Below are positions 1 through 64,000 of a stretch of 64,000 nucleotides of DNA, piece by piece (positions within the stretch are counted from its first letter, which is position 1; each line of letters begins with the position of its first letter). The DNA comes from Ascidia mentula (taxonomy: Eukaryota; Chordata; Ascidiacea; Phlebobranchia; Ascidiidae): positions 14,815,001-14,879,000 of the forward strand of contig OX387197.1 in assembly GCA_947561715.1 (NCBI GenBank), written 5' to 3'. Below the pieces are notes generated by a model. It saw only the letters and a program-made list of their open reading frames with translations. It had not been told where the DNA came from and made no database searches. Position numbers and translations under genes: made by a program.

Positions 1-273
1 TGACTTTAAGGGACGGCAAGTGAGGGTTTTGAGTTGGGAAACACTTGGCACTGGCACGTCTCGGCCACGTCGAGACAGCGAAAAAAAAATTCAAATCACA
101 TTGCGTTTGCAAATTACTTTTCATTTGCAATTTGATTTTTGTTTGCAAATTACTGTTTGTTAGCGAATTACTTTTCATTTGCAATTGGATATTTACAATT
201 TATTTTTCATTTGCAAATCATTTTTCATTTTGTATTTATGTCCATTGTTGTTTTTTGGGGGTGGGCCACCATA
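1..273. mobile_element. Right terminal part of an IS3EU-like DNA transposon
   Basis: The segment ends in GGGCCACCATA at 263-273, the same terminus that closes the complete element at 34921-39253. As in that element, the terminus is preceded by irregular T-rich repeats built from ttgcaaattacttttcattt-like units. The rest of the element lies outside the window. The six bases after the terminus (gacagg, 274-279) would be its target-site copy. A short ORF across the repeats is low-complexity and is not taken as a gene. Confidence 0.6.
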
Positions 274-346
274 GACAGGCCAGGTTCTGACTATATCAGC
301 TAAGTAAGCATTTACCTACTCCAGTTGTTGGCAGGGACTGTTCAAC

Positions 347-2120
347 CATAGAATACTAAAACATGGAATGGAAACTCCGCTGAAAGTGCGCGCATGAGTA
401 ACACTTTACGCGAAATTAAAAATGCATTGGGTTAAATGCGATTTTGGTGTTTTTTAAGGGGCTTAAAAACCCATTAAATAGAACAAAATTTAAAACTTTT
501 TTTAAGAAACAAGAAATTTGGTCCCTCGTCTTTTGAAATATGTGGATGATTTTGAATAAATCGTGTCACATCATTTTTTACGGCGATTTGCCTTTTGGGT
601 CAAAATATGAACAAATAATTGCGCGCTTTTGCTGTTTGCAAGCAGTGGGAGGCTAAATCGAGTAATATTATCAACTACTATGCTTGTTATGTAAAATCAA
701 CTAATTGCTAATTATGTTTCTAGGACAGTATCTCTGCACACAGTAATGCGGTTGTTTGGGAATATTTATTTTGCAAAAACAGGGCATTTGACAAACAGTT
801 GACAAACGATAGTATGGCTGCTTTTTTCTGCGATTCCTGTATCTTGATGAAGATGGAGAGGAAGATATTATAATGAACCAAATTATTAAAATCAGGAAAT
901 ACCTAGCCAACACCATGTTCATACTGCTGAGTGCAAATGTTGCCAGTAAAGTCCAACACAAAACAACATTTTTGTGCATAATATGGGTTTAAAAAAGTTA
1001 AGCCTTGACATAATATATGTTGATTGCTTGCAAATACTCAAGGACAGTGGGAATACTTCCAATATAAACCAACTATAACTTGTATGAAAGTGTTTGCATA
1101 TGAGCAAATTCTGAAAACTTTCATCTTTTTCTTCAACATGACATGTTTCTCTCAGAAGATCAAATTCTGTTGTGTTTTACTTAAAACTAATCTGCAAAGA
1201 AAAAAAATGACCAGTGAAAAAGGGTATTTTTAACATATAAATGTCCAATTTGGCTGAAACAAAAGGCAATTATGTTTAGTTCAACAAAACATTACATATT
1301 TTCAACTGTGTCATGCAATAGTTTGACAAAAATGATTTCCATCCAATTTGATTTGTTTTCTTCTCAGGGATATTAGACTAATCAACACTTAAGGTCGAAC
1401 TTTCAGACAAAAAAGCCAATATACAACCATATATTTACAATGAAATCAAATAGAAAACTCAGTGATGTGTGAGGAAAATGTATTGCTATTCACAGAGCAT
1501 CAGCTCATATGTGGCATGCTCAGAACCAATGGAATATAAAAAATGACACAAGAATTTATTTAATTATGTCAATATTTTTTAGATAGTTACAAGTTACCAC
1601 CAAGTAAATACAATCTTTAAAATTAAGCAGCAAAATTTGGCCCCATTTCATCTGGTTTACACAGGCTACAATCTGACATTTTTGGCCAAAAACTACTTCA
1701 TGTAGTACTGCACTATCTGTCCAACATATGTCTTTACAAAAAGCGGAGTTATGAAACATTTTGATACATACCCAATAATGACTGCAAATATGTGACCTCT
1801 GGGTCAGACTGTTTTGTTCGTATGCAAATCTAAAACATTACGTCATCACTTGTATGACGTAATTACATGTCTTACGTTAGTCTGTAAGGTGACTTGTAAC
1901 ACACGGTCAAAAAGTGCATTATAGCGCGTCATAATTAAAATCATCCACATATTTCAAAAGATTAAGGATGAAACTACTTGAATTACATTTAAATAAATTC
2001 TTGTGGTTACATTAACTTAGACGCCAAAATCGCATTTAACCGAATGCATTTTTCATTTTGCGTAAAGTGTTACTCATGCGTGACGAAAAGAGTTTCCATT
2101 CCATGTTTTAGTATTCTATG
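347..2120. mobile_element. Non-autonomous long-TIR DNA transposon, copy 1
   Basis: The left end CATAGAATACTAAAACATGG is answered by its reverse complement ending at 2120. The inverted repeats can be followed for roughly 200 bp with growing divergence. The element is flanked by a 7-bp direct repeat, gttcaac, at 340-346 and 2121-2127. The interior has only short ORFs on both strands that I do not recognise. A second copy starts at 63587 and runs off the window. The termini do not place it in a superfamily; a CAT start recalls P elements, but those make 8-bp duplications. Confidence 0.85.
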
Positions 2121-2280
2121 GTTCAACTGAATGAATTGTTTAAATTGTGATCACTATGTGGGACTTGATCATTCATTTTGTGGCCATGGTAAGTGTGTTT
2201 GTATTGTGTATTTCCAGTTGGCCTACATTCATTGCAATTTTGTTATTTCGGTTTGGACAATACAATTTTTCCTTGCAGGG

Positions 2281-3165
2281 ACCACCTTTGATGAAACACA
2301 CCTCATCACCCACTACTTTCAACTAGGATATGAACTCTCTGAAAAGATGCTCACAAGAAATGGGGCTGCATAGACGTGGTGCTTGGCAAAAAGATCCGAA
2401 TATTATAAATGATGCTGAAAAACGAATCAAAGAAATTATAGAAGGTCCATCTTCATGTGGGGGGTACCGTTCTGTGTGGTATGGTTTGGAGATGGAGGGT
2501 TTGAGAGTTCCAAGATCCTTTGTTGCAGAAGTTTTGAATAAAATTGATCCTGATGGCTGTGAACTCAGGAGGGGCCATCGTCTGAAGCGCAGAGAGTATA
2601 ACAATCCAGGGCCCAATAATGCCTGGCATATAGATAGTTATGACAAATTAAAGCCATTTGGTTTTTCCATATATGCAGCCATTGATGGTTTTAGTCGTAA
2701 GGTCCTATGGCTTCATGTTATACGCTCCAATAAATGCCCACACACTATAGCTTCCATGTACCTTAGAACTGTTGTACATCGCACATGTACAAGGTTGTCC
2801 AGTGCAAATTGTGTTTGATTTGGGCACAGAAAATGGAATATTGGCAGCAGCACAGTGCTTTTTCAGAAACAGTATCAATGCACATCGACACGTTCCTTCA
2901 CCAAGGAATCAGAGAATTGACAGTTGGTGGTCAACATTGTGCAAGTTTCGCACTTCTTGGTGGTGAAACTTTTTTGGTGATCTCGAGTTTAAAGGTCTTC
3001 ACCCACTGGAATTGTCATCGAATACGAAAATCAAGACACAATGTTATAGCTGGTCGCCCAAATTTACTTTACTTAATGCCAGAAAGGTATGGTGGAAACA
3101 TGATAAATGCAGTCTTACAAGATAAATTTCAAGTGGTGTGCAATGATATATGTACAAAGGGATAA
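2281..3165 (+). pseudogene. IS3EU-like integrase-type transposase, decayed
   Basis: This is an rve-type (RNase H fold) transposase of a family common in aquatic animals and distinct from the LTR-element integrases here. An acceptor-like tract (ttccttgcag) precedes 2280. An N-terminal helix-turn-helix-like stretch (HYFQLGYELSEKML) is followed by GGYRSVWYGLEMEGLRV, then the core WHIDSYDKLKPFGFSIYAAIDG with the first catalytic Asp, SRKVLWL, and a second Asp region (VFDLGTEN). NQRIDSWWSTLCKFRTSWW and GRPNLLYLMPE close the domain. The domains lie in three frames, with switches near 2330-2345, 2800 and 2930, so the gene is dead. Its upstream exons appear to be cut off by the 347-2120 transposon. 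Length is near the family's usual core, and the second copy at 35458 has matching flanking blocks. Confidence 0.75.
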
Positions 3166-3880
3166 TGGAGGTTGCAAAAGAATAAAAAGTCAAAGTACAC
3201 AGCCATTTATGCATGTTTGTACTTCAGTATATTGAACTTTGTTGTTAGTGCAAGTATGTTAATTTTCAAATTACATTGTCTCACTAGCGTACTGCACTAC
3301 TACAATCTAAAAGAGGTGGTTTTTCTAGGATACAAATCGAATTTTTTCCCCATTGTATTGCGAACAGATAATGGAATAGAAAAGTGTGAAAGACAGCATG
3401 TAGTGTAAATGAAGAAAAGTGAGTGCATAAATGTACAGTGGTAAGTAGCAGTGGCACAAAAATCTCACAATTATGCAGCAGTACCTTAAAAATGCAATAG
3501 AAGTGTCAGGTAAAAACAATTTTGAAAACAAACACGAGGCAGTTGAATAAAAAAATAAAACACTAATTTTGCTTCGACAATGCTGACGGTCATGAACACA
3601 ATAGTGAGGAGTACGTAAAAAATCTAAATTGCTGTTTTGCCATATAACACTTGAAACATGCAATGAAGTGACAACTACTGATGTATATAAACAATGAAAT
3701 AGAATAATTTTTTCAATGTAAACTAAAAGCCTGGCCATTGGACATTGCTGTAATAAAGATGGATTTGAAATCTTGAAGCGTTGTTGTTTTCGCACATGCG
3801 CCAACGACAGGAAAACAGATGGTGTGGTTTGGGTTGTTGCTCATGCAGTCATAATTAATTCCACAGATATGGACAAACTG
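3166..3880. other. Unassigned stretch between transposase and HECT remnants
   Basis: AT-rich sequence with several short ORFs on both strands. The longest, on the minus strand at 3325-3804, is hydrophobic and biased and shows no recognisable domain. I see no clear repeats or terminal inverted repeats, so the right end of the 2281-3165 transposon cannot be fixed here. Confidence 0.5.
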
Positions 3881-4087
3881 TCACCAAATATTGGCCTATG
3901 TTTTTGGCCTGTTAGTACAATCAGCTGCTGCAGTCATTGTCTCTCCAATACTTTCTGCATTCACTTTATTTTCACTGTTAGTACAGCAGTAAGTCAAAAC
4001 CTCTTCTGTGGGGGCCCGAATACAGTTATCCTCAATATAGACACATAATTGGCATCAACAGTCAATAATGGTGCAAAAAGTAAGGCA

Positions 4088-4752
4088 TTATTTTTTGACA
4101 ACATTGAACAAGCCAAACAGACTCAGCCCTGAAGCAAACTCTTTGAGGTAGCAAAGCCGCTTATTAGTGATGCTTACCATAATTGTGCGACTAATTTCAC
4201 TAGAACTATCAATATTGATTTTGCCTGTGTATCCATTTTCTGTTATTATGTCAGTATGAACAAGTGGGTCAGCACAAACTCTCTGTATCTGTTGGTCAAG
4301 ATTTAGTTTGGTTATATCAACTGAATCCATGTTAGCAAGAATTGTGAACACATTTGGGTGTAAGCAATGTGGAGCTGGCCCACCTTGCAGCTATTATTTC
4401 ACCACACGCTTTGAAATGTCCATTTTGGACATGAAGCATTGAGTCAACTGGGGCACCATCAGGAAAGAATTGTTCACAAATACTTTGCAAAACAAGACTA
4501 AAGAACTCCTTAGCTATTGCACCAGAATCAATCCCTGTCTCACCTTGAAATTGGACGGCACACACAAATAAACAACTGGTCTAAATCATCAACTTTTTTA
4601 GGCAACGACTCTGCTTGTCGAGTTTTGGGGCTAACCCAAGTAATCAATAAAATCAGCAATGAACTTTGTAGAATAGAGGGAGATTGCTTTCCATTACTAG
4701 AGCAATCATTTGTTTCAACATCTTCACTGTCACATTCAAGTAGATATAACAT
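4088..4752 (-). pseudogene. HECT-type E3 ubiquitin ligase C-terminal domain, fragmentary
   Basis: HECT domains accept ubiquitin from an E2 on a Cys and pass it to substrate. Read on the minus strand, the segment shows VQFQGETGIDSGAIAKEFF followed by HFKACGEIIAA, the classic start of a HECT N-lobe, then RLCYLKEFASGLSLF, which belongs near the C-lobe hinge. The pieces lie in different frames with switches near 4550 and 4345; these may be lost exon joints or frameshifts. A possible further exon on the same strand near 3890-4040 contains VFGPPTEEVLTYCCTN. The catalytic-Cys region could not be identified. It lies between a convergent IS3EU-like transposase and a divergent P-element transposase, so it could be transposon cargo or a captured host exon set. 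Confidence 0.6.
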
Positions 4753-5043
4753 GATCTTCTTGACTAGAGTGAATGGCCCATTTGTACTTCAACAATTCAT
4801 CCATCTTTAAAAGCAAGGTATGTCATTCTTCAAATGTATTTTTAGTTGCAAAATTAGCTGCTCAATCTTCGTGCTGTGATTACATGAAATATGATGTAAA
4901 AACTAAATACAATAGGAAATACAACAGACAAACTTTTGCACCAAAACCTAATGAAGAAGATCTTGTTTCAGTTGATGGCCACTCGAATTCAGATCTAGTT
5001 GTAAGATTCTTATATTCTTTTCCACACTCATGAATAAACATTT

Positions 5044-7116
5044 TTGCTTCTGCGGAACATGTTCAAAAGAGAAGAAGGTGAAATGAATGAATGGCAGAAG
5101 ATGTTTTTCCAAAACCAGTTTAAAAATGCAAGCATCTCGTCAAGTGCCAGAAGATATCACCCAGATGTAATTCGTTGGGCTCTGGAATTGTATTCATCAG
5201 CATACCACCAACTTAGGACTACTGGTGTTTTGGTGCTACCATCTTCAAAAACGTAGCGCCAATATCGGTGACTGACATTTTTATAGCTTTATTCAATAAA
5301 AACTTTTACTGTTTGTTTACAGAAATGTTGGATCATCATGTCCTGGTATTAATGAGCTTGCCATATCAGAAATTAAGAAATTAGCTGTACCTGTTGAAGC
5401 ATACTTGACTGTAAATGAAATAAAAGGTAAATTTTGTAGTTCATATCAAAAGCTTCAATTTTTTTTTTGTAACAATTTTGACAGTAAAAGAGAACCTAGT
5501 TATCCGGGATGGGATTCTTCTTGGATTTGTAGACTTTGGTGAAAGAAAACTTGCAACACATATTTGCAGTATGTAGAATGTTAAAAATATTTGAAATCAT
5601 CAAAAACTTTTAGTGTTTTTCCTGCGAAGTTTCAAAAAGGAAATTTCTATTCCACTGGCATGGTGGCCCACGACAACTAATCCTGCTTACCAGTTAGCTT
5701 CAATGTTCTGGGAGTTACTTGGTGTTTGTGAAGAATATCAATGCTTCGGTTGCTGATGGAGCCAGTGTGAATAGGAAGTGTTTCAACTTGCTAAATGGTG
5801 GAAAATTTTCCACGAAAAATGAGTTCGCAGCGTACAATCCATGTAGATCCGATCATCCTCTTTATCTTGTCTGTGATACCAGTCATTTACTAAAGGTAAA
5901 CACCCCTAATCTGTACCATGAAATTCTGTAATTTAAATACGCCTACATACATCAAGAAATGCCTTACTATCCTTCAAACCTGGTGGAACCAAGTACATGT
6001 GCAAGTCCGGAGATGACATTTTGTGGACACACATCAAGGAGTTATGTGAATTAGTCTGTGGCACATGTAAATTTTACATCATATAGCAAAGTATAAAGTT
6101 TAATTTACATTACTCAAAGCACTGCTAATGAATATGTTACGTTTATACCCAAAGATGAAAGTTTCATTGGCAAAATATACTTTGAGTTGGTCAGTTGCCC
6201 AGTCACTACAGCAAGATGTGAAGGGATCCCAAGGAACGTCTCAATTTGTACTTTTGCTTCACCAGTATGTTAAAAAAATCGAAAAAATTAAAAATGCCAA
6301 AAATTTAATTTTGATACAGTTGGTTTGAGGTTGTTTACTGCGGTGTAAAACATCCTATTAGAAGAACAAATGATGAACGTCTCATTTGGCTCAAGGAGCA
6401 TTTCATGCAATACTTTTTAGATTGGAGGGTAAGTTTATTTAGTACAACTTTTTTTCAGGAACAGTAAATAATTTTCAGAACGAGGTTGATATATTCTATC
6501 CGGGGCAGGAAAAAAGAATTATTGCCAAACCTACGTACGAGGGTCTAATATTTTCAACCCCAAAACATCATTTCATCAACAAAACGTTTGTTACATGACA
6601 TTAACACAAGACTGCCTGGAAGCATTATTCGGAAATTTGGTATGGTGAAATTCCTTTAATAACAAAATATGAACAAGCTATTAGTATGGTACATGGTAAC
6701 TTTAACAAATTTTATTCTTCATGTTTGACTGACCTAGCTTAAGTTAATATTCTAAAGTTCATCATGTGAATATAGTCTGTGTCCATAACACACAGAGATC
6801 TGCAATGCGCCGTAATACAAATCCTGATGCGAGTCAGATTGGATATCAAGTTATGGGCATCTTCCAAAGAAAAATAATCAAACGGGTTAAAGGTGGAAAC
6901 ACCACATATGGTAGGTCCAATCCATGGACTGCAGTGTGCGAAGAGCCACTCAAAAAAAAGTTGAATTGCTGTAAATGTACAACTTTTGTGATCAATGATT
7001 TGAGTTTTGAAAGGATTCTAGGCAGTAGAAGATATGCATGTAAATTGGACAGCATACAACATAAAGAAATAAAAACAAAGTTATTTTTGTGTCACATGCT
7101 TGATGGAGGTACGTAA
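5044..7116 (+). pseudogene. P-element-type (THAP9-like) transposase, multi-exon remnant
   Basis: A chain of blocks in P-transposase order. RRYHPDVIRWALELYSSAYH and LPSSKT (5140-5252) are the helix-turn-helix-like N region. NVGSSCPGINELAI follows a GT-AG intron at about 5253-5320. LGFVDFGERKLATH (5530-5560) and SIPLAWWPTTTNPAYQLASM (5640-5700) lead to VADGASVNRKCFNLL and LVCDTSHLLK (5740-5890), the GTP-binding/catalytic part. Next come GGTKYMCKSGDDILW (5985-6020), MKVSLAKYTLSWSVAQSLQQ, TNDERLIWLKEHFMQYFLDW, LTQDCLEALFGN, and a C-terminal stretch from 6766. Several joints look like real introns (for example gtaaac at 5896, gtaagt at 6429). Others need frameshifts, for example around 5715. No THAP zinc finger was found upstream; a possible first exon lies at 4820-5010. 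Inactive as it stands. Confidence 0.75.
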
Positions 7117-7240
7117 ACTAGGCACTTGTTTGTTTGATCGAGGCAAATATTTATGAAGCAAAAATTTAGCAAAATGATGAGAAAGCAACTTTATAAAAAG
7201 ATTTTGGTAATACACTTCTATTTCCAGATTCTTTTCTCTG

Positions 7241-7871
7241 TCATGCAAAATAAACACATGGACGATTAGATGAAAAAGATGGATAAAATAGAGCCTTTTT
7301 TATCTTCTCCGTGGCCTTGACAAATTCTCCACTTGGTTGATCAGAGCAGAGTGCTGATATGATGAAATCAGCTTTAAACTTGGCAGCTGCTTTGTGCAAT
7401 AAGTAGCCAGCTATATATTCCAAATATTCTGTAATTTCCAAACAACCAAAAATTGTGCTGCAACAAAGGCAAATAAGAAAGATAAATCCAACTATTTTGC
7501 CTGTATTTCTAATTGGGTACAGCTTTAGGTCAGTTATTTTATGTAAGCTTGGCCAAAATATCCGTCATCACTGTTTTATGATATTGTAAATATTTTGCCT
7601 ACCTTTTTCACGTATATCTACTGCATAAATTGAAGCAGGGGAAAACGATGGCCTCTCTTGAAGAGAGTTTACTTTCAAAATTGTATCAAAATTTTTTATA
7701 AGAATATGGGCAGCCTGACGTTGTGTCAGAGGTTGCTGAGAGAGCAGGATATTTAATATATAAATTTTCCGGGTTATAATCTTTTTTACAATCTTTGATC
7801 AGTTGTTTGACAAAAGCAATAGCTGAAGGTGTTGGAATTTTCGTCGTATCGTACGTCATTTTTTTCGCCAT
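7241..7871 (-). pseudogene. Two minus-strand coding scraps, possible P-transposase tail
   Basis: At 7241-7441 the minus strand reads EITEYLEYIAGYLLHKAAAK, which resembles the conserved YxaGY motif near the end of P/THAP9 transposases, followed by LFYPSF. At 7686-7871 a 61-codon ORF starts MAKKMTYDTTKIPTPSAIAF and has no recognised domain. Both run against the P transposase at 5044-7116, so they may come from an inverted second P copy or be first exons of an unrelated gene. Weak evidence. Confidence 0.3.
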
Positions 7872-7879
7872 TTTTATTG

Positions 7880-8890
7880 CTTCCTGATATACTTACACAC
7901 ATCGTCGTCAGTTACTATTTGCATTGGGCTTTAAATTACTTTGTTGACCATCTCAAACTGACTGAGAATAAAGTAGGTGACAACTGTGAGCGGGAACACG
8001 ACGGACGGAAATTTGCACGTTCATCGAACCGTGACGCATCTGCGCCAAGACAATTATTATCTAGGGCGAGTGCAGTCCAGTATTAAGTTTTGTTGCCACC
8101 ATCAACAAAAGCGCGCCAAACAGCTGTACATCACTTCTGTAGTAGACTTACTCAAAATAGTTATATATCCGAATCTCGTCTCGTCAGTAAAAAACAAAAA
8201 GATGGAAAATTGGGAACTTCTCCCTGGCAACATATTAACGGTGCTTTTATTGAATGAAAGCGAAATCGATAAAGCAAGCAAACACAACGCAAACATGTAT
8301 TCATACCCGATGAACTGTAGGCGGAAGTTGGGTCATTTGCCCTACGAAAAAAGGAAAAGAAATAGTTGGAAAGTGGATCTCTGATTACTCTTTTACGGCA
8401 GATAAAACACATCTGTTGACAGACTGCACATTTGTACCTCAAAGGTATCAGTAACGTGAAAGAAGCCCCAAGAAAAAAATTCTACTTCCCCTTACGAAAC
8501 AAGGCTTCAAAAAAATTTCGTAATTGTTAAAAACTTATAAATGCAATTAGTAGTCATACACCCTGTAGAATTCGAGCACTTCCTCAATTCCACCTTACAG
8601 TCCTCCAACTGGTAGTAGCCTATAAGGTCGGTCCAGTTTGATATGCACGTTTATTCCGACAGTTTCGAAATCAATTTCTAAGTTGTGATTTCAAAAAAAA
8701 TTTTCTGACCACACCTATTCAAAAAGAATATTATAGGCACATACAGACTCGAAAGAATTATTTCGTGCTGGGGAGAGTATTGTCCGTAACATACCGGCCC
8801 AAAATACCGAACGTGGGAACGAAGTTATTTCACACAACAATGGACAATAACGAAACACAGGTATATACACAATTATCAAGCGGCCTCGAG
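7880..8890. other. Unassigned stretch
   Basis: Short overlapping ORFs on both strands, none recognised. GC content rises toward the right edge, where the helicase-like reading frame begins. No terminal repeats or duplications were noticed. Confidence 0.5.
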
Positions 8891-9040
8891 TAGGCACAGC
8901 ATGCGCACATCACGCGTGTAAACAGCTCTTGCAGTGCGTACGCGAACACGTCTAACAGCCCCTTCCTTAATAAGGCCCTTCGGCCAAGCGCCCCGGGTTC
9001 ATCTCGTCCACGACCAAAACCAGGTCGCCAACTCCAAAGT

Positions 9041-10027
9041 TTGCGGACTTTCAAAAAAGAGATAGTGGCAGAGGCGCGTAACATCAAATGGAATGGCATC
9101 CAGCTGAACAGCAAGGAGCTTCTAATCATTCTGGTACAGGCGGCATTGGAAGCGTGGAACCCCGAGGAAGATGGAATTACGCTGGCACCTCACATCGTGC
9201 TACACGGTGAGGCCGGGAAGGGCAAAACCCTACTGGGAAAATTTCTGTTTCCCCCGGAGGTGGCCAGCGTAATGACAAATGATAGTGCTGGCGTAGGGCA
9301 AATGGCCCTACGCTTCAAGCACAAAATATTGAAGATAGATGATGCGGGTTCAGCACTCTTCAGTGACGACAAACTGATTAGTGCCATTAAATTTATGTAT
9401 CACAATTCCTGGTCGGCGAAGACACACGGAGATCGCCAGGATAACAAGGCGACGTGTTGTTTTATTACAACAAACATTGAGGATCCTATCACTCGCCTCA
9501 GCAACCTGCAGGATAAAGCTCCTATGGAGCGCAGGTTCGTTGAGGCGCAGTGGACAGAGGACGCCAGTAATCCTAATACTGGAGCAGAAAAAAAGATCAC
9601 CGGTAGCCTTACCGACGACGTGATAGTGGGACTGGCACAGGAGTTGGAAGATGGACTCCCAATAGACGAGGATATATGTGCTTTAGCAGATTATATCCGC
9701 GACTTTGTGGACTCGATGCAGACGGAAACATCCAGTGATGAAGAAACAGACCTAGAGAACGAGACGGTCGCCGACAGCGAACCGGTTAGAGGGAAAGTTG
9801 GCGCGCCCTTGAAGCGCCGCCTCCCAGTCTTCGAAGACCTTACGGACGAGGAAGAAGGCACGGTACAACCCAAGAAAAAATCTCCAATCTGCATCCAGCA
9901 CGGGAAGGACATGCGGTTGATCTGGCCAAAATTTCCGACCTTTACACAGGAATTCTGGGCCCCTAAACCAGGTTCTGGCCTTTTGAAATTCGCTGGGCAT
10001 CAACTCACGCGAAGGGTAGACACTTAA
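9041..10027 (+). CDS. Superfamily 3 helicase-like ORF, probably from a viral or mobile replicon
   Basis: An open frame of 328 codons, open further back to about 8894 but with no ATG upstream; 9041 is a TTG, so the true start is spliced or lost. It shows a P-loop NTPase of SF3 type: HGEAGKGKTLLGKFLF (Walker A), ILKIDDAG (Walker B with two Asp), CCFITTN (sensor/motif C) and MERRF (possible arginine finger). These helicases unwind DNA in Rep proteins of parvoviruses, CRESS-DNA viruses and their integrated relatives. An acidic stretch (SSDEETDLENETV) and basic patches follow. The last 40 or so codons lie antisense to the BEL/Pao element that starts near 9890, so the natural C-terminus is not in this frame. 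GC content is higher than the surroundings, which suggests a different origin. No HUH nuclease was seen. It looks whole as a helicase core. Confidence 0.6.
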   Translation: MRTFKKEIVAEARNIKWNGIQLNSKELLIILVQAALEAWNPEEDGITLAPHIVLHGEAGKGKTLLGKFLFPPEVASVMTNDSAGVGQMALRFKHKILKIDDAGSALFSDDKLISAIKFMYHNSWSAKTHGDRQDNKATCCFITTNIEDPITRLSNLQDKAPMERRFVEAQWTEDASNPNTGAEKKITGSLTDDVIVGLAQELEDGLPIDEDICALADYIRDFVDSMQTETSSDEETDLENETVADSEPVRGKVGAPLKRRLPVFEDLTDEEEGTVQPKKKSPICIQHGKDMRLIWPKFPTFTQEFWAPKPGSGLLKFAGHQLTRRVDT

Positions 10028-12500
10028 ACCACCTCACGGACGGGCGAAACGGGATTTGCCCGGTTCTCGTGATATGTTAAACTAGCTTTTCACACATGTT
10101 TGTTGAAAATATCATTCTTTCTGAACTAAAATAGTTATCAAGGCATTGCATAGTGGTATTTTAAAAGCAAGCAAAACATATTCCATCAACGAAACGTTTG
10201 TTTCGTTCACCACATGCTTCGGCAATGCTACACACGTCCTAAAGTATCAAAATTTTCTTAGTGTGTAACAACGTTTTTGCATAAACAAACTAAATATTAG
10301 AGTTATAATATTGCAAAGTCTTCGTCAAAACTAATGTTGAGTAGCCACGCATGAAACGGGGAAGTCCCGTTTCGCCCGTCCGTGAGGTGGTTTATGTGTC
10401 TACCCACGCGAAGCAATGTCGGCGGGATTATCCTTACTTCCCACATGTCGCCACTGCGACGGTATCGAGTGCTCGTGAATTACAGCGAGTCGATTCGCAA
10501 CAAAGGTCTGAAAACGGCGTGAAGAATTGTGAATGTAGTGCAACACCGTGGTGGAATCAGACCAAAACCACACATTTTCTACGTCATAGTCCAATTCGTG
10601 AATAATCATTGTCCCCAATTTGACATCAGTTACTGCGGCCACTAATTCCAGCCGAGGTATCGTGACCGGCTTCAGAGGGGTCACTCGTGATTTTCCTACC
10701 ACCAATGAGCAGTGTATATTCCCGCTTGAGTTCTCAAAACGTAGATAACAAACGACGCCATACCTGGCCTCGCACGCATCACCAAAGCAGTGAAGTTTAG
10801 TCAATACGATAACAGTGTCAGGAGGTTTGAAACAACGCGGAATTGTCGCGTTTTTTTACAAAGGCACATGGCGCAACCAGACATTCCAATGCTCGGCCAC
10901 ACTTTGGGGAAGTGGGTCGTCCCAACCATGTTGTTGGTTGCACAGGTTTTGCATCAGTCTTTTCATGGGAAGGACAAATGGTTGAATAAACCCCAGACCT
11001 GACTGATCATTGACAACATACCGCGGCGAGTATGTGTTTTTTCCTTTATATTCACACGAATTCCAAAACAGTCGTTGGCCATGTCCCACTGAACACCCAA
11101 CGCTCTTTCCAAAGCACAACAGATGAATTGCTGAGAAATTTCGTCAGATGAAATCCTCCCTCACGCAAAATGGCACTTACATCCTTGATAAGCTTAGTGG
11201 CCAGGGCAACTGTTGCCACTGACTTAAGACAGTCGTCTACATAAAAATTCTTCCTGGGCCAAACAAACACCAACCCAGTGCGTATAGCAACGGGGTCGCC
11301 TCGTGTGCCTGTCTGGACAATCAATCACAGGGAATTCAAGGTCGCGGATGTGCTGATACCGCTTAACATCATTTACTGTAGGAATGCTACCCTGTAAGTT
11401 CGGCAACTTGGGCACGACCATGACGTTTTCCATAAAAAATCGTCGTTCTCCTTTAAACCCTGTACTGATAACGAAACTTTACTACTGCGCAATGTCTGCG
11501 TTCCATTTACGGTGGTTATCGTTAAGTTGTCCTCCACACCACGCAATCCCAGCCTTTTTGCCAAGACCTCGGAACAAAGTGAAGTATCCGATCCGTCATC
11601 TAGAAATGCATGGGTAAAGCAAGGCTCTAAAGACAGTCACTGGCACCACTTTCAGACGCACAGAGCTAGCTCGAAGCGTGGTAGCAGACGTTCCTGACAC
11701 GCCGGCCCCGTGACCTTCCACCGGTAAACTTGTGCGTTGACCCGATGGACCAGTAGGATATCTCCAATGTAGTAGTGTATGGTGCCTTTTATCACAATCC
11801 TCTAGCCGACACACCGGATTCAATGTGCACTCGGACGCGAAATGGTCGGGACGAAAGCAATTGTAACACAGCTTGTTACGACGTACCAATGCGTGGCGTT
11901 CTTTGAGCGACTGTTTCTTGAAGACCTCGCATTTCCACAAAAAAATGAAAGGCTTCGCAATCGAGGCAGGTTTGAGTGGGTCGGGGGGAGTCGTGATTCA
12001 CAAAAGTCTCCGCTGAGACACCGTCGAGTAGGTAGCTGCAACTCGCTCGGGCGGCTTTCCTTTCATGCTTGCTTGACCTTTTGACTTACGTTCATCGACG
12101 GAAACAAACCTCATCATAGGCGAAAGACTATCCTCTGCCAACAGCTCGACAAGATCCAACAAGGTTTGAAAAGACACAGGCCGATTTCGCAAACGGAGTT
12201 CGGATGACATCTTGATAAATCGTCTGATCGCGTTCTGTGGCAAACGTTGTACAACGGCCTCAATGTTTTGTGGCAAATGAAGTGTGTACTGACAGTTCCA
12301 CTGACTGAACAGCTTATAACTCTCAGAAGCCTGTGCTCGAAAAGAACGCAAACCTCTGAAGTCGTTGTCTTTAAGTGGCGGCCGGCAGGTCAGTCTGTCC
12401 ATGTGTGCTCTAACATGTCTCCTGTAGAGTATATCCAATGCATCCCTGTATCCTAATTCGGGAGGCATGCTTTTGCATTCCAAAATGTTAGTCATGGCGT
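9890..12500 (-). mobile_element. BEL/Pao LTR retrotransposon fragment (copy 1), old and broken
   Basis: Minus-strand order from right to left: Gag region (12.5-12.0 kb, DUF1759-like), zinc knuckle with the C-x2-C-x4-H-x4-C pattern and the BEL-typical HHTLLH (11.8-11.9 kb), protease region (11.4-11.6 kb), reverse transcriptase with FYVDDCL (about 11.2 kb) and RNase H with NPADIASR (about 10.4 kb). The RNase H/integrase linker continues to about 9.9 kb. Integrase and both LTRs are missing. Parts of pol are also lost inside. The copy is broken, with roughly half a dozen interruptions, and is clearly older than the BEL copy at 16-23.6 kb. It carries an inserted 390 bp MITE. Confidence 0.85.
10015..10404. 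mobile_element. 390 bp MITE with 45-50 bp TIRs inside the BEL fragment
   Basis: The arms begin GGTAGACAC and run into the shared block accacctcacggacgggcga in inverted orientation (10026-10052 against 10367-10394). A 9-bp direct repeat, cacgcgaag, sits at 10006-10014 and 10405-10413. BEL similarity resumes on both sides of the insert. Nine-base duplications are typical of Mutator-like elements, so this is a candidate MULE-derived MITE. It has no coding capacity; the loop is AT-rich. Confidence 0.85.
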
Positions 12501-12788
12501 CTTCTACGCAAAATTCACAGAGTTATCCCTACTTCTCGGCGTCAGATGGATAAGCCTTGTTTATCTGTCGATCAAAATCGCTCATGAACTTCATATTTCT
12601 CTAACGCAGTGTTTCTCAAACTTTTCCCAATCACGTACCGCTCATTTGTTTTTTAATACATTTCTTAAAAAACAATATTCAGAGAAAATAAGGATGACCT
12701 TAACCCATGGCAAAAATTATTTATCAAGGAGCAAATTCGCAACTCAAATGAAATTATAAACTCAAGAAGGTAGGTTGATGCTGTAAAT
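12501..12788. other. Short interval with a possible hAT terminus
   Basis: At 12609 the string cagtgtttctcaaactttt resembles the 5' terminal repeat of many hAT elements. No matching right end was found before the P-element scrap at 12789, so the element would be truncated. Confidence 0.3.
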
Positions 12789-13100
12789 ATGCCAAAGCAA
12801 TGCGTGATTAGATGGGCTATTGAACTGTTTTCACGCTCACCTTCAGCCTATGAACATGTAAGGAGCAGTGGTATCCTTGCTATTCCATCCAAACGGACAA
12901 TTGCAAACTACAGGTTGATTAAGATATATTTTGCAAACATATCAGAACTGTTCTGCTTCAACAGAAACAATTTTCCATGTCAGCCTGGACTGAACGATCT
13001 GGCAATACAAGAAATCGTAAGAGTAATGAAGGGCAAAGATAACTTGGATGGTTGCATGACACTAGATGAAATGAAAGTGGGTGTTTATGCAACACACTAA
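12789..13100 (+). pseudogene. P-element transposase N-terminal fragment
   Basis: The frame from the ATG at 12789 reads VIRWAIELFSRSPSAYEHVR and LAIPSKRTIANY, matching the same block of the transposase at 5044 (VIRWALELYSSAYHQLR, VLPSSKT), then QPGLNDLAIQEIVRVMKG and TLDEMKVGVYATH. It is uninterrupted for 103 codons, whereas the equivalent region of the other copy needs an intron. That suggests a different subfamily, or a retained or lost intron. The downstream catalytic part is absent; 13101-13610 holds no recognisable continuation. Confidence 0.7.
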
Positions 13101-13610
13101 AAAGGCTCAAAATCCAAATGCCTTCAAGCATCCTATGGGGTTGGCCATATTTCTGTAAGAATTACGTCATACCACACCATACGTAATAAGATATAGTTTT
13201 TCTACATCAGTTGCAACCCTTTGTATATGCGCGTTTCCTATCTCTTCGTATGCAAAAAGTCGCATTTGATCTCCTGGAATCATGCGTGACGGAGAAAAAA
13301 AGAAACAAAGAAAAGAGGAGCCGTTGCACTACCATAAGAGTATACTGTGGTTTCATAACTTGTGCAAAAATCTTTCAAACCTAAAACCACTACATGCGTC
13401 AAGGCCACAAAACTGGATAGCATCAGCAGACAAATGAAGTAAGCTATGTACATTGTCAGTAACAAACTTCTTCAACAGTGAATGAGCTACCGATGAATGT
13501 AACAATACTAATGCTGGCTATATCAGAATTGACATTGCAACATTGAGAGTAAGAAAATGTGAATACAAATTTTTTGGCAAGACCTTACGAAGGACAATTT
13601 TTCCTGTATA
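13101..13610. other. Unassigned interval
   Basis: No convincing reading frame. A minus-strand ORF at 13280-13465 is hydrophobic and unrecognised. It separates a plus-strand P fragment from a minus-strand TNP2-like fragment. Confidence 0.5.
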
Positions 13611-14504
13611 TCACAGAAACTGCCGCAACTCTGTGGCTTTCCAGTATTCAATTTCTTTTAATGTTCTTGGTGGGAAATGCCTAACCATGTCAATAGGTAT
13701 GTTTTGAAATGGAGAGTTTTTGTTGTGATGTTCTTTGTTTACTTGGCTCCTAAAAGATTCATCCGTTCGCACCACATAATTGCATGTTTCTTGGTATGTT
13801 ATACGACCAATCCAAATGTCTTTTTGCGAGCATTTATCACAGCCATAGTAGCCTGAAAACAGTTTCGTCCCTTTGACCATGGAACGTGCAGGAGCATCAC
13901 ACACATTACTGTGGATTTTACAGGGCAATGACAGACCATCAAATACAAAACCATATTTCAAAATGTCACTAAGTTCTTAAATCATAACAATGCTGCAAAC
14001 CACAGGCCAAAAACAGGACATTGAACTTTTATGGTAGGCCGTCAATGTTAAAAGATCCAAATGTTTTACTGCTACATTTTCTTTTTTCAACTTTTTCAAA
14101 TCATAATCTGATCTTGCAAGCCAATACAAGTTTTGGAGTTGCAAGAAGTGTTCGTGAGCACGACGGAAGGTCGTTGACATCATTTTTAAGTAACTTCAAA
14201 AGATGGTCAACTGCATTTTGTTTGATCTTTTTCAAATCATCAGCTAATGTAACAGAAAAGTCAGTCAGAAAGGGATGTTTCGCTGTCATTAACAACCGTA
14301 GGATTACCATGTACCTCACCACATGATGAAATGTCTTCTGGGATTTCCAACTACATTTAGAAAACGGGTCGTTGGCACCTGCATTTGTCTCATCACTACC
14401 AGCACATAACTCATTTTCTTCACTTTCAGAACAATCGGAAAGTTTATGATAAGCTTCTTCTGTTTGTTTCGCTTAATTTCAGAACGTTTGCTATCTTTAT
14501 TCAT
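13611..14504 (-). pseudogene. TNP2/CACTA-like transposase fragment
   Basis: From right to left on the minus strand: a Ser/Lys-rich start, HLLKLLKNDVNDLPSCSRTL with LLATPK, then VFDGLSLPCKIHSN and CDAPARSMVKG, GYYGCDKCSQKDIW, VVRTDESFRSQVNKEHHN and NSPFQNIPIDMVRHFPP. This order (short N domain ending in RTLL-TP, a CDAPAR block, a C-x2-C, then RTD..F....HH) is that of a widespread metazoan family related to plant TNP2 of CACTA transposons. The middle near 13965-14100 changes frame and the C-terminal half is missing. It is a truncated, inactive copy. I assign the family from the motif series alone, with no sequence search. Confidence 0.6.
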
Positions 14505-15470
14505 TTTGCAAAAGTTTGTTTTTTAGTGTCTAGACAACAAAAATTACACATAAATCATTTAAGATAAAAAGGATTCATACAGATACAAATTATTGTACTA
14601 TTATGCGCGAGTAACCCGAATGTCAACGGTTTTTACACTACAAATCAGACGACTATTTTATGTAAAATTAAACAAGCGACACGCGACAAAACTCTACTTT
14701 AAACTTTAAAATTACATTTGTTACAAACCAAAGACGTCTACCACGAGACAGACAACTTAATTCTTTTCCATATGGGTTACAACTATTTTCACATGCAGAA
14801 CTATTGGCGAAAATGTTTTCATCAAACCTTCGGCCAAGCATACATTAGTAAACTCTACTTTAAACTTAAACTGTTCAAAATCCAATTTATCACAAATCAA
14901 AGACGCCCACCACGACCACGAGGCAGACTACACTGTTAACTGGCGGATGAATACAATACAATACACTGGTACACCAAATAGGCCCAGCGGAGGAATACAT
15001 ATAGTACTCTACTAACGCTTTGGGCATCCACAAAACAAAAAAACATCCTTCATAAAACAAATAACGGTACCAATGTCTGCGGCAAAGAACCCAAAGCCAA
15101 ATGCTTTGCATATGAGTGACAATTATTTACACATGCTGAACTATTGTGGAAAATCTTTTTATGAAGCCCCCAACCGATGCGCTGATGAACAAACACACAA
15201 TAGCCCTGACCGGAATTAGAGTTACTTCGTCAGAAAACACAAAACAACAAGCAGGCCACGGGCACGATTTATACACAATATAGCGTTTTCGTATCGCCCT
15301 TTCCCTCGACATGAAGGCTGACTATTTTCCCACCACACCTTCTGGCGACTGTGAAATGGCGTTAGCGCGCAAACTATTCTAGCGAAAATTGGGCAACATT
15401 TAATAAAAACTTTTCGATATGTCATGTACGTTATGAGAAACAATAAGAAAAATACCGATGTTCTAGAATA
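14505..15470. other. Unassigned interval with diverged direct repeats
   Basis: Two blocks beginning aactctactttaaactt(t) at about 14691 and 14850 are imperfect direct repeats of roughly 160 bp, each followed by a caaa(c/t)caaagacg string and a cacga..ggcagac string. A third partial match (acacatgctgaactattgtg) lies at 15130. No coding signal was recognised. This may be the non-coding end of the TNP2-like element. Confidence 0.4.
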
Positions 15471-16151
15471 GTGTGGTATTCTATATTGCCCATCCCTACA
15501 TCTAGTCCTTGGGCCGCACCTCTACATATGGTACCAAAGCCATCAGGTGAATGGCGCCCCTGCGGTCTAAATGTCCAAGACTTCACATCGCGGTTGTCCG
15601 GCGCCACGATATTTTCGAAGATCTACCTAGTTCGGGGCCACCACCAGGTCCCTATTGCAGAGAAAGACATGCACAAAAATGATATCATAACTCCGTTTTG
15701 ATTGCTTGAATTCGTAAGAATGCCTTTTGGCCTGAAAAATGCAGCCCAGACTTTTCAACGGCTTATGGACCAGGTATGTCAGTCTTTACCATTTGTTTTT
15801 GTTTACCTGTTCACCTAGAAGAGCTTTTCCACCGCCTGCAGGAATTCTAATCAACTTGAACAAATGTGTTTTTGGAAAAAACAAATCCAGTTTCTAGGTC
15901 ATTTGGTAGATGCCGAAGGCGCAAAACCTTTGCCCAGTAAAGTGGACATCATAGAAAAGTTTCCTCGACCCACCACTGTTAAAGGTTTGTAAATATTTGC
16001 TGGAATGATAAACTTTATTACAGATTTATTCCTTCTGCCGCAAGTATCATGTCCCCTATTTATAAGGAATGCTCATCTGCAGTGGTCTCGTGATTTACAA
16101 TGTGCTTTCGACGCAGCAAAACTTGCAGTGGCAAATGCAACCAAACTTAAC

Positions 16152-16822
16152 TGTAACGCCTACTTCAGTGCTCCTGGTGGGCACAGACGTCCACTCTGGT
16201 GCTTCTACGTAGATTCAAAAACGCGCCTGCCAGGTCCCAACTACAGGCTTCTTCCCACTAATATCCAACAAAATTCCAACAGTTTATTGTATTAACAAAG
16301 CCCTTGTTGGCTTCGATTAGCGAGATGTACTTCACGGGATTAGGCGGACGCTTTTCTAAATGAAATATTGGGCCATGAGTATGATAGAAAAATGCCGGTT
16401 TCAAAGATAAAACATTCTCACCGAAACGTTTTGACCAGGACTTTAAACAGTTAATTTTCAACGAGCATTCAAGTCGAACTGCAAGTAACAAACAAAGTAC
16501 ACTTTAAACCAGGTTTGACAATTCAAGACAATGGCTATTGACATAAACACACATGCAAATAAAACAACACTTACCGAAAACAACTGGGTCACTAATTACT
16601 GTGAGACTTGATGTTCACAGCAATAAAAACAGGTTACTTAACTTGTTAAGAATAATTAACTTAAATTTCCTGCAAAACAAATAACACAAGATTCGTAGAC
16701 CCACGAAACTAACTACAGTTGTCAGCAAACTTGCCGAACACGAGGGGAGAATTTCTCCACGTGGAGGCGCTATTTATACAGAAATTTACCATTTGGGGAG
16801 ACAGTAGATTTACGATGTAACA
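16152..16822 (-). repeat. 3' LTR of BEL copy 2
   Basis: 671 bp, matching 22971-23641 over its whole length as far as I can compare by eye. In plus orientation it starts TGTAACGCC and ends GATGTAACA. The polypurine tract lies just outside, at 16823-16835. Small ORFs inside are duplicated in both LTRs and are not genes. Confidence 0.95.
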
Positions 16823-17052
16823 TCCTCCCCCACAAATGTACGGCTCAGAAGAGTACATTTCCAATTCACAAACAAAATAACATCGTAAATCACACAAGTT
16901 ACGGAGACGAAAAATTTGCCAATTTCAATTGGCTAGTTGCAGCAAAGTCTGTATGAATAAACATGCGTGGGTGTTAGCTCAACAGCATAGCGTTCATTTC
17001 TTCATGTCTTCCTTCAATTTAGAGCACCACGCTCAATACTAGTAGTCGACGA

Positions 17053-20000
17053 CTAGTTGTCGGAGCCTGTCGAATGCACTTGGGAACCGCTAGCCTCGAA
17101 AACAAGGCACAACTTTGCAATTGGCCTTTTGATTATGTTTGATTTCGTTTTGACGTCGACTTGTCTGACAACTCCATGTTTGTCCGGATAGGTATTTATA
17201 ACTCGACCAAGGTCCCAGCCTCGACGGGGCATAGATTCGTTAACAACGAGAACAATATCGCCGACTTCGATATTTTTTCTTCTGTCTGGCCACTTTTGCC
17301 GCAAAGCGATGGTTGGCAAGTACTCATTGGTCCATCGTCTCCAAAATTCGTCAGCTAAGAACTGCACTTGGCGCCAGCGACGGCGGGTGTAGTTGTCCTT
17401 TTCGTCAAATTGCCCAGGTGCCATAATAGGGCTTGGCTTCTGTAACAGAATGTGATTGGGTGTCAAAGGAACGTCGTTGCTTGGACTAAACGTGACGGGC
17501 GTCAACGGTCTGGAGTTGAGTATATTTTCAACTTCCACCATCAACGTACGTAGGGTATCTTCACTAATAATCGGGGACTTGTGTAGCATCGAGTTCAGGA
17601 TTTTTCGTATGGAACGGATTAATCTCTCCCATATGCCGCCCATGTGACTTGCTGCTGGGGGATTAAACGCCCATTTTATTCCTTTCTGTTGAAGATGAGC
17701 TTCCAGCTTCTCCTTGTTCAGCTCCTCCAGGGCTTCGCGTAAAACACGCTCTGCTCCCACAAAATTCGTTCCATTGTCGCTATAAATTTCAACTGGCTTT
17801 CCTCTTCGGGCAATAAATCTTCTCAAGGCGTTTATGAACGAGTCGGTTGACAAATCTTCGGCAACTTCGATATGCACGGCACGCATCGTCATGCAGGTAA
17901 AAATGCAGCCATATCTCTTTACTTCGCTACGGCCGCGCTTCACTAAAAACGGACCGAAAAAATCGATTCCGGTGTACGAGAATGGTGGCTCGTTCGGCTT
18001 CAAGCGTGCTGGTGGTAGATCTGCCATCAGTTGCTGACTGCGAGGCACGTTGCGTTTGCGGCAAGGTATACAGTGAACGAGAGCACGACGGACAGCTGCA
18101 CCACCCTTGACAATCCAGTACTTCTGGCGGATCGCCGTCCATGTATGTGCAGTCCCTGAATGACCGCCTTGCTCGTGGTAATGCGTAATAATTAGCTTTG
18201 TCAAATGGTGATTACTTGGTAAGATGATGGGATGTCTGGATTCAAAAGGAATGGGTGCGTTGTCCAATCTTCCTCCAAGTCGAAGGACACCGCTTATCAG
18301 TTGCGGGTTTAACTTGTTTAAGCACTTCGTTTGGTTAGACTTCTTCAACCAGCGACGACCCTTTTGATCTGTGCCTAAATTCGACAGAGCTTCAAATGCA
18401 ATTGGAAACGCTGACCTTTGGACATACTTCACCAATTCCAGCTCTGCCTGTAAAATCTCTTCAACAGTCAGTTTTCCCTTCTGAACAGTTTTCTTCGAAT
18501 GCAGGTAGAGTTTGTACCGCAATATCCAGGCTACTGCCTTCTTCAACTTAAACAATGACGAAAACCTGTTTATTAAAAGTGTCAACAGGATTGATTGTAG
18601 AACAGCAAGTTGCCATTGACTTTTTTACTTCAATTGGCTTAAATTCGTCTGGTACACATTCCTTAAGGGCAGGGTTACATGGCCAAGAACTTTCATGCTT
18701 CTGTAAAAATCTCGGACCCTTGAGCCATAAACTTGATCCAAGCAGCTTCTTCACTGAAATTCCTCGTGATGCTTCATCAGCCGGATTCTGCTTGGTTCCT
18801 ACATGCCTCCATTGGGATGTGGTAGTTTGCTGATGTATTTTTGATAAACGATTTGCCACAAATGTGGAAAAACGCTTTCTCTCATTTGAAATGCTAAAAA
18901 GAACAGCACTTGAGTCAGTCCAAGTGTTCATGTAACCACTTGTCAGCTTTAACAGCAAGAACAGCTGCAACAAGTTCCAATCTGGGAATGCTTTCACTTT
19001 TTGGTGGAGTGACCTTAGATTTTCCACACAGAAAAGAACAATATACACAATGATTCTCATCCTCTTGTCGAAGGTAAGTAACAAATCCATAACCATTTAC
19101 AGATGCATCACAGAAATGGTGGATTTGGCGTTCAATCACTCTTCCAAAATCTGGTGGGTTCAAACATCTTGGCAATAAAAGCTGCTTAAGTTCAGGCAGC
19201 TGACCACACCATTTTTTCCACTTTTCGGACAGGAATTCTGGGATTGTGTCATCCCAGCCCAACTTCAACTGAATAACTTCTTGCTGGATTCTTTTTGCAA
19301 CTAAAACAACAGGTGCTGCAAAACCAAGAGGATCATATAGGGAATTAATGACCGACAATAGTCTTCTTCTGGTAAGTCTTTGTTCGTCAATATAGCTTCT
19401 TGTTCGAAACCCAAACTTGTCCTCAAATACATTCCAATACACGCCCAGCACTCTTTCCTTGACACTTTCTTTCGGGCTGATATCTTTCATTGATTTTGCT
19501 ATTTCAGTTTCAGGGATCCGGTCCAAAACTGCTTGGCTGTTTGAAATCCACTTTGTGAGACGAAAACCTCCCCTTTGTAGCAATTTACAAAGTTGGAAAA
19601 CAGTCTTAATTGCTTCCTCTTCAGTAGGTGCAGATGCTAAACAATCATCTACATAAAAATTGTGCTTCACTATTTCAGACACATGTTTGTCAAACTCATG
19701 TCCAAATTCCTCAGTGGTGTGCTTCAAACAGAATGTAGCCATACATGGGGATGAGGTGGCTCCAAATATGTGGACTAACATTCGGTGAACTGTTGGCTTC
19801 TTTGTGAGATCACCTTCAGGCCACCATAAAAACCTCAGTAAATTTGAATCACTCTTCTTTACTCTAACTTGGTGGAACATAGCTTCCACATCACCAACAA
19901 TTGCAATTTGATTCTTTCGGAAGCGGGTTAGCACACTGACCAGACTGTTAACAAGGTCAGGACCCTGCATGAGACTATCGTTTAAGGACACACCTTTTTG

Positions 20001-22916
20001 TGTTGCAGCGCAATCAAAGACGACTCTGACTTTGTCTGGTTTATGTGGGTGATAAACTGGATGGTGAGGAAGGTACCACGTGGGGTCACTTGTTTGTAGT
20101 TCTTCAGTTGGCACCTGTTCAGCATATCCTTTGTCTATGTACTCTTGAATTCTTTCCACATATCCTTTGCAAAGGAAGTCATCCTTTTGCAAGCGCTTTT
20201 GCAAATACAGCAATCTTTTTTGCGCTGAAACTAAATTGTCTCCAGGTAATTTTACGCTATTCCTCTTGGGTAAAGGTAGGACAAAATGTCCATCCACATG
20301 TTTAACTTCTTCCTTCATAAACTTTAAAACCTTTCTGTCTTCCTTAGATGTGGGGAATTGCAAATCTCCAGGTTCTTCACAAAAATCTTGGTACCATGAC
20401 CTTTGTATTCTTTGATCCAGTTCCAATGTTCTGATTCGATTGGCTTGCACATACCATTTATCTGGTGATGGACCAATCAACGACCACCCCAGTGGAGTTC
20501 TTGCAGCAAATGGCTCATTTTTCCCTCCAGTTCGAATCTCCAGGGTGCGATGAGCATACGGTGTATCGGTACCAATTAACAGCATAATTTCCTCACTGTC
20601 AACCTTTGGCATCTCAAGACCTTTTAGATGAGGCAAGCTTTGTAGATCCTCGTCAGTTGGGTAGGAGTATGGACTTACTGGAATATGATCCACGGACATG
20701 GCTTCTTCAATGTTGATGACTTCATTACCATCCATGGATACCACTTGTAAATCAACACCAATTCCTTCTAGCATCTTTGGCCTCCGCCCAAGTGTATCCA
20801 TTTGAATGCGTTTGAACTTTCCCTTTAAACCAAGTTTTTCGATTAGCTTTGTATGACAAAACGTAGCATCGGACCCAATGTCAAGAAAGGCATAGGACTC
20901 GAATTCTCTGCCATTGGCAACAAACTTTACAGGTAGGACACTCATATATGCACTCCTTCCATTCTTTGATGTGTTGCAACAAACCTTCCCTGTACAAGGC
21001 ACATCACTTACAGATGAACTTATATTTCTTGCATCAGGATTTCTTATAGCTGATGCACTTCTTGTGGGCAAATGCAATAATGCATGGTGCTTTCTTCCAC
21101 AACCTTCTACAGAACAAGTAACAGCTTCTTTGCACTGCTTTGCAATGTGACCAGGATTTAGGCAATTGAAACATAAATACTTCTCACGAAACCAGTTGGC
21201 TCTTTCTGAAACAGATTTTTTCTTCAAACTAGGGCAGTCAACGAAGGAGTGACTTTGGCTGCAGAACAAGCACTTCGAAACTGATTTTGTAAACCTGGTC
21301 TGTGTGGGCGCTCTATTCGCCTTGGTTACAACTGTGTGAACAGAACTCTTCTTGGGTGGCTTGTCCTGGGGCTTCCTTTCTTCTCTTTTGCGAGGTACCA
21401 GCAGTTTTGCAAAAACAGTGTTGGCAACCTCTGCTTCTTCTTCAACAAACTCCACTAAATGCTGGAAATTTGCTTCTTCACCCTTTTCTCGGAGAATAGT
21501 AGCCGCACGACGTTTCCACAAATTCTGTGAGTTGTATGGTAACTTCAATACCAACTCAACCAACCTGTCAGTGGTGTTCAGATCACTAAAATTTCCCAAG
21601 CCTTTCAAAATCAAAAGACATTTGCGCAGTGAAGTAGCAAACTGCTGCAAACCATCAGAATCATCTGGTTTGAGATTTGGACCACTTGTAAGTTGGCGAA
21701 CAAAGGCTCTTGACACTATGTATGGTTTTCCGAAATTGTCATATAGAATGCTTTGAGCTTGAGCATATCCCAATTCAGGTGGCATAACTGTACAATGCTC
21801 AATTAATGAGTAAGCTTTTCCTTTGCAATAATTCATTAGATAGTTCATCTTTACTCGATCAGAAGGTGCCTTCTTTTCAATAGTGGCTTCGAAACTTCTG
21901 ATAAATGGCCAATAATCCATTGGTTCTCCATGAAATTTCAGTGAATCTGTTTTTGGTGTAGACATTGCATCACCAACTGCAGCCATTATTCCACGCACAA
22001 CAGCACTTTCAGGTTGTACAGTTTCTGCTTTAGATGGGTTTGCTGGGTCAGCTTTGTCCAGCGGAGAGGTGTACTTGGACTTGCAGGGCTTCAACAATAG
22101 AACTTCATTTTCTTCAGCAAGACCATTATGAAAAAGTTTTGGAATATCGGTTTCATTTGATCTCATTTTCCCATCATCTAGAGACACATTAGAAGCTGCC
22201 TCCCAAATTTTAACTTCTGCTTCAGCTTCTTCAATTTCACACTGTGCTGCTAGTGTTTGCCTTTGAGCTTCAAGTTTTTGTTTTTCATGTTCAAGTTGTT
22301 GTTTTTCATGTTCAATTTGTTGTGTTTTCTCAACATGCCGTGATCTCACTTGAGCCTTTTCAAGACGAACCTTTGCTTCCAACCGCTTTACACTGGATGA
22401 TGTACTTCCCTGTGTCTTTGTAGAGCTTCTTGAAAAATGGGTAGACTTGGAAGAGCTCGTCCTCGCACTTCGGGCCTGTTGCACAGCCGGAAAAGTACGA
22501 ACAGCAACTGGAGATGTAACGAATGACGAAGAACTAACATCAATGTTCTCTCCAACCTGAATTTTGAAATTCGTTTGAAACTGACCAATTCTTGCTTCCA
22601 TTTCCTTCTTACATTGAATGACTTCCTGTAACTGTAGTTGAAAGTCATCATGCCTTTCACCTGATGGCACCCACTCTAAAAGCTTAGAGTATGTGTTTAT
22701 CAAGCGAGTTGAAACTTCTTCAATACGTTTTGAAACAGAATTAACCAATGAAATATCTTTGTACATGATTGCATTTTCAGCAGTCTTATACCAGTCATTC
22801 AGTAATTCTTTGTCATGCTTCAGTTGGATCATTGAAGGTGCTGCATGTTTTTTCAGCACTACTTGGTGCCTAGATATTGGTGATGAAAAGGATTGACCTC
22901 CTTCACTTCCAGGCAT
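17053..22916 (-). CDS. BEL/Pao gag-pol coding region
   Basis: Protein order from 22.9 kb leftward. A coiled-coil Gag N-terminus rich in Glu, Gln and Lys (22.2-22.4 kb) is followed by a DUF1759-like region near 21.8 kb. A zinc knuckle CFNCLNPGHIAKQC lies near 21.15 kb with a second Cys/His cluster ending HHALLHL. The aspartic protease motif FLDIGSDATFCH sits near 20.85 kb, and the reverse transcriptase catalytic box NFYVDDCLA near 19.65 kb. RNase H with NPADEASRG lies near 18.75 kb. The integrase spans about 17.2-18.3 kb with an HHCC-type zinc region, the core motifs GIDFFGPF and YSDNGTNFVG, and HMGGIWERLIRSIR. The products would copy and integrate the element. It is nearly intact, with about one or two interruptions, and is the best-preserved retroelement in the window. 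Confidence 0.9.
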
Positions 22917-22970
22917 AGCTTCACTTTAAATCAAAAACGTTTGTTTTGCAAACGTTTCGAAAACTTCGAA

Positions 22971-23641
22971 TGTAACGCCTACTTCAGTGCTCCTGGTGGG
23001 CACAGACGTCCACTCTGGTGCTTCTACGTAGATTCAAAAACGCGCCTGCCAGGTCCCAACTACAGGCTTCTTCCCACTAATATCCAACAAAATTCCAACA
23101 GTTTATTGTATTAACAAAGCCCTTGTTGGCTTCGATTAGCGAGATGTACTTCACGGGATTAGGCGGACGCTTTTCTAAATGAAATATTGGGCCATGAGTA
23201 TGATAGAAAAATGCCGGTTTCAAAGATAAAACATTCTCACCGAAACGTTTTGACCAGGACTTTAAACAGTTAATTTTCAACGAGCATTCAAGTCGAACTG
23301 CAAGTAACAAACAAAGTACACTTTAAACCAGGTTTGACAATTCAAGACAATGGCTATTGACATAAACACACATGCAAATAAAACAACACTTACCGAAAAC
23401 AACTGGGTCACTAATTACTGTGAGACTTGATGTTCACAGCAATAAAAACAGGTTACTTAACTTGTTAAGAATAATTAACTTAAATTTCCTGCAAAACAAA
23501 TAACACAAGATTCGTAGACCCACGAAACTAACTACAGTTGTCAGCAAACTTGCCGAACACGAGGGGAGAATTTCTCCACGTGGAGGCGCTATTTATACAG
23601 AAATTTACCATTTGGGGAGACAGTAGATTTACGATGTAACA
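22971..23641 (-). repeat. 5' LTR of BEL copy 2
   Basis: 671 bp, apparently identical to the 3' LTR. Minus-strand transcription would start within it. The TATA-like string atttatacag lies at 23591-23600 in plus orientation, but its role is not established. Confidence 0.9.
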
Positions 23642-24177
23642 TTAACCATCCACATGCCACAGTCGCTCCGACTGTTGATGCATGTGATAGGGGCTGTAGG
23701 AGCGGTGCTTGAACAGCATATGAACGGGGTTTGGAAACCTCTTGCATTTTTGGTCATCATTTGCGTATTAACGAAATGAAGTACAGAGTTGCTGGCGGCT
23801 CATCTGGCTATTCGCCATTTATGCTACTTCCTATAGGGCCGTTTATTTACCCTCTACACCGACCACAAACCGTTGACTTTTGCACACCACTAGTCCGCCA
23901 CATATGAATACACAACAGACCTTCAATTGTGTTGCTGATATCCAGAGCAGTGATTCGCTTCAAAATCCGGCAATGAATTTGGATCACATTGCTCTTGCCA
24001 AAGCACAAGATGTTCAAACTTAAGTACAAGCTTACTGCACTGTCGTATCCAACTTACAAATTAAAGAAGTTGTGATGGACACCTCACAGGTGAGACTTTT
24101 ATGTGATGTTTCCACTGGTGTTTGCAGACCACAATCATGGCAAAGAAATGTAATTCGATGCTCTTCATGGTCTAACC

Positions 24178-24898
24178 CAGGGGCGGTCAAAATACGGCCC
24201 GCAGACAGTTTCCAGTCTTACATGATAATGTGGCCCGCGGCCATAGTCTGCCGCAATCCCCCACTACTTGCTTACTACGTCAAATTACAGTGATTGTTAT
24301 CGGTTAAAATTAGATTCAGAATTTACAGCAAATATTTTTCCATAGATTTGCCAAGAAAAAGTTGACAAGGAGTGTCGCGAATTTAACAAAGATTGGATGC
24401 CCAAGTACTTTTTCACATAAGTCGGCAAGAAAGCAGTATGTTTGCTGTGCAATGAAAGTGTTGCCGTTTTTAAAGAGTACAACATTAACCGCCATTATGC
24501 GACAAAACATGCAGGCTATGGCAGTACGAACTGGACAGAAGACTTGTAAGGCAGCAGAATGTATTCATAAAAGCCAAAACAGCCCAGAAAACTGGTACTC
24601 ATGCAAACATTGCCAAGCACAGCAAATCGTTCTGCGATGGTGAATTTGTCCAAAAGTGCATGCTCAATGTAGCTGATCTCGTCTGTCCAGAACAAAGTAA
24701 GAAGTTTGAAGAAGTCAGTTTGTCGAGAACTGTGGCTCGCCGCATTGAAGCAATGGGTGAAAACCTGACATCCCTTCATTTCAGCTGTTTTGTTTTTGGT
24801 CTCTATGCTTTGTATAGGTATCGATTCAGGAATCCGGCCCGCCAAGTATTTCATTTTCCCATATCAGGCCCGCCGACTGGAGAAGTTACCCGCTCCTG
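24178..24898 (+). mobile_element. hAT deletion derivative inserted in the Gypsy fragment
   Basis: A 721 bp element with ends CAGGGGCGGTCAA and, inverted, CAGGAGCGGGTAA. It is flanked by an 8-bp duplication, gtctaacc, at 24170-24177 and 24899-24906, as expected for hAT. Both subterminal regions contain ggcccgc strings. Near 24330-24540 the plus strand keeps a BED-type zinc-finger block (CLLCNE, NRHYATKHAGY) of the ZBED5/GTF2IRD2-like lineage, with frameshifts. The catalytic domain is gone, so it could only move in trans. Confidence 0.9.
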
Positions 24899-25020
24899 GT
24901 CTAACCCATCCATCAGTCAGAACAACACGCAAAATCATTTCGTTTGCACAGTGAGCTCGACAATGCTTGCAATGCCAACGTGCAAAAATTCAAACACACG
25001 TGCGTTTAAGTTTTTATGTA

Positions 25021-25800
25021 ACTTCAGAAACTTAAGTGCCAGAAGAACGATTTTCATTAATTAGTATGCCTGGCAGCAAAAACATCAGTATATTCCTTTT
25101 TTTGTTCAACCAGATTTTAAGAGTATTAGGGTTGAGGTAACAGGCAGGCGTCAACGCGGCCGAATATGCTTTGAACAAGTCGAAAAGAGCTGTACGACTC
25201 AACTCTCTTGGCGTTTGACTATAACTGTATGTTCATTTCTATTTAGGAAAAAAAAACAGGATGTGGAAATTTTTGTTATGTCGTTAAATGTGCTTGTTTG
25301 GTTGAGCTGGCAAATCAGTAAATCCCGAAAACGCAAATTAGTCATTCAATCACTCAAAGCAAAGTTGTTCGCTCATTTCACTCGCAGATTTTTTCGCTGA
25401 GTTTTTTTAGTGTGCACATGACCTTCTGCATGCTTATCCATTTGGCAGTTGGAGAAACGGATGATGCTTTTCTTAGGCGAATTACCATCTGAGCTGTCTA
25501 CAGATCGCTTCGCTTATCTTAACATAAACAAATGCGATTGCTTTGCAATTTTCTTCAACCTGTTTATAATGGATTTTGGTGTTATTGCAACTAAAAAATT
25601 GCGAGAAGTCCGTTAGATAACTAAAGCATGATGCCTGCTTTCTTTAAGGGGAAGATACTAAACATGAATGGGGATTTTTCCAGTTCCCACGAACATCAAT
25701 GAGACTTATTTACGCCCAATCGTCGATAGTATAACGTTAATCTTAACAGTCATGATAACAGGGAGATCCATGCTCAGCACTTTCACATAAAATATTCTTA
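25021..25800. other. Unassigned interval with an inverted copy of the micro-exon gene's first exon
   Basis: No recognised frame. At about 25658-25731 the plus strand reads aacatgaatggg...ttttccagttcccacga, then acttatttacgcccaatcg. This matches, in the opposite orientation, the block at about 32180-32280 inside the first exon of the micro-exon gene. The match is about 75 bp with small gaps. It may be a local inverted duplication or the remnant of terminal repeats that once enclosed the locus. Confidence 0.55.
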
Positions 25801-26255
25801 ATTTTTAGTCTCATCAAAGAAGTACACTATTTCTGAAAACAAAGCAATGCAAACTTACCACAGCATCATTTCCCTCATTCCTCTGCGAAATAAAAAAGGG
25901 AGCATGTTATATATCTGATTACTCATACCAATAAACTAATTTAAACAATGTCTAAGAAGTACACTTCTTTTAACAACAAAAACAATGTATACTTACCACA
26001 GCATCATTTCCCGCATTCCTCTGCGAAATAAAAAAGTAAGTATGTAATATATCCCATTACTCATACCAATAAAGTAACTTGTACTGAACAAAGAAGTACA
26101 CTACTTTTAAAAACAAAACAAACTTACCACAGCATCATTTCCCACATTCATCTGCGAAATAAAAAAGGAGCATGTTATATATCCCATTACTCATACCAAT
26201 AAAGTAACTTAAACAAAGTCTACTTGCCACTGAACAAGTACACTACTTTTAAAAA
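25800..26255 (-). repeat. Micro-exon tandem array, 3' part (three units)
   Basis: Units of about 130-138 bp, each holding one 24-nt exon with its acceptor (tttcgcag on the minus strand) and donor (gtaagttt), then gtatgagtaatgggatatat and aaaagtagtgtacttctttg strings. Exons at 25859-25882, 25997-26020 and 26128-26151. The array breaks at 26255, where the Penelope-like insertion begins. Confidence 0.85.
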
Positions 26256-29200
26256 TGTGCATCTATCACATCATATTTGAGAACAATTCCCAGTATTATA
26301 GTACTATTGTTAACAAGCAATTGCTTTGTCCCTACAACAACCGGTTACCATTCATCATTTATGCGGACTGACAAGCGCCTCGTCTACGTCATCAAGACGT
26401 TCGACAACAATCTTGTCATCACCTTTTCCAACGTCATACGTCAACACCAATGTCATTTCTTTCTTTTACCTGAGCTCTCTCTGGCTATATATATTACGTG
26501 CATATTCATCATGAAAAGGGATGAACGAGAGAACCAGAGAGATAGGGGGGAAGACAAGCCTAACCAAGCCAAGACTGAACTAAGAGACGATAAGACCATA
26601 AGTCAAAAAGTAGATCAAAAAACAATTGTGTTGATTGTCGCCAAGCTATACGAGCTTTATTGTTTAAGAACCGATTGATGCGTGGTTTGTAAGTTGTTGA
26701 TGGTTTTTGTTTAAGTTTTAACGAATTAAATTGAAGGATCAATCTTAAAGGTCTACAGTCTTTGTTTGAACAGTAACCAGGAGTCAGATATACGGCAGAA
26801 TTGATTCTGGGAATCATTTCCCATTCTGTTGCAATTTGGCCCTGAAGATTTCCACCTTATTATATATGACAACTGTCTAGGAAACTTTCGTTTCAGGTTA
26901 AAATCTTTCAGTCTTCTTTAATTAGACAAATATATTTCGCTTCGTTAAAAGCATCATCAGTGTCTATAAAAGCAAATTAAGAATTAGGTTCAAATAAAAT
27001 AAAGTAAAGGCTCTCCACTACCTCACAACACACCCTTTACACAACTAAAAACCTGCCACATGCAACGGGTGGAAGCGTTGAGAAACCACGGATAAGATAA
27101 GGACACAAGAAAGAAGTAAAATAAAAACACGGGAAAGATAAAGAAACAGTATCTGCTTAAAGCAATGTAAACAAAAAACATCATTTGCACCGCAGTAAAA
27201 TCATTTTTTGTATATTAATTTTAGCGTTTATTTTATTTAACCATTTATCTTCAGCCATGTCCAAATTTGCGGTGCGTGGTTGTTCAACGAAAGTGACTTC
27301 GTAACATTGTTCAATGGGTGGACGTTGAGAAAACGAGCGTGGATGGCAATCTTTAAAATAATGCAAAAGCCCTGTTCCATCGTTGCGCTGTGAAACGTCG
27401 AACTTGGACCATGTGGCACGGTGACCCGACCAACGAGTGGCAAAGCTGTTTTTTGTCCCACGTATTGTTCCTTACATATGTTGCAAGTAGCAACGTATAT
27501 ACCAAAACTTTTGCATGTTAAGTTTTGAATAATCTTAACTGTGCCAGTTGGAGTTTGTAAACATGTTGATGGTTTAACCATGTTTGTTCTATGTCGACCG
27601 TGGTTGCCACATAAGGCACAATGCCCGCAGGGATATGATCCTGTTGCAGAGCTATCTGCACATTTTCCAATGGCAATTTGCCTAGGGCGTATCAGAAGGT
27701 TTTGGAGAGATGGTGGTCTCTTGTATGTCACCATACAGTTTGGTTTAAGTTTTTTTTTTTTTCTGAAAGTTGTAGTAGCGCTGGAAACTGCGAGGCCCAA
27801 GTGATTTTCTTAATATCTTGCATTGACGGCTTGTCTCAGTTGTTGTTCTGCTCCTTCCAAGTTCTCGCTTCTCTAATGATATCAGCAGTCACTCGTTTGG
27901 GAAACTGCGAGCGCTTTGCCTATGCCTCTAGTCCGTCAATGCTGTTTTTATAATCGATTTGTAGCTGATTGAGGTATCTCAATCTCATTGCTTCAGAGAG
28001 CACAATGGACTTGAAAGTGGCAGGTGGGTGGTGTGATGTTCCATTGAGGTACAATCGATTAAAGCTAGTTGGCTTAGGGTGGAATGCAGAAACCCCGCTT
28101 AACTCCTTCTCAGCTAAGCTCGGCTTAAGTTGAGATTTTGTATCGATTGTCCGATTTTACCGCTGTTTCACGGTGGTTCCTCGCATTACTGCGTTCTGCG
28201 AGCGTAACACGATGACGTATGTGGTGTGAAATGTTGTTGTTGTTCGTTGTTTTGTGACAAATAGTGACCCGGTAATTGGGAAATGCAGCACTTGGAATGT
28301 GGGAACTGTATTAAAGAGGGAGTTCATGAGAAGTGCAAGTATACAAAATGGTGGTGACAGCATATTTCTGTTAAGATTTGCAAAGTGAATTGTAGTTTTG
28401 TATGGTTTGTTGACAGTAAATGGTAAAAAGTATTTTAAATTGAATTGTATTTTCTTGCAAGATATTTTACTGTCTGTTATTTTCTTTTTAACAGCTATCC
28501 AGAAGTCAAGTGAAACATGCATTGGTTCCTTTATTTGTGTAATATTATGCTCACTGTCTTTCCCATTACCACAAAGATTTCTGTTTGATTTGTGTGTGCA
28601 GCCATCATTTGTTTTTGAATGCCAAATTTCTTTCCGCAAGTCTACGTAGTTTCATATTTGTTTCTTTCTATGCAATAAAACATTGGTATTTCATTTTGTC
28701 AATCACAAAAACTGTCCTATCCTGCAGTTAAACCAAAACTTCAAGTTTCAAGGAACCAGTCCTTGAATTTAAAGCAATAAATATACAATCAAGATTATTC
28801 TGTGTTAGTACAAGAAATATGTAACAGATATCACTAGTAACACAACTGGAAATGGAATGTTTATGATAGATGCACTTTGTCTACAGCTTGTCACTGCATC
28901 AGTTCCAAAGCACTTCATGATCCTTGGGATTGTGACTTGGACTTCATGCCACTTTTTGATATGGCAGCTTATACTGAACAGTCATATTCTTAACAAATCA
29001 ATTTATGTACAAAATTATCAAATATATGCATTAAACCTGTTGAAAAATATAACAAAATGAGATATTACTTATCCATGGTGCAAAAAAAAGCATGCTTGTT
29101 AGAAGTCTTTTCCAGCCTATTTTTACTCCCATAGCAAAAGTTGGCTCACCAAAGTTTGAAAAACCAACAATAAAGTACATTTTCAAGGCAACTTACCACT

Positions 29201-32200
29201 GTTATTCACATTACTACATTTTCTGCAGCACAAACGTTCCACAAACCAATAAAAATTAGCACTTTACACCATCTCCAGTGCGAATATTTGCAATTATTGC
29301 TGGTTTTACAAGTAGTTTACTTCACCCGGACTCGAGGACCTGGCAGCGCAGTTTCGCCGTTAAGCGGGGTTTTAAGCGTCCGACAATCACCGCTTATCTT
29401 ATGACGTCTTAGGCCGGGTCCGCCCGTGCGCTCACGCGCTGGCGCATTGGCTTCCACACAGAGAGAGAAACTTTGGGCTGGCGAGCTCGCGCGCTGATTG
29501 CTTTATAGTTTTGCCAATGCAGATAAAAATGATATCATCAATAAATCTCTTGAAAATTTCGGCCTGACATAACACATGTGCCACTCCGGAAACAACATGA
29601 TGCATTGCTATATTTGCAATAGCAACTGAGTGGTTGTCACCAGTTGCTATACCATTGGTTATTTCAGAAAACCTTTCCTTGAACTGGGTGACAACATTTC
29701 CAACCGTGAAAATCGTGAGTTGGATAATGATACGCTTTACTTTTGGTGAATATCGTTTTCTCAACATCCACCCATTGAACAATGTTACGAAGTCACTTTC
29801 GTTGAACAACCACGCACCGCAAATTTGGACATGGCTGAAGATAATGGTTAAATAAAATAAACGCTAAAATTAATATACAAAAAATGATTTTACCGCGGTG
29901 CAAATGATGTTTTTTGTTTACATTGCTTTAAGCAGATACTGTTTCTTTATCTTTCCCGTGTTTTTATTTTACTTTTTTCCTGTGTTATTATCTTATCCGT
30001 TCTCAACGCTTCCACCCGTTGCATGTGGCAGGTTTTTAGTTGTGTAAAGGGTGTGTTGTGAGGTAGTGGAGAGCCTTTACTTTATTTTATTTGAACCTAA
30101 TTCTTAATTTGCTTTTATAGACACTGATGATGCTTTTAACGAAGCGAAATATATGTCTAATTAAAGAAGACTGAAAGATTTTAACCTGAAACGAAAGTTT
30201 CCTAGACAGTTGCTACTTTTAAAAACAAACCAATGCAAACTTACCACAGCATCATTTCCCTCATTCATCTGTGAAATAAAAATGGAGCATGTTATATATC
30301 CCATTACTCATACTAATAAACTAATGTTTATGTCTACTTGCCACTGAACAACGAACTACACTACTTTTGAAAACAAACCAATGCAAACTTACCACAGCAT
30401 CATTTCCCTAATTCATCTGTGAAATAAAAATGGAGCATGTTGTATATCCCATTACTCATACTAATAAACTAATTTGTATGTCTACTTGCCACTGAACAAA
30501 GAACTACACTACTTTTGAAAACAAAACAATGCAAACTTACCACGGCATCATTTCCCTCATTCCTCTGCGAAATAAAAAAGGAGCATGTTATGTATAATCC
30601 ATTACTCATACCAACAAAGTAACTTAAACAACGTCTACTTGGTACTAAACAAAGAAGTACACTACTTTTAAAAATGATCGAATGCATACTTACCACAACA
30701 TTATTTCCCTCATTCCTCTGTGAAATAAAACAGGGAGCATGTTATATATCCCATTACTTATGCTAATAAACTAATTTAAACAACGTCTACTTGCCACTAA
30801 ACAAAAAAGTACAATACTTTCAATAATAAGACAAGGGAGCATGTTATATATACAATTACTCATTACCAAATGCACTTGTAACATACATATTGTAGTTTCA
30901 AACACCTGTTTAGTTTGTTTCTTAACATATTATTGTGCGTTTGCGTGTTTAGCATAATTTTATGATGTTACAACATCCAGGTATAACTAAGAATTTTAAT
31001 GCCTATTTAAAAATGCTTTTTTGTGTTTAAGGTGTTGCTAATCTTACATTGGTCCCAAAAAATATTTCTGCAGGTACCCATCTGAAAAAAAAATAAAGTC
31101 TTGTCATAATTTGTAAATGTATCATACAGTTCTACACTTACTGGGCAGTCTTTGGTATTTTGTTTTGTCTGAAACCAAAGAAAGCAGTTAAAATTTGACA
31201 AATTGACACTGGCAAATACAACCAATTTAAAATGGTACTTTTTGTTGTGGTATTTAAGTGAGCTAAGTTATGATAAAGAAGTGTTGATTGTTTATTCATA
31301 AAATGCAATTGGGGCCTTTGAACCTAATTGCAAGCAACACTAAGTTAAGCATAACAAATATGAAAAGAAATTTTACTCATGTAGTTTTCTGAATCTTCTA
31401 GATGGAAGAGATCAAAAGTTAACACAGTGGATTACATCGAGGGAATATCATTACCTCCTTCGTTTGGTTCTTGGATTCTGCTAAAAAAAAGTCAAACACA
31501 TTTTTCTCATACGCACTATTTGTATAAAACATATACGTACTTACCCGTTCATTGGCATTTTTTTGCCCAGCATTAAATACCACAGTATTGATTGAAGAAT
31601 TAATAAACTTTACGTCCATTTTTTTCTGCAAAAATAGAAAAAAAATTTCTGGCAACGATTTATGTCAAATACAAATGCGTATATGGTAGAAATTGTTTTA
31701 TAGCTGAGAAAAAATAAGGACTAAGATTTCTAACAAGATTACAAGACAAATTGCACTCGCAACTCGCAAGCTTCAACGTTCCTTGTTCACGTGATTGCTT
31801 TCCCGCGGTTCGCTTCATGACGTAACAATGTGAATTATTAGTCATCACATAAGCATGCGTTCCATGGAGTCGGTTTGTATTGTAGTTGCTGCAATGGAGC
31901 TGCTTTCTCAGGCGAATGTTTCGAGAATATTTTAAGGCTATTTTAGCACATATTGGATAGGCCTAGGTGGCACATGTTGTGGTTAGTTTGTGAGTCTAAA
32001 TAATTAGAATATTTGATGTTAAAGTTATAACAACAAAGTTGTTTCCCAACATAATGTACAATATTTGATATTAAAGTGACAACAAAAATGTTTACCTTCA
32101 TCCAGTAAGTAGAATCTGACGTGGCGCAGGTGACTTCACGTTCACATAATAACTGATGTGAGATAATCGTTATCATTCGCAGACGATTGGGCGTAAATAA

Positions 32201-32329
32201 GTCTGTTGATAATCTCATTGATGCTCGTGGGAACTGGAAAATTCCCCCCAAAAAATTCCCATTCATGTTTGAAAAAAACTTTGGGCCCCGGTGTAGTAGT
32301 AACTTCCTCCTTAAGGTGGCTGTGCACAT
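25827..32329 (-). CDS. Host-like micro-exon gene with a tandemly duplicated 24-nt exon
   Basis: Exons inferred from splice signals, 5' to 3': 32329-32096 (ATG start, ends TYWMK), 31625-31545 (81 nt, KKMDVKFINSSI...), 31477-31455 (23 nt, or 26 with an alternative acceptor; NPRTKRR), 31168-31142 (27 nt), 31081-31048 (34 nt), then 24-nt exons at 30717-30694, 30564-30541, 30416-30393, 30268-30245, 26151-26128, 26020-25997 and 25882-25859. A possible last exon at 25832 reads AAA TAG. Each has an AG acceptor after a T-rich tract and a gtaag-type donor. The phases chain without conflict (0,0,2,2,0, then 0 throughout). The repeated exon encodes RNEGNDAV or variants (MNEGNDAV, MNVGNDAV, RNAGNDAV, RNEGNNVV). 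The copy at 30416-30393 has TAG as its third codon, so it must be skipped or ends the protein. No known domain or signal peptide was recognised. A Penelope-like element sits in one intron of the array. Confidence 0.6.
26870..27325. repeat. Left arm of the Penelope-like inverted repeat
   Basis: About 456 bp starting caactgtctaggaaac, mirrored at 29745-30212. Near-identical over long blocks (for example gaaactttcgtttcaggtta), with a few small length differences. It includes the last codons of the endonuclease reading frame and the 3' untranslated part. Confidence 0.85.
27237..28095 (-). pseudogene. Penelope-like C-terminal region with GIY-YIG endonuclease
   Basis: Read leftward on the minus strand: a post-reverse-transcriptase block (HPKPTSFNRLYLNGTSHHP) near 28.05 kb, a linker with CGHCALCGN near 27.6 kb, then FGIYVATCNICKEQYVGQ near 27.47 kb. 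That last motif is the GIY and YVG core with the C-x2-C insertion typical of Penelope-like elements. The endonuclease nicks target DNA to prime reverse transcription. The end of the frame (LNVHPLNNVTKSLSLNNHAP) lies in the inverted arm and is seen again at 29.76 kb on the plus strand. Not intact. Confidence 0.8.
28090..29373. mobile_element. Possible non-autonomous DNA element inside the Penelope-like copy
   Basis: The interval separates two parts of the Penelope-like coding sequence. It is bounded by aaaccccgcttaac at 28090 and its reverse complement gttaagcggggttt at 29360-29373. No target duplication could be confirmed, so the ends are approximate; GC-rich sequence at 29375-29460 may also belong to it. 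A 160-codon minus-strand ORF at 28157-28639 is unrecognised. The rest, 28640-29340, holds nothing identifiable. Confidence 0.45.
29432..29750 (-). pseudogene. Penelope-like reverse transcriptase fragment
   Basis: On the minus strand the segment shows FKERFSEITNGIATGDNHSV and AIANIAMHHVV, the conserved block before the catalytic box, then FKRFIDDIIFI, the FxDD form of the catalytic aspartate pair in Penelope-like elements. It reads toward the endonuclease part at 28.1 kb across the 28090-29373 insert. Upstream fingers and palm regions are missing; the adjacent right-hand sequence is the inverted arm. Confidence 0.75.
29745..30212. repeat. Right arm of the Penelope-like inverted repeat
   Basis: About 468 bp in inverted orientation to 26870-27325. 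Its plus strand again encodes LNIHPLNNVTKSLSLNN. It abuts the micro-exon array directly at 30213. Confidence 0.85.
30213..30860 (-). repeat. Micro-exon tandem array, 5' part (four units and a partial)
   Basis: Exons at 30245-30268, 30393-30416, 30541-30564 and 30694-30717, spacing 148-153 bp. The rightmost partial unit (about 30817-30860, gggagcatgttatatat) lacks an exon. Acceptors alternate between tttcgcag and tttcacag. Units on this side share features among themselves (gtatgagtaatgggatat, aatggagcat) more than with the left block, so the array grew by local duplication. Confidence 0.85.
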
Positions 32330-32339
32330 TAGTTTCGGT

Positions 32340-32640
32340 CCGTTTTCGTAACGAATGCAGTTTCGAAAATGGCGCCTTTTCTTAAAGTCGAAACAATTAA
32401 TTCATTAATAACTATAATATACTATTTCTTTGACAAATCTTAACGGAAATGTGAAAGAACATGTGAAGTAATAACATTAGTGTATATTTCATAACACATA
32501 ACTGAGAAATTGTTTTGATTCACCTACACACCAAAACAAGAAGCACTTCTGGCTTGGTCGGTTTAACAAGTGTGCCACAGCTGCACATATACGTTATGTG
32601 CACAAACAAAAACGACTTGACCGTTGAAACGGATATTGTG
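32340..32640. other. Unassigned interval upstream of the micro-exon gene
   Basis: AT-rich, with no recognised coding sequence. If the ATG at 32329 is the true start, the promoter should lie here. I see no convincing TATA box. Confidence 0.4.
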
Positions 32641-33420
32641 GGGGGAAATCGCCGAAAGCGAATACAAATGTCTCCAGCACGGCTTTTGTTGTCAAGTGAC
32701 GCTGTTGTCGCTTGGACGTTAGCTAAAAAAGACACCATCAATGAATTGCTACAGCACCGCTATTTTTGACGCGTCAGTAGTGAGAGCAGTTGGCGCTTGG
32801 GGCAGAGGGTGGTGTCAAAGCGTCGCGCGTACAACTGCTGCCTTCGCTTTTTTAAAAATACAATGTAGTCAGGCGATTGCTCCAGACGAGTTGTGTCGCT
32901 TTCCCCGAAAACGCTTCTTAGATTGGGGACATGATGCGTGCTGCGTTTGGTATGAACCTGTGATAGAAATGGTTGTGGGACGAGGAAACTGCTGATTGCT
33001 TTCACTTTGTGAGGCAGCGGCATCATGCAAATTGACTCTGTGACCGAGGAAATCAATTTGGTCGACGCCAAACTGACATATGGCTACGTTAGTGACTAGA
33101 CCGTGATCTGCCAATCGTGTAAAAATTCGTTTTCAGAACATGTTTTGCTTGCTACTAAGATGTCATCTAGGTACACAAACACAAAATTAAGAGACTGCGT
33201 TAATTATTGATCTTTTCTAGATTTCTTCCATATCGGAAATTCCAAAAACTACAGGCTCACATTGCATTTTATGATTAAACACTTCTTCACCATAACTGTG
33301 TACATTGTTACTTGCAGTTTGACGTTTCGGTAAGAGTGTTATATTGGTGAAACCGTCCCGCAGGCGTGTTTTTGAATATACTTTGAAGCACTGAAGTAGA
33401 CTTTAAATAGAGTTTTCGCA
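32640..33420 (-). mobile_element. Gypsy-type reverse transcriptase fragment
   Basis: Minus-strand blocks in Gypsy order from right to left: FVFVYLDDILVASKT near 33.17 kb (catalytic YLDD), ICQFGVDQIDFLGHRVN near 33.05 kb, and RFIPNAACIMSPI near 32.93 kb at the start of the connection region, fading toward 32.65 kb. No LTRs were found. It is a short, old, broken fragment with many interruptions. Confidence 0.7.
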
Positions 33421-34066
33421 ACATCATCAACACACGCAAATTAGCCAATTACAGTCATTTGGACCAAAGTCGGAACGTATTACACAAAAGAAGAAACTGG
33501 AACTTGGCTACCAAACCAATTTGGTCCGCTAATCCCGAGTTCGGTATTGCCTAAGCTGTATTCCTGCCGCCAGAAATCTTTAAATAATTACCTAAGGAAA
33601 AGGAAAACTGCAGCCGGCAAAGGGATCTCAAGCAGCTCCACAACAAAAAGTATGATGTCAAACGAAGAGTAGCAAAAACGAAAGCCCTTCAAACGAAGGT
33701 TAGCAACTATCCGGACGAGCTCCTTCAGGTTATTACCATGGACCAAACATGCAAATGGTTGCAAAAAGTAATACATGGTTTACCGTCTGCAGTCATTCTT
33801 CATAATGCAGAACATTGAAGATTTAAAACGTTTTTACTGGAGTGGAGAGTCGATTCTATAGGTAGACAAAACGTACAACTTGGGAAAAGTTTTCGTTACA
33901 GTTCTCAAAAACCAAATTTTTGAATGCCTTCATTTTTTTTCTGGACAGGAAAAACGATGCAAATAGGTATCAATCACATCACCAAATACTATTACTCTAA
34001 AACAAAAAAGGACTATAAACTTAACGCCTATTTTGCAAATCTAGACAATACTGAATAGACTATGAC
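33421..34066. other. Unassigned interval
   Basis: A plus-strand stretch at 33560-33810 reads KKYDVKRRVAKTKALQTKVS and continues open, Lys-rich and helix-prone, but matches nothing I know. An intron acceptor-like tract (tttttttctggacag) ends at 33950. It could be the 5' exon of the Mutator-like gene that follows. Confidence 0.35.
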
Positions 34067-34920
34067 TTGCATGATGTCGGATATCAAGAAAATCATCATC
34101 GAAATAGGAAACACGGAGATCAATATGAACCACACGCTCAAGGCAAGCGGTTTTACTGTAGTATTTGCGATTTTAAAGCATCGCGTAACAAAGACTTAAT
34201 TTGGCACTACAACAATCATGCAAAAAAATTAAACATGTCACAAGAAGAATTTGCTCCTGAAAACGACTTTAGAAAAGAGAACGAATACCTGGTTTGTACA
34301 ACAAAATGGAAAGAAACACTCGAAGGATTACGAGGTGATATATTATTATTGCAATAGATCAGGCGTTTACGATTCGAAGGGTGCTGTTGTCCAGTCCCTG
34401 AATTCTCAGGGGAGTGCAAAAAAGGGCGGTAGATGTCCTGCTTTCATGACGAAGCGAACTCATGTTACATCAGGTCTTATTTCGATTGAATTTTGTGCAG
34501 ATCACATGGGCCACGCACATAAAATTTGCCATTTGCAGTTGTCTGCAGCTTGATTTGTGGGAAATTGGCAAGTGGGGTAGATCCCAAACAACTTTTAGAC
34601 AACATTCGTGACAATCTTAGTAAAATTGACAGAGACGCCATTGTTACCAAAAGAGACATACTGAACATTGAAAAACATTCTGAGACGACTTAATCCAATT
34701 TTAATGGATGAAGATGTTTAGCCATTCTATTTTGTTAAAGGACGACCTTGTTTTGTGCATACAAACAGAATGTCAAAAACACGTTTCGGACAAAAAATAA
34801 TCTGCATACATTTAACACATTCCACCACCAAATATAAATTTATTTTAACAACGGTTATGGTTATTGACGACGGAGAGGCAATACCAGCGACGTGCACAAT
34901 TTCCAACAGAGAAGCTGCAC

Positions 34921-35370
34921 TATGGTGGCCCATTGCTATCAACAGCCTTTTTAAAAAAAACACATATAAAAGACAAAACAGAAATGAAAACACAATTAAC
35001 AAAACTACACGTGGCCCAGCGCTATCATCCCAATGACATCTCAATGGGATCAATTACGTGATGGCCCAAATTTATAGATATCGTATGCGTTGCCCAGCTG
35101 AGTTCGAACTCGAACGGTCTGAGGTGCTTCATTCATATGCAGACATTAAAAAGTAATTGGGAGTTGTCCTCGGAAGCGTCCTACAATTCTCTAGGTGACT
35201 AGAGTTCTTCTGTGGCAAACATCATTCGATCCGGTTAAAAGAAGCAAATGCTACGGATTAGAGCATCTTAGGCGACGGCAGGCTGCATGTTTTATGACCT
35301 TAGGTTAATGTTGGGAAAAATTTGGCAACGTGTGCAGCTGGCCTAAGGTGTATCCATATCTCCTAATACC
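34921..35370. repeat. Left long TIR of the IS3EU-like element
   Basis: Shares gctatcaacagcctttttaa, agcgctatca, cgtatgcgttgcccagctga and ctcaatt..ttttaatgtctgcatatgaatg-type blocks with the right TIR in inverse. A few deletions separate the arms, including the simple-repeat expansion on the right side. Confidence 0.8.
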
Positions 35371-35457
35371 ATTTGATGTTTTTTATGCAGCTGCCATACT
35401 CAGCAGACTGGCTAAGGTATATGCTGTTATAAATTATTTCCATTACCCATCTGCTGT

Positions 35458-36332
35458 TTGCAAAAGTGTGTTGCAAAAAATTTTAAGCGAAAGGAAATCC
35501 TAAGTTTGGTGAAAAAAAAGTTCAGTGAATATCGATGGAGTATTGCAACTTTGGACCGTCGTCTTCGTTTCTTCGACATTTCTCATATTTGCTATGATAC
35601 ACCTCTTGAAGACGTGTGTGATGCAGTTGATAAGGAATTGCAAGGTCCTGGCAAACTATTAGGTTACAGGGCAATGAACCAAAAACTCAGATGCAATCAT
35701 AACATCTTTGTTCCAAGACACTTGGTGCAACATGTATTGGCACAAAAAGATCCAGAAGGAGTTGCTCTTAGAAATGTCAATCTGGAATATCTTTACAAAT
35801 GGAACATTATGCCACGATTTTTGAGACTTCAACTATTCACACATTTTTAAGAAACAAACTTGAAGACCTTGTGGACCCCACAGATAGTGTTGTATATGGG
35901 CCGTCCAATACCAATAAAATTGAGCATTGGTGGAGGGAACTCCACGAAAGGTTGGAGATGTTTTTCAAAACACAGCTTAGGTCCTTAATTCTTAATGGAA
36001 AATACAACCCACATTGTGCATTGGATCGCCAACTTCTATTTTATGTTTATGAACCTATTGTAGCCCGAGAGTGTGATATATTTGTTAATAATTGGAACAG
36101 TCACCGAATAAGACATCAAACCAATGTTCATCTGCCAACATCTTGTAAAGGCCTTTCAATTACAAGAGAAGATCTTAAAGAAGTTGCAGAATTATCTGGT
36201 GTGCTTTCTGCTCCTGACGACTGGCTTGATGACGAACTTAAAAAAAGGTGTTCTGAACTTTTACCTAACCCTCAGTTGATACTATCAGAAGATGCTGCCC
36301 AGAAATACTGCTTTTTACGTCGAAACTTTTAA
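35458..36332 (+). pseudogene. IS3EU-like transposase lacking its catalytic centre
   Basis: The first frame (to 35850) gives the N-terminal part: RKEILSLVKKKFSEYRWSIA, TLDRRLRFFDI, LLGYRAMNQKLRCNHNIFVP and AQKDPEGVALRNVN, corresponding to GGYRSVWYGLEMEGLRV and NKIDPDGCELRRG in the copy at 2281. The second frame (35799-36332) gives the C-terminal part: VVYGPSNTNKIEHWWRELHE, NWNSHRIRHQ and LPTSCKGLS. The segment with WHID and the second Asp region, more than 100 residues, is missing between them. That is a deletion, not an intron, since no splice signals bracket it. The start at 35458 is a TTG, so the true first exon is upstream or lost. It could not catalyse transposition. Confidence 0.75.
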
Positions 36333-37402
36333 ATTTGTTATTGTGTAACAACATTACTACTTCCAGGAAGGGGGCACATGTTTTTTTTTCTGTCTAACAA
36401 AAGTTTGTTTTGGTCAATGAGTTGTTTTAATTTTCACACATGATAGACCAATCGGTTTACCCACAGGCCCCCCAAAACAGCAATATATAACAAAGTTTTC
36501 CCAATTTGATGGTTAATAAAATGCGAAGTATTTTGTTACTTTAGTTTGGATTCACCAATTTTGTTTTTGTTTACATGCCTGTAACTTTAGACATACTAAA
36601 CCAAATGTATTGAAATTTAACATGTACGTATGTAGGCTGCTTATCACTGGTTGTTTAAAATTTTATTTACCCTTACAGTTGCAAATACCTGTTTAAACGC
36701 TGACTGGTTCATCCACAATGCAAAACGATAGGGTGCGGCCAGGCAGGAGTTGTGATGACCTCAATATATGTTTGCTATTTTGTAATGTAAAGTGTGGCAC
36801 GGTAATTGCCACTTCGCTGCCGCATGTAGCTGTATGTGTCAAAGAGCGCAACAACTCCCAACATATGCAAGGAGTTTATCAAAATTTTATGACAGATGAG
36901 TCCCAGCTGTTGATACTACACCACTGCTTTCCATGTTTGTGTAGTAGATGTGTTGACTAAATAATGCTGTAAAAGATGATACAGTAACATGTAAGCATTT
37001 GGTTCAATAAAAAAATGGCACATGTACAAAATATCATTTTGGGATGGCAGTGTGTGTGGAATAAAAATATTGAGAATGCCACCAAAACTTTGTAAAATAC
37101 TAAATAAAACAGAAGAAAGAAACCCAAGAAACATGAATGACACTGTATGTACACTTGTGTGCAGAGGCTCAAGAACCACCAGGCAAAATACAGTGTGTGT
37201 GCTCCTATTCTTGTGTGTTGCTTCATGTTCATTGAATCTTGATCAGTAACACAATGACGATCAAGCTATTTGGATTTCAGAATATAATTTTTATTTCCTA
37301 TTTTGAGCCCAGATTGTAGTGTGACGCAAACAAGGAGAACAAGACCACAACATGTGATAAGTCATAAGCCTGATTGTAGTAAAATTTTAAATGTAGTCAG
37401 GC
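36333..37402. other. Non-coding interval between the two convergent genes of the transposon
   Basis: AT-rich and without a recognised frame. It holds the 3' ends of both genes; an aataaa string lies near 37005. A direct duplication of cataagcctgattgtagtaaaatttt-like sequence is seen near 37310-37390 (gattgtagt twice). Confidence 0.45.
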
Positions 37403-38534
37403 TTATTTGGTTTCAGACAGACTCTTTTCAGCATCTTCTTGTTGCAATGGTGGTAATTTCATCATTTCACAAAATTTGTTGCAAGCATGGTGGCAGATAA
37501 AGTTGTCGATAGCAGTTGTTGATAGATTACCAGCACAGAAAAAAACCTCGAAGTTGTCATCTGTTAAAGTTGTGGTAGCAATTTCTGGGTCTAATAGGTT
37601 ATATTTCACACCTTGGACATAACTATAATGAACTAGGCATTCACACTTTTCTTGAAGCTGTTTATCGCCAGTTAATTTGGTGCAGTAACCATCGTTATTG
37701 GCATGTTTTTCAAACGTTCCCTCACAAAAAGATTCAATGGTAGCAGGGCTTTCATCATACTTGCAGTAATAAATGTCATCATACTTTAGAGTTTCACCAA
37801 AAGCAACTGGTGCTTTTGCTGACAATTTCTGTGAAATGTGCCTGGCCACAGCATGCATTTGGACTTGTTTTCGACAATGATCTTCGACAGACATATTCAT
37901 ATCATTCTCTATAGTAGCCACTGCCTCCTGTTTGTACAATTTTAAAACTAGTTTTTCTCCTTTGCACTGTGTTGGTGGCAACTGGTGTGCCATATACGCA
38001 TTTCGAAATGCACCACTTGCAGATGAAGTGGAAACTTGTAATGTTGAATTGCTCATTTTAACCCATGTACTGTCACTCAATGAAAAAGACTCTAGTTGTG
38101 TTGAAATGATTTTAACTTCGTTTTTAATGACTTTGCCAGCTTTTAAGTAAAGTGCTAATGGAAATTGATTTGGGCACATAGCCTGACTTGTTTTTAGATA
38201 GCATTGTATTTGCAGAAACTTTTAGGACGTCTGTACTGGATTCCAAAAATCTGATGTAAAAAAAATTTTTGCCTTTAACTTGGTCCAGTCTTCTGCATGA
38301 TGGACCTCTATCTGATGCTAACACATCACATGTTCCCTGTGGAGCCTGGTAATATTTTTCACAAGCTAATTTAATGTTGTTAAGATTTACCTCATCGAAT
38401 GGGAATGGTACAAAGTCTCTTGTGTCTAATGGGTTAAACTTTTTCAGTCGTCCAGATGGGGTTGATGACATTCTTTGAACCATTATGTCATCTGGCACAC
38501 TACATTCTTTTCCTTGACTTTTCTTGCGTTTCAT
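37403..38534 (-). pseudogene. Alpha-kinase domain gene carried by the IS3EU-like transposon
   Basis: Alpha-kinases (eEF2K, TRPM7, myosin heavy-chain kinase) are atypical protein kinases that phosphorylate Ser/Thr. Minus-strand order: an N-terminal part at 38534-38160 (FNPLDTRDFVPFPFDEVNLN, a DRGPSCRRLDQV stretch), then SASGAFRNAYMAHQLPP, corresponding to the Gly-rich strand, GEKLVLKLYKQEA with the candidate catalytic Lys, a segment with IESFCEGTFEKHANNDGYCT, and VHYSYVQGVKYNLLDPEIAT, TLTDDNFEVFFCAGN and HHACNKFCEMM, corresponding to the DPQI loop and C-terminal zinc site (H-x4-C-x3-C pattern). The usual DLQG motif between HYSYVQG and DPEI is shortened. One frame change lies near 38160. About 370 codons, near the size of a single alpha-kinase domain with a short extension. 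Confidence 0.7.
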
Positions 38535-38774
38535 GCCAACAACACTTCAAGTGACTTTGTAATCTAAGTAATGCTTCCCACATCATAACTATACAACAGA
38601 GTTAAGGATATTTATATCACCCACACTGTCAGATTATTGAAATAAGAGACTGACAATGCAGGTGAAATCTATATACCTGAAATGAACCATTGTTGGCTCT
38701 TTCTAAGTAAGTTTACAAAAAATTCATTTCTGCCAACACGTATTTACAACAAAATTACATAACCGTGTGGTTTA

Positions 38775-39253
38775 ATATGGATACACCTTAGGCCAGCTGA
38801 ACATTTCCAAACAACGTTCTAATGTAAACCCAAAACATGCAGCCTGTTTGCTTCTTTTAACCGGATCGAATGATGTTTGCCACAGAAGAACTCTAGTCAC
38901 CTAGAGAATTGTAGGACGCTTCCGAGGACAACTCCCAATTACTTTTTAATGTCTGCATATGAATGAAGCACCTCAGACCGTTCGAGTTCGAACTCAGCTG
39001 GGCAACGCATACGATATCTTTAGATTTTGATAGCGCTGGGCCACGTGTAGTTTTGTTAATTGTGTTTTCATTTTTGTTATGCAGTTGTGTTTTCATTTGC
39101 GTTTTGATTTTAATTTTGTTTTTTAATTGTGTTTTGATTTTGAATTGCGTTCACTTGTGTTTTCACTTTTGTTTTTCATTTATGTTTTGCTTTTTATATG
39201 TGTAAAGTTGGTGTTTTTTTAAAAAAGGCTGTTGATAGCAATGGGCCACCATA
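38775..39253. repeat. Right long TIR of the IS3EU-like element
   Basis: Inverse of 34921-35370 with an insertion of T-rich simple repeats (39060-39200; units gttttgatttt, gttttcatttt). It ends GGGCCACCATA at 39253. The same T-rich expansion precedes the terminus at 273, so it is a family trait. Confidence 0.8.
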
Positions 39254-40136
39254 CTGCACTTCTCACTTATGCCTTTTCTGCACTGAAGGAGAGGTGTGAC
39301 GATATTATCACTGATATATTTACGAGTGACTTCTACAACGCCTGGCAAACTGTATTTGCAGCCCACAAAAAGAGGCTTTATTGAAACTGGCATGTTGATA
39401 AATGCTGGAGGAAAAACATTGCTAGGTGCGTTTCGGATCCAGACGTACAGGCAACATTATATGCATACCTCAAAACACTGCAGTATTAAACAAACGAGCA
39501 GAAATTCCGCAAAAATGTTGCAAGAAGTACAAACCATACTTGCTGACACTTCCCCAGAATTTCAAGAATACTTTCTAAAGAACTATGTGCTGGAAGACGG
39601 CCTCTTGTTTCCGGATTGGATCCATTACCAACACCAAGATGTACGTGACGCTTTTGAAGTTTGCCAGAGACTTGTGTTTTTGGAACAAAGTGTTTGGAAC
39701 AATTCATTAAAATGCAAAATAGAAAGTGTACTCACCGCATTGCTGAAATACGAAAACGACTCAAGCTCGCAAGCAGTGTCGGAAGTGAGCACTGTAGCTG
39801 ACAACGAATGGAAAGTTGGTAACAACGCCGACCACGAATATACTGTGAGACAAATACAACCACAGTGTTTGAAAAATTGCCAAGTTAAATGCAATATATG
39901 TGTCCATATGCACACATGTACATGTCCCGACTTCTTGGTACATGCTGTGGCATGTAAACATATTCATGCTGTGAAAATGTCTGACACAGTAAGACAAGAT
40001 TTCGTTTTTGAGCAAAGTTCTGCAAGGTATTTTAGAAACCACTGTCGGCACCAAAAAACTATCAACTGATGTTAAGTCTCACTTTCAAAACGATCTCAAT
40101 TCGCTAAGTGACTTGGTAACATCAATAGATTTTCAG

Positions 40137-41159
40137 GTATCTTACAACTGGCGATTCTTATTTCCAAATAGGATGCTCATACAGAATGAGCAAACAAATA
40201 GTGCACAAAATTATAATTGAAACATGTGAAGCCATATGGATGTGTTTCATGAAAAATATATGCCCTTTCCTGACAAAAAAGCATGGAAAAAGATTGCAAA
40301 TGATTTTGAAAGCACTTGGAACTTCCCACATTGCCTTGGTGCAATAGATGGTATGGTGTCTTTTTTATTATGCTATTTTGGAGGAAGTGAAATTGACATG
40401 TAAAAATACTATTTCAGGTAAACATTGTACCATTCAATCTCCTGCCAAGTCCGGATCTTATTTCTTTAACTACAAAAAAAAATTTAGTATTGTGCTCCTG
40501 GCAGCTGTTAATGCCAATCACAACTTCATAATGATAGATGTTGGAAGTTATGGCCGCGAAGGGGATTCTTTGTTTGGTAAAGCTGTTTTAGATGGATATT
40601 TGGATCTTCCTGAGCCCAAGACACTACCAGGTACCACTTCTCCTGATATGCCGTTTGTGTTCGTGGGAGATGCTGCATTTGGTTTACATCCAAATTTGAT
40701 GCGACCATATGGAGGTGCAAATCAAACGAGGGAGAACAAAATATATGATTTCAGGTGAGATTAATAAACTATTTTCAGCTTTGCCATACAAATAACTTTA
40801 TGTGTGATAGGCACTCGCGAGCCCGAGTTGAAAACGCATTTGGAATATTGGTTCAAAGGTTTCTAGTGTTGCGAGCACCAATCCGGATGGCCCCGAAGTA
40901 TGCGGATCACGTCATAAAGGCTATTTGCGTCCTGCACAACCTTTTGCGCATTGAAAAAGGTGTAGAATATGTCCATGCTGAAACTGACGACTATTCGTGG
41001 CGAAGTTTTGTCAGCAAAAACACTTTGTTGCCGGTTGCATCATTACGCGGCAGAAGTTCATCTGATGCACATAGTGTTCGTGACAACTTTCGCGACTATT
41101 TCAACAGTGAAGCTGGCAGCTTGCCGTGGCAAAATGACTACGTTTTTCGTGTCAACTAG
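40137..41159 (+). pseudogene. PIF/Harbinger transposase (HARBI1-like), nearly intact
   Basis: Three exons with GT-AG joints: 40137-40350, 40418-40754 and 40811-41159. The first gives YLTTGDSYFQIGCSYRMSKQ and WNFPHCLGAIDG. Across the intron follow GKHCTIQSPAKSGSYFFNYK, FSIVLLAAVNANHNFIMIDV and FVFVGDAAFGLHPNLMRPYG, then RHSRARVENAFGILVQRF. The catalytic triad is visible as the Asp of AIDG, the Asp of VGDAAF and the Glu of ENAFG. One frameshift near 40250 in the first exon separates HKIIIETCEAIW from FHEKYMPFPDKKAW. The first exon begins right after an acceptor (ttttcag at 40130-40136), so earlier exons should lie upstream, where the Mutator-like element now sits. The accessory gene lies convergently at 41950-43482. 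Confidence 0.85.
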
Positions 41160-41949
41160 TTTTCGATTTTAATAAAACAGTGCAATTTTATTTGAACAGT
41201 GCCTGGGAAATAGAGAAATATACATTGCCCAAAATGTATCAAAAGTAAATTGAAGAAATCGAACAGTGGCATGTGGCAGCAGGCAGCTGGTGGCGAAATG
41301 ACTACGTTTTTCTTGTTACGTTTACTAGTTACTTCTGCAAAATTCAATTTCCGTAAAACATTGCAAATGTATTGGAAGTAAATACGACAAAACACAGTAA
41401 ACACTGTACAAAATGTATTAAAAGCGAATTGAAGAAATCGCATAGTGACTGGCATCGAGAAGTGCGTCAAAATACAATTGCATTAATGTAGAAATATGAT
41501 ACAAGACAATTGCATTAACACTGAAATAAACATCAGGTACGTTTCAACACAATTGCACTAACACAACAATAAACATGAAGAAGTACGTTACTACACAAAT
41601 ACATTTTTGCACAAAAAAAATACAAGAAACGACTAAAAGTCTTGTGCATCATAAACTAATTGCAAAATATTCCGCTTTTTTCTCGGTACGTTTTTTAGAG
41701 CCAAACTTAGACAGCTGCAAAATCTGTCAGTTTCGTCTAAAAAAACAAATCAGTTGTTAAAACACTAAACCTATTAACGAACTCAATTGTTTTCACTTTA
41801 ATCAATGTTTGCAAATAAAATTATGTCACAAACACCACCCGTTAATGGTTTTATAGGCCAGACTTGAAGATTGACATGCAGACGTAATACACACAACATT
41901 GTTGAGTAATATAACCCGCAGTTGACATGCCAGCATGAAGGGGGCCAAA
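41160..41949. repeat. Intergenic part of the Harbinger element with a duplicated transposase 3' end
   Basis: The sequence aatgactacgtttttc, the last codons of the transposase, recurs at about 41298, and the following 130 bp repeats the downstream region with divergence (caaaatgtattaaaagcgaa matches caaaatgtatcaaaagtaaa). Further small repeats with acaattgcattaa lie at 41470-41560. Nothing coding was seen. Confidence 0.6.
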
Positions 41950-43482
41950 TCATTGCGGGATACAACACATCGGGAAAATCGGAGAATGTTTTTGATAATA
42001 TCCTGACGGCCGTGATAACGGATTATAGCAAGACCTGCTGTGAGGTTCATAAACATGCCTCATTTGTGATTTAAGTGGTTGCATTATCACTTCAAAATGC
42101 TAATGGGGAAATAAATGGCTAATGGGAAAATGAAAGTGCCAGATATCTGATACCATTAAACCAACATCTTTAACACATACAACTGGTCTTTTGTCCAAAT
42201 CCAAAGTGAAGATACTTGCAAATGTTTATTTATATCATGGCAAAAATCACCTTCTTTTGATGATGATGAGCGTTCCAGATAGCTGGCACAGCTCTTCAAC
42301 ACATTGTCCATGTCTTTTTTTGGTGAAATTGGGCTCTTTCTTTTTAATTGGTGATCCTATATTCAAAACAGGTCTTTTAAGTTTTTATATTATGTAAAAC
42401 GTAAAAAAAGCCTACCACAAGTTTTGCCAGGTTTAAGCAGCTGCGGTTCTTGTATCTTCGGTTTAGGTAATTGTTTAATTCCTACAAACAGAAAACAAGC
42501 ATTTGAGTTAAGTAAATCAAACAAATTGTTAATTCAAGTAAAAGGTTCCAGAAAAAAATGTACAAGTAGTGTCTTAAATCATTTGCAAACCAACTAAACT
42601 AAAAAAATTGACATCCATTCAGCTACTTCACCTGCCAAAGATTGTTAAAAGTCATCAATTGTAGTACCTTTTGCTGCATCCAACTTAATGACCCGCACCG
42701 GCTTTGTTTTTGATTGCAATGTTCGGATTTTATCCAAGCTTAAAATTTTTATTTTGGGGCTTTGTTTCTCCGGAGTGACAATTGTAATGGTAAAGTGTTC
42801 AAACAAAAGTATTTATATTTATCATAGTTTTACAAACTAACAAAGCTTATACCTGGTTCCAAATGAAAAGTTTCATCATCTTTAGGATTAATATCAGATG
42901 CAGTCAAGTCCAAAGTCACAGGTGCGTGAAATGTAACATTACTTTCAGTCCTGAGCAAAGAATAGAATATTTATTGACCATACAAGAAGAAACAGGATTG
43001 TTCACTGTTACGTACTCTCTCTTTTTCCAAAGACACTCAATAAATGACAGTGACGAAAACAGCTCCCAGACTTTGTGGTTTGAAGCATGTGACCCAGAAG
43101 GAGAATTTATAATATCTTTTTCACGTTTGTCAACTGCTGAAACCTGACAATGCCATTAGTAAATGTACCTATAAAAAGATAGTAGTTAAAGTAAATGATT
43201 TTAAAACATTTTCTGAAAAAAGTCACAACAAAATGTTCAAACTTATGTCAACAATCTTTATAATGTTAGGCCTCGCCAGTTTATTAGTACAAAAACGGTT
43301 TTACTTATATACATATATTAAAAAAGCAATATCTTGGTTGTATTACTTAGCAGCAATTTAGGCCAGTCCAAGAAATTACTTTTTGCAAGAATTGCAGTGC
43401 GAGATTTTTATATACTCAAAACGACTCTTCTTATGAATTCAGTACTTACCACCCAAAACACACAACTATCCAACAGTTTCAT
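41950..43482 (-). CDS. Spliced accessory gene of the Harbinger element (MADF-like candidate)
   Basis: Exons inferred on the minus strand: 43482-43450 (MKLLDSCVFWV), 43136-43016 (KREKDIINSPSGSHASN, LFSSLSFIECLWKKRE), 42950-42853 (TESNVTFHAPVTLDLTASD), about 42755-42668 (KIKILSLDKIRTLQSKTKPV), 42481-42416 (IKQLPKPKIQEPQLLKPGKT), 42356-42181 (SPIKKKEPNFTKKDMDN, SCASYLERSSSSKEGDFCHD) and 42058-41950 (HVYEPHSRSCYNPLSRPSGY, then stop). From the second exon on, phases agree across joints and the frame stays open. The first exon and the acceptor of the fourth are weak. PIF/Harbinger elements usually encode a second, DNA-binding MADF/Myb-like protein that helps the transposase. Position and convergent orientation fit that role, and the Ser-rich D-F..I..HL stretch recalls the end of MADF proteins. 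The sequence itself does not prove it. Confidence 0.55.
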
Positions 43483-44825
43483 TTTAAAACTACATTTCCT
43501 AGCTAAAGTATATTTTGATTACTCCGCCAGCTTCTTGTTTCAAAAGTTGCGAACCGCAACATGCCGGTGAACATCACTGGATATACGGATTATTGCTAAG
43601 TTCGACCAAGAATTACAGCTCCACACGTGGTAAAATTACTTTTGCTGTTATTTCGGTGATATTTAGTCAAGTTTTGGGTTTGTTAACGTGTTCAACATGA
43701 TTACAGCTCCACTTGGTAAAAAACTTTTGCTACAGGAATTCCTGTATTATTTAGTCGGGTTTTGGTTTGTGGTTGAACGGCAGGGGAAAAAGTTTTTCAT
43801 TTTGTGACAGATCAATCCAGTTTGACGTTTTTTTACGCTGGACCGCTAATTTTTAACTAACAGTTATTTTGTCAACACAAGAAACATGCAAAAACATGAT
43901 GTTTATCAAGGTTTGAACTGGTAAACTTGGTAAATTCCGTTCAGAGCTTAGAGACACAGAAGTTTAGTGCAAGGATCAGTCTTACTGCAAGATGGAAACT
44001 TGACAACAGAAGCAAAAACACTGCAATTTTTGTGAACATACAGCTGAACATTAACCCCATCCCCCAGGGTTTAGACCGCATATCAGTAATTATATTAAAA
44101 TAGTTTCTTGTACTCCTGCGTCATAGAGAGTCTCAGTCTCGTCACAAGGCAACCGGTGATGCATTGGGGTCAATGTTGTCTACTTTCTTTTGGTGAACTC
44201 CAGTTTTGTTGTTAATCACAGAAATCTTTTTAAATCTATATTTGGCAGGTTATCACTTTTTCTGGTTAATGGCCCTATCCAATGAGCATTTGTTTCATAG
44301 CCCATTTCAATTTTCCATGGGTTTTCTTTTGTGCCTGTTTTATTTGATAAACAAACATGCAAAATATTTTTGATAAAAAACTAATTGTTTGTTACCGCAA
44401 AAACCCCTCCCAATAATCTCTTTTTCATAATCATTCCATAGATTGGCAATGTTCACGTTATCACCATACTCTTATGTCTTTTTGATACTCTCAGCTGAAT
44501 CATTAATTATAGTTACTAACACATGTATACGCACAACTTAGAACTAAAGTACTGTGACTAATACAAACCAAAATGTATGCATGCATATTCAAAACATAAT
44601 TTACCTGGTCTTCTACAAGTATTTTTCCAATTACCATCTCAAATTACGACTTTGGGATTTGTGCCACACTTAACACATGCAAATGTATAATCATATGTTG
44701 TGAGGGCACAAAAATGATAAAAAGCATTTCTGATCTTATCATATGGAATGATAAGTTCTTTCCCATCATTGCTTTCGGGAAACAACAAACAATATAATTC
44801 AGGTCGATATACACAAACATTTTAG

Positions 44826-44910
44826 AGTAAGCAGCAGACGGTGCACAGTGTTTCAACCTATAAGCTCTCATCGGTACAGCTGTATACAAGAGATGGGCTG
44901 TATTGGCTAG
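44826..44910. repeat. Half copy of a hairpin MITE
   Basis: gcagacggtgcacagtgttt followed by caacctataag and agatgggctgtattggct resembles, in one arm and the loop, the complete hairpin at 45112-45255. The opposite arm is missing or decayed. Confidence 0.5.
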
Positions 44911-45111
44911 TGTAGCCATCCAACAGCACTCCAGTTTGTTGGGAGCAACAGACTAAAAGGCCATGCCTCACCTATTCTGAACGATGCCACAATTGGCATA
45001 AACCACAGAGTCAACTGGCTCACAATGGCCAAGAATCTGCTTGGGAAACAAAGTGAAGTCAGCTCAGTGTCACAGTATCAATGTAAAAGCATCAAGTCAA
45101 TAAATACTAAA

Positions 45112-45255
45112 CTGCAGACAGTCCACAATGATTCAACCTATGAGGTCTTATGGGCAGCTGGTGACTGAGGAAGACAAGCAAATATGGGCTATCTCATGCA
45201 CCAGCTGCACTAATGAACTCATAGGTCGAAACAGTGTGCACTGTCTACAGCTTAT
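45112..45255. mobile_element. Small hairpin MITE, about 144 bp
   Basis: The left arm gcagacagtccacaatgatt caacctatgag is mirrored by the right arm ctcataggtcgaaacagtgt gcactgtctac. The inner parts ggcagctggtg and caccagctgc also pair. No coding capacity. Target duplication not resolved. Confidence 0.65.
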
Positions 45256-46021
45256 TATTTATTGGCTTAATACTTTTATATTTTAAGATGAATGCCAAAT
45301 TTGGCTATTACATAATTATTTATGTTAATTCTATTCATAATTAATTAAAGTTCAGTATATAGGCATACTTCAATTCCTTTGGTCAGATACAAACAAAGCT
45401 TCAATGCAATAAGTGTCACATTATTAAAGTTGTGAAATAAGTTCAATACCTTTTTAATGACAACATGTATTTAGAATGAGTTAATGTACATGTTGTGATT
45501 TCGGTTAACCTTGCTATATTTTGCCCAGTCCATACACCGTTGCATTTGTAGAATTTTTCATTTCCAAAGAACTGTTACAAACCGGACATGCAGTTTTATA
45601 TGGGGTTAATGTTTGGGGGGGTGGATTGTCATGCACTGCCTCCTCAGGAAGGTTTTCTGGAATCCGTTTCTCCTTTATATAATATATAATATTCCATCAA
45701 ATTGTGACCCAGTGATGATCGATTTGCTTGTGATCTGTACAGTTAATACAATAATTGCTTATCAAATTTAAAATATTATTTTAGTATGAAAGAAACATGT
45801 GTGGCAGAATAATGCAATAGTACATCAACAAGTTTTAACTATTCAGTGCAGTAATTACAGCAACCAATTTAATACCATGCATTTAATCGAAATAAAATAT
45901 TACATGTAAGGCGTTAACTACATCTGTATGGATCCTTTTCTGCATCTTTTTTTAAGTATTAACAAGAATGGTGGCTTTCGTTGCTGGAATGGTGGATATA
46001 CTACCACTTTATATATTCTAT

Positions 46022-46198
46022 ACATATGTCCAAATTTCAATAAATTTAAAGCACTCTTTCTTTACCAAACCAGCGTTAAAAATTTTACGTTTCGGGGACC
46101 TGTGGGTGAACCGCTGGGTAATTTGGGGTTAAACTTCAGGTGGACCAAGTTTGAATTAATATCTAACATATGTCCAAATTTCAATAAATTTAAAGCAT
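46022..46198. repeat. 31-bp direct repeat
   Basis: catatgtccaaatttcaata aatttaaagca occurs at 46023-46053 and again at 46168-46198, without a mismatch by eye. The 114 bp between them contains a different AT-rich sequence. Origin unknown. Confidence 0.8.
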
Positions 46199-46590
46199 CA
46201 ATGCCGACATCAATGTAATCCACCACATTTTCGATCAATGCCTTTAATGTGTAGCCTGTGTTTTATTTTATCATGAGGCGTTTGTTATTTTTTGGTTGTA
46301 GTTTCATTTAAACTGTGTACACAATTATAAATATACCAATACAATAAATAACATATTAAAGCATTGGAAGGCAAACTTGCGCGATGCAAAATAAGACGCA
46401 CTTTGCGCTCGCTGTTATGAATTTGTTCTTTCACTCGTAACAAAACGACACAAAAAAGCAGCCACAACCGACTATTCACAGCACTCGGAACACAAACCAC
46501 AGAAAGTCCTTTAAAGAGCATATGACACGGCCATGACAACTTTGCGTAAAACTAAAGGTACATCTATAACAAACATATATCCAAAGTTCA

Positions 46591-46800
46591 CAGGCTTCGC
46601 AGCTGGATCAGCCACTTTTCCCGACAAGTTGGTGCGAGATCTGAAAAATCAAGCTCAGTTGGTAGAGCGTTTAGCCTGGTTAGCCCAGGGTCGAGAGTTC
46701 AAGCCTCACCGGGAGGTTGATTTTTCAGATCTCGCACCGACTTGTCGGGAAAAGTGGCTGATCCAGCTTGGCTGCAATGCCTTGGCTGCGAAGCCTGTGG
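46591..46800. repeat. Palindrome with tRNA-like core
   Basis: The 51-bp arms at 46602-46652 and 46717-46767 pair with one mismatch. Outer pieces (caggcttcgca and tgcgaagcctg) extend the pairing after a 19-bp interruption on the right. The 64-bp centre resembles a tRNA body: A-box-like ctcagttggtagagc, an anticodon-type stem CCTGG..CCAGG with only five loop bases, and B-box-like gagttcaagcctc. There is no 7-bp acceptor stem, so it is not a functional tRNA gene. An ORF through it is accidental. Confidence 0.8.
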
Positions 46801-46854
46801 ACCTTATGATCAGAATATTAGAGCTGAGTAGTAGGAATGAGCCCAGTAGCATGG

Positions 46855-46950
46855 CCACTCTTCACTTATTAGGGATCGGGCACTCTTCACTTGATTTGAG
46901 ATCGGACACTCTTCACTTGGTCTGAGATCGCGCACTGTTCACTTATGTGG
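46855..46950. repeat. Four tandem 25-26 bp repeats
   Basis: cactcttcacttattaggga, cactcttcacttgatttgag, cactcttcacttggtctgag and cactgttcacttatgtgggc begin successive units, each of the first three ending in gatcg or a close variant. They lie just outside the Polinton-like gene block. Confidence 0.75.
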
Positions 46951-47134
46951 GCTTGGTCACATATTGTATGAAAAATAACTTAGAGTGGTTCATTTGTTGA
47001 ATGAGTTGGTCGAGTAAGGACGTAAACCCAAGTGAGAAGTTTTTTGAATGAGCTCTGGTCACTAGATGGTACAAAAGAGTTGTGGCTGTGAAGGCTTTCG
47101 GTTTGTTCACTAGCCTTCTGAGTTGAATAGAAAT

Positions 47135-47602
47135 ATGTCATTTCTTACTGGTCGTTCTCTCTTTGGACGAAGATATAGAAGTGATGCTCAATACTCTTTA
47201 ACCTCGGTCATATGCGCCCCGGGTGGATTGGTCGAGGGAACGAGGAATTATCCTTGTTTGGACCCTACAAATGTTAATATGGAAGAAGAGAGAAAACGTA
47301 TAGATTCGTTCAAATATGGATTTTGGCCTTATCATACCCGATCAACACCGGCGGATTTAGCCGAAGCTGGATTTTACTTTATTGGTATACACGATAAAGT
47401 GAAATGTTGGTATTGTGGATGTTGCCTCTTTAACTGGGAACTGAATGACGTTGCTTGGGAAGAACATGCCAAACATTCTCCTGGATGTGAGTTTCTTCTC
47501 AAAATCAAAGGTGGGCAATTCGTTGCCGGAATTAGTGGTAAGGAAAAGATGTGTGCGGTCCGAATCGGGAAGAAGCATGCCTTCGTGAAGAGAAGAGACT
47601 GA
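47135..47602 (+). CDS. BIR-domain (IAP-like) protein of the Polinton-like element
   Basis: The ATG at 47135 opens 155 codons. Residues of the BIR fold are seen in order: FKYGFWPYHTRSTPADLAEA, GFYFIGIHDKVKCWYCGCCL, then NWELNDVAWEEHAKHSPGCE, giving the zinc set C-x2-C...H-x6-C. BIR domains in IAP proteins bind and block caspases or IBM-bearing antagonists. Only one BIR is present and no RING follows, as in small viral and survivin-like proteins. It lies head-to-tail with the ATPase and so reads as an element gene. Large DNA viruses and some adintovirus-like elements carry anti-apoptotic genes, so capture from a host is likely. It looks whole. Confidence 0.75.
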   Translation: MSFLTGRSLFGRRYRSDAQYSLTSVICAPGGLVEGTRNYPCLDPTNVNMEEERKRIDSFKYGFWPYHTRSTPADLAEAGFYFIGIHDKVKCWYCGCCLFNWELNDVAWEEHAKHSPGCEFLLKIKGGQFVAGISGKEKMCAVRIGKKHAFVKRRD

Positions 47603-48130
47603 AACGTCTCATAAACGAGAAGTTAACTTTACCAAATCCCAAACGCATTGTATGGTGTTACGGCGAGTGGCAAGGGGCGTACGAAGGGATTAACGGTGTG
47701 GAATTTGTTCGGGGATTGGCAACTGATTTTGATTGATCAGAGAGAACACTTTTGATTATTGACAATCAGTGAATGCGACAACAGCGTGACCAATCTTTTC
47801 ACAAAAGGGAGCCACCACAAAAATATAAGTGTGATATACATTGTTCAGAATTTATTTCACAAAGGAAAGGAGCAACGCACTATCAGCTTGAACGCGCATT
47901 ACCTCGCTGTTTTTAAAAATCCAAGAGACGCATCTCAAATAACTCATCTTGCCAAGCAAGTTCAACCAGGGCGGACGCGTGCCGTTCAGGAATCATATAG
48001 TGACGCGACCTCTCGTCCACACGGTTATTTGCTTTTTGACTTCAAGCAGAGCACAGCAGAAAAATTTCGTTTAGGAACCAACATTTTTCGCGGTGAAACC
48101 CAGATTGTGTACGTACCAAAATCTCTGTAG
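47551..48130 (+). pseudogene. Polinton packaging ATPase (FtsK/HerA-type), partial
   Basis: Shows NPKRIVWCYGEWQGAYEGI at the left, then the conserved LFTKGSHHKNISVIYIVQNL, KNPRDASQITHLAKQV and PHGYLLFDFKQSTAEKFRLG of the Polinton ATPase C-terminal half. In related elements this motor pumps DNA into the capsid. The Walker A portion was not found. Overlaps the end of the BIR gene. Broken. Confidence 0.7.
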
Positions 48131-48132
48131 CA

Positions 48133-48473
48133 TGTCAAGGCGACTACATGACCAAGCTCCAGTTCTTACGAAACTCACTAAAGCCAAACCCAAGCTTGCT
48201 CGATCGATTATAATAGTCGCAGATCGTGAATTAATCCAGTGCATTTGCGAATGTGCATACAACGTTTTGAAAGGAAACGTAACATTGACACCCACGGAAC
48301 GAGTCAAAATTTGCAGATATAAAAACGGCATCCGTGAACTTGGAAAAAAGTTAACTCCTGCAAAAAGAAAACGTCAGACTATCCAACGTGGAGGATTTTT
48401 ATCAGCGTTGTTAGCTCCGTTGATTGGCAACATAATACCCGCCATCACTAGTTTTTTGTCTGGTGGGAGGTGA
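48133..48473 (+). CDS. Small basic Polinton protein with hydrophobic C-terminus
   Basis: Starts MSRRLHDQAPVLTKLTKAKP. The middle LIQCICECAYNVLKGNVTLT and the end RGGFLSALLAPLIGNIIPAI are typical of a short conserved Polinton/adintovirus gene placed between the ATPase and integrase. It is thought to be a virion core or membrane-active minor capsid protein, by analogy with adenovirus small core proteins. About 113 codons, basic first two thirds, one amphipathic or membrane helix. It looks whole. Confidence 0.6.
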
Positions 48474-48474
48474 A

Positions 48475-49141
48475 ATGGAAAGTGTTCAAAAATTCGCTTT
48501 GGTGGACCCTCGTATTTTGAAAAGTCTACAGGGAAACACACCTTCACAAACGACGCCTGTTGAAAACGCATTAACCACACTCAATCGGAAAATGAAGGAC
48601 ATCATAAACGAACCTGGGACGATGGAAAACAAAGTAGAACTTTACAACCAGGCACTTCAACGGTATCAATTTTATTTTTTTTGACACCCTTGTGAATAAA
48701 CCACTTAAGTTTACGGTTACCGAAGAAGCCCGAGGAAAAACTGTGGCTGGAGAAGTTGAGGAAACAAAGAAAAATGTCGAAAGTCGTGTAATTGATTCTA
48801 TGCCGAAGACGTTTAAATACAAAACGAAGCGAGTCATGGATATTATCAAGGAAAGTCCAGAAATTGATTTCAACTCGACAGGAGAGCTTTCGGTTAAAGG
48901 GGAAGTTGTTCAGGGAAGCAACATTGAGGATCTGATTCACAATGCTGTGCGACGCCGCGGATCGACGTCAACGACGCCTATTGGATGGACTGATTTCCAG
49001 TGGGCATTGGAAAAAGCAAATGCACCAAAGTCATTGCTTGGGTATACAAATACAAGACCCGCGCCAGGTCAGCGCCCAGTTGGATCTAAACCGCCACCGG
49101 TGCAGAATAGACGATTTGCAAAGCAATGGGTGAATCTGTAA
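48475..49141 (+). pseudogene. Conserved Polinton protein of unknown function
   Basis: The left part reads ESVQKFALVDPRILKSLQGN and MENKVELYNQALQRYQFY. The right part contains a Lys/Glu-rich helix, then RRRGSTSTTPIGWTDFQWAL and a Pro-rich tail ending RFAKQW. This pair of blocks is common next to Polinton integrases. No domain of known function. Not intact. Confidence 0.5.
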
Positions 49142-49990
49142 AGTTTTCCAAGGAATATTATTCCCCCTTGCAACCAGGAAGTCTCGGGGGCGTGAAGCGC
49201 CTCGCCCGTGCTTCAAAACGAAATAGAGTTGAAGTAAAAGATTGGCTGCGAAAGCAGGACACTTACACACTCCACAAACCTCTACGTCGAAATTTTAAAT
49301 GTCTTCGTGTGGTATTGATTTTCAGTGGCAGGCTGATTTGGTTGATTTGGTAAAACTAAGTCGTTACAACAATGGGTTCAAATACTTACTTACCGTTATG
49401 GATGTGTTTTCAAAGTATGCGTGGGTTGTCCCACAATAAAACAAAAAACGGGGCCAAGTCTTGTGCGAGCTTTCGAAAAAATCTTGCAAGATGGGGACCA
49501 CCAACCGCGGAAATTACAGACAGATCGTGGCAAAGAGATTGTGAATAAACTTTTTCAGAATTGGTTACAAAATCACGGTATTCATTTTTTTACGACGTAC
49601 AATGACGAAACAAAAGCCTCCATTGTTGAGCGATTTAATCGGACTTTGAAGGAGCGTTTATGGCGGTACTTCACGTATGCCCAGACATCGAAATATATTG
49701 ACGTGCTAGATGATGTAGTAGAAAGCTACAACAACAGCTATCACCGCAGCATTCGAACTACTCCCTCGCCGGTGAAACGAGATAATCAGGATACTGTCTG
49801 GGAAAATTTATACGGCGATATATCGCATCCACCTATGTCCTGGAAGTTTGCAGTGGGTTCCCCAGTTAGAATCGCAGTAACCCGTACAAAGTTTAAAAAA
49901 GGTTACTTACCAAACTGGACGGAAGAAGTGTTTTTTTGTAAAATCCCGGCGCCAAACCAATCCCCATACCTATTCTCTAGTCGATTATAA
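49126..49990 (+). pseudogene. Polinton integrase (retroviral-type, rve)
   Basis: The N-terminal zinc/HTH part includes KEYYSPLQPGSLGGVKRLAR and DTYTLHKPLRRNF. The catalytic core includes LTVMDVFSKYAWVV-like sequence near 49.4 kb, KLQTDRGKEIVNKLFQNWLQ, then ASIVERFNRTLKERLWRYFT with the catalytic Glu, and YNNSYHRSIRTTPSPV. It ends in a chromo/SH3-like tail. This enzyme inserts the element and normally makes 6-bp duplications. Broken, with a few interruptions. Confidence 0.8.
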
Positions 49991-50151
49991 TCGTGAACCG
50001 ATAGAAGGGTCGTTTTATGATGAGGAACTCCAAAGTGTGGAAAAGGACCTTTATAACATTGAGAAGATATTGAAAAAGCGAAAAAGGCGCGGGGTAGCGC
50101 AATGTCTTATAAAATGGGTCGACTACCCCGATAGTTTCAATTCGTGGCTCA

Positions 50152-50430
50152 ATGCCGAGGACGTCGTACATTACAGAGTATAGCGTGTCAATGACTTCAG
50201 GAGGAGATTGGGTGTGGTGTGGGCGAAGTTTGCCTCGTGAAGAAGTTGTGTTTTTTTGTCAAGTGTTTCTCATTTTTGTTGTAGTCATCACCAGTCTTGT
50301 GAATTTGACGTTGGGACACCCAAACCCGAATCTCTGGACAGCGTTACTGGCAAGTGGGGTTGGCTATCTGTTGCCAGCACCGAGTTTGAAAAACAAGAAT
50401 GTTTTACGTGACTCTTCCGAGCAACAGTAG
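50152..50430 (+). CDS. Small membrane protein of the Polinton
   Basis: About 90 residues: GDWVWCGRSLPREEVVFFCQ, then a strongly hydrophobic helix (VFLIFVVVITSLVNL) and LWTALLASGVGYLLPAPSLK. The W..C...P.EE...Q pattern plus a transmembrane segment and the GYLLPAP motif recur in Polinton gene sets just before the penton gene. Function unknown; one or two membrane passes. The likely first codon is the ATG at 50191. Confidence 0.55.
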   Translation: MPRTSYITEYSVSMTSGGDWVWCGRSLPREEVVFFCQVFLIFVVVITSLVNLTLGHPNPNLWTALLASGVGYLLPAPSLKNKNVLRDSSEQQ

Positions 50431-50749
50431 TTTGGAGTTTTACCCCGAAAATACAACGACGCAATTCAAAACTAAACTTCCCAAAAGCATTCACTTGGAT
50501 CAGGGAAAATGGGAGGTGGCGTTATGTGACATTCAATATCCCTACTCATGGAAAAATATTGGGTCAGAAGTGTGGTTTGGAATGGTTTGGATTGGCAATG
50601 CTCGTCAACTCCCACTTCACGTGCTTCGTGAAGAAAATCGTCATTACGATGAAGTCATCTATACTTACAACGCACTTCACGAGATGCAGAGAGCATGCCA
50701 TGTCGGACAACTTTATATGTGGAGGACTTGGATAACTGCACGCGCATGA
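50399..50749 (+). pseudogene. Penton-like minor capsid protein, N-terminal part
   Basis: Begins MFYVTLPSNSSLEFYPENTT and TQFKTKLPKSIHLDQGKWEV, ALCDIQYPYSW, a signature of the Polinton single-jelly-roll minor capsid (penton) protein. Only the first third is recognisable; the rest is absent and is followed by non-coding sequence. Broken. Confidence 0.65.
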
Positions 50750-51163
50750 ACTAGTTTTCGGAAAACACTAGTCCGGTGGGGAAGCTATATGTAGGGAATT
50801 CGGCTTGTCATGATTCGAAACACTTTAATATTTTGTTTTAACTTGGTCTTCTGAAACTGCTTTCTACTCTTTTACATTTACACCCGTCTTTCTGACGCCA
50901 TCGCTGGTTATCTCGCTTTCTTTACGTCTTTCAACTTGCGCTACTTCTTCTTAGTCCCCTTTATCGCGTAATCGCAGCAATTATCTCTTTGTTTCTCTCT
51001 CGTCTTTGATGTATCCCTATATATTTGCGACTGTTTCCACAAATAAACAGATCTTGGTTTTCGGTCCAACAGATCACAACGTGATCTCACCTAGATCATA
51101 GTTTTCGGTCTCTCAGATCATGGCTTTTGGTCTCATTTTGTTCTGACAGGACCTGCAGGCAGC
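50750..51163. other. Unassigned insert between capsid genes
   Basis: AT-rich, with a TATA-like ctatatatttgcgac at 51017, aataaa at 51041 and four gatca-centred strings (ggttttcggtc, gatcatagttttcggtctc, gatcatggcttttggtctc). This could be a solo LTR or another short insert replacing the penton C-terminus and capsid N-terminus. No flanking duplication was found. Confidence 0.35.
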
Positions 51164-52371
51164 ATGTTGTCTCATTGGGACTCTCTGGACAGGTTTAATG
51201 TTGGGTTCGCGGTGATGCAACACCTTCTACACCTCTCGACTAACAAACTGCGATCCTTCACTATGCTTCTGTGCACAGCGTGCATAACCAAGGCAGATGG
51301 GACAAATATTGACGCAGACGCTGCCGTTGGTCCTTGTAATTATTGGCTACATGCTCTTTGGGATCAAGTTGACCTGTCTTTAAACAACAAAGTTGTCACA
51401 CCTGCTAGTAACACGTATCCGTACCGTGCTTACCTCGAGAGCTTTTTAAGCTTCGGGAATGATGCAAAAGAATCCCAATTAACTGCGGCAATGTGGCATA
51501 AAGATACGGCAGGAAAGTTTGAGACTTTGGATGTTGGAAATGCTGGATATATCACCAGACGCGACTGTGCAAGTGGTAGTCGTGACATTGAAATGTTAGG
51601 CAAGCTCCATATCGACATGATGAATCAGTTTCGTTATGTATTAAATGGCGTTGACGTGAAGATCCGCTTGATCATTAGCAAAGATCCGTTTTCGATTATG
51701 GCCGAGGCGGATACCGGTTACAAGGTCAACCTCAAAGACGTTCGGTTGTATGTTCGTAAAGTACGTCCGAGTGCCCCTGTTTTGATGGGACATATAAAAG
51801 CATTGGAGAAGGCTACTGCCAAATATCCAATCACGAGAACATCTGTGCAAGTGTACTCAGTCCCACGTGGAAACCTTTCAACGACACATGACCCATTTAT
51901 ACGTGGCCAGATCCCAAAGCGAGTAGTGGTGGGGTTTGTTGACAACGACGCATTTAATGGAGCTTATGCAAAAAATCCGTTTAATTTTAAACACTTTGAT
52001 GTGAATTACCTGGCTCTGTACCATGACGGGAAAATCGTGCCGGGAAAGGCGCTTTAACCAAATTTCACATCAAAAATTATGCGAGGAGCTTCATTAGCCT
52101 TTTTACTGGGATGGGAACATTTTTTGAAAACGCCGGTAGTGGAATATCACTCTCCGAATATGGCCAGGGATTCACACTCTATTGCTTTAACCTCAGTCCT
52201 GATATGGCGGATCTGGCTACCTTTGATTTGGTTAAGCACGGTAACATTCGTTTAGAGGTTCACTTTGGCACGGCTCTCGCGAACACTATAACTATCTTGG
52301 TGTACGAAGAAAATGACAATGTATTGGAGATTGACAAATTAAAAAACGTAATTTTTGATTACTCGGCTTAA
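51164..52371 (+). pseudogene. Polinton major capsid protein (double jelly roll), lacking its N-terminus
   Basis: Characteristic hexon-like strings: CTACITKADGTNIDADAAVG, WLHALWDQVDLSLNNKVVTP, YPYRAYLESFLSFGNDAKES, GKLHIDMMNQFRYVLNGVDV, FSIMAEADTGYKVNLKDVRL, QIPKRVVVGFVDNDAFNG, NPFNFKHFDVNYLALYHDG, then a last part with SLSEYGQGFTLYCFNLSP and EIDKLKNVIFDYSA. The fold builds the icosahedral shell in Polintons and related viruses. The upstream end is missing. Otherwise well conserved, with about one interruption. Confidence 0.85.
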
Positions 52372-52372
52372 A

Positions 52373-52660
52373 TGGACAAACTTCAAATCGCATCTATTTT
52401 ATCTCGTGACCAAGCCATTGGATCCGTGTTTTATGGTGTCTATGCGCGGGATGAACTCACTACGTTGAACCACCCCTATCCTAAAGCATATATTGTCAAT
52501 ACTGATCCCAGTAATAGACCCGGAATGCATTAGCTTGCGATGTTTTTTGATGGCGAAGGACGGGGCGAGTTTTATGAAAGGTTTATTGTGAAAGTGGAAA
52601 ACACAGAAAAGCAGCACCAACATCGGAATGTTTGTCTTGAGCGGCAGAAATAAAAATTTC
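52373..52660 (+). pseudogene. Adenain-like maturation protease fragment
   Basis: Begins MDKLQIASILSRDQAIGSVF, YGVYARDELTTL, PKAYIVNTDPSNRPG, the N-terminal signature of the Polinton cysteine protease (adenovirus protease family) that trims capsid proteins. It directly follows the capsid gene, as usual. The downstream catalytic Cys region was not found. Broken. Confidence 0.65.
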
Positions 52661-53215
52661 TTGCACTTGAAGCACTTGTTCGCGAACAACCGAATCAATC
52701 AACTGCGAGCGACTTTGGTAAAATTCAAAAGAATCGGCATTTTCTATTATTGGTCTCAAATACGCCGCGGGTGAAAACACAGATTTAGATTTAAAACTTA
52801 ATGCAATCCCATCGACAGCCACGTCGATTGCCATATTCTTCACTCGGTCGGCGATGATACAATCTTCCACCGCGTCTGCTGTGGACCAGTACGCCACCTG
52901 CACGCGACTGAAAGCGTCGGCAAACGGTTTGGGAAATAGCAACACGTAGGGTGTTTCTGGAAACAGGGAAGGAGCCAGTTTCCGGAGTTCGTCGTGGTCA
53001 AAACATTCTCCTCTAAACTTCACATACAAGGTTGCACAGCAAAGTCTGGTACCTACAGCAACCAAAAATTAGGAAACGGAAGAAAAGCAAAACCTCGTCA
53101 GGACATACCTGCAGGTCGGCGACTTCTGCATATCTCTGTCAGCAGCTGTGTAGCGCTTTGCTGTCTGGTTGAATCGACGGTGTCGGGAACAATACGTCTG
53201 TTGAGTGACATCTTC
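52583..53215 (-). CDS. Unrecognised minus-strand Polinton gene
   Basis: The larger part (52583-53065) reads LCCATLYVKFRGECFDHDEL, LFPKPFADAFSRVQVAYWST, DVAVDGIALSFKSKSVFSPA and ends CFPLSQ. A possible first exon at about 53107-53212 begins MSLNRRIVPDTVDSTRQQ. A gtatgt donor and a gttgctgtag acceptor bracket a short intron, a feature seen in other genes here. No domain recognised. It runs toward the protease fragment and away from PolB's end, so it may be an early or accessory gene. Confidence 0.45.
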
Positions 53216-53598
53216 TCCGTTGGTTGCTTCTGTTCGTTGATGAGGAATGAAGTATCTATACCGTCTTATATACAATCAAAATGACGTGATCCCGTTGAAA
53301 ACCAGCCATAAAATATTCCAACAAATTGTGCAATACATGAGCGCTCATCTTGTTCGGAATTTCTTCACCTCTCACATTGTGCCTCACTCCCAATGAATGG
53401 TTTACCAGCGATGGCGCAACCCTTTTAAGATGAATCACTACCTGAACAGTGAAGGTTCAAGAACAGTTTTTTTTTTGACATTATGCTAATTGGGCTGCCT
53501 CACTTCTCTTCTTACTTTATTAGCTTAGGTTTCGAACAGATCACTTTATCATTATTAATCAGTGCACATACAACACAAGCACGAAAACAATGAAACAC

Positions 53599-56500
53599 TT
53601 ATAAATCGAGGGGGACGGTTGAAACCCCGTCGGCAAGAACTTTACGTTTGCCGTAGAAATTAGTGATCCCACTTCTTGTCTGTTTATACGTGTAAACTCT
53701 TTGATTCAAAATGCGAAAGCCAGTGTATGTACCCGATGCGCTTTCCCCCGTTTTTAACACTTCGAGATAAGATTGAAAAGTCAGTGGATTTTGCTTCTTG
53801 TTGATCCCCTTGCAAGTTTGTTTGTTGGTGCTTCCTTTGCAATAATAGGCCTTGGCCGTAAGAGCCACTACACCTGTGCCACTCCATTCAACTTTAAAAA
53901 GCCCAGGGGTGCGTAGGTCATCTCGCCTCTGACAGCATTCCAGTTGGGTAAACTCTTTTCCCAAAACACGCCTCTTGACAAATTCTGAGCGATGCAGGTC
54001 GCATGCTGGAGATGGAAACCACATGTGATAAGTTTCATAAAACTCCTTCAACAGTTGGGGACGAACCACATCATCCAAACGTTTACCAGCCATCGCCACG
54101 TAGTAACTATCTGTGTCCATGAGACACAACTGATACATTTCCCTGTCGACAAATCGATCGAAAAAGTCGTAATGAAACTGTAGCATCCTCAGCTTGGCGT
54201 ATTGGTAAACGAAAAATCCAATGTGCACTGGTAAATTTTGGTTGATCCGACGCTTTTTCATCTAGACTTCATACAGGTCATCATTGATTTCCTCCAAGTG
54301 CTGGAACCTCGGGTTATTAACTGACATCCGAGCATCTTTAGCTTCCTGGTAGAAGATATCACGTTGAAGCTTTTTGTTCGTTAGCATCTTGCCGTAACTG
54401 GAATTGCCTGGAAATGAAGCACACACTTAACAATAAATAAATTTCGGAAATAAAAAAAAAAAAAAATTACCTAAAAGTTTAAACGTGTCTCCAATGATTT
54501 TTTTGTCAGGGTTGACATCACCCAAACGTCGTGCTGCAGTAACTTCATCACCAAAGGTTTTGAAGCAGGGCTTAGGATCAAAGCAAACCACTTGATATAT
54601 GTGTTCCAAAACAAGTCCATGTTCCAAGTACCATCTCGGAAGAGGGGTGGCAAGCAAGATTTTTTCCCCATCATGCTCCCTATTAAGCACCTTCGTTTAG
54701 TTTTCAAAACACCGTACTTCTCTGCATGTCCACGCATATACTGTCCAATATCACCTCTGGATACATCTATATTTTTAAACACAGGGCTTAATTCCTTAAA
54801 ATATTCTCTTTTTTCAGGTGGGACAATGATGTCACACTCCACTAGCCCGAACAAGTCACCTTTCCGCAATGCTTCTCGCATGGTGAAAAAGTTTATATTT
54901 TTTGGGATCTGGGAACTGGGTGAGATCTAACAAAATCACGCACTCGCTGATTGTTCTTTTGCAAAGCATACCAATCACTTTCCCACATTTCAACAACCTC
55001 GTATCCAAGACTACCGAGGTATGCTGTATGTTCAGCTGTCTTTTCACGGGCTTTTGTAGCTTTTTCGAGGTCATCGAAATGGACACCACAGCGATCACAA
55101 CCATGAAAAAAGCAGCCGTGAAATTGAAAAACTTTCAACTTCTGCGCAGTACCCATCCACGGGTAAATTTCGTTGACCGAGACGAGCTTCTCCCCCCTTG
55201 TTGAACTGATGACGAATAAATAGACCACATTCTTGTGCGCACCAATCAAGCCACACCTGAGCCATGTGACCGTGACGTGAAGATTGCATCAAACTGAATC
55301 CTTGGGTTTCATTTTCGTATTTTGAAACAGTGAAAAAAGAGTTTGGCATCTGTTGCATAATCCCCCAGAGGTAAAGAGCATTGCAGTCAAAGCCGATGAC
55401 TGCTTGACATACACGGGCTTTAGTACCGTAGTCGACAGTGCGGATTTTGGTTTAATTTTGTTCGTGGTAACGGTGAAAAATTGTTGCTGGACCTCCAACT
55501 ATATTGGCCCGAATGAAATTGTGAATGTCCTTAAATCTTTCTCCAAACAGTGCAAGAGGCGTGTTTCGATCAAGAGACCTCATTAAATATTGTAGAGTTA
55601 AACCAGGTACGCTTATTACCTCTTTAAACGCGTCAACACCACGTTCCTCGTAAAAGTAGCAAAGCTTAGAAACAACATCGCGAAAAGGAACTACATCACG
55701 GTTATTGTACCACACAAGAAAATCTTTCAGGGTGTGCATTTTTTCGTCACGCCATGTGTCTAAACAAAACTGGTACTCATCTTCGGTTATAGTTGAACCT
55801 TTCAGTGAGCTGTAGAAAGCTGTGATTGGAGGCAATGAAGTTTCTTGTAACTTTTCAACTGAAGTCATGAATTCATGAGGAAAAAAACCTTTGCGTGTTT
55901 TGCAGTTAAAGGCTTGCAACAGCCGCAACATAATTGCGTAAATCAAGAAAGTTAAAGGACGTAGTTTTAATAGACATGAAATCATTGTTTCTTTTGATTA
56001 CATTTAATATTTTGTCCTCGGCCATCAGAGATGGAATCAAATGTATCTTTGCCAAGTTGAGGTCATATTTACTTCCATTGAAAGATAAGCAGGTTAAATT
56101 AGTTAAGTACAGATGTAAGTCGGATGATAGTCGTTGAAGAGGGTGCTTGCTTGGATCACAAGACTCCAACTTACAAGAATGGTCTAGCATTGTTTCAAGC
56201 TGTTTCCTGATTTCCTGAAATCGGTGAAGCATGGACGACGCCGCAGCTTCTTGTATTTCTTTAAGGTAGGAAACAAATCTTTTTATTAAATCCCCACAGT
56301 CCCCTGTGGATACAATACACCTTGGTGACGTATACCCAGGCACATTTGAGCAAATTGACACACTCAAGGCAATATGCTCTGAAAGCAAAGTGGTCTTAGC
56401 GGCCGGGGGTGACAAGTTGTCTCTCGAAAAATAGCTCTCAAAATCAAAGCAAGCACGAAAAGGAAAGTAATTCATTGATTGATCAACGTCAATACCAAAC

Positions 56501-57339
56501 TCTCTTAATCGATTAATCACACTTGCTGTTTCAGAGAAGAAACCTGTCTTAAAGACCTCCTTTGTAACAGCCTGACATGATTTCTGATGTTCTTCACATT
56601 TTCCGAGTCTGTCGAAAGAAATTGAACAAATCCGACAACAAAAGGTCGATGAGTATTTATTTATGTCAAAGATGTAGCTAAAATGTTTCTCAAACAAATT
56701 CAGGTTGAGTACTTGATCCCGTTTGTCATTTAAGCGTGCAACACTACGCCAAATAAGTTTACACTTGACATCTTCCCCGGCAACCAGTTGGAAAACATTT
56801 ATGTTGATCTTAAAATAAATTTCCAAATTAGGCAGATCGTCCATTTGTACAGCAGGAAAATTAATGTGATCCAAACCGGCGTGTATACAAAACTATTTAC
56901 ATAGTTCAATAGCACTCGATGAAATACCGTCCCTCCCACTCGAATCCAAATGTATTGCGAGGCAAACGTACCGGGGCAAATTGACCCCCTTTCCAATTAA
57001 TGGACTTTCCATGTAGTAAACATAAAAGGTTACATTTAAAATTTCGTTAGGTTTCCAGGAGCTATCAGGTCGCAGAAGTCGCACACTTTCCAAGTCATTT
57101 TTGTCTTCAAAAAAAGCAATCAAGTCGTCGCGTGTGCGGACAACATAAGGTGTGTCAAAAACTTGAAAATTGTTAGAACTCAAGTGGAAATAACGTTGTT
57201 CTCCGGTTACATTTTCCATAGAAAAGCCAAAACTGGCATTGATCCTGAAGGCTCGATTGCCAAAGCGCAAAACTTCATCGGAAATACTACTTAAATTTTC
57301 GTATAAAATTGGTGCGCGGAAGTTAAAGACGCTTGTCAC
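53599..57339 (-). pseudogene. Protein-primed DNA polymerase B of the Polinton
   Basis: Reads leftward from 57.3 kb. The N-terminal region includes a Cys/His finger (CCRICSISFDRLGKCEEHQKSC-type, near 56.6 kb). Exonuclease-side sequence with LTCLSFNGSKYDLNLAKIHL lies near 56.05 kb, and ITAFYSSLKGSTITEDEYQF near 55.8 kb. Palm-side blocks such as GLVECDIIVPPEKREYF near 54.8 kb lead to the catalytic motif CLMDTDSYYVAM near 54.13 kb, then LGKEFTQLECCQRRDDLRTP and TAKAYYC. It would replicate the element from a protein primer. Broken, with several interruptions; some joints may be introns. Confidence 0.8.
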
Positions 57340-57344
57340 TTACC

Positions 57345-58740
57345 GATTCTTCGGTGTGTTTGAATGGCTCTGATGTTCCGAGCGATGAGTCTATCTCGCT
57401 CATTTTCCTGTCGTCGTTGTTGGGCTTCACCACCACTCCTCCTACACGAAAAAGTGAGTATAATGCTGGGTCCAAGGGCAACCATGTCTGAGAACTTACC
57501 AACCTCTTTGAATAAGAGAGCACGGGCTAGAAGAATTCGCTTCTGCTTCCTCGCGACATTTTTCCCAATCCAATTCTGAGAAGGTGTGTACTGTGTCCAT
57601 ACGAAGTCCAAATCAACTGCTGCATCGGGTCTAATTTCGCTGCAAACAAACAGTTCAGGTCATGATCGTCAAAAAGTCAAACACACAAAACGTTACAAAC
57701 CTTTCAACGCGGTTAACATTGTCGTCACCGCCGCTCGGTGCCACTCCTTCTGCAGTTTGGGGGCCCGTAAATTCATTATAACCCACATCGACGTCCATAG
57801 TTTCACTAAATTATAATTGTACTTCATGAGCATTTGTTCTAACATTATAATTAGTTAAAGGATATTAACGCATTCCACAAACCTTTCACCATCTTCGACG
57901 GCCGCTGGCGACAACACGTCAACGCCACTTAAATCATTTCGATTATCTCCTCCTTGAAAAGAATTTGCGCGTTCATTGACCGTTTCCGCATCTTTGCAAA
58001 CATTTTCCCTTTCCATCTCTTGAGAAGGTGTGTACTGTGTCCATGGTAAGTCCAAATCAACTGCTGCCTCGGGTCTAATTTCGCTGTAAACAAACATGTC
58101 AGGTCATGGTTATAAAAAAAAATTAGAACACACAAAACGTTACAAGCCTTTCAACGCAACTAACACTATCGTGGGCGCAACGCCATTTCCATTCGGGGCA
58201 ATTCGATTTATTTGCTCTCGCGAAGCACCCGGCGACTTAAAGACAGCCTCTGCAGTTTTTCGGCTCGTGGACAAGCTCTTATAATTGCCTCCGTCGACGT
58301 CTGGAGTTTCTCTGAATTACAATTATACTTTGCAAGCATTATTCTAATATTACAATTTATTTAGTTAAAGGATATTAACGCATTCCACAAACCTCTCACC
58401 ACCTTCGACGGCCGATGGCCTCAACACGTCTACGCCACTGATATCATTTCGATTATCTCCGCCTTGAAAAGAATTTGCGCGTTCATTGACCGCTTGTCCA
58501 TCTTTGGAATTTTTTTCTACTCTCAGTTCTTGTGAAGCTGTATACTGTGGCAAAGGTGGGTCCGAATGAACTGCTGGGTAGGCGCTGGTTTCGCTACAAA
58601 CAAACATTTCAGGTTATAGTCGTCAAAACATTAAACAGGCACAAGCTCACAAACCTTTGAACGGAACTAACATTATCATTACCCCCGGTGGCTGCCATTG
58701 GGCTGTTAAGGCTGATGCCCACTGCCGTCGTAAGCGCGTC
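57345..58740 (-). repeat. Tandem exon array upstream of the Polinton PolB gene
   Basis: A two-exon unit of about 500 bp is repeated on the minus strand. Exon type A carries ET.DVD...and ends ND(D)NV..VER; copies end near 58655, 58148 and 57702. Exon type B begins after tttgtttgtag with a (S)E.RP.AAVDLD..-like string followed by QYT(P/A)SQE; copies start near 58594, 58083 and 57640. Two B copies share NERANSFQGGDNRND and GVDVL(S/R)P(A/S)AVE(D/G)GER almost exactly. The third B copy diverges into an Arg-rich segment. The encoded chain is acidic and low-complexity. It probably forms a variable N-terminal extension of the PolB-side transcript. Confidence 0.6.
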
Positions 58741-58920
58741 GTAAGGACCTTACGATACGTCGGTTACGACCGTCGGAGCAGTTGTATGCCCACTGCATCG
58801 GAGCGCCGTCGGAGAAGCATTCGGCGGCGCCGCTTACGACGAAGGATGTCGATCTAACGACGCTACGATCGAGTAGAATTGAGTTCTACTCCGTCGTAAG
58901 CACATCGTAGCGAAATAGCG
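58700..58920. repeat. GC-rich block of cgtcgtaag-type inverted and direct repeats
   Basis: The strings gccgtcgtaagcgcgtcgta, cttacgatacgtcggttacg, gccgcttacgacgaaggatg and ccgtcgtaagcacatcgtag pair with one another in several ways. Two atgcccactgc copies sit 60 bp apart. Composition differs sharply from the AT-rich DNA to the right. It may be a terminal or subterminal structure of the Polinton or a separate small element. Confidence 0.6.
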
Positions 58921-59600
58921 TGTTGTAGAGTTGAAAATATTGTAGTGTCGGTAGCTTTTTCTGGTTTGCCACAAAGCTGTGTTTTGTCAGTAATAATTAA
59001 ACACTATCACTTCAAAAATGAATCATCTAATGGCACTGTGATTGATTGCAGAATACCCATAATTTTAGATTAGTAAATTTAGATTGTACTTAATGCTTAA
59101 GCACTTATATTGTCGGATATTTATAACGTATTGCTGGTAACACCTTTAGTTCTTTATTAAATTGACATATTTATTGTTTACAGAAGAGAAAAAAACAACA
59201 GATTATATTTTCAAGCAGTTGGTAATGAAGTGACCTACTTACTAGGCTTGTAATTGGGTTGTTTTTCACATAAAGCATGCTCTGGACCCACATATTCAAA
59301 AAACAACAAATGAAGTTTTGTGAAATAATAGCAGCAAACTATTTACAATTATTTCATGTTGTTGATCATGTGTTTTGAAAGCGTGAATAAATTTGAATGC
59401 ATCAACATTGTGGTTGTGGAGCATTATTAATTATTTCTCTATAAACAAGATGTTTTGAAGAAGGTTTGCACGCGAACTTTTAACTTTTTTACTTTTAACT
59501 TTCGGGCAAGTATTTTTTAAATGCCTTTGTAGATTCGACAAGCACATTAAAATACAATTAGTACCAAGAAACGAAAATAAATAAAATATTCAGTACTTAC
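58921..59600. other. AT-rich interval without recognised features
   Basis: No reading frame or repeat was recognised. If the zinc-finger exon to the right belongs to the PolB-side transcript, this is an intron. Confidence 0.4.
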
Positions 59601-59603
59601 ACT

Positions 59604-59738
59604 TTTTCGCAATGATCACATGTAACTTGTTTATCGCAAGAGGACATGTGTTTTTCCAAATGTTCTTTCTTCCAAAATCTAGCACCACAAGTGGCGCATA
59701 GAAACGGCCGTTTCTTTCCCGGTGGTTTATCCATTTCG
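59604..59738 (-). CDS. C2H2 zinc-finger first exon
   Basis: On the minus strand an ATG near 59738 opens MDKPPGKKRPFLCATCGARF, then WKKEHLEKHMSSCDKQVTCD and HCEK, giving C-x2-C-x9-L-x2-H-x4-C, and ends at a gtaagtactg donor at about 59603. It is a basic, zinc-binding N-terminus. PolB genes of Polintons often begin with such fingers, and the next exons on the same strand (58.7 kb leftward) are the tandem array, so this may be their first exon. It could equally be a host exon. No downstream acceptor can be assigned with certainty. Confidence 0.45.
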
Positions 59739-60780
59739 TGATAAAAACCTTTTGTAAAAAGTAAGCAACTAAATCAGTTTCGATCACACCTGCATTTTAA
59801 ACTATATTGTATCTCTAGCTTATAAACTATAATCAAACTTTCATTAATATTACTTTCTTACTGTTCATACAATTTCTAACCTTAAACTAATCTAAAGACC
59901 AACCTTCAACTCCACTGCAGCCGCTATCTAGTACTCCTGTCCCCTGTCACAACGTGAACACAACGAACAAAAAATGTCAATTGATTGTCGGTAAAAATAT
60001 TTTTCTATGGGATACACAGTTTCAACGATGGGACTAAACCTATGTAAACCTCTGTCATCAATAAATGATTTTTTATGATAATGAAACAATAGGTGTTGCA
60101 AAATTAATCACGTTCATTGGTTTGTTTCATACACAACTCAGTGCTTGCGGTAAAGGTTATATCGCTGGGAAACTTGAAAACTGTTGAGATTTTAACTTAC
60201 ACCACGTTCATCTGCATGCTCCAGGCAAGCTGCTAAATTTAAAAAAATCCTACGGCCCGCAAAGGTTTCTAATATTCGCCTGTATCAAGCGACTACACCA
60301 CTATCTGCTTCGTGTATGTTATGTTCGCATCTAAATTTGCAAGTATTGCTGCCCTAATATATCCCTATATGAAAAAAGAATAGTCAGAATTGACAACGGA
60401 TGAGTGCTAAAGTTGCACTTGATGTTTTTGGATGGTCATTTTGTTTTAATTTGTGTATATCAGGGAGTCGAACCGCTTGTCAAACGGATTCAGTGTCGGT
60501 TCCGGTTTTGAAATTTTTATTTTATCCGGTTCTGTTCCGGTTCAGGTTTTTAAAATTTGTTTTATCCGGTTCGCGGTTCGTCAAATTTAAAAGTGACGGG
60601 TTCAGATTCAGTTCCGGTTCAAGCAAATTAACATCTTAGAGCGAGCTGGCGCATGCACAGAAATGACTATAGTCAGTATACTTTCCGCCGGTCCGTTAAC
60701 TGAACAAAACTAATTTAATTGTCCTTCAGTCCTTTGATGTACTGTTGAAGCAAGTTATGTGTTTAAAATGTTGGTTTAAA
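59739..60780. other. Interval with ccggttc repeat cluster
   Basis: No genes seen. At 60492-60625 the string ggttccggtt and variants (ccggttctgttccggttcag, ccggttcgcggttcg) recur at least six times, a pattern common in subterminal parts of hAT elements. It lies just beyond the 3' end of the minus-strand hAT transposase fragment and probably belongs to that element. Confidence 0.45.
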
Positions 60781-60785
60781 TCATT

Positions 60786-61141
60786 TTATTTAAAGTAAAC
60801 TGCACATTTACAGTTCATTCGAATTAGCAATACATTTTCCAAAACAGTGTCTTTCATGTTTGACCGTTGAGGAGACAAAATTAATCTAAGCCCTGAAAAT
60901 GCTTGTTCCACGCTAACTTGTGTTGCGGCCACAGCAAAGACCACGTTTGCAAGTTGGTAAAATTCTGGCTTCAAGTATCGTTGTCTTTCCCAATACTGCA
61001 GTACGTCTTCAGATTTATTGAGACGTGGTTCTTCAAGAAACGAATCAAGGTGGTTGCTTATCTGAATACGCAATTTTCTTGATTTTCGTGTGTCTTGCTT
61101 CTTCAGCTTTATAGACTGCGATTTAAGTAGTACGTCTAAGT
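60786..61141 (-). pseudogene. hAT transposase C-terminal dimerisation domain (hAT 1)
   Basis: The minus strand reads DVLQYWERQRYLKPEFYQLA, NVVFAVAATQVSVEQAFSGL and RLILSPQRSNMKDTVLENVL. This is the hAT C-terminal family dimerisation block with its W and the ATQVSVEQAFS helix. It is interrupted upstream by hAT 2; a short continuation (AADQQVLVVDIPAEESIDNM) lies on the minus strand at 63490-63580. That is in turn cut by the long-TIR transposon starting at 63587. The rest of the transposase is outside the window or lost. Related to the ZBED/Tam3-type lineage. Confidence 0.75.
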
Positions 61142-63485
61142 CAGCGGTGCACAACCTGCGGCCGCGGACGCTTTTTTTTGCGGCCGTGCACATTTATATG
61201 CAAATACATGCATTGGCGGCCGTCGTTGCTTCTGAAACTTGTTTTTAAAGCGGTCTCAAGAGTTAAGCTTTTAATTAGGCCCATTTCCATTTCCGCGTTG
61301 TACACATTCGTTCGCTGTAGCGAGTAGTAACTGTTGCAGCCACCGCAACTTTTGAAACACATGCGAGACAAAGCGAAACAATACGGATGGTGACGTCACA
61401 AAACATTGATAGCATGTCTGTAAATTGTCATGTACGCATGTACATTTGTCAAAAAGCTAAACAGTGGACTCAATCAGTCATGTCACTGAAACGCAAAAGG
61501 TTGCTAAAAGAAGAGAAAAGGGCGTTTAATCCCAAATGGGAGGTGGATTATTTTATGATGCAGACAGCAACACATACCATGAAGTGTTTAATTTGCAGCC
61601 AAATCGTTAAAACTGTAAAAGGGGATAATGCAAAGCAGCATTTTCAGCGGCATTTGTCACACGCCTATGCAAAGTTGGATTGAGAGTCTAGGAAGGTCTG
61701 TGTCGAAAATTTAAAAAAGCGTGTACGTCAGCAAACCGCTTGCATCTCGTCTTTCGTTCATTCCACCAATCATCGTTGCAAAGCTTCCTACAGAGTGGCA
61801 TATCATCTTGGTGTTGCAGGAAAGCCTTATTCCGATGGGGAACTTGTTAAGCGATGTATCATGGACGTTGTGAAATGCATTCATCCCGGCAAAGAAATAG
61901 ATTACTCATCGATTCCTCTCTCGCGCGCTACTGTGCAACGCCGGCAATCTGACATCGCTCAGCAGTTGAAGCTCTCTCTGAAAGCAAAAGTTACTAAAGA
62001 AGGAAGTTTACTTGCGCTCGCTGTTGACGAATCTACGGACATCAACGACTCTGCGCAACTGCTAGTCTTCGTTCGTTCTCTATCTACCAGATTTGAGTTG
62101 TGTGAGGATCTTCTTTCAATGGAAACACTGGCTACCCGCACCCGTGATGAAGACATATTTGATGCAGTCAAAAATGCCTGCATTCGGTCCGGATTAGATT
62201 TAAAAAGTCTTTGTGGCATTTGCACGGATGGCGCACCTGCCATGACGGGTAAGCAACAAGGATTTGTGACAAGATTGTCAGATTACGTATGTAAGGAGCA
62301 TGAAAATAACGAGCTCGTTAATCTTCACTGTATTATCCACCAGGAAGCATTGTGTGCCAAATCCGTTGCTTTAAGTAACGTTCTGAAAGACGTAAATGCT
62401 CTTCATCACAGGCAATTTCAAGAAATTTTAAGCTCAAGTGATACGTCAGTAGAGGATGTGCTTTATCACTCCTCCGTCCGTTGGTTGTCTCAGGGAGAGA
62501 CGTCTTGCCGTGTTCTGCTTTTGCGAAAAGAAATAACAGAATATTATGGCTTTAAAAACAAGTATTGCCCCCTGATCAACGTTGACTTCCTCACATCTCT
62601 TGCTTTTCTGGTGGCTCATGTCAACTATCTGAACCAAAGTTTGCAAGGAAAAACAACAACAGATTGTCTCCTGTACAAAAAAGTGACAAATGTCTACTCT
62701 TTAAAAGTCATCTAAGGCAACGCAATTTCTTTCATTTTCCGCAAGTGACAGCGCTGATTGACAGCGCTGATTGACAGCAAAGAAATAAATGTTGGGAATA
62801 TTCCAATCGATATGTTTTCCGGCGTTTTCGACGGGCTGTTGGAGGAATTCGCTAACCGTTTTAAAGATTTTGAGAAAATTTCGCAAACAATCAGAATCGT
62901 TGCTTATCCACATCTGGTGGAAACCGAAATTGCACCGTTACGTCTTCAAATGGAGCTGGTTGAGTTGAAAAATAACGAGCAGCTAGTCAAGAAATTTAAA
63001 GACGAAGAAGATTTGCTGGATACCTGGAAAAGTGCAGTTGAATATCCTAAACTGCAAGAATTGGCCAGAAAACTCTTGTTCTTTTTGGAAGCACTTACGT
63101 GTGCGAAGCAGCGTTTTCAAAAATGAAGTATTTGAACAACAAGTACCGAACACGTATGTTGGACAGCAATTTGGAGTCGGGTCTTCGTCTGATGATATCA
63201 AACGAGCAACCTAATTTCGAAAGTTTGTCTATGGGCGTGCAAGAACAAGGCAGCCATTAAATACTTCAATACTCGTTACATTGTATTTTCGTAATTTGTA
63301 AATAATAAATAGTGCACATTTTTCAGGTATGGAATCATTTTCATTCCTTTCTTATATTGCTCACGTCAACTTGTCGAAATTATCAGGGGTATATCGTTGG
63401 AAAAGCAGTATATTCAACGGCGGCCGTTAGGACACAGTAGTGCGTGCGTTGCGGCCGGCAGTAGTAAAAAGGTTGTGCACCCCTG
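61142..63485 (+). mobile_element. 2.3 kb hAT element (hAT 2) nested in hAT 1
   Basis: The ends cagcggtgcacaacctgcgg and, inverted, caggggtgcacaacctttt share CAGSGGTGCACAACC. Subterminal gcggccg strings flank both sides. The expected 8-bp target duplication is not recognisable (gtctaagt left, cattaaag right), so the insertion is old or one end was altered. It contains one transposase gene on the plus strand. Confidence 0.8.
61480..63260 (+). pseudogene. hAT transposase, ZBED5/GTF2IRD2-like, recently dead
   Basis: The chosen ATG at 61480 gives KRKRLLKEEKRAFNPKWEVD and the zinc finger CLICSQIVKTVKGDNAKQHF with its trailing His. The body includes LALAVDESTDINDSAQLLVF (first catalytic Asp region), GICTDGAPAMTGKQQGFVTR (second Asp region) and LHCIIHQEALCAK with the C/H block typical of this lineage. 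RWLSQGETSCRVL and the C-terminal STYVCEAAFSKMKYLNNKYR with the (W/E)AAFS helix close it. About 590 codons, near the usual length. Lesions: an in-frame TGA at 61681, a frameshift near 62715 beside a duplicated ttgacagcgctga, and a frameshift near 63090. All core motifs survive. Confidence 0.85.
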
Positions 63486-63586
63486 CATTAAAGCATATTG
63501 TCAATGCTTTCTTCAGCTGGTATATCCACCACCAGTACTTGCTGATCCGCAGCGACTTTAATAATTGCTTAAAGGCTGGTTTACAC

Positions 63587-64000
63587 CATAGAATACTAAA
63601 ACATGGAATGGAAACTCCGCTGAAAATGCGCCGTCACGCATGAGTAACACTTTACGCAAAATGAAAAATGCATTGGGTTAAATGCGATTTTGGTGTTTTT
63701 TAGAGGGCTTAAAAACCCATTAAATAGAACAAAATTTAAAACTTTTTTAAAGAAACAAGAAGTTTGGTCCCTCGTCTTTTGAAATATGTACATGATTTTG
63801 AATAAATCGTGTCGCATCATTTTTTACGGCGGTTTGCTGTCTACTGCCTTTAAGTCAAAATATGAACAAATAATTGCGCGCTTTTGCTGTTCGCAAGCAA
63901 TGGGAGGCCAAATCGAGTAATATTATCAACCACTATGCTTCTTATGTCAAATTAAATACTTTGCTTGTTATGTTTTTTTTAGGAGAGTATCTTTGCACAC
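63587..64000. mobile_element. Long-TIR DNA transposon, copy 2, left part
   Basis: From CATAGAATACTAAAACATGG the sequence follows 347-745 closely (shared gcattgggttaaatgcgatt, ggcttaaaaacccattaaat, caaataattgcgcgcttttg) with scattered differences and a short insertion near 63615. The right half lies beyond the window. It interrupts the hAT 1 remnant, so it is the latest of three stacked insertions at this site. Confidence 0.9.

Follow-up and report, generated by a model that had tools for sequence, protein, structure and literature searches.

Two-gene MULE transposons and micro-exon genes are both already known, separately from one another. In the maize MULE MuDR, the transposase gene is convergent with a second gene, mudrB, whose function is given as unknown, and both genes are alternatively spliced (PMC3440606). 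The regions targeted by VANC, an anti-silencing accessory protein of the plant MULEs called VANDAL elements, are described as tandem repeats that diverge rapidly, contract and expand (PMC10398659). For Phantom and Rehavkus, which are MULE-type elements, a minisatellite is reported that follows the transposase or precedes the 3' terminal inverted repeat (TIR); a PHD finger is listed for Rehavkus as well (PMC6446971, Table 1). Micro-exon genes, as defined by Olson et al., have at least seven exons, half of them shorter than 70 nt and divisible by three, with runs of four (PMC7653826).

We analysed a 64,000-nt stretch of the Ascidia mentula genome (the window), in which an initial annotation had proposed a micro-exon gene with an array of 24-nt exons. 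The micro-exon units are real, but they lie within a MULE DNA transposon and not in a host gene. We consider it likely that the copy in the window is a broken member of one subfamily of a tunicate two-gene MULE, in which a transposase is paired with a convergent micro-exon gene that carries a hypervariable array and is an accessory gene like mudrB or VANC. Searches of one library of papers on this topic listed no report of a micro-exon gene inside a transposon.

The likeness to MuDR is one of gene placement, a transposase converging with a second gene in a MULE; the hosts differ (plant versus animal), and the MuDR account cited above describes no tandem exon array. VANDAL elements likewise combine an accessory gene with tandem repeats that diverge fast between families, but the VANDAL repeats are noncoding protein targets, whereas in the ascidian element the accessory gene's own predicted exons form the repeats. 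Compared by their descriptions, Phantom and Rehavkus share tandem repeats in a MULE-type element and, for Rehavkus, the PHD finger; the minisatellites are not described there as exons. With flatworm micro-exon genes the ascidian gene shares runs of exons that are divisible by three and potentially skippable, and the predicted exons at one related locus (L063) fall under the definition of Olson et al. Unlike those genes, it sits within a DNA transposon, consists of near-identical tandem units separated by short introns of about 60-125 nt, and has no homology that we could find and no secretion signal apparent by eye in three predicted N-termini.

Results

The array lies in a deletion derivative of a MULE

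The transposon occupies 25650..32307 (minus strand) and was delimited by its inverted ends, a flanking 9-bp duplication and homology to a complete element elsewhere in the genome (L022 2406-8346). Its left TIR (32182..32307, minus) is 84% identical over 127 bp to the inverted right end of the L022 element, and its right TIR (25650..25728, minus) shows a gap in its interior when set against the left TIR. The target-site duplication reads CCTTAAGGA at 32308..32316 and CCTTAAAGA at 25641..25649 (both as minus-strand readings), with 8 of 9 bases matching; in L022, the other copy examined, the 9-bp duplication is exact. Both copies fall within the target duplication of about 8-11 bp that we took to mark a MULE. 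Genome-wide, sequences resembling the element ends gave 148 matches, compared with 0 in a reversed control.

The window copy is broken, with its 3' exons and transposase absent. Its array leads directly to the element's right end; in L022, about 4 kb lie between the two. The stretch following the array (25763..25817, minus) marks the deletion junction: it matches L022 8056-8110, which adjoins the right end there. No terminal exon is left after the array in the window copy. The array is also not one row: units 4 and 5 are separated by some 4 kb of repeated DNA that is not part of the gene (approximately 26258..30212, with inverted arms I1-I4 and Penelope-like by eye). Pieces of this inserted DNA match many places in the genome.

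Predicted exons of the window gene

Each of the seven 24-nt minus-strand units reported initially was present, with a T-rich stretch ending in CAG on its 5' side and GTAAGT on its 3' side. In order, they encode RNEGNNVV (30694..30717), RNEGNDAV (30541..30564), MN*GNDAV with an in-frame TAG (30393..30416), MNEGNDAV (30245..30268), MNVGNDAV (26128..26151), RNAGNDAV (25997..26020) and RNEGNDAV (25859..25882). When one unit was shuffled with its dinucleotide content kept, 9 of 2000 shuffles yielded a splice-bounded open 24-nt exon (2-17 of 2000 per unit). The TAG unit had been interpreted as a switch to a short isoform; decay is the simpler reading, because frame breaks occur in other copies too.

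Upstream, the 81-, 23/26-, 27- and 34-nt exons have compatible phases, as first described, and one exon of 21 nt had been overlooked. Exon E1 (31545..31625, minus; 81 nt, 75 nt of it coding, ending in phase 0; MDVKFINSSINTVVFNAGQKNANER) contains the predicted ATG at 31619, and its acceptor lies 6 nt 5' of the ATG in the window, L021, L022 and L023. E2 (31455..31480, minus) measures 26 nt, or 23 nt if the second of two tandem acceptors is used. It is followed by the 21-nt E2b (31377..31397, minus), to which 36-nt exons in L063 and L064 are homologous, by E3 (31142..31168, minus; 27 nt, QNKIPKTAQ) and by E4 (31048..31081, minus; 34 nt, WVPAEIFFGTN). Under the definition of Olson et al., 9 of the 12 predicted exons are micro-exons divisible by three, with a run of seven. 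Damage to this part of the gene was seen in other copies: an extra base in E2 of L022 causes a frame shift, and the joined upstream frame has a stop in L021 and in L024.

A 234-nt first exon starting at ATG 32329 was discarded. That ATG is outside the transposon, which ends at 32307, and terminal repeat makes up much of the exon; in L022, with 94% identity to the window over 32310-30825, the GT donor is replaced by GG. Because this exon spans the transposon end, we rejected a host gene that begins with it.

Homologous genes carry arrays of different octapeptides

Elsewhere in the genome we found homologous predicted genes with arrays of their own, in which an N-terminus of the form NK[IM]PKT..W.P is followed by tandem phase-0 micro-exons. 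The existence of these genes strengthens the original proposal of a phase-compatible micro-exon gene that gains or loses octapeptides without a frame shift; what gained no support was the idea that the copy in the window still works as a gene or belongs to the host. Five subfamilies have 24-nt units, each encoding a different octapeptide, and a sixth has units of 18/21 nt. Exon length, phase and splice borders are constant among subfamilies, whereas unit length (82-148 bp) and motif vary. The lengths and phases of the upstream exons also recur across subfamilies, and these exons end in phase 0, matching the array. Upstream exons were not seen in the RSPSVR and DDSAPKKG subfamilies, and a pattern search for E3 had no match beside the transposase frames of L040 and L041.

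GT-AG gene models could be built in three subfamilies (the window; L063; L056/L064). The L063 model encodes 254 aa in 29 exons, 21 of them in the array, is stop-free up to its end, and has 26 of 29 predicted exons that qualify under the definition of Olson et al., in a run of 21. A copy of the L063 type lies at C67:8325433-8328996, and the exon predicted to follow the array encodes EDDQTT. L056 has four further, unamplified exons (27, 24, 24 and 24 nt) ahead of its array; the eight-residue module therefore seems to predate amplification.

Splice-bounded arrays were detected in 12 of 31 loci scanned, which represent 11 distinct places; the remaining 19 had no such array within the 1.5-kb flank viewed, and some family members had one repeated unit or none in view. 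Array length changes fast. L063 has 21 units and L037 has 3, with a dS of 0.011 between their transposase frames, and another near-identical pair, with frames one base apart, has about 18 versus 21 units as judged from array extents. Some units are damaged: donors are weak in L038, L040 and L057, L057 also contains stops, and one unit of L056 measures 23 nt. The RSPSVR subfamily has a weak acceptor that falls below the filter of the shuffle test.

No homologous protein was found at E<=1 among 2628 candidates, and none shared three words with the micro-exon protein. Against Pfam, the first member reached no curated cut-off, and the best E value among three members was 0.008.

The micro-exon gene converges with a MULE transposase

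In L063, the one locus in which MULE domains were seen, the frame at 6358-7107 (minus) contains the MULE domain PF10551 (E 1.7e-9) and PF21056, and the transposase also has SWIM, Ulp1/C48 and PHD domains. A relative in Ciona has the same MULE, SWIM, C48 and PHD domains. An assignment to the Zisupton superfamily, guessed from SWIM and Ulp1, was abandoned once the MULE domain was detected.

By reading, the micro-exon gene is convergent to the transposase in L022, L063 and L056, and it was found beside transposase frames on several chromosomes. A pattern for E4 had 28 matches genome-wide, compared with 7 for the reversed control. Ten of the 28 were convergent and at most 7 kb from a transposase frame, against a mean of 0.04 and a maximum of 2 in 2000 draws of random placement; the design of the pattern drew on 3 of these 10, and 56 of 83 transposase rows served as frames, later pieces of the same copies being left out. 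The NK[IM]PKT pattern gave 31 matches (control, 20), of which 10 were followed on their own strand by an E4 match at a distance of 75-93 bases in a hand comparison.

A conserved block between the two genes had no Rfam match at E<=1 in four loci. A structured RNA there was considered and dropped: folding was no better than in shuffles in four tries, and covariation was weak.

Purifying selection is seen in the N-terminal exons and not in the octapeptides

Across E1-E4, dN/dS was 0.08-0.16 in 8 of 10 copy pairs; the other two, both close pairs, gave 0.53 and 0.93. Synonymous changes were in excess in four copy pairs (p 5e-5 to 5e-8). From these sequence comparisons, we conclude that the N-terminal exons are under purifying selection.

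Equal divergence of exons and introns had been named in advance as evidence against the gene. Exon identity between copies was indeed not above intron identity, the exons being equally or more divergent, but in the upstream exons it was the synonymous sites that held the excess, and such a pattern does not fit unselected sequence. A test for purifying selection on the 24-nt exons themselves, also suggested at the outset, gave no signal: in an alignment of 13 units from the window subfamily, variation was greatest at codon position 2. No indel occurred within an exon in these units, which are 13 of the 16 window-type units; those at L021 7025, L024 5092 and L025 5019 were dropped for altered acceptor surroundings.

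Discussion

The explanation that we favor is a transposon-borne accessory gene. We infer that the array is spliced into mRNA, with each 24-nt unit lengthening a tail, hydrophilic and probably disordered, by eight residues. Unequal exchange would lengthen and shorten arrays, and skipping or including units would yield further length variants. The most likely role would be that of an accessory transposon protein, positioned like mudrB of MuDR or VANC of VANDAL, which might affect the transposase complex or counter silencing by the host; the quickly changing tail perhaps sets copy- or family-specific behavior.

Several other readings need to be weighed. That this is a schistosome-like host gene, merely flanked or recently captured by transposons, is very improbable. 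Conformity of the L063 model to the rule of Olson et al. would suit it, but the gene lies between the TIRs in both the window and L022, recurs beside transposase frames on several chromosomes, and has no host homologue by either search. It is improbable, although less so, that the arrays are DNA-level binding sites for a transposon protein, with incidental splice-like borders. VANC targets are tandem repeats that diverge, contract and expand in much the same way (PMC10398659), and a minisatellite after the transposase is reported for the MULE relatives Phantom of aphids and Rehavkus (PMC6446971). Against this, exon length, phase and borders are what stays constant among subfamilies, unit length and motif are not, the upstream exons finish in the phase that the array requires, and splice-bounded open 24-nt exons were rare in the shuffles.

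A real gene whose micro-exons amplify neutrally is a possible reading, albeit a doubtful one. Repeat number would then have no role and would change by minisatellite-like unequal exchange, and expansion would be harmless because each unit is phase 0-0 and self-contained. The fast turnover of unit number, the members with one unit or none in view, and octapeptides that are wholly different among subfamilies, with codon position 2 the most variable, all agree with this. Against it stand the recurrence of 24-nt phase-0 arrays in five subfamilies with different repeats, the unamplified L056 exons ahead of the array, and the lack of exon indels in the aligned units. We tentatively suggest a further possibility, that the gene is a transposon-encoded protein diversifier. 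An exon cassette amplified locus by locus, combined with variable splicing, could supply subfamily- or copy-specific repeat-tailed proteins in a contest with host silencing or rival subfamilies. The high synonymous divergence of the N-terminal exons would fit escape of the mRNA from sequence-matched silencing, and the transposon would, if this is true, be the first one known to vary its own coding capacity through the number of tandem exons.

Under the two-gene MULE reading, near-identical mobile elements would encode proteins that differ in the number of a short repeat. Provided that the arrays are spliced, the transposon carries through a chordate genome an exon cassette that is ready-made and self-amplifying. 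Such a transposon would be a possible source of host micro-exons and would provide a natural experiment on the birth, spread and tolerance of exon arrays. The minisatellites of other animal MULEs may also merit re-inspection as exon arrays.

The MULE transposon and its convergent gene

Part of the array of tandem micro-exons in the window (G000:C1:14815001-14879000, within a 195.8-Mb genome) matched relatives at other genomic places. Locus L022 is 94% identical at its positions 2403-3878 to window 32310-30825, and the ends in the window form inverted repeats with each other and with the L022 ends. The L022 element extends from 2406 to 8346; the end motif is matched at 25/25 at either end, and its 9-bp duplication reads AGTATGGGG. 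The window element extends from 32307 to 25650, with the flanking duplication CCTTAAGGA/CCTTAAAGA. End-like motifs with at most three mismatches gave at least 148 matches genome-wide, compared with 0 for the reversed control; as full copies are few, this number suggests that many relatives are short and internally deleted. On the opposite strand of L022, SWIM, Ulp1/C48 and PHD domains occur in one frame of 612 residues. In L063, a locus related to L022, frames upstream of the SWIM/C48/PHD frame contain a MULE domain, and the 1052-residue Ciona protein P0003 combines all four domains. From the domains in the L022 and L063 frames, and the same combination in the Ciona protein, we therefore conclude that the element is a MULE.

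Convergent to the transposase in related copies is the predicted micro-exon gene. In the window, all seven 24-nt units are present where the initial annotation had placed them, as are its upstream exons of 81, 26 (or 23), 27 and 34 nt; a 21-nt exon had been overlooked. The proposed 234-nt first exon with an ATG at 32329 fails on re-examination of the locus against the transposon end and the related copies. On the minus strand, the joined frame from the ATG of the N-terminal exon E1 at 31619 reads MDVKFINSSINTVVFNAGQKNANER-QNPRTKRR-RRFRKLHE-QNKIPKTAQ-WVPAEIFFGTN, and the array is entered in phase 0. An acceptor lies 6 nt upstream of the E1 ATG in the window, L021, L022 and L023; the gene may thus have an untranslated first exon or receive a spliced leader by trans-splicing. 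The window array is split by an insertion of ~4 kb, and the window copy is without the stretch that in L022 runs from just past the array to 8056.

Other features were noticed in the window. Repeated DNA with inverted arms (26258-30212) sits inside the array and has Penelope-like pieces by eye, a reading based on what we take to be a GIY-YIG-like motif; the one frame searched had no Pfam match. By eye, translations of 46533-57339 resemble the integrase, ATPase, capsid and DNA polymerase B of an element of the Polinton/Maverick type, together with a BIR-like domain at 47123-47602, and long frames at 17053-22916 resemble a BEL/Pao retrotransposon. At 39296-41159, SWIM was matched weakly and a Harbinger-type fragment (DDE_Tnp_4) was present, with no apparent relation to the transposon and its micro-exon gene.

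One homologous gene in several subfamilies

The complete predicted model at L063 has 29 exons and 254 residues with no internal stop, in the order MEFNF..., KFATRK, FLEKEEFCRLQS, ENKIPKTS, WVPEEIFWKRH, 21 octapeptides, KDATRP, EDDQTT and KKTSINQI. The most distant member, L064/L056, has the same exon order and phases; its predicted exons MSFSN..., YLTQSEFRKLQD, MNKMPKTA and WAPPQYFQEN are followed by unamplified exons of 27, 24, 24 and 24 nt and then by an array of eight units, of which one measures 23 nt. L038 has the 34-nt exon, its own array and EDDQTV. A DNA pattern for the start of E4, the 34-nt exon of the window, was built from the window, L063, L056 and L038 and had 28 genomic matches versus 7 reversed. 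Beside ten of the 28 (three from the design set) we found a convergent transposase frame within 7 kb, compared with a random mean of 0.04. The NK[IM]PKT DNA pattern is weak on its own (31 matches versus 20 reversed); for 10 of the 31, however, the same strand has an E4 match at a distance of 75-93 bases downstream.

Between the two convergent genes, a ~95-bp noncoding block is unchanged at 27 columns across 10 copies from different subfamilies (L022 4836-4936, L063 3662-3763, L041 1131-1224, L044 927-1021 and others). It had no Rfam match, a folding test gave no convincing structure, and it is perhaps a shared end or insulator.

Arrays across the family

With the L022 frame as query, we obtained at least 83 matches (72 of 232 candidates scored), at least 16 of which, by our own count, are stop-free over residues 6-612 or more. 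We examined 31 loci, 30 from this search with 1.5-kb flanks plus L063, using Tandem Repeats Finder. Splice-bounded repeat units were found in 12 loci, which are 11 distinct places since L035 lies within L063; nine loci had other tandem repeats, and ten had none within the 1.5-kb flanks viewed, where lack of an array does not equal true absence because the flanks are short. The exon is 24 nt in five of the six subfamilies: SQAEKGAS/RQTEKGAS (unit 104-105 bp), RQVQKEDN (about 99), DDSAPKKG (82), IDKAKVPE/IIEDKAPK (about 101) and RNEGNDAV, that of the window (130-153). In RSPSVR/SRSPSVR it is 18 or 21 nt (unit 97). In 2000 shuffles of one unit each, chance produced an open 24-nt exon with splice borders 9, 17, 16, 2, 6 and 2 times; the RSPSVR unit failed the splice filter because its acceptor is pyrimidine-poor. 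Within this transposon, L044, L045, L046, L049, L050 and L052 form a young group, with nearly identical frames in L044, L045 and L049; in the 1.5 kb viewed they have no micro-exon array and carry other tandem repeats.

Array length differed between close relatives. L063 has 21 units, L037, whose array is fully visible, has 3, and L036 has at least 7 in view; the transposase frames of L035 (the L063 place), L036 and L037 differ by a dS of about 0.01, and two further stretches are 99-100% identical. Likewise, at 97 bp per unit, RSPSVR arrays on two contigs (C70 3128065-3129856 and C59 52219-54300) have room for about 18 and 21 units, respectively, and the transposase frames of these copies are one base apart. 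The predicted arrays are thus labile in length between near-identical copies.

Selection on the predicted exons

Across E1-E4, dN/dS was 0.08-0.16 in 8 of 10 pairs of window-type copies; the two closest pairs gave 0.53 (window-L021) and 0.93 (L023-L024). The synonymous excess gave p-values of 4.9e-5, 7.8e-6, 4.7e-8 and 4.8e-5 in four pairs that are not independent. For the transposase frame, dN/dS was 0.18-0.28 in 5 of 13 pairs, the distant ones, and 0.09 to 1.12 or undefined in eight near-identical pairs too close to inform. Two results count against the gene reading. The initial annotation had named exon versus intron divergence as a check, and exon identity between the window and L021, L022, L023 and L024 (0.97, 0.90, 0.85 and 0.83) is not above intron identity (0.98, 0.98, 0.89 and 0.89). 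Micro-exon variation also peaks at codon position 2 (0.106 versus 0.048 and 0.058), and the octapeptides are therefore without conservation. The 24 exon columns are gap-free in 13 units and the flanking 96 columns have 34 gap runs, many being one event in several rows; the predicted micro-exons keep their length and frame.

Between the window and L022, E1-E4 synonymous differences (12/38) exceeded noncoding differences (46/1294; p-value = 1.7e-8), eleven of the 46 being one cluster adjoining the array. Between L022 and a copy on contig C2, dS was 0.82 in E1-E4 compared with 0.14-0.23 in the transposase. Thus, in a sample of 183 nt, silent sites of these exons change faster than introns and the neighbouring gene. 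In window 31619-31048 compared with L021, L022, L023 and L024, N-terminal synonymous divergence was several times that of introns and transposase. Selection for different mRNA sequence, or exon exchange between subfamilies, could be the cause.

Taken together, a transposon with a convergent gene and arrays is very probably the correct structure. That the predicted arrays are spliced into a protein is probable, and both holding jointly is slightly less so; each included unit would add eight residues. Maize mudrB (PMC3440606) likewise lies opposite a MULE transposase, and VANC target repeats (PMC10398659) show quick array turnover like the arrays here. A role as a putative accessory gene of the transposon is a tentative reading, somewhat short of an even chance.
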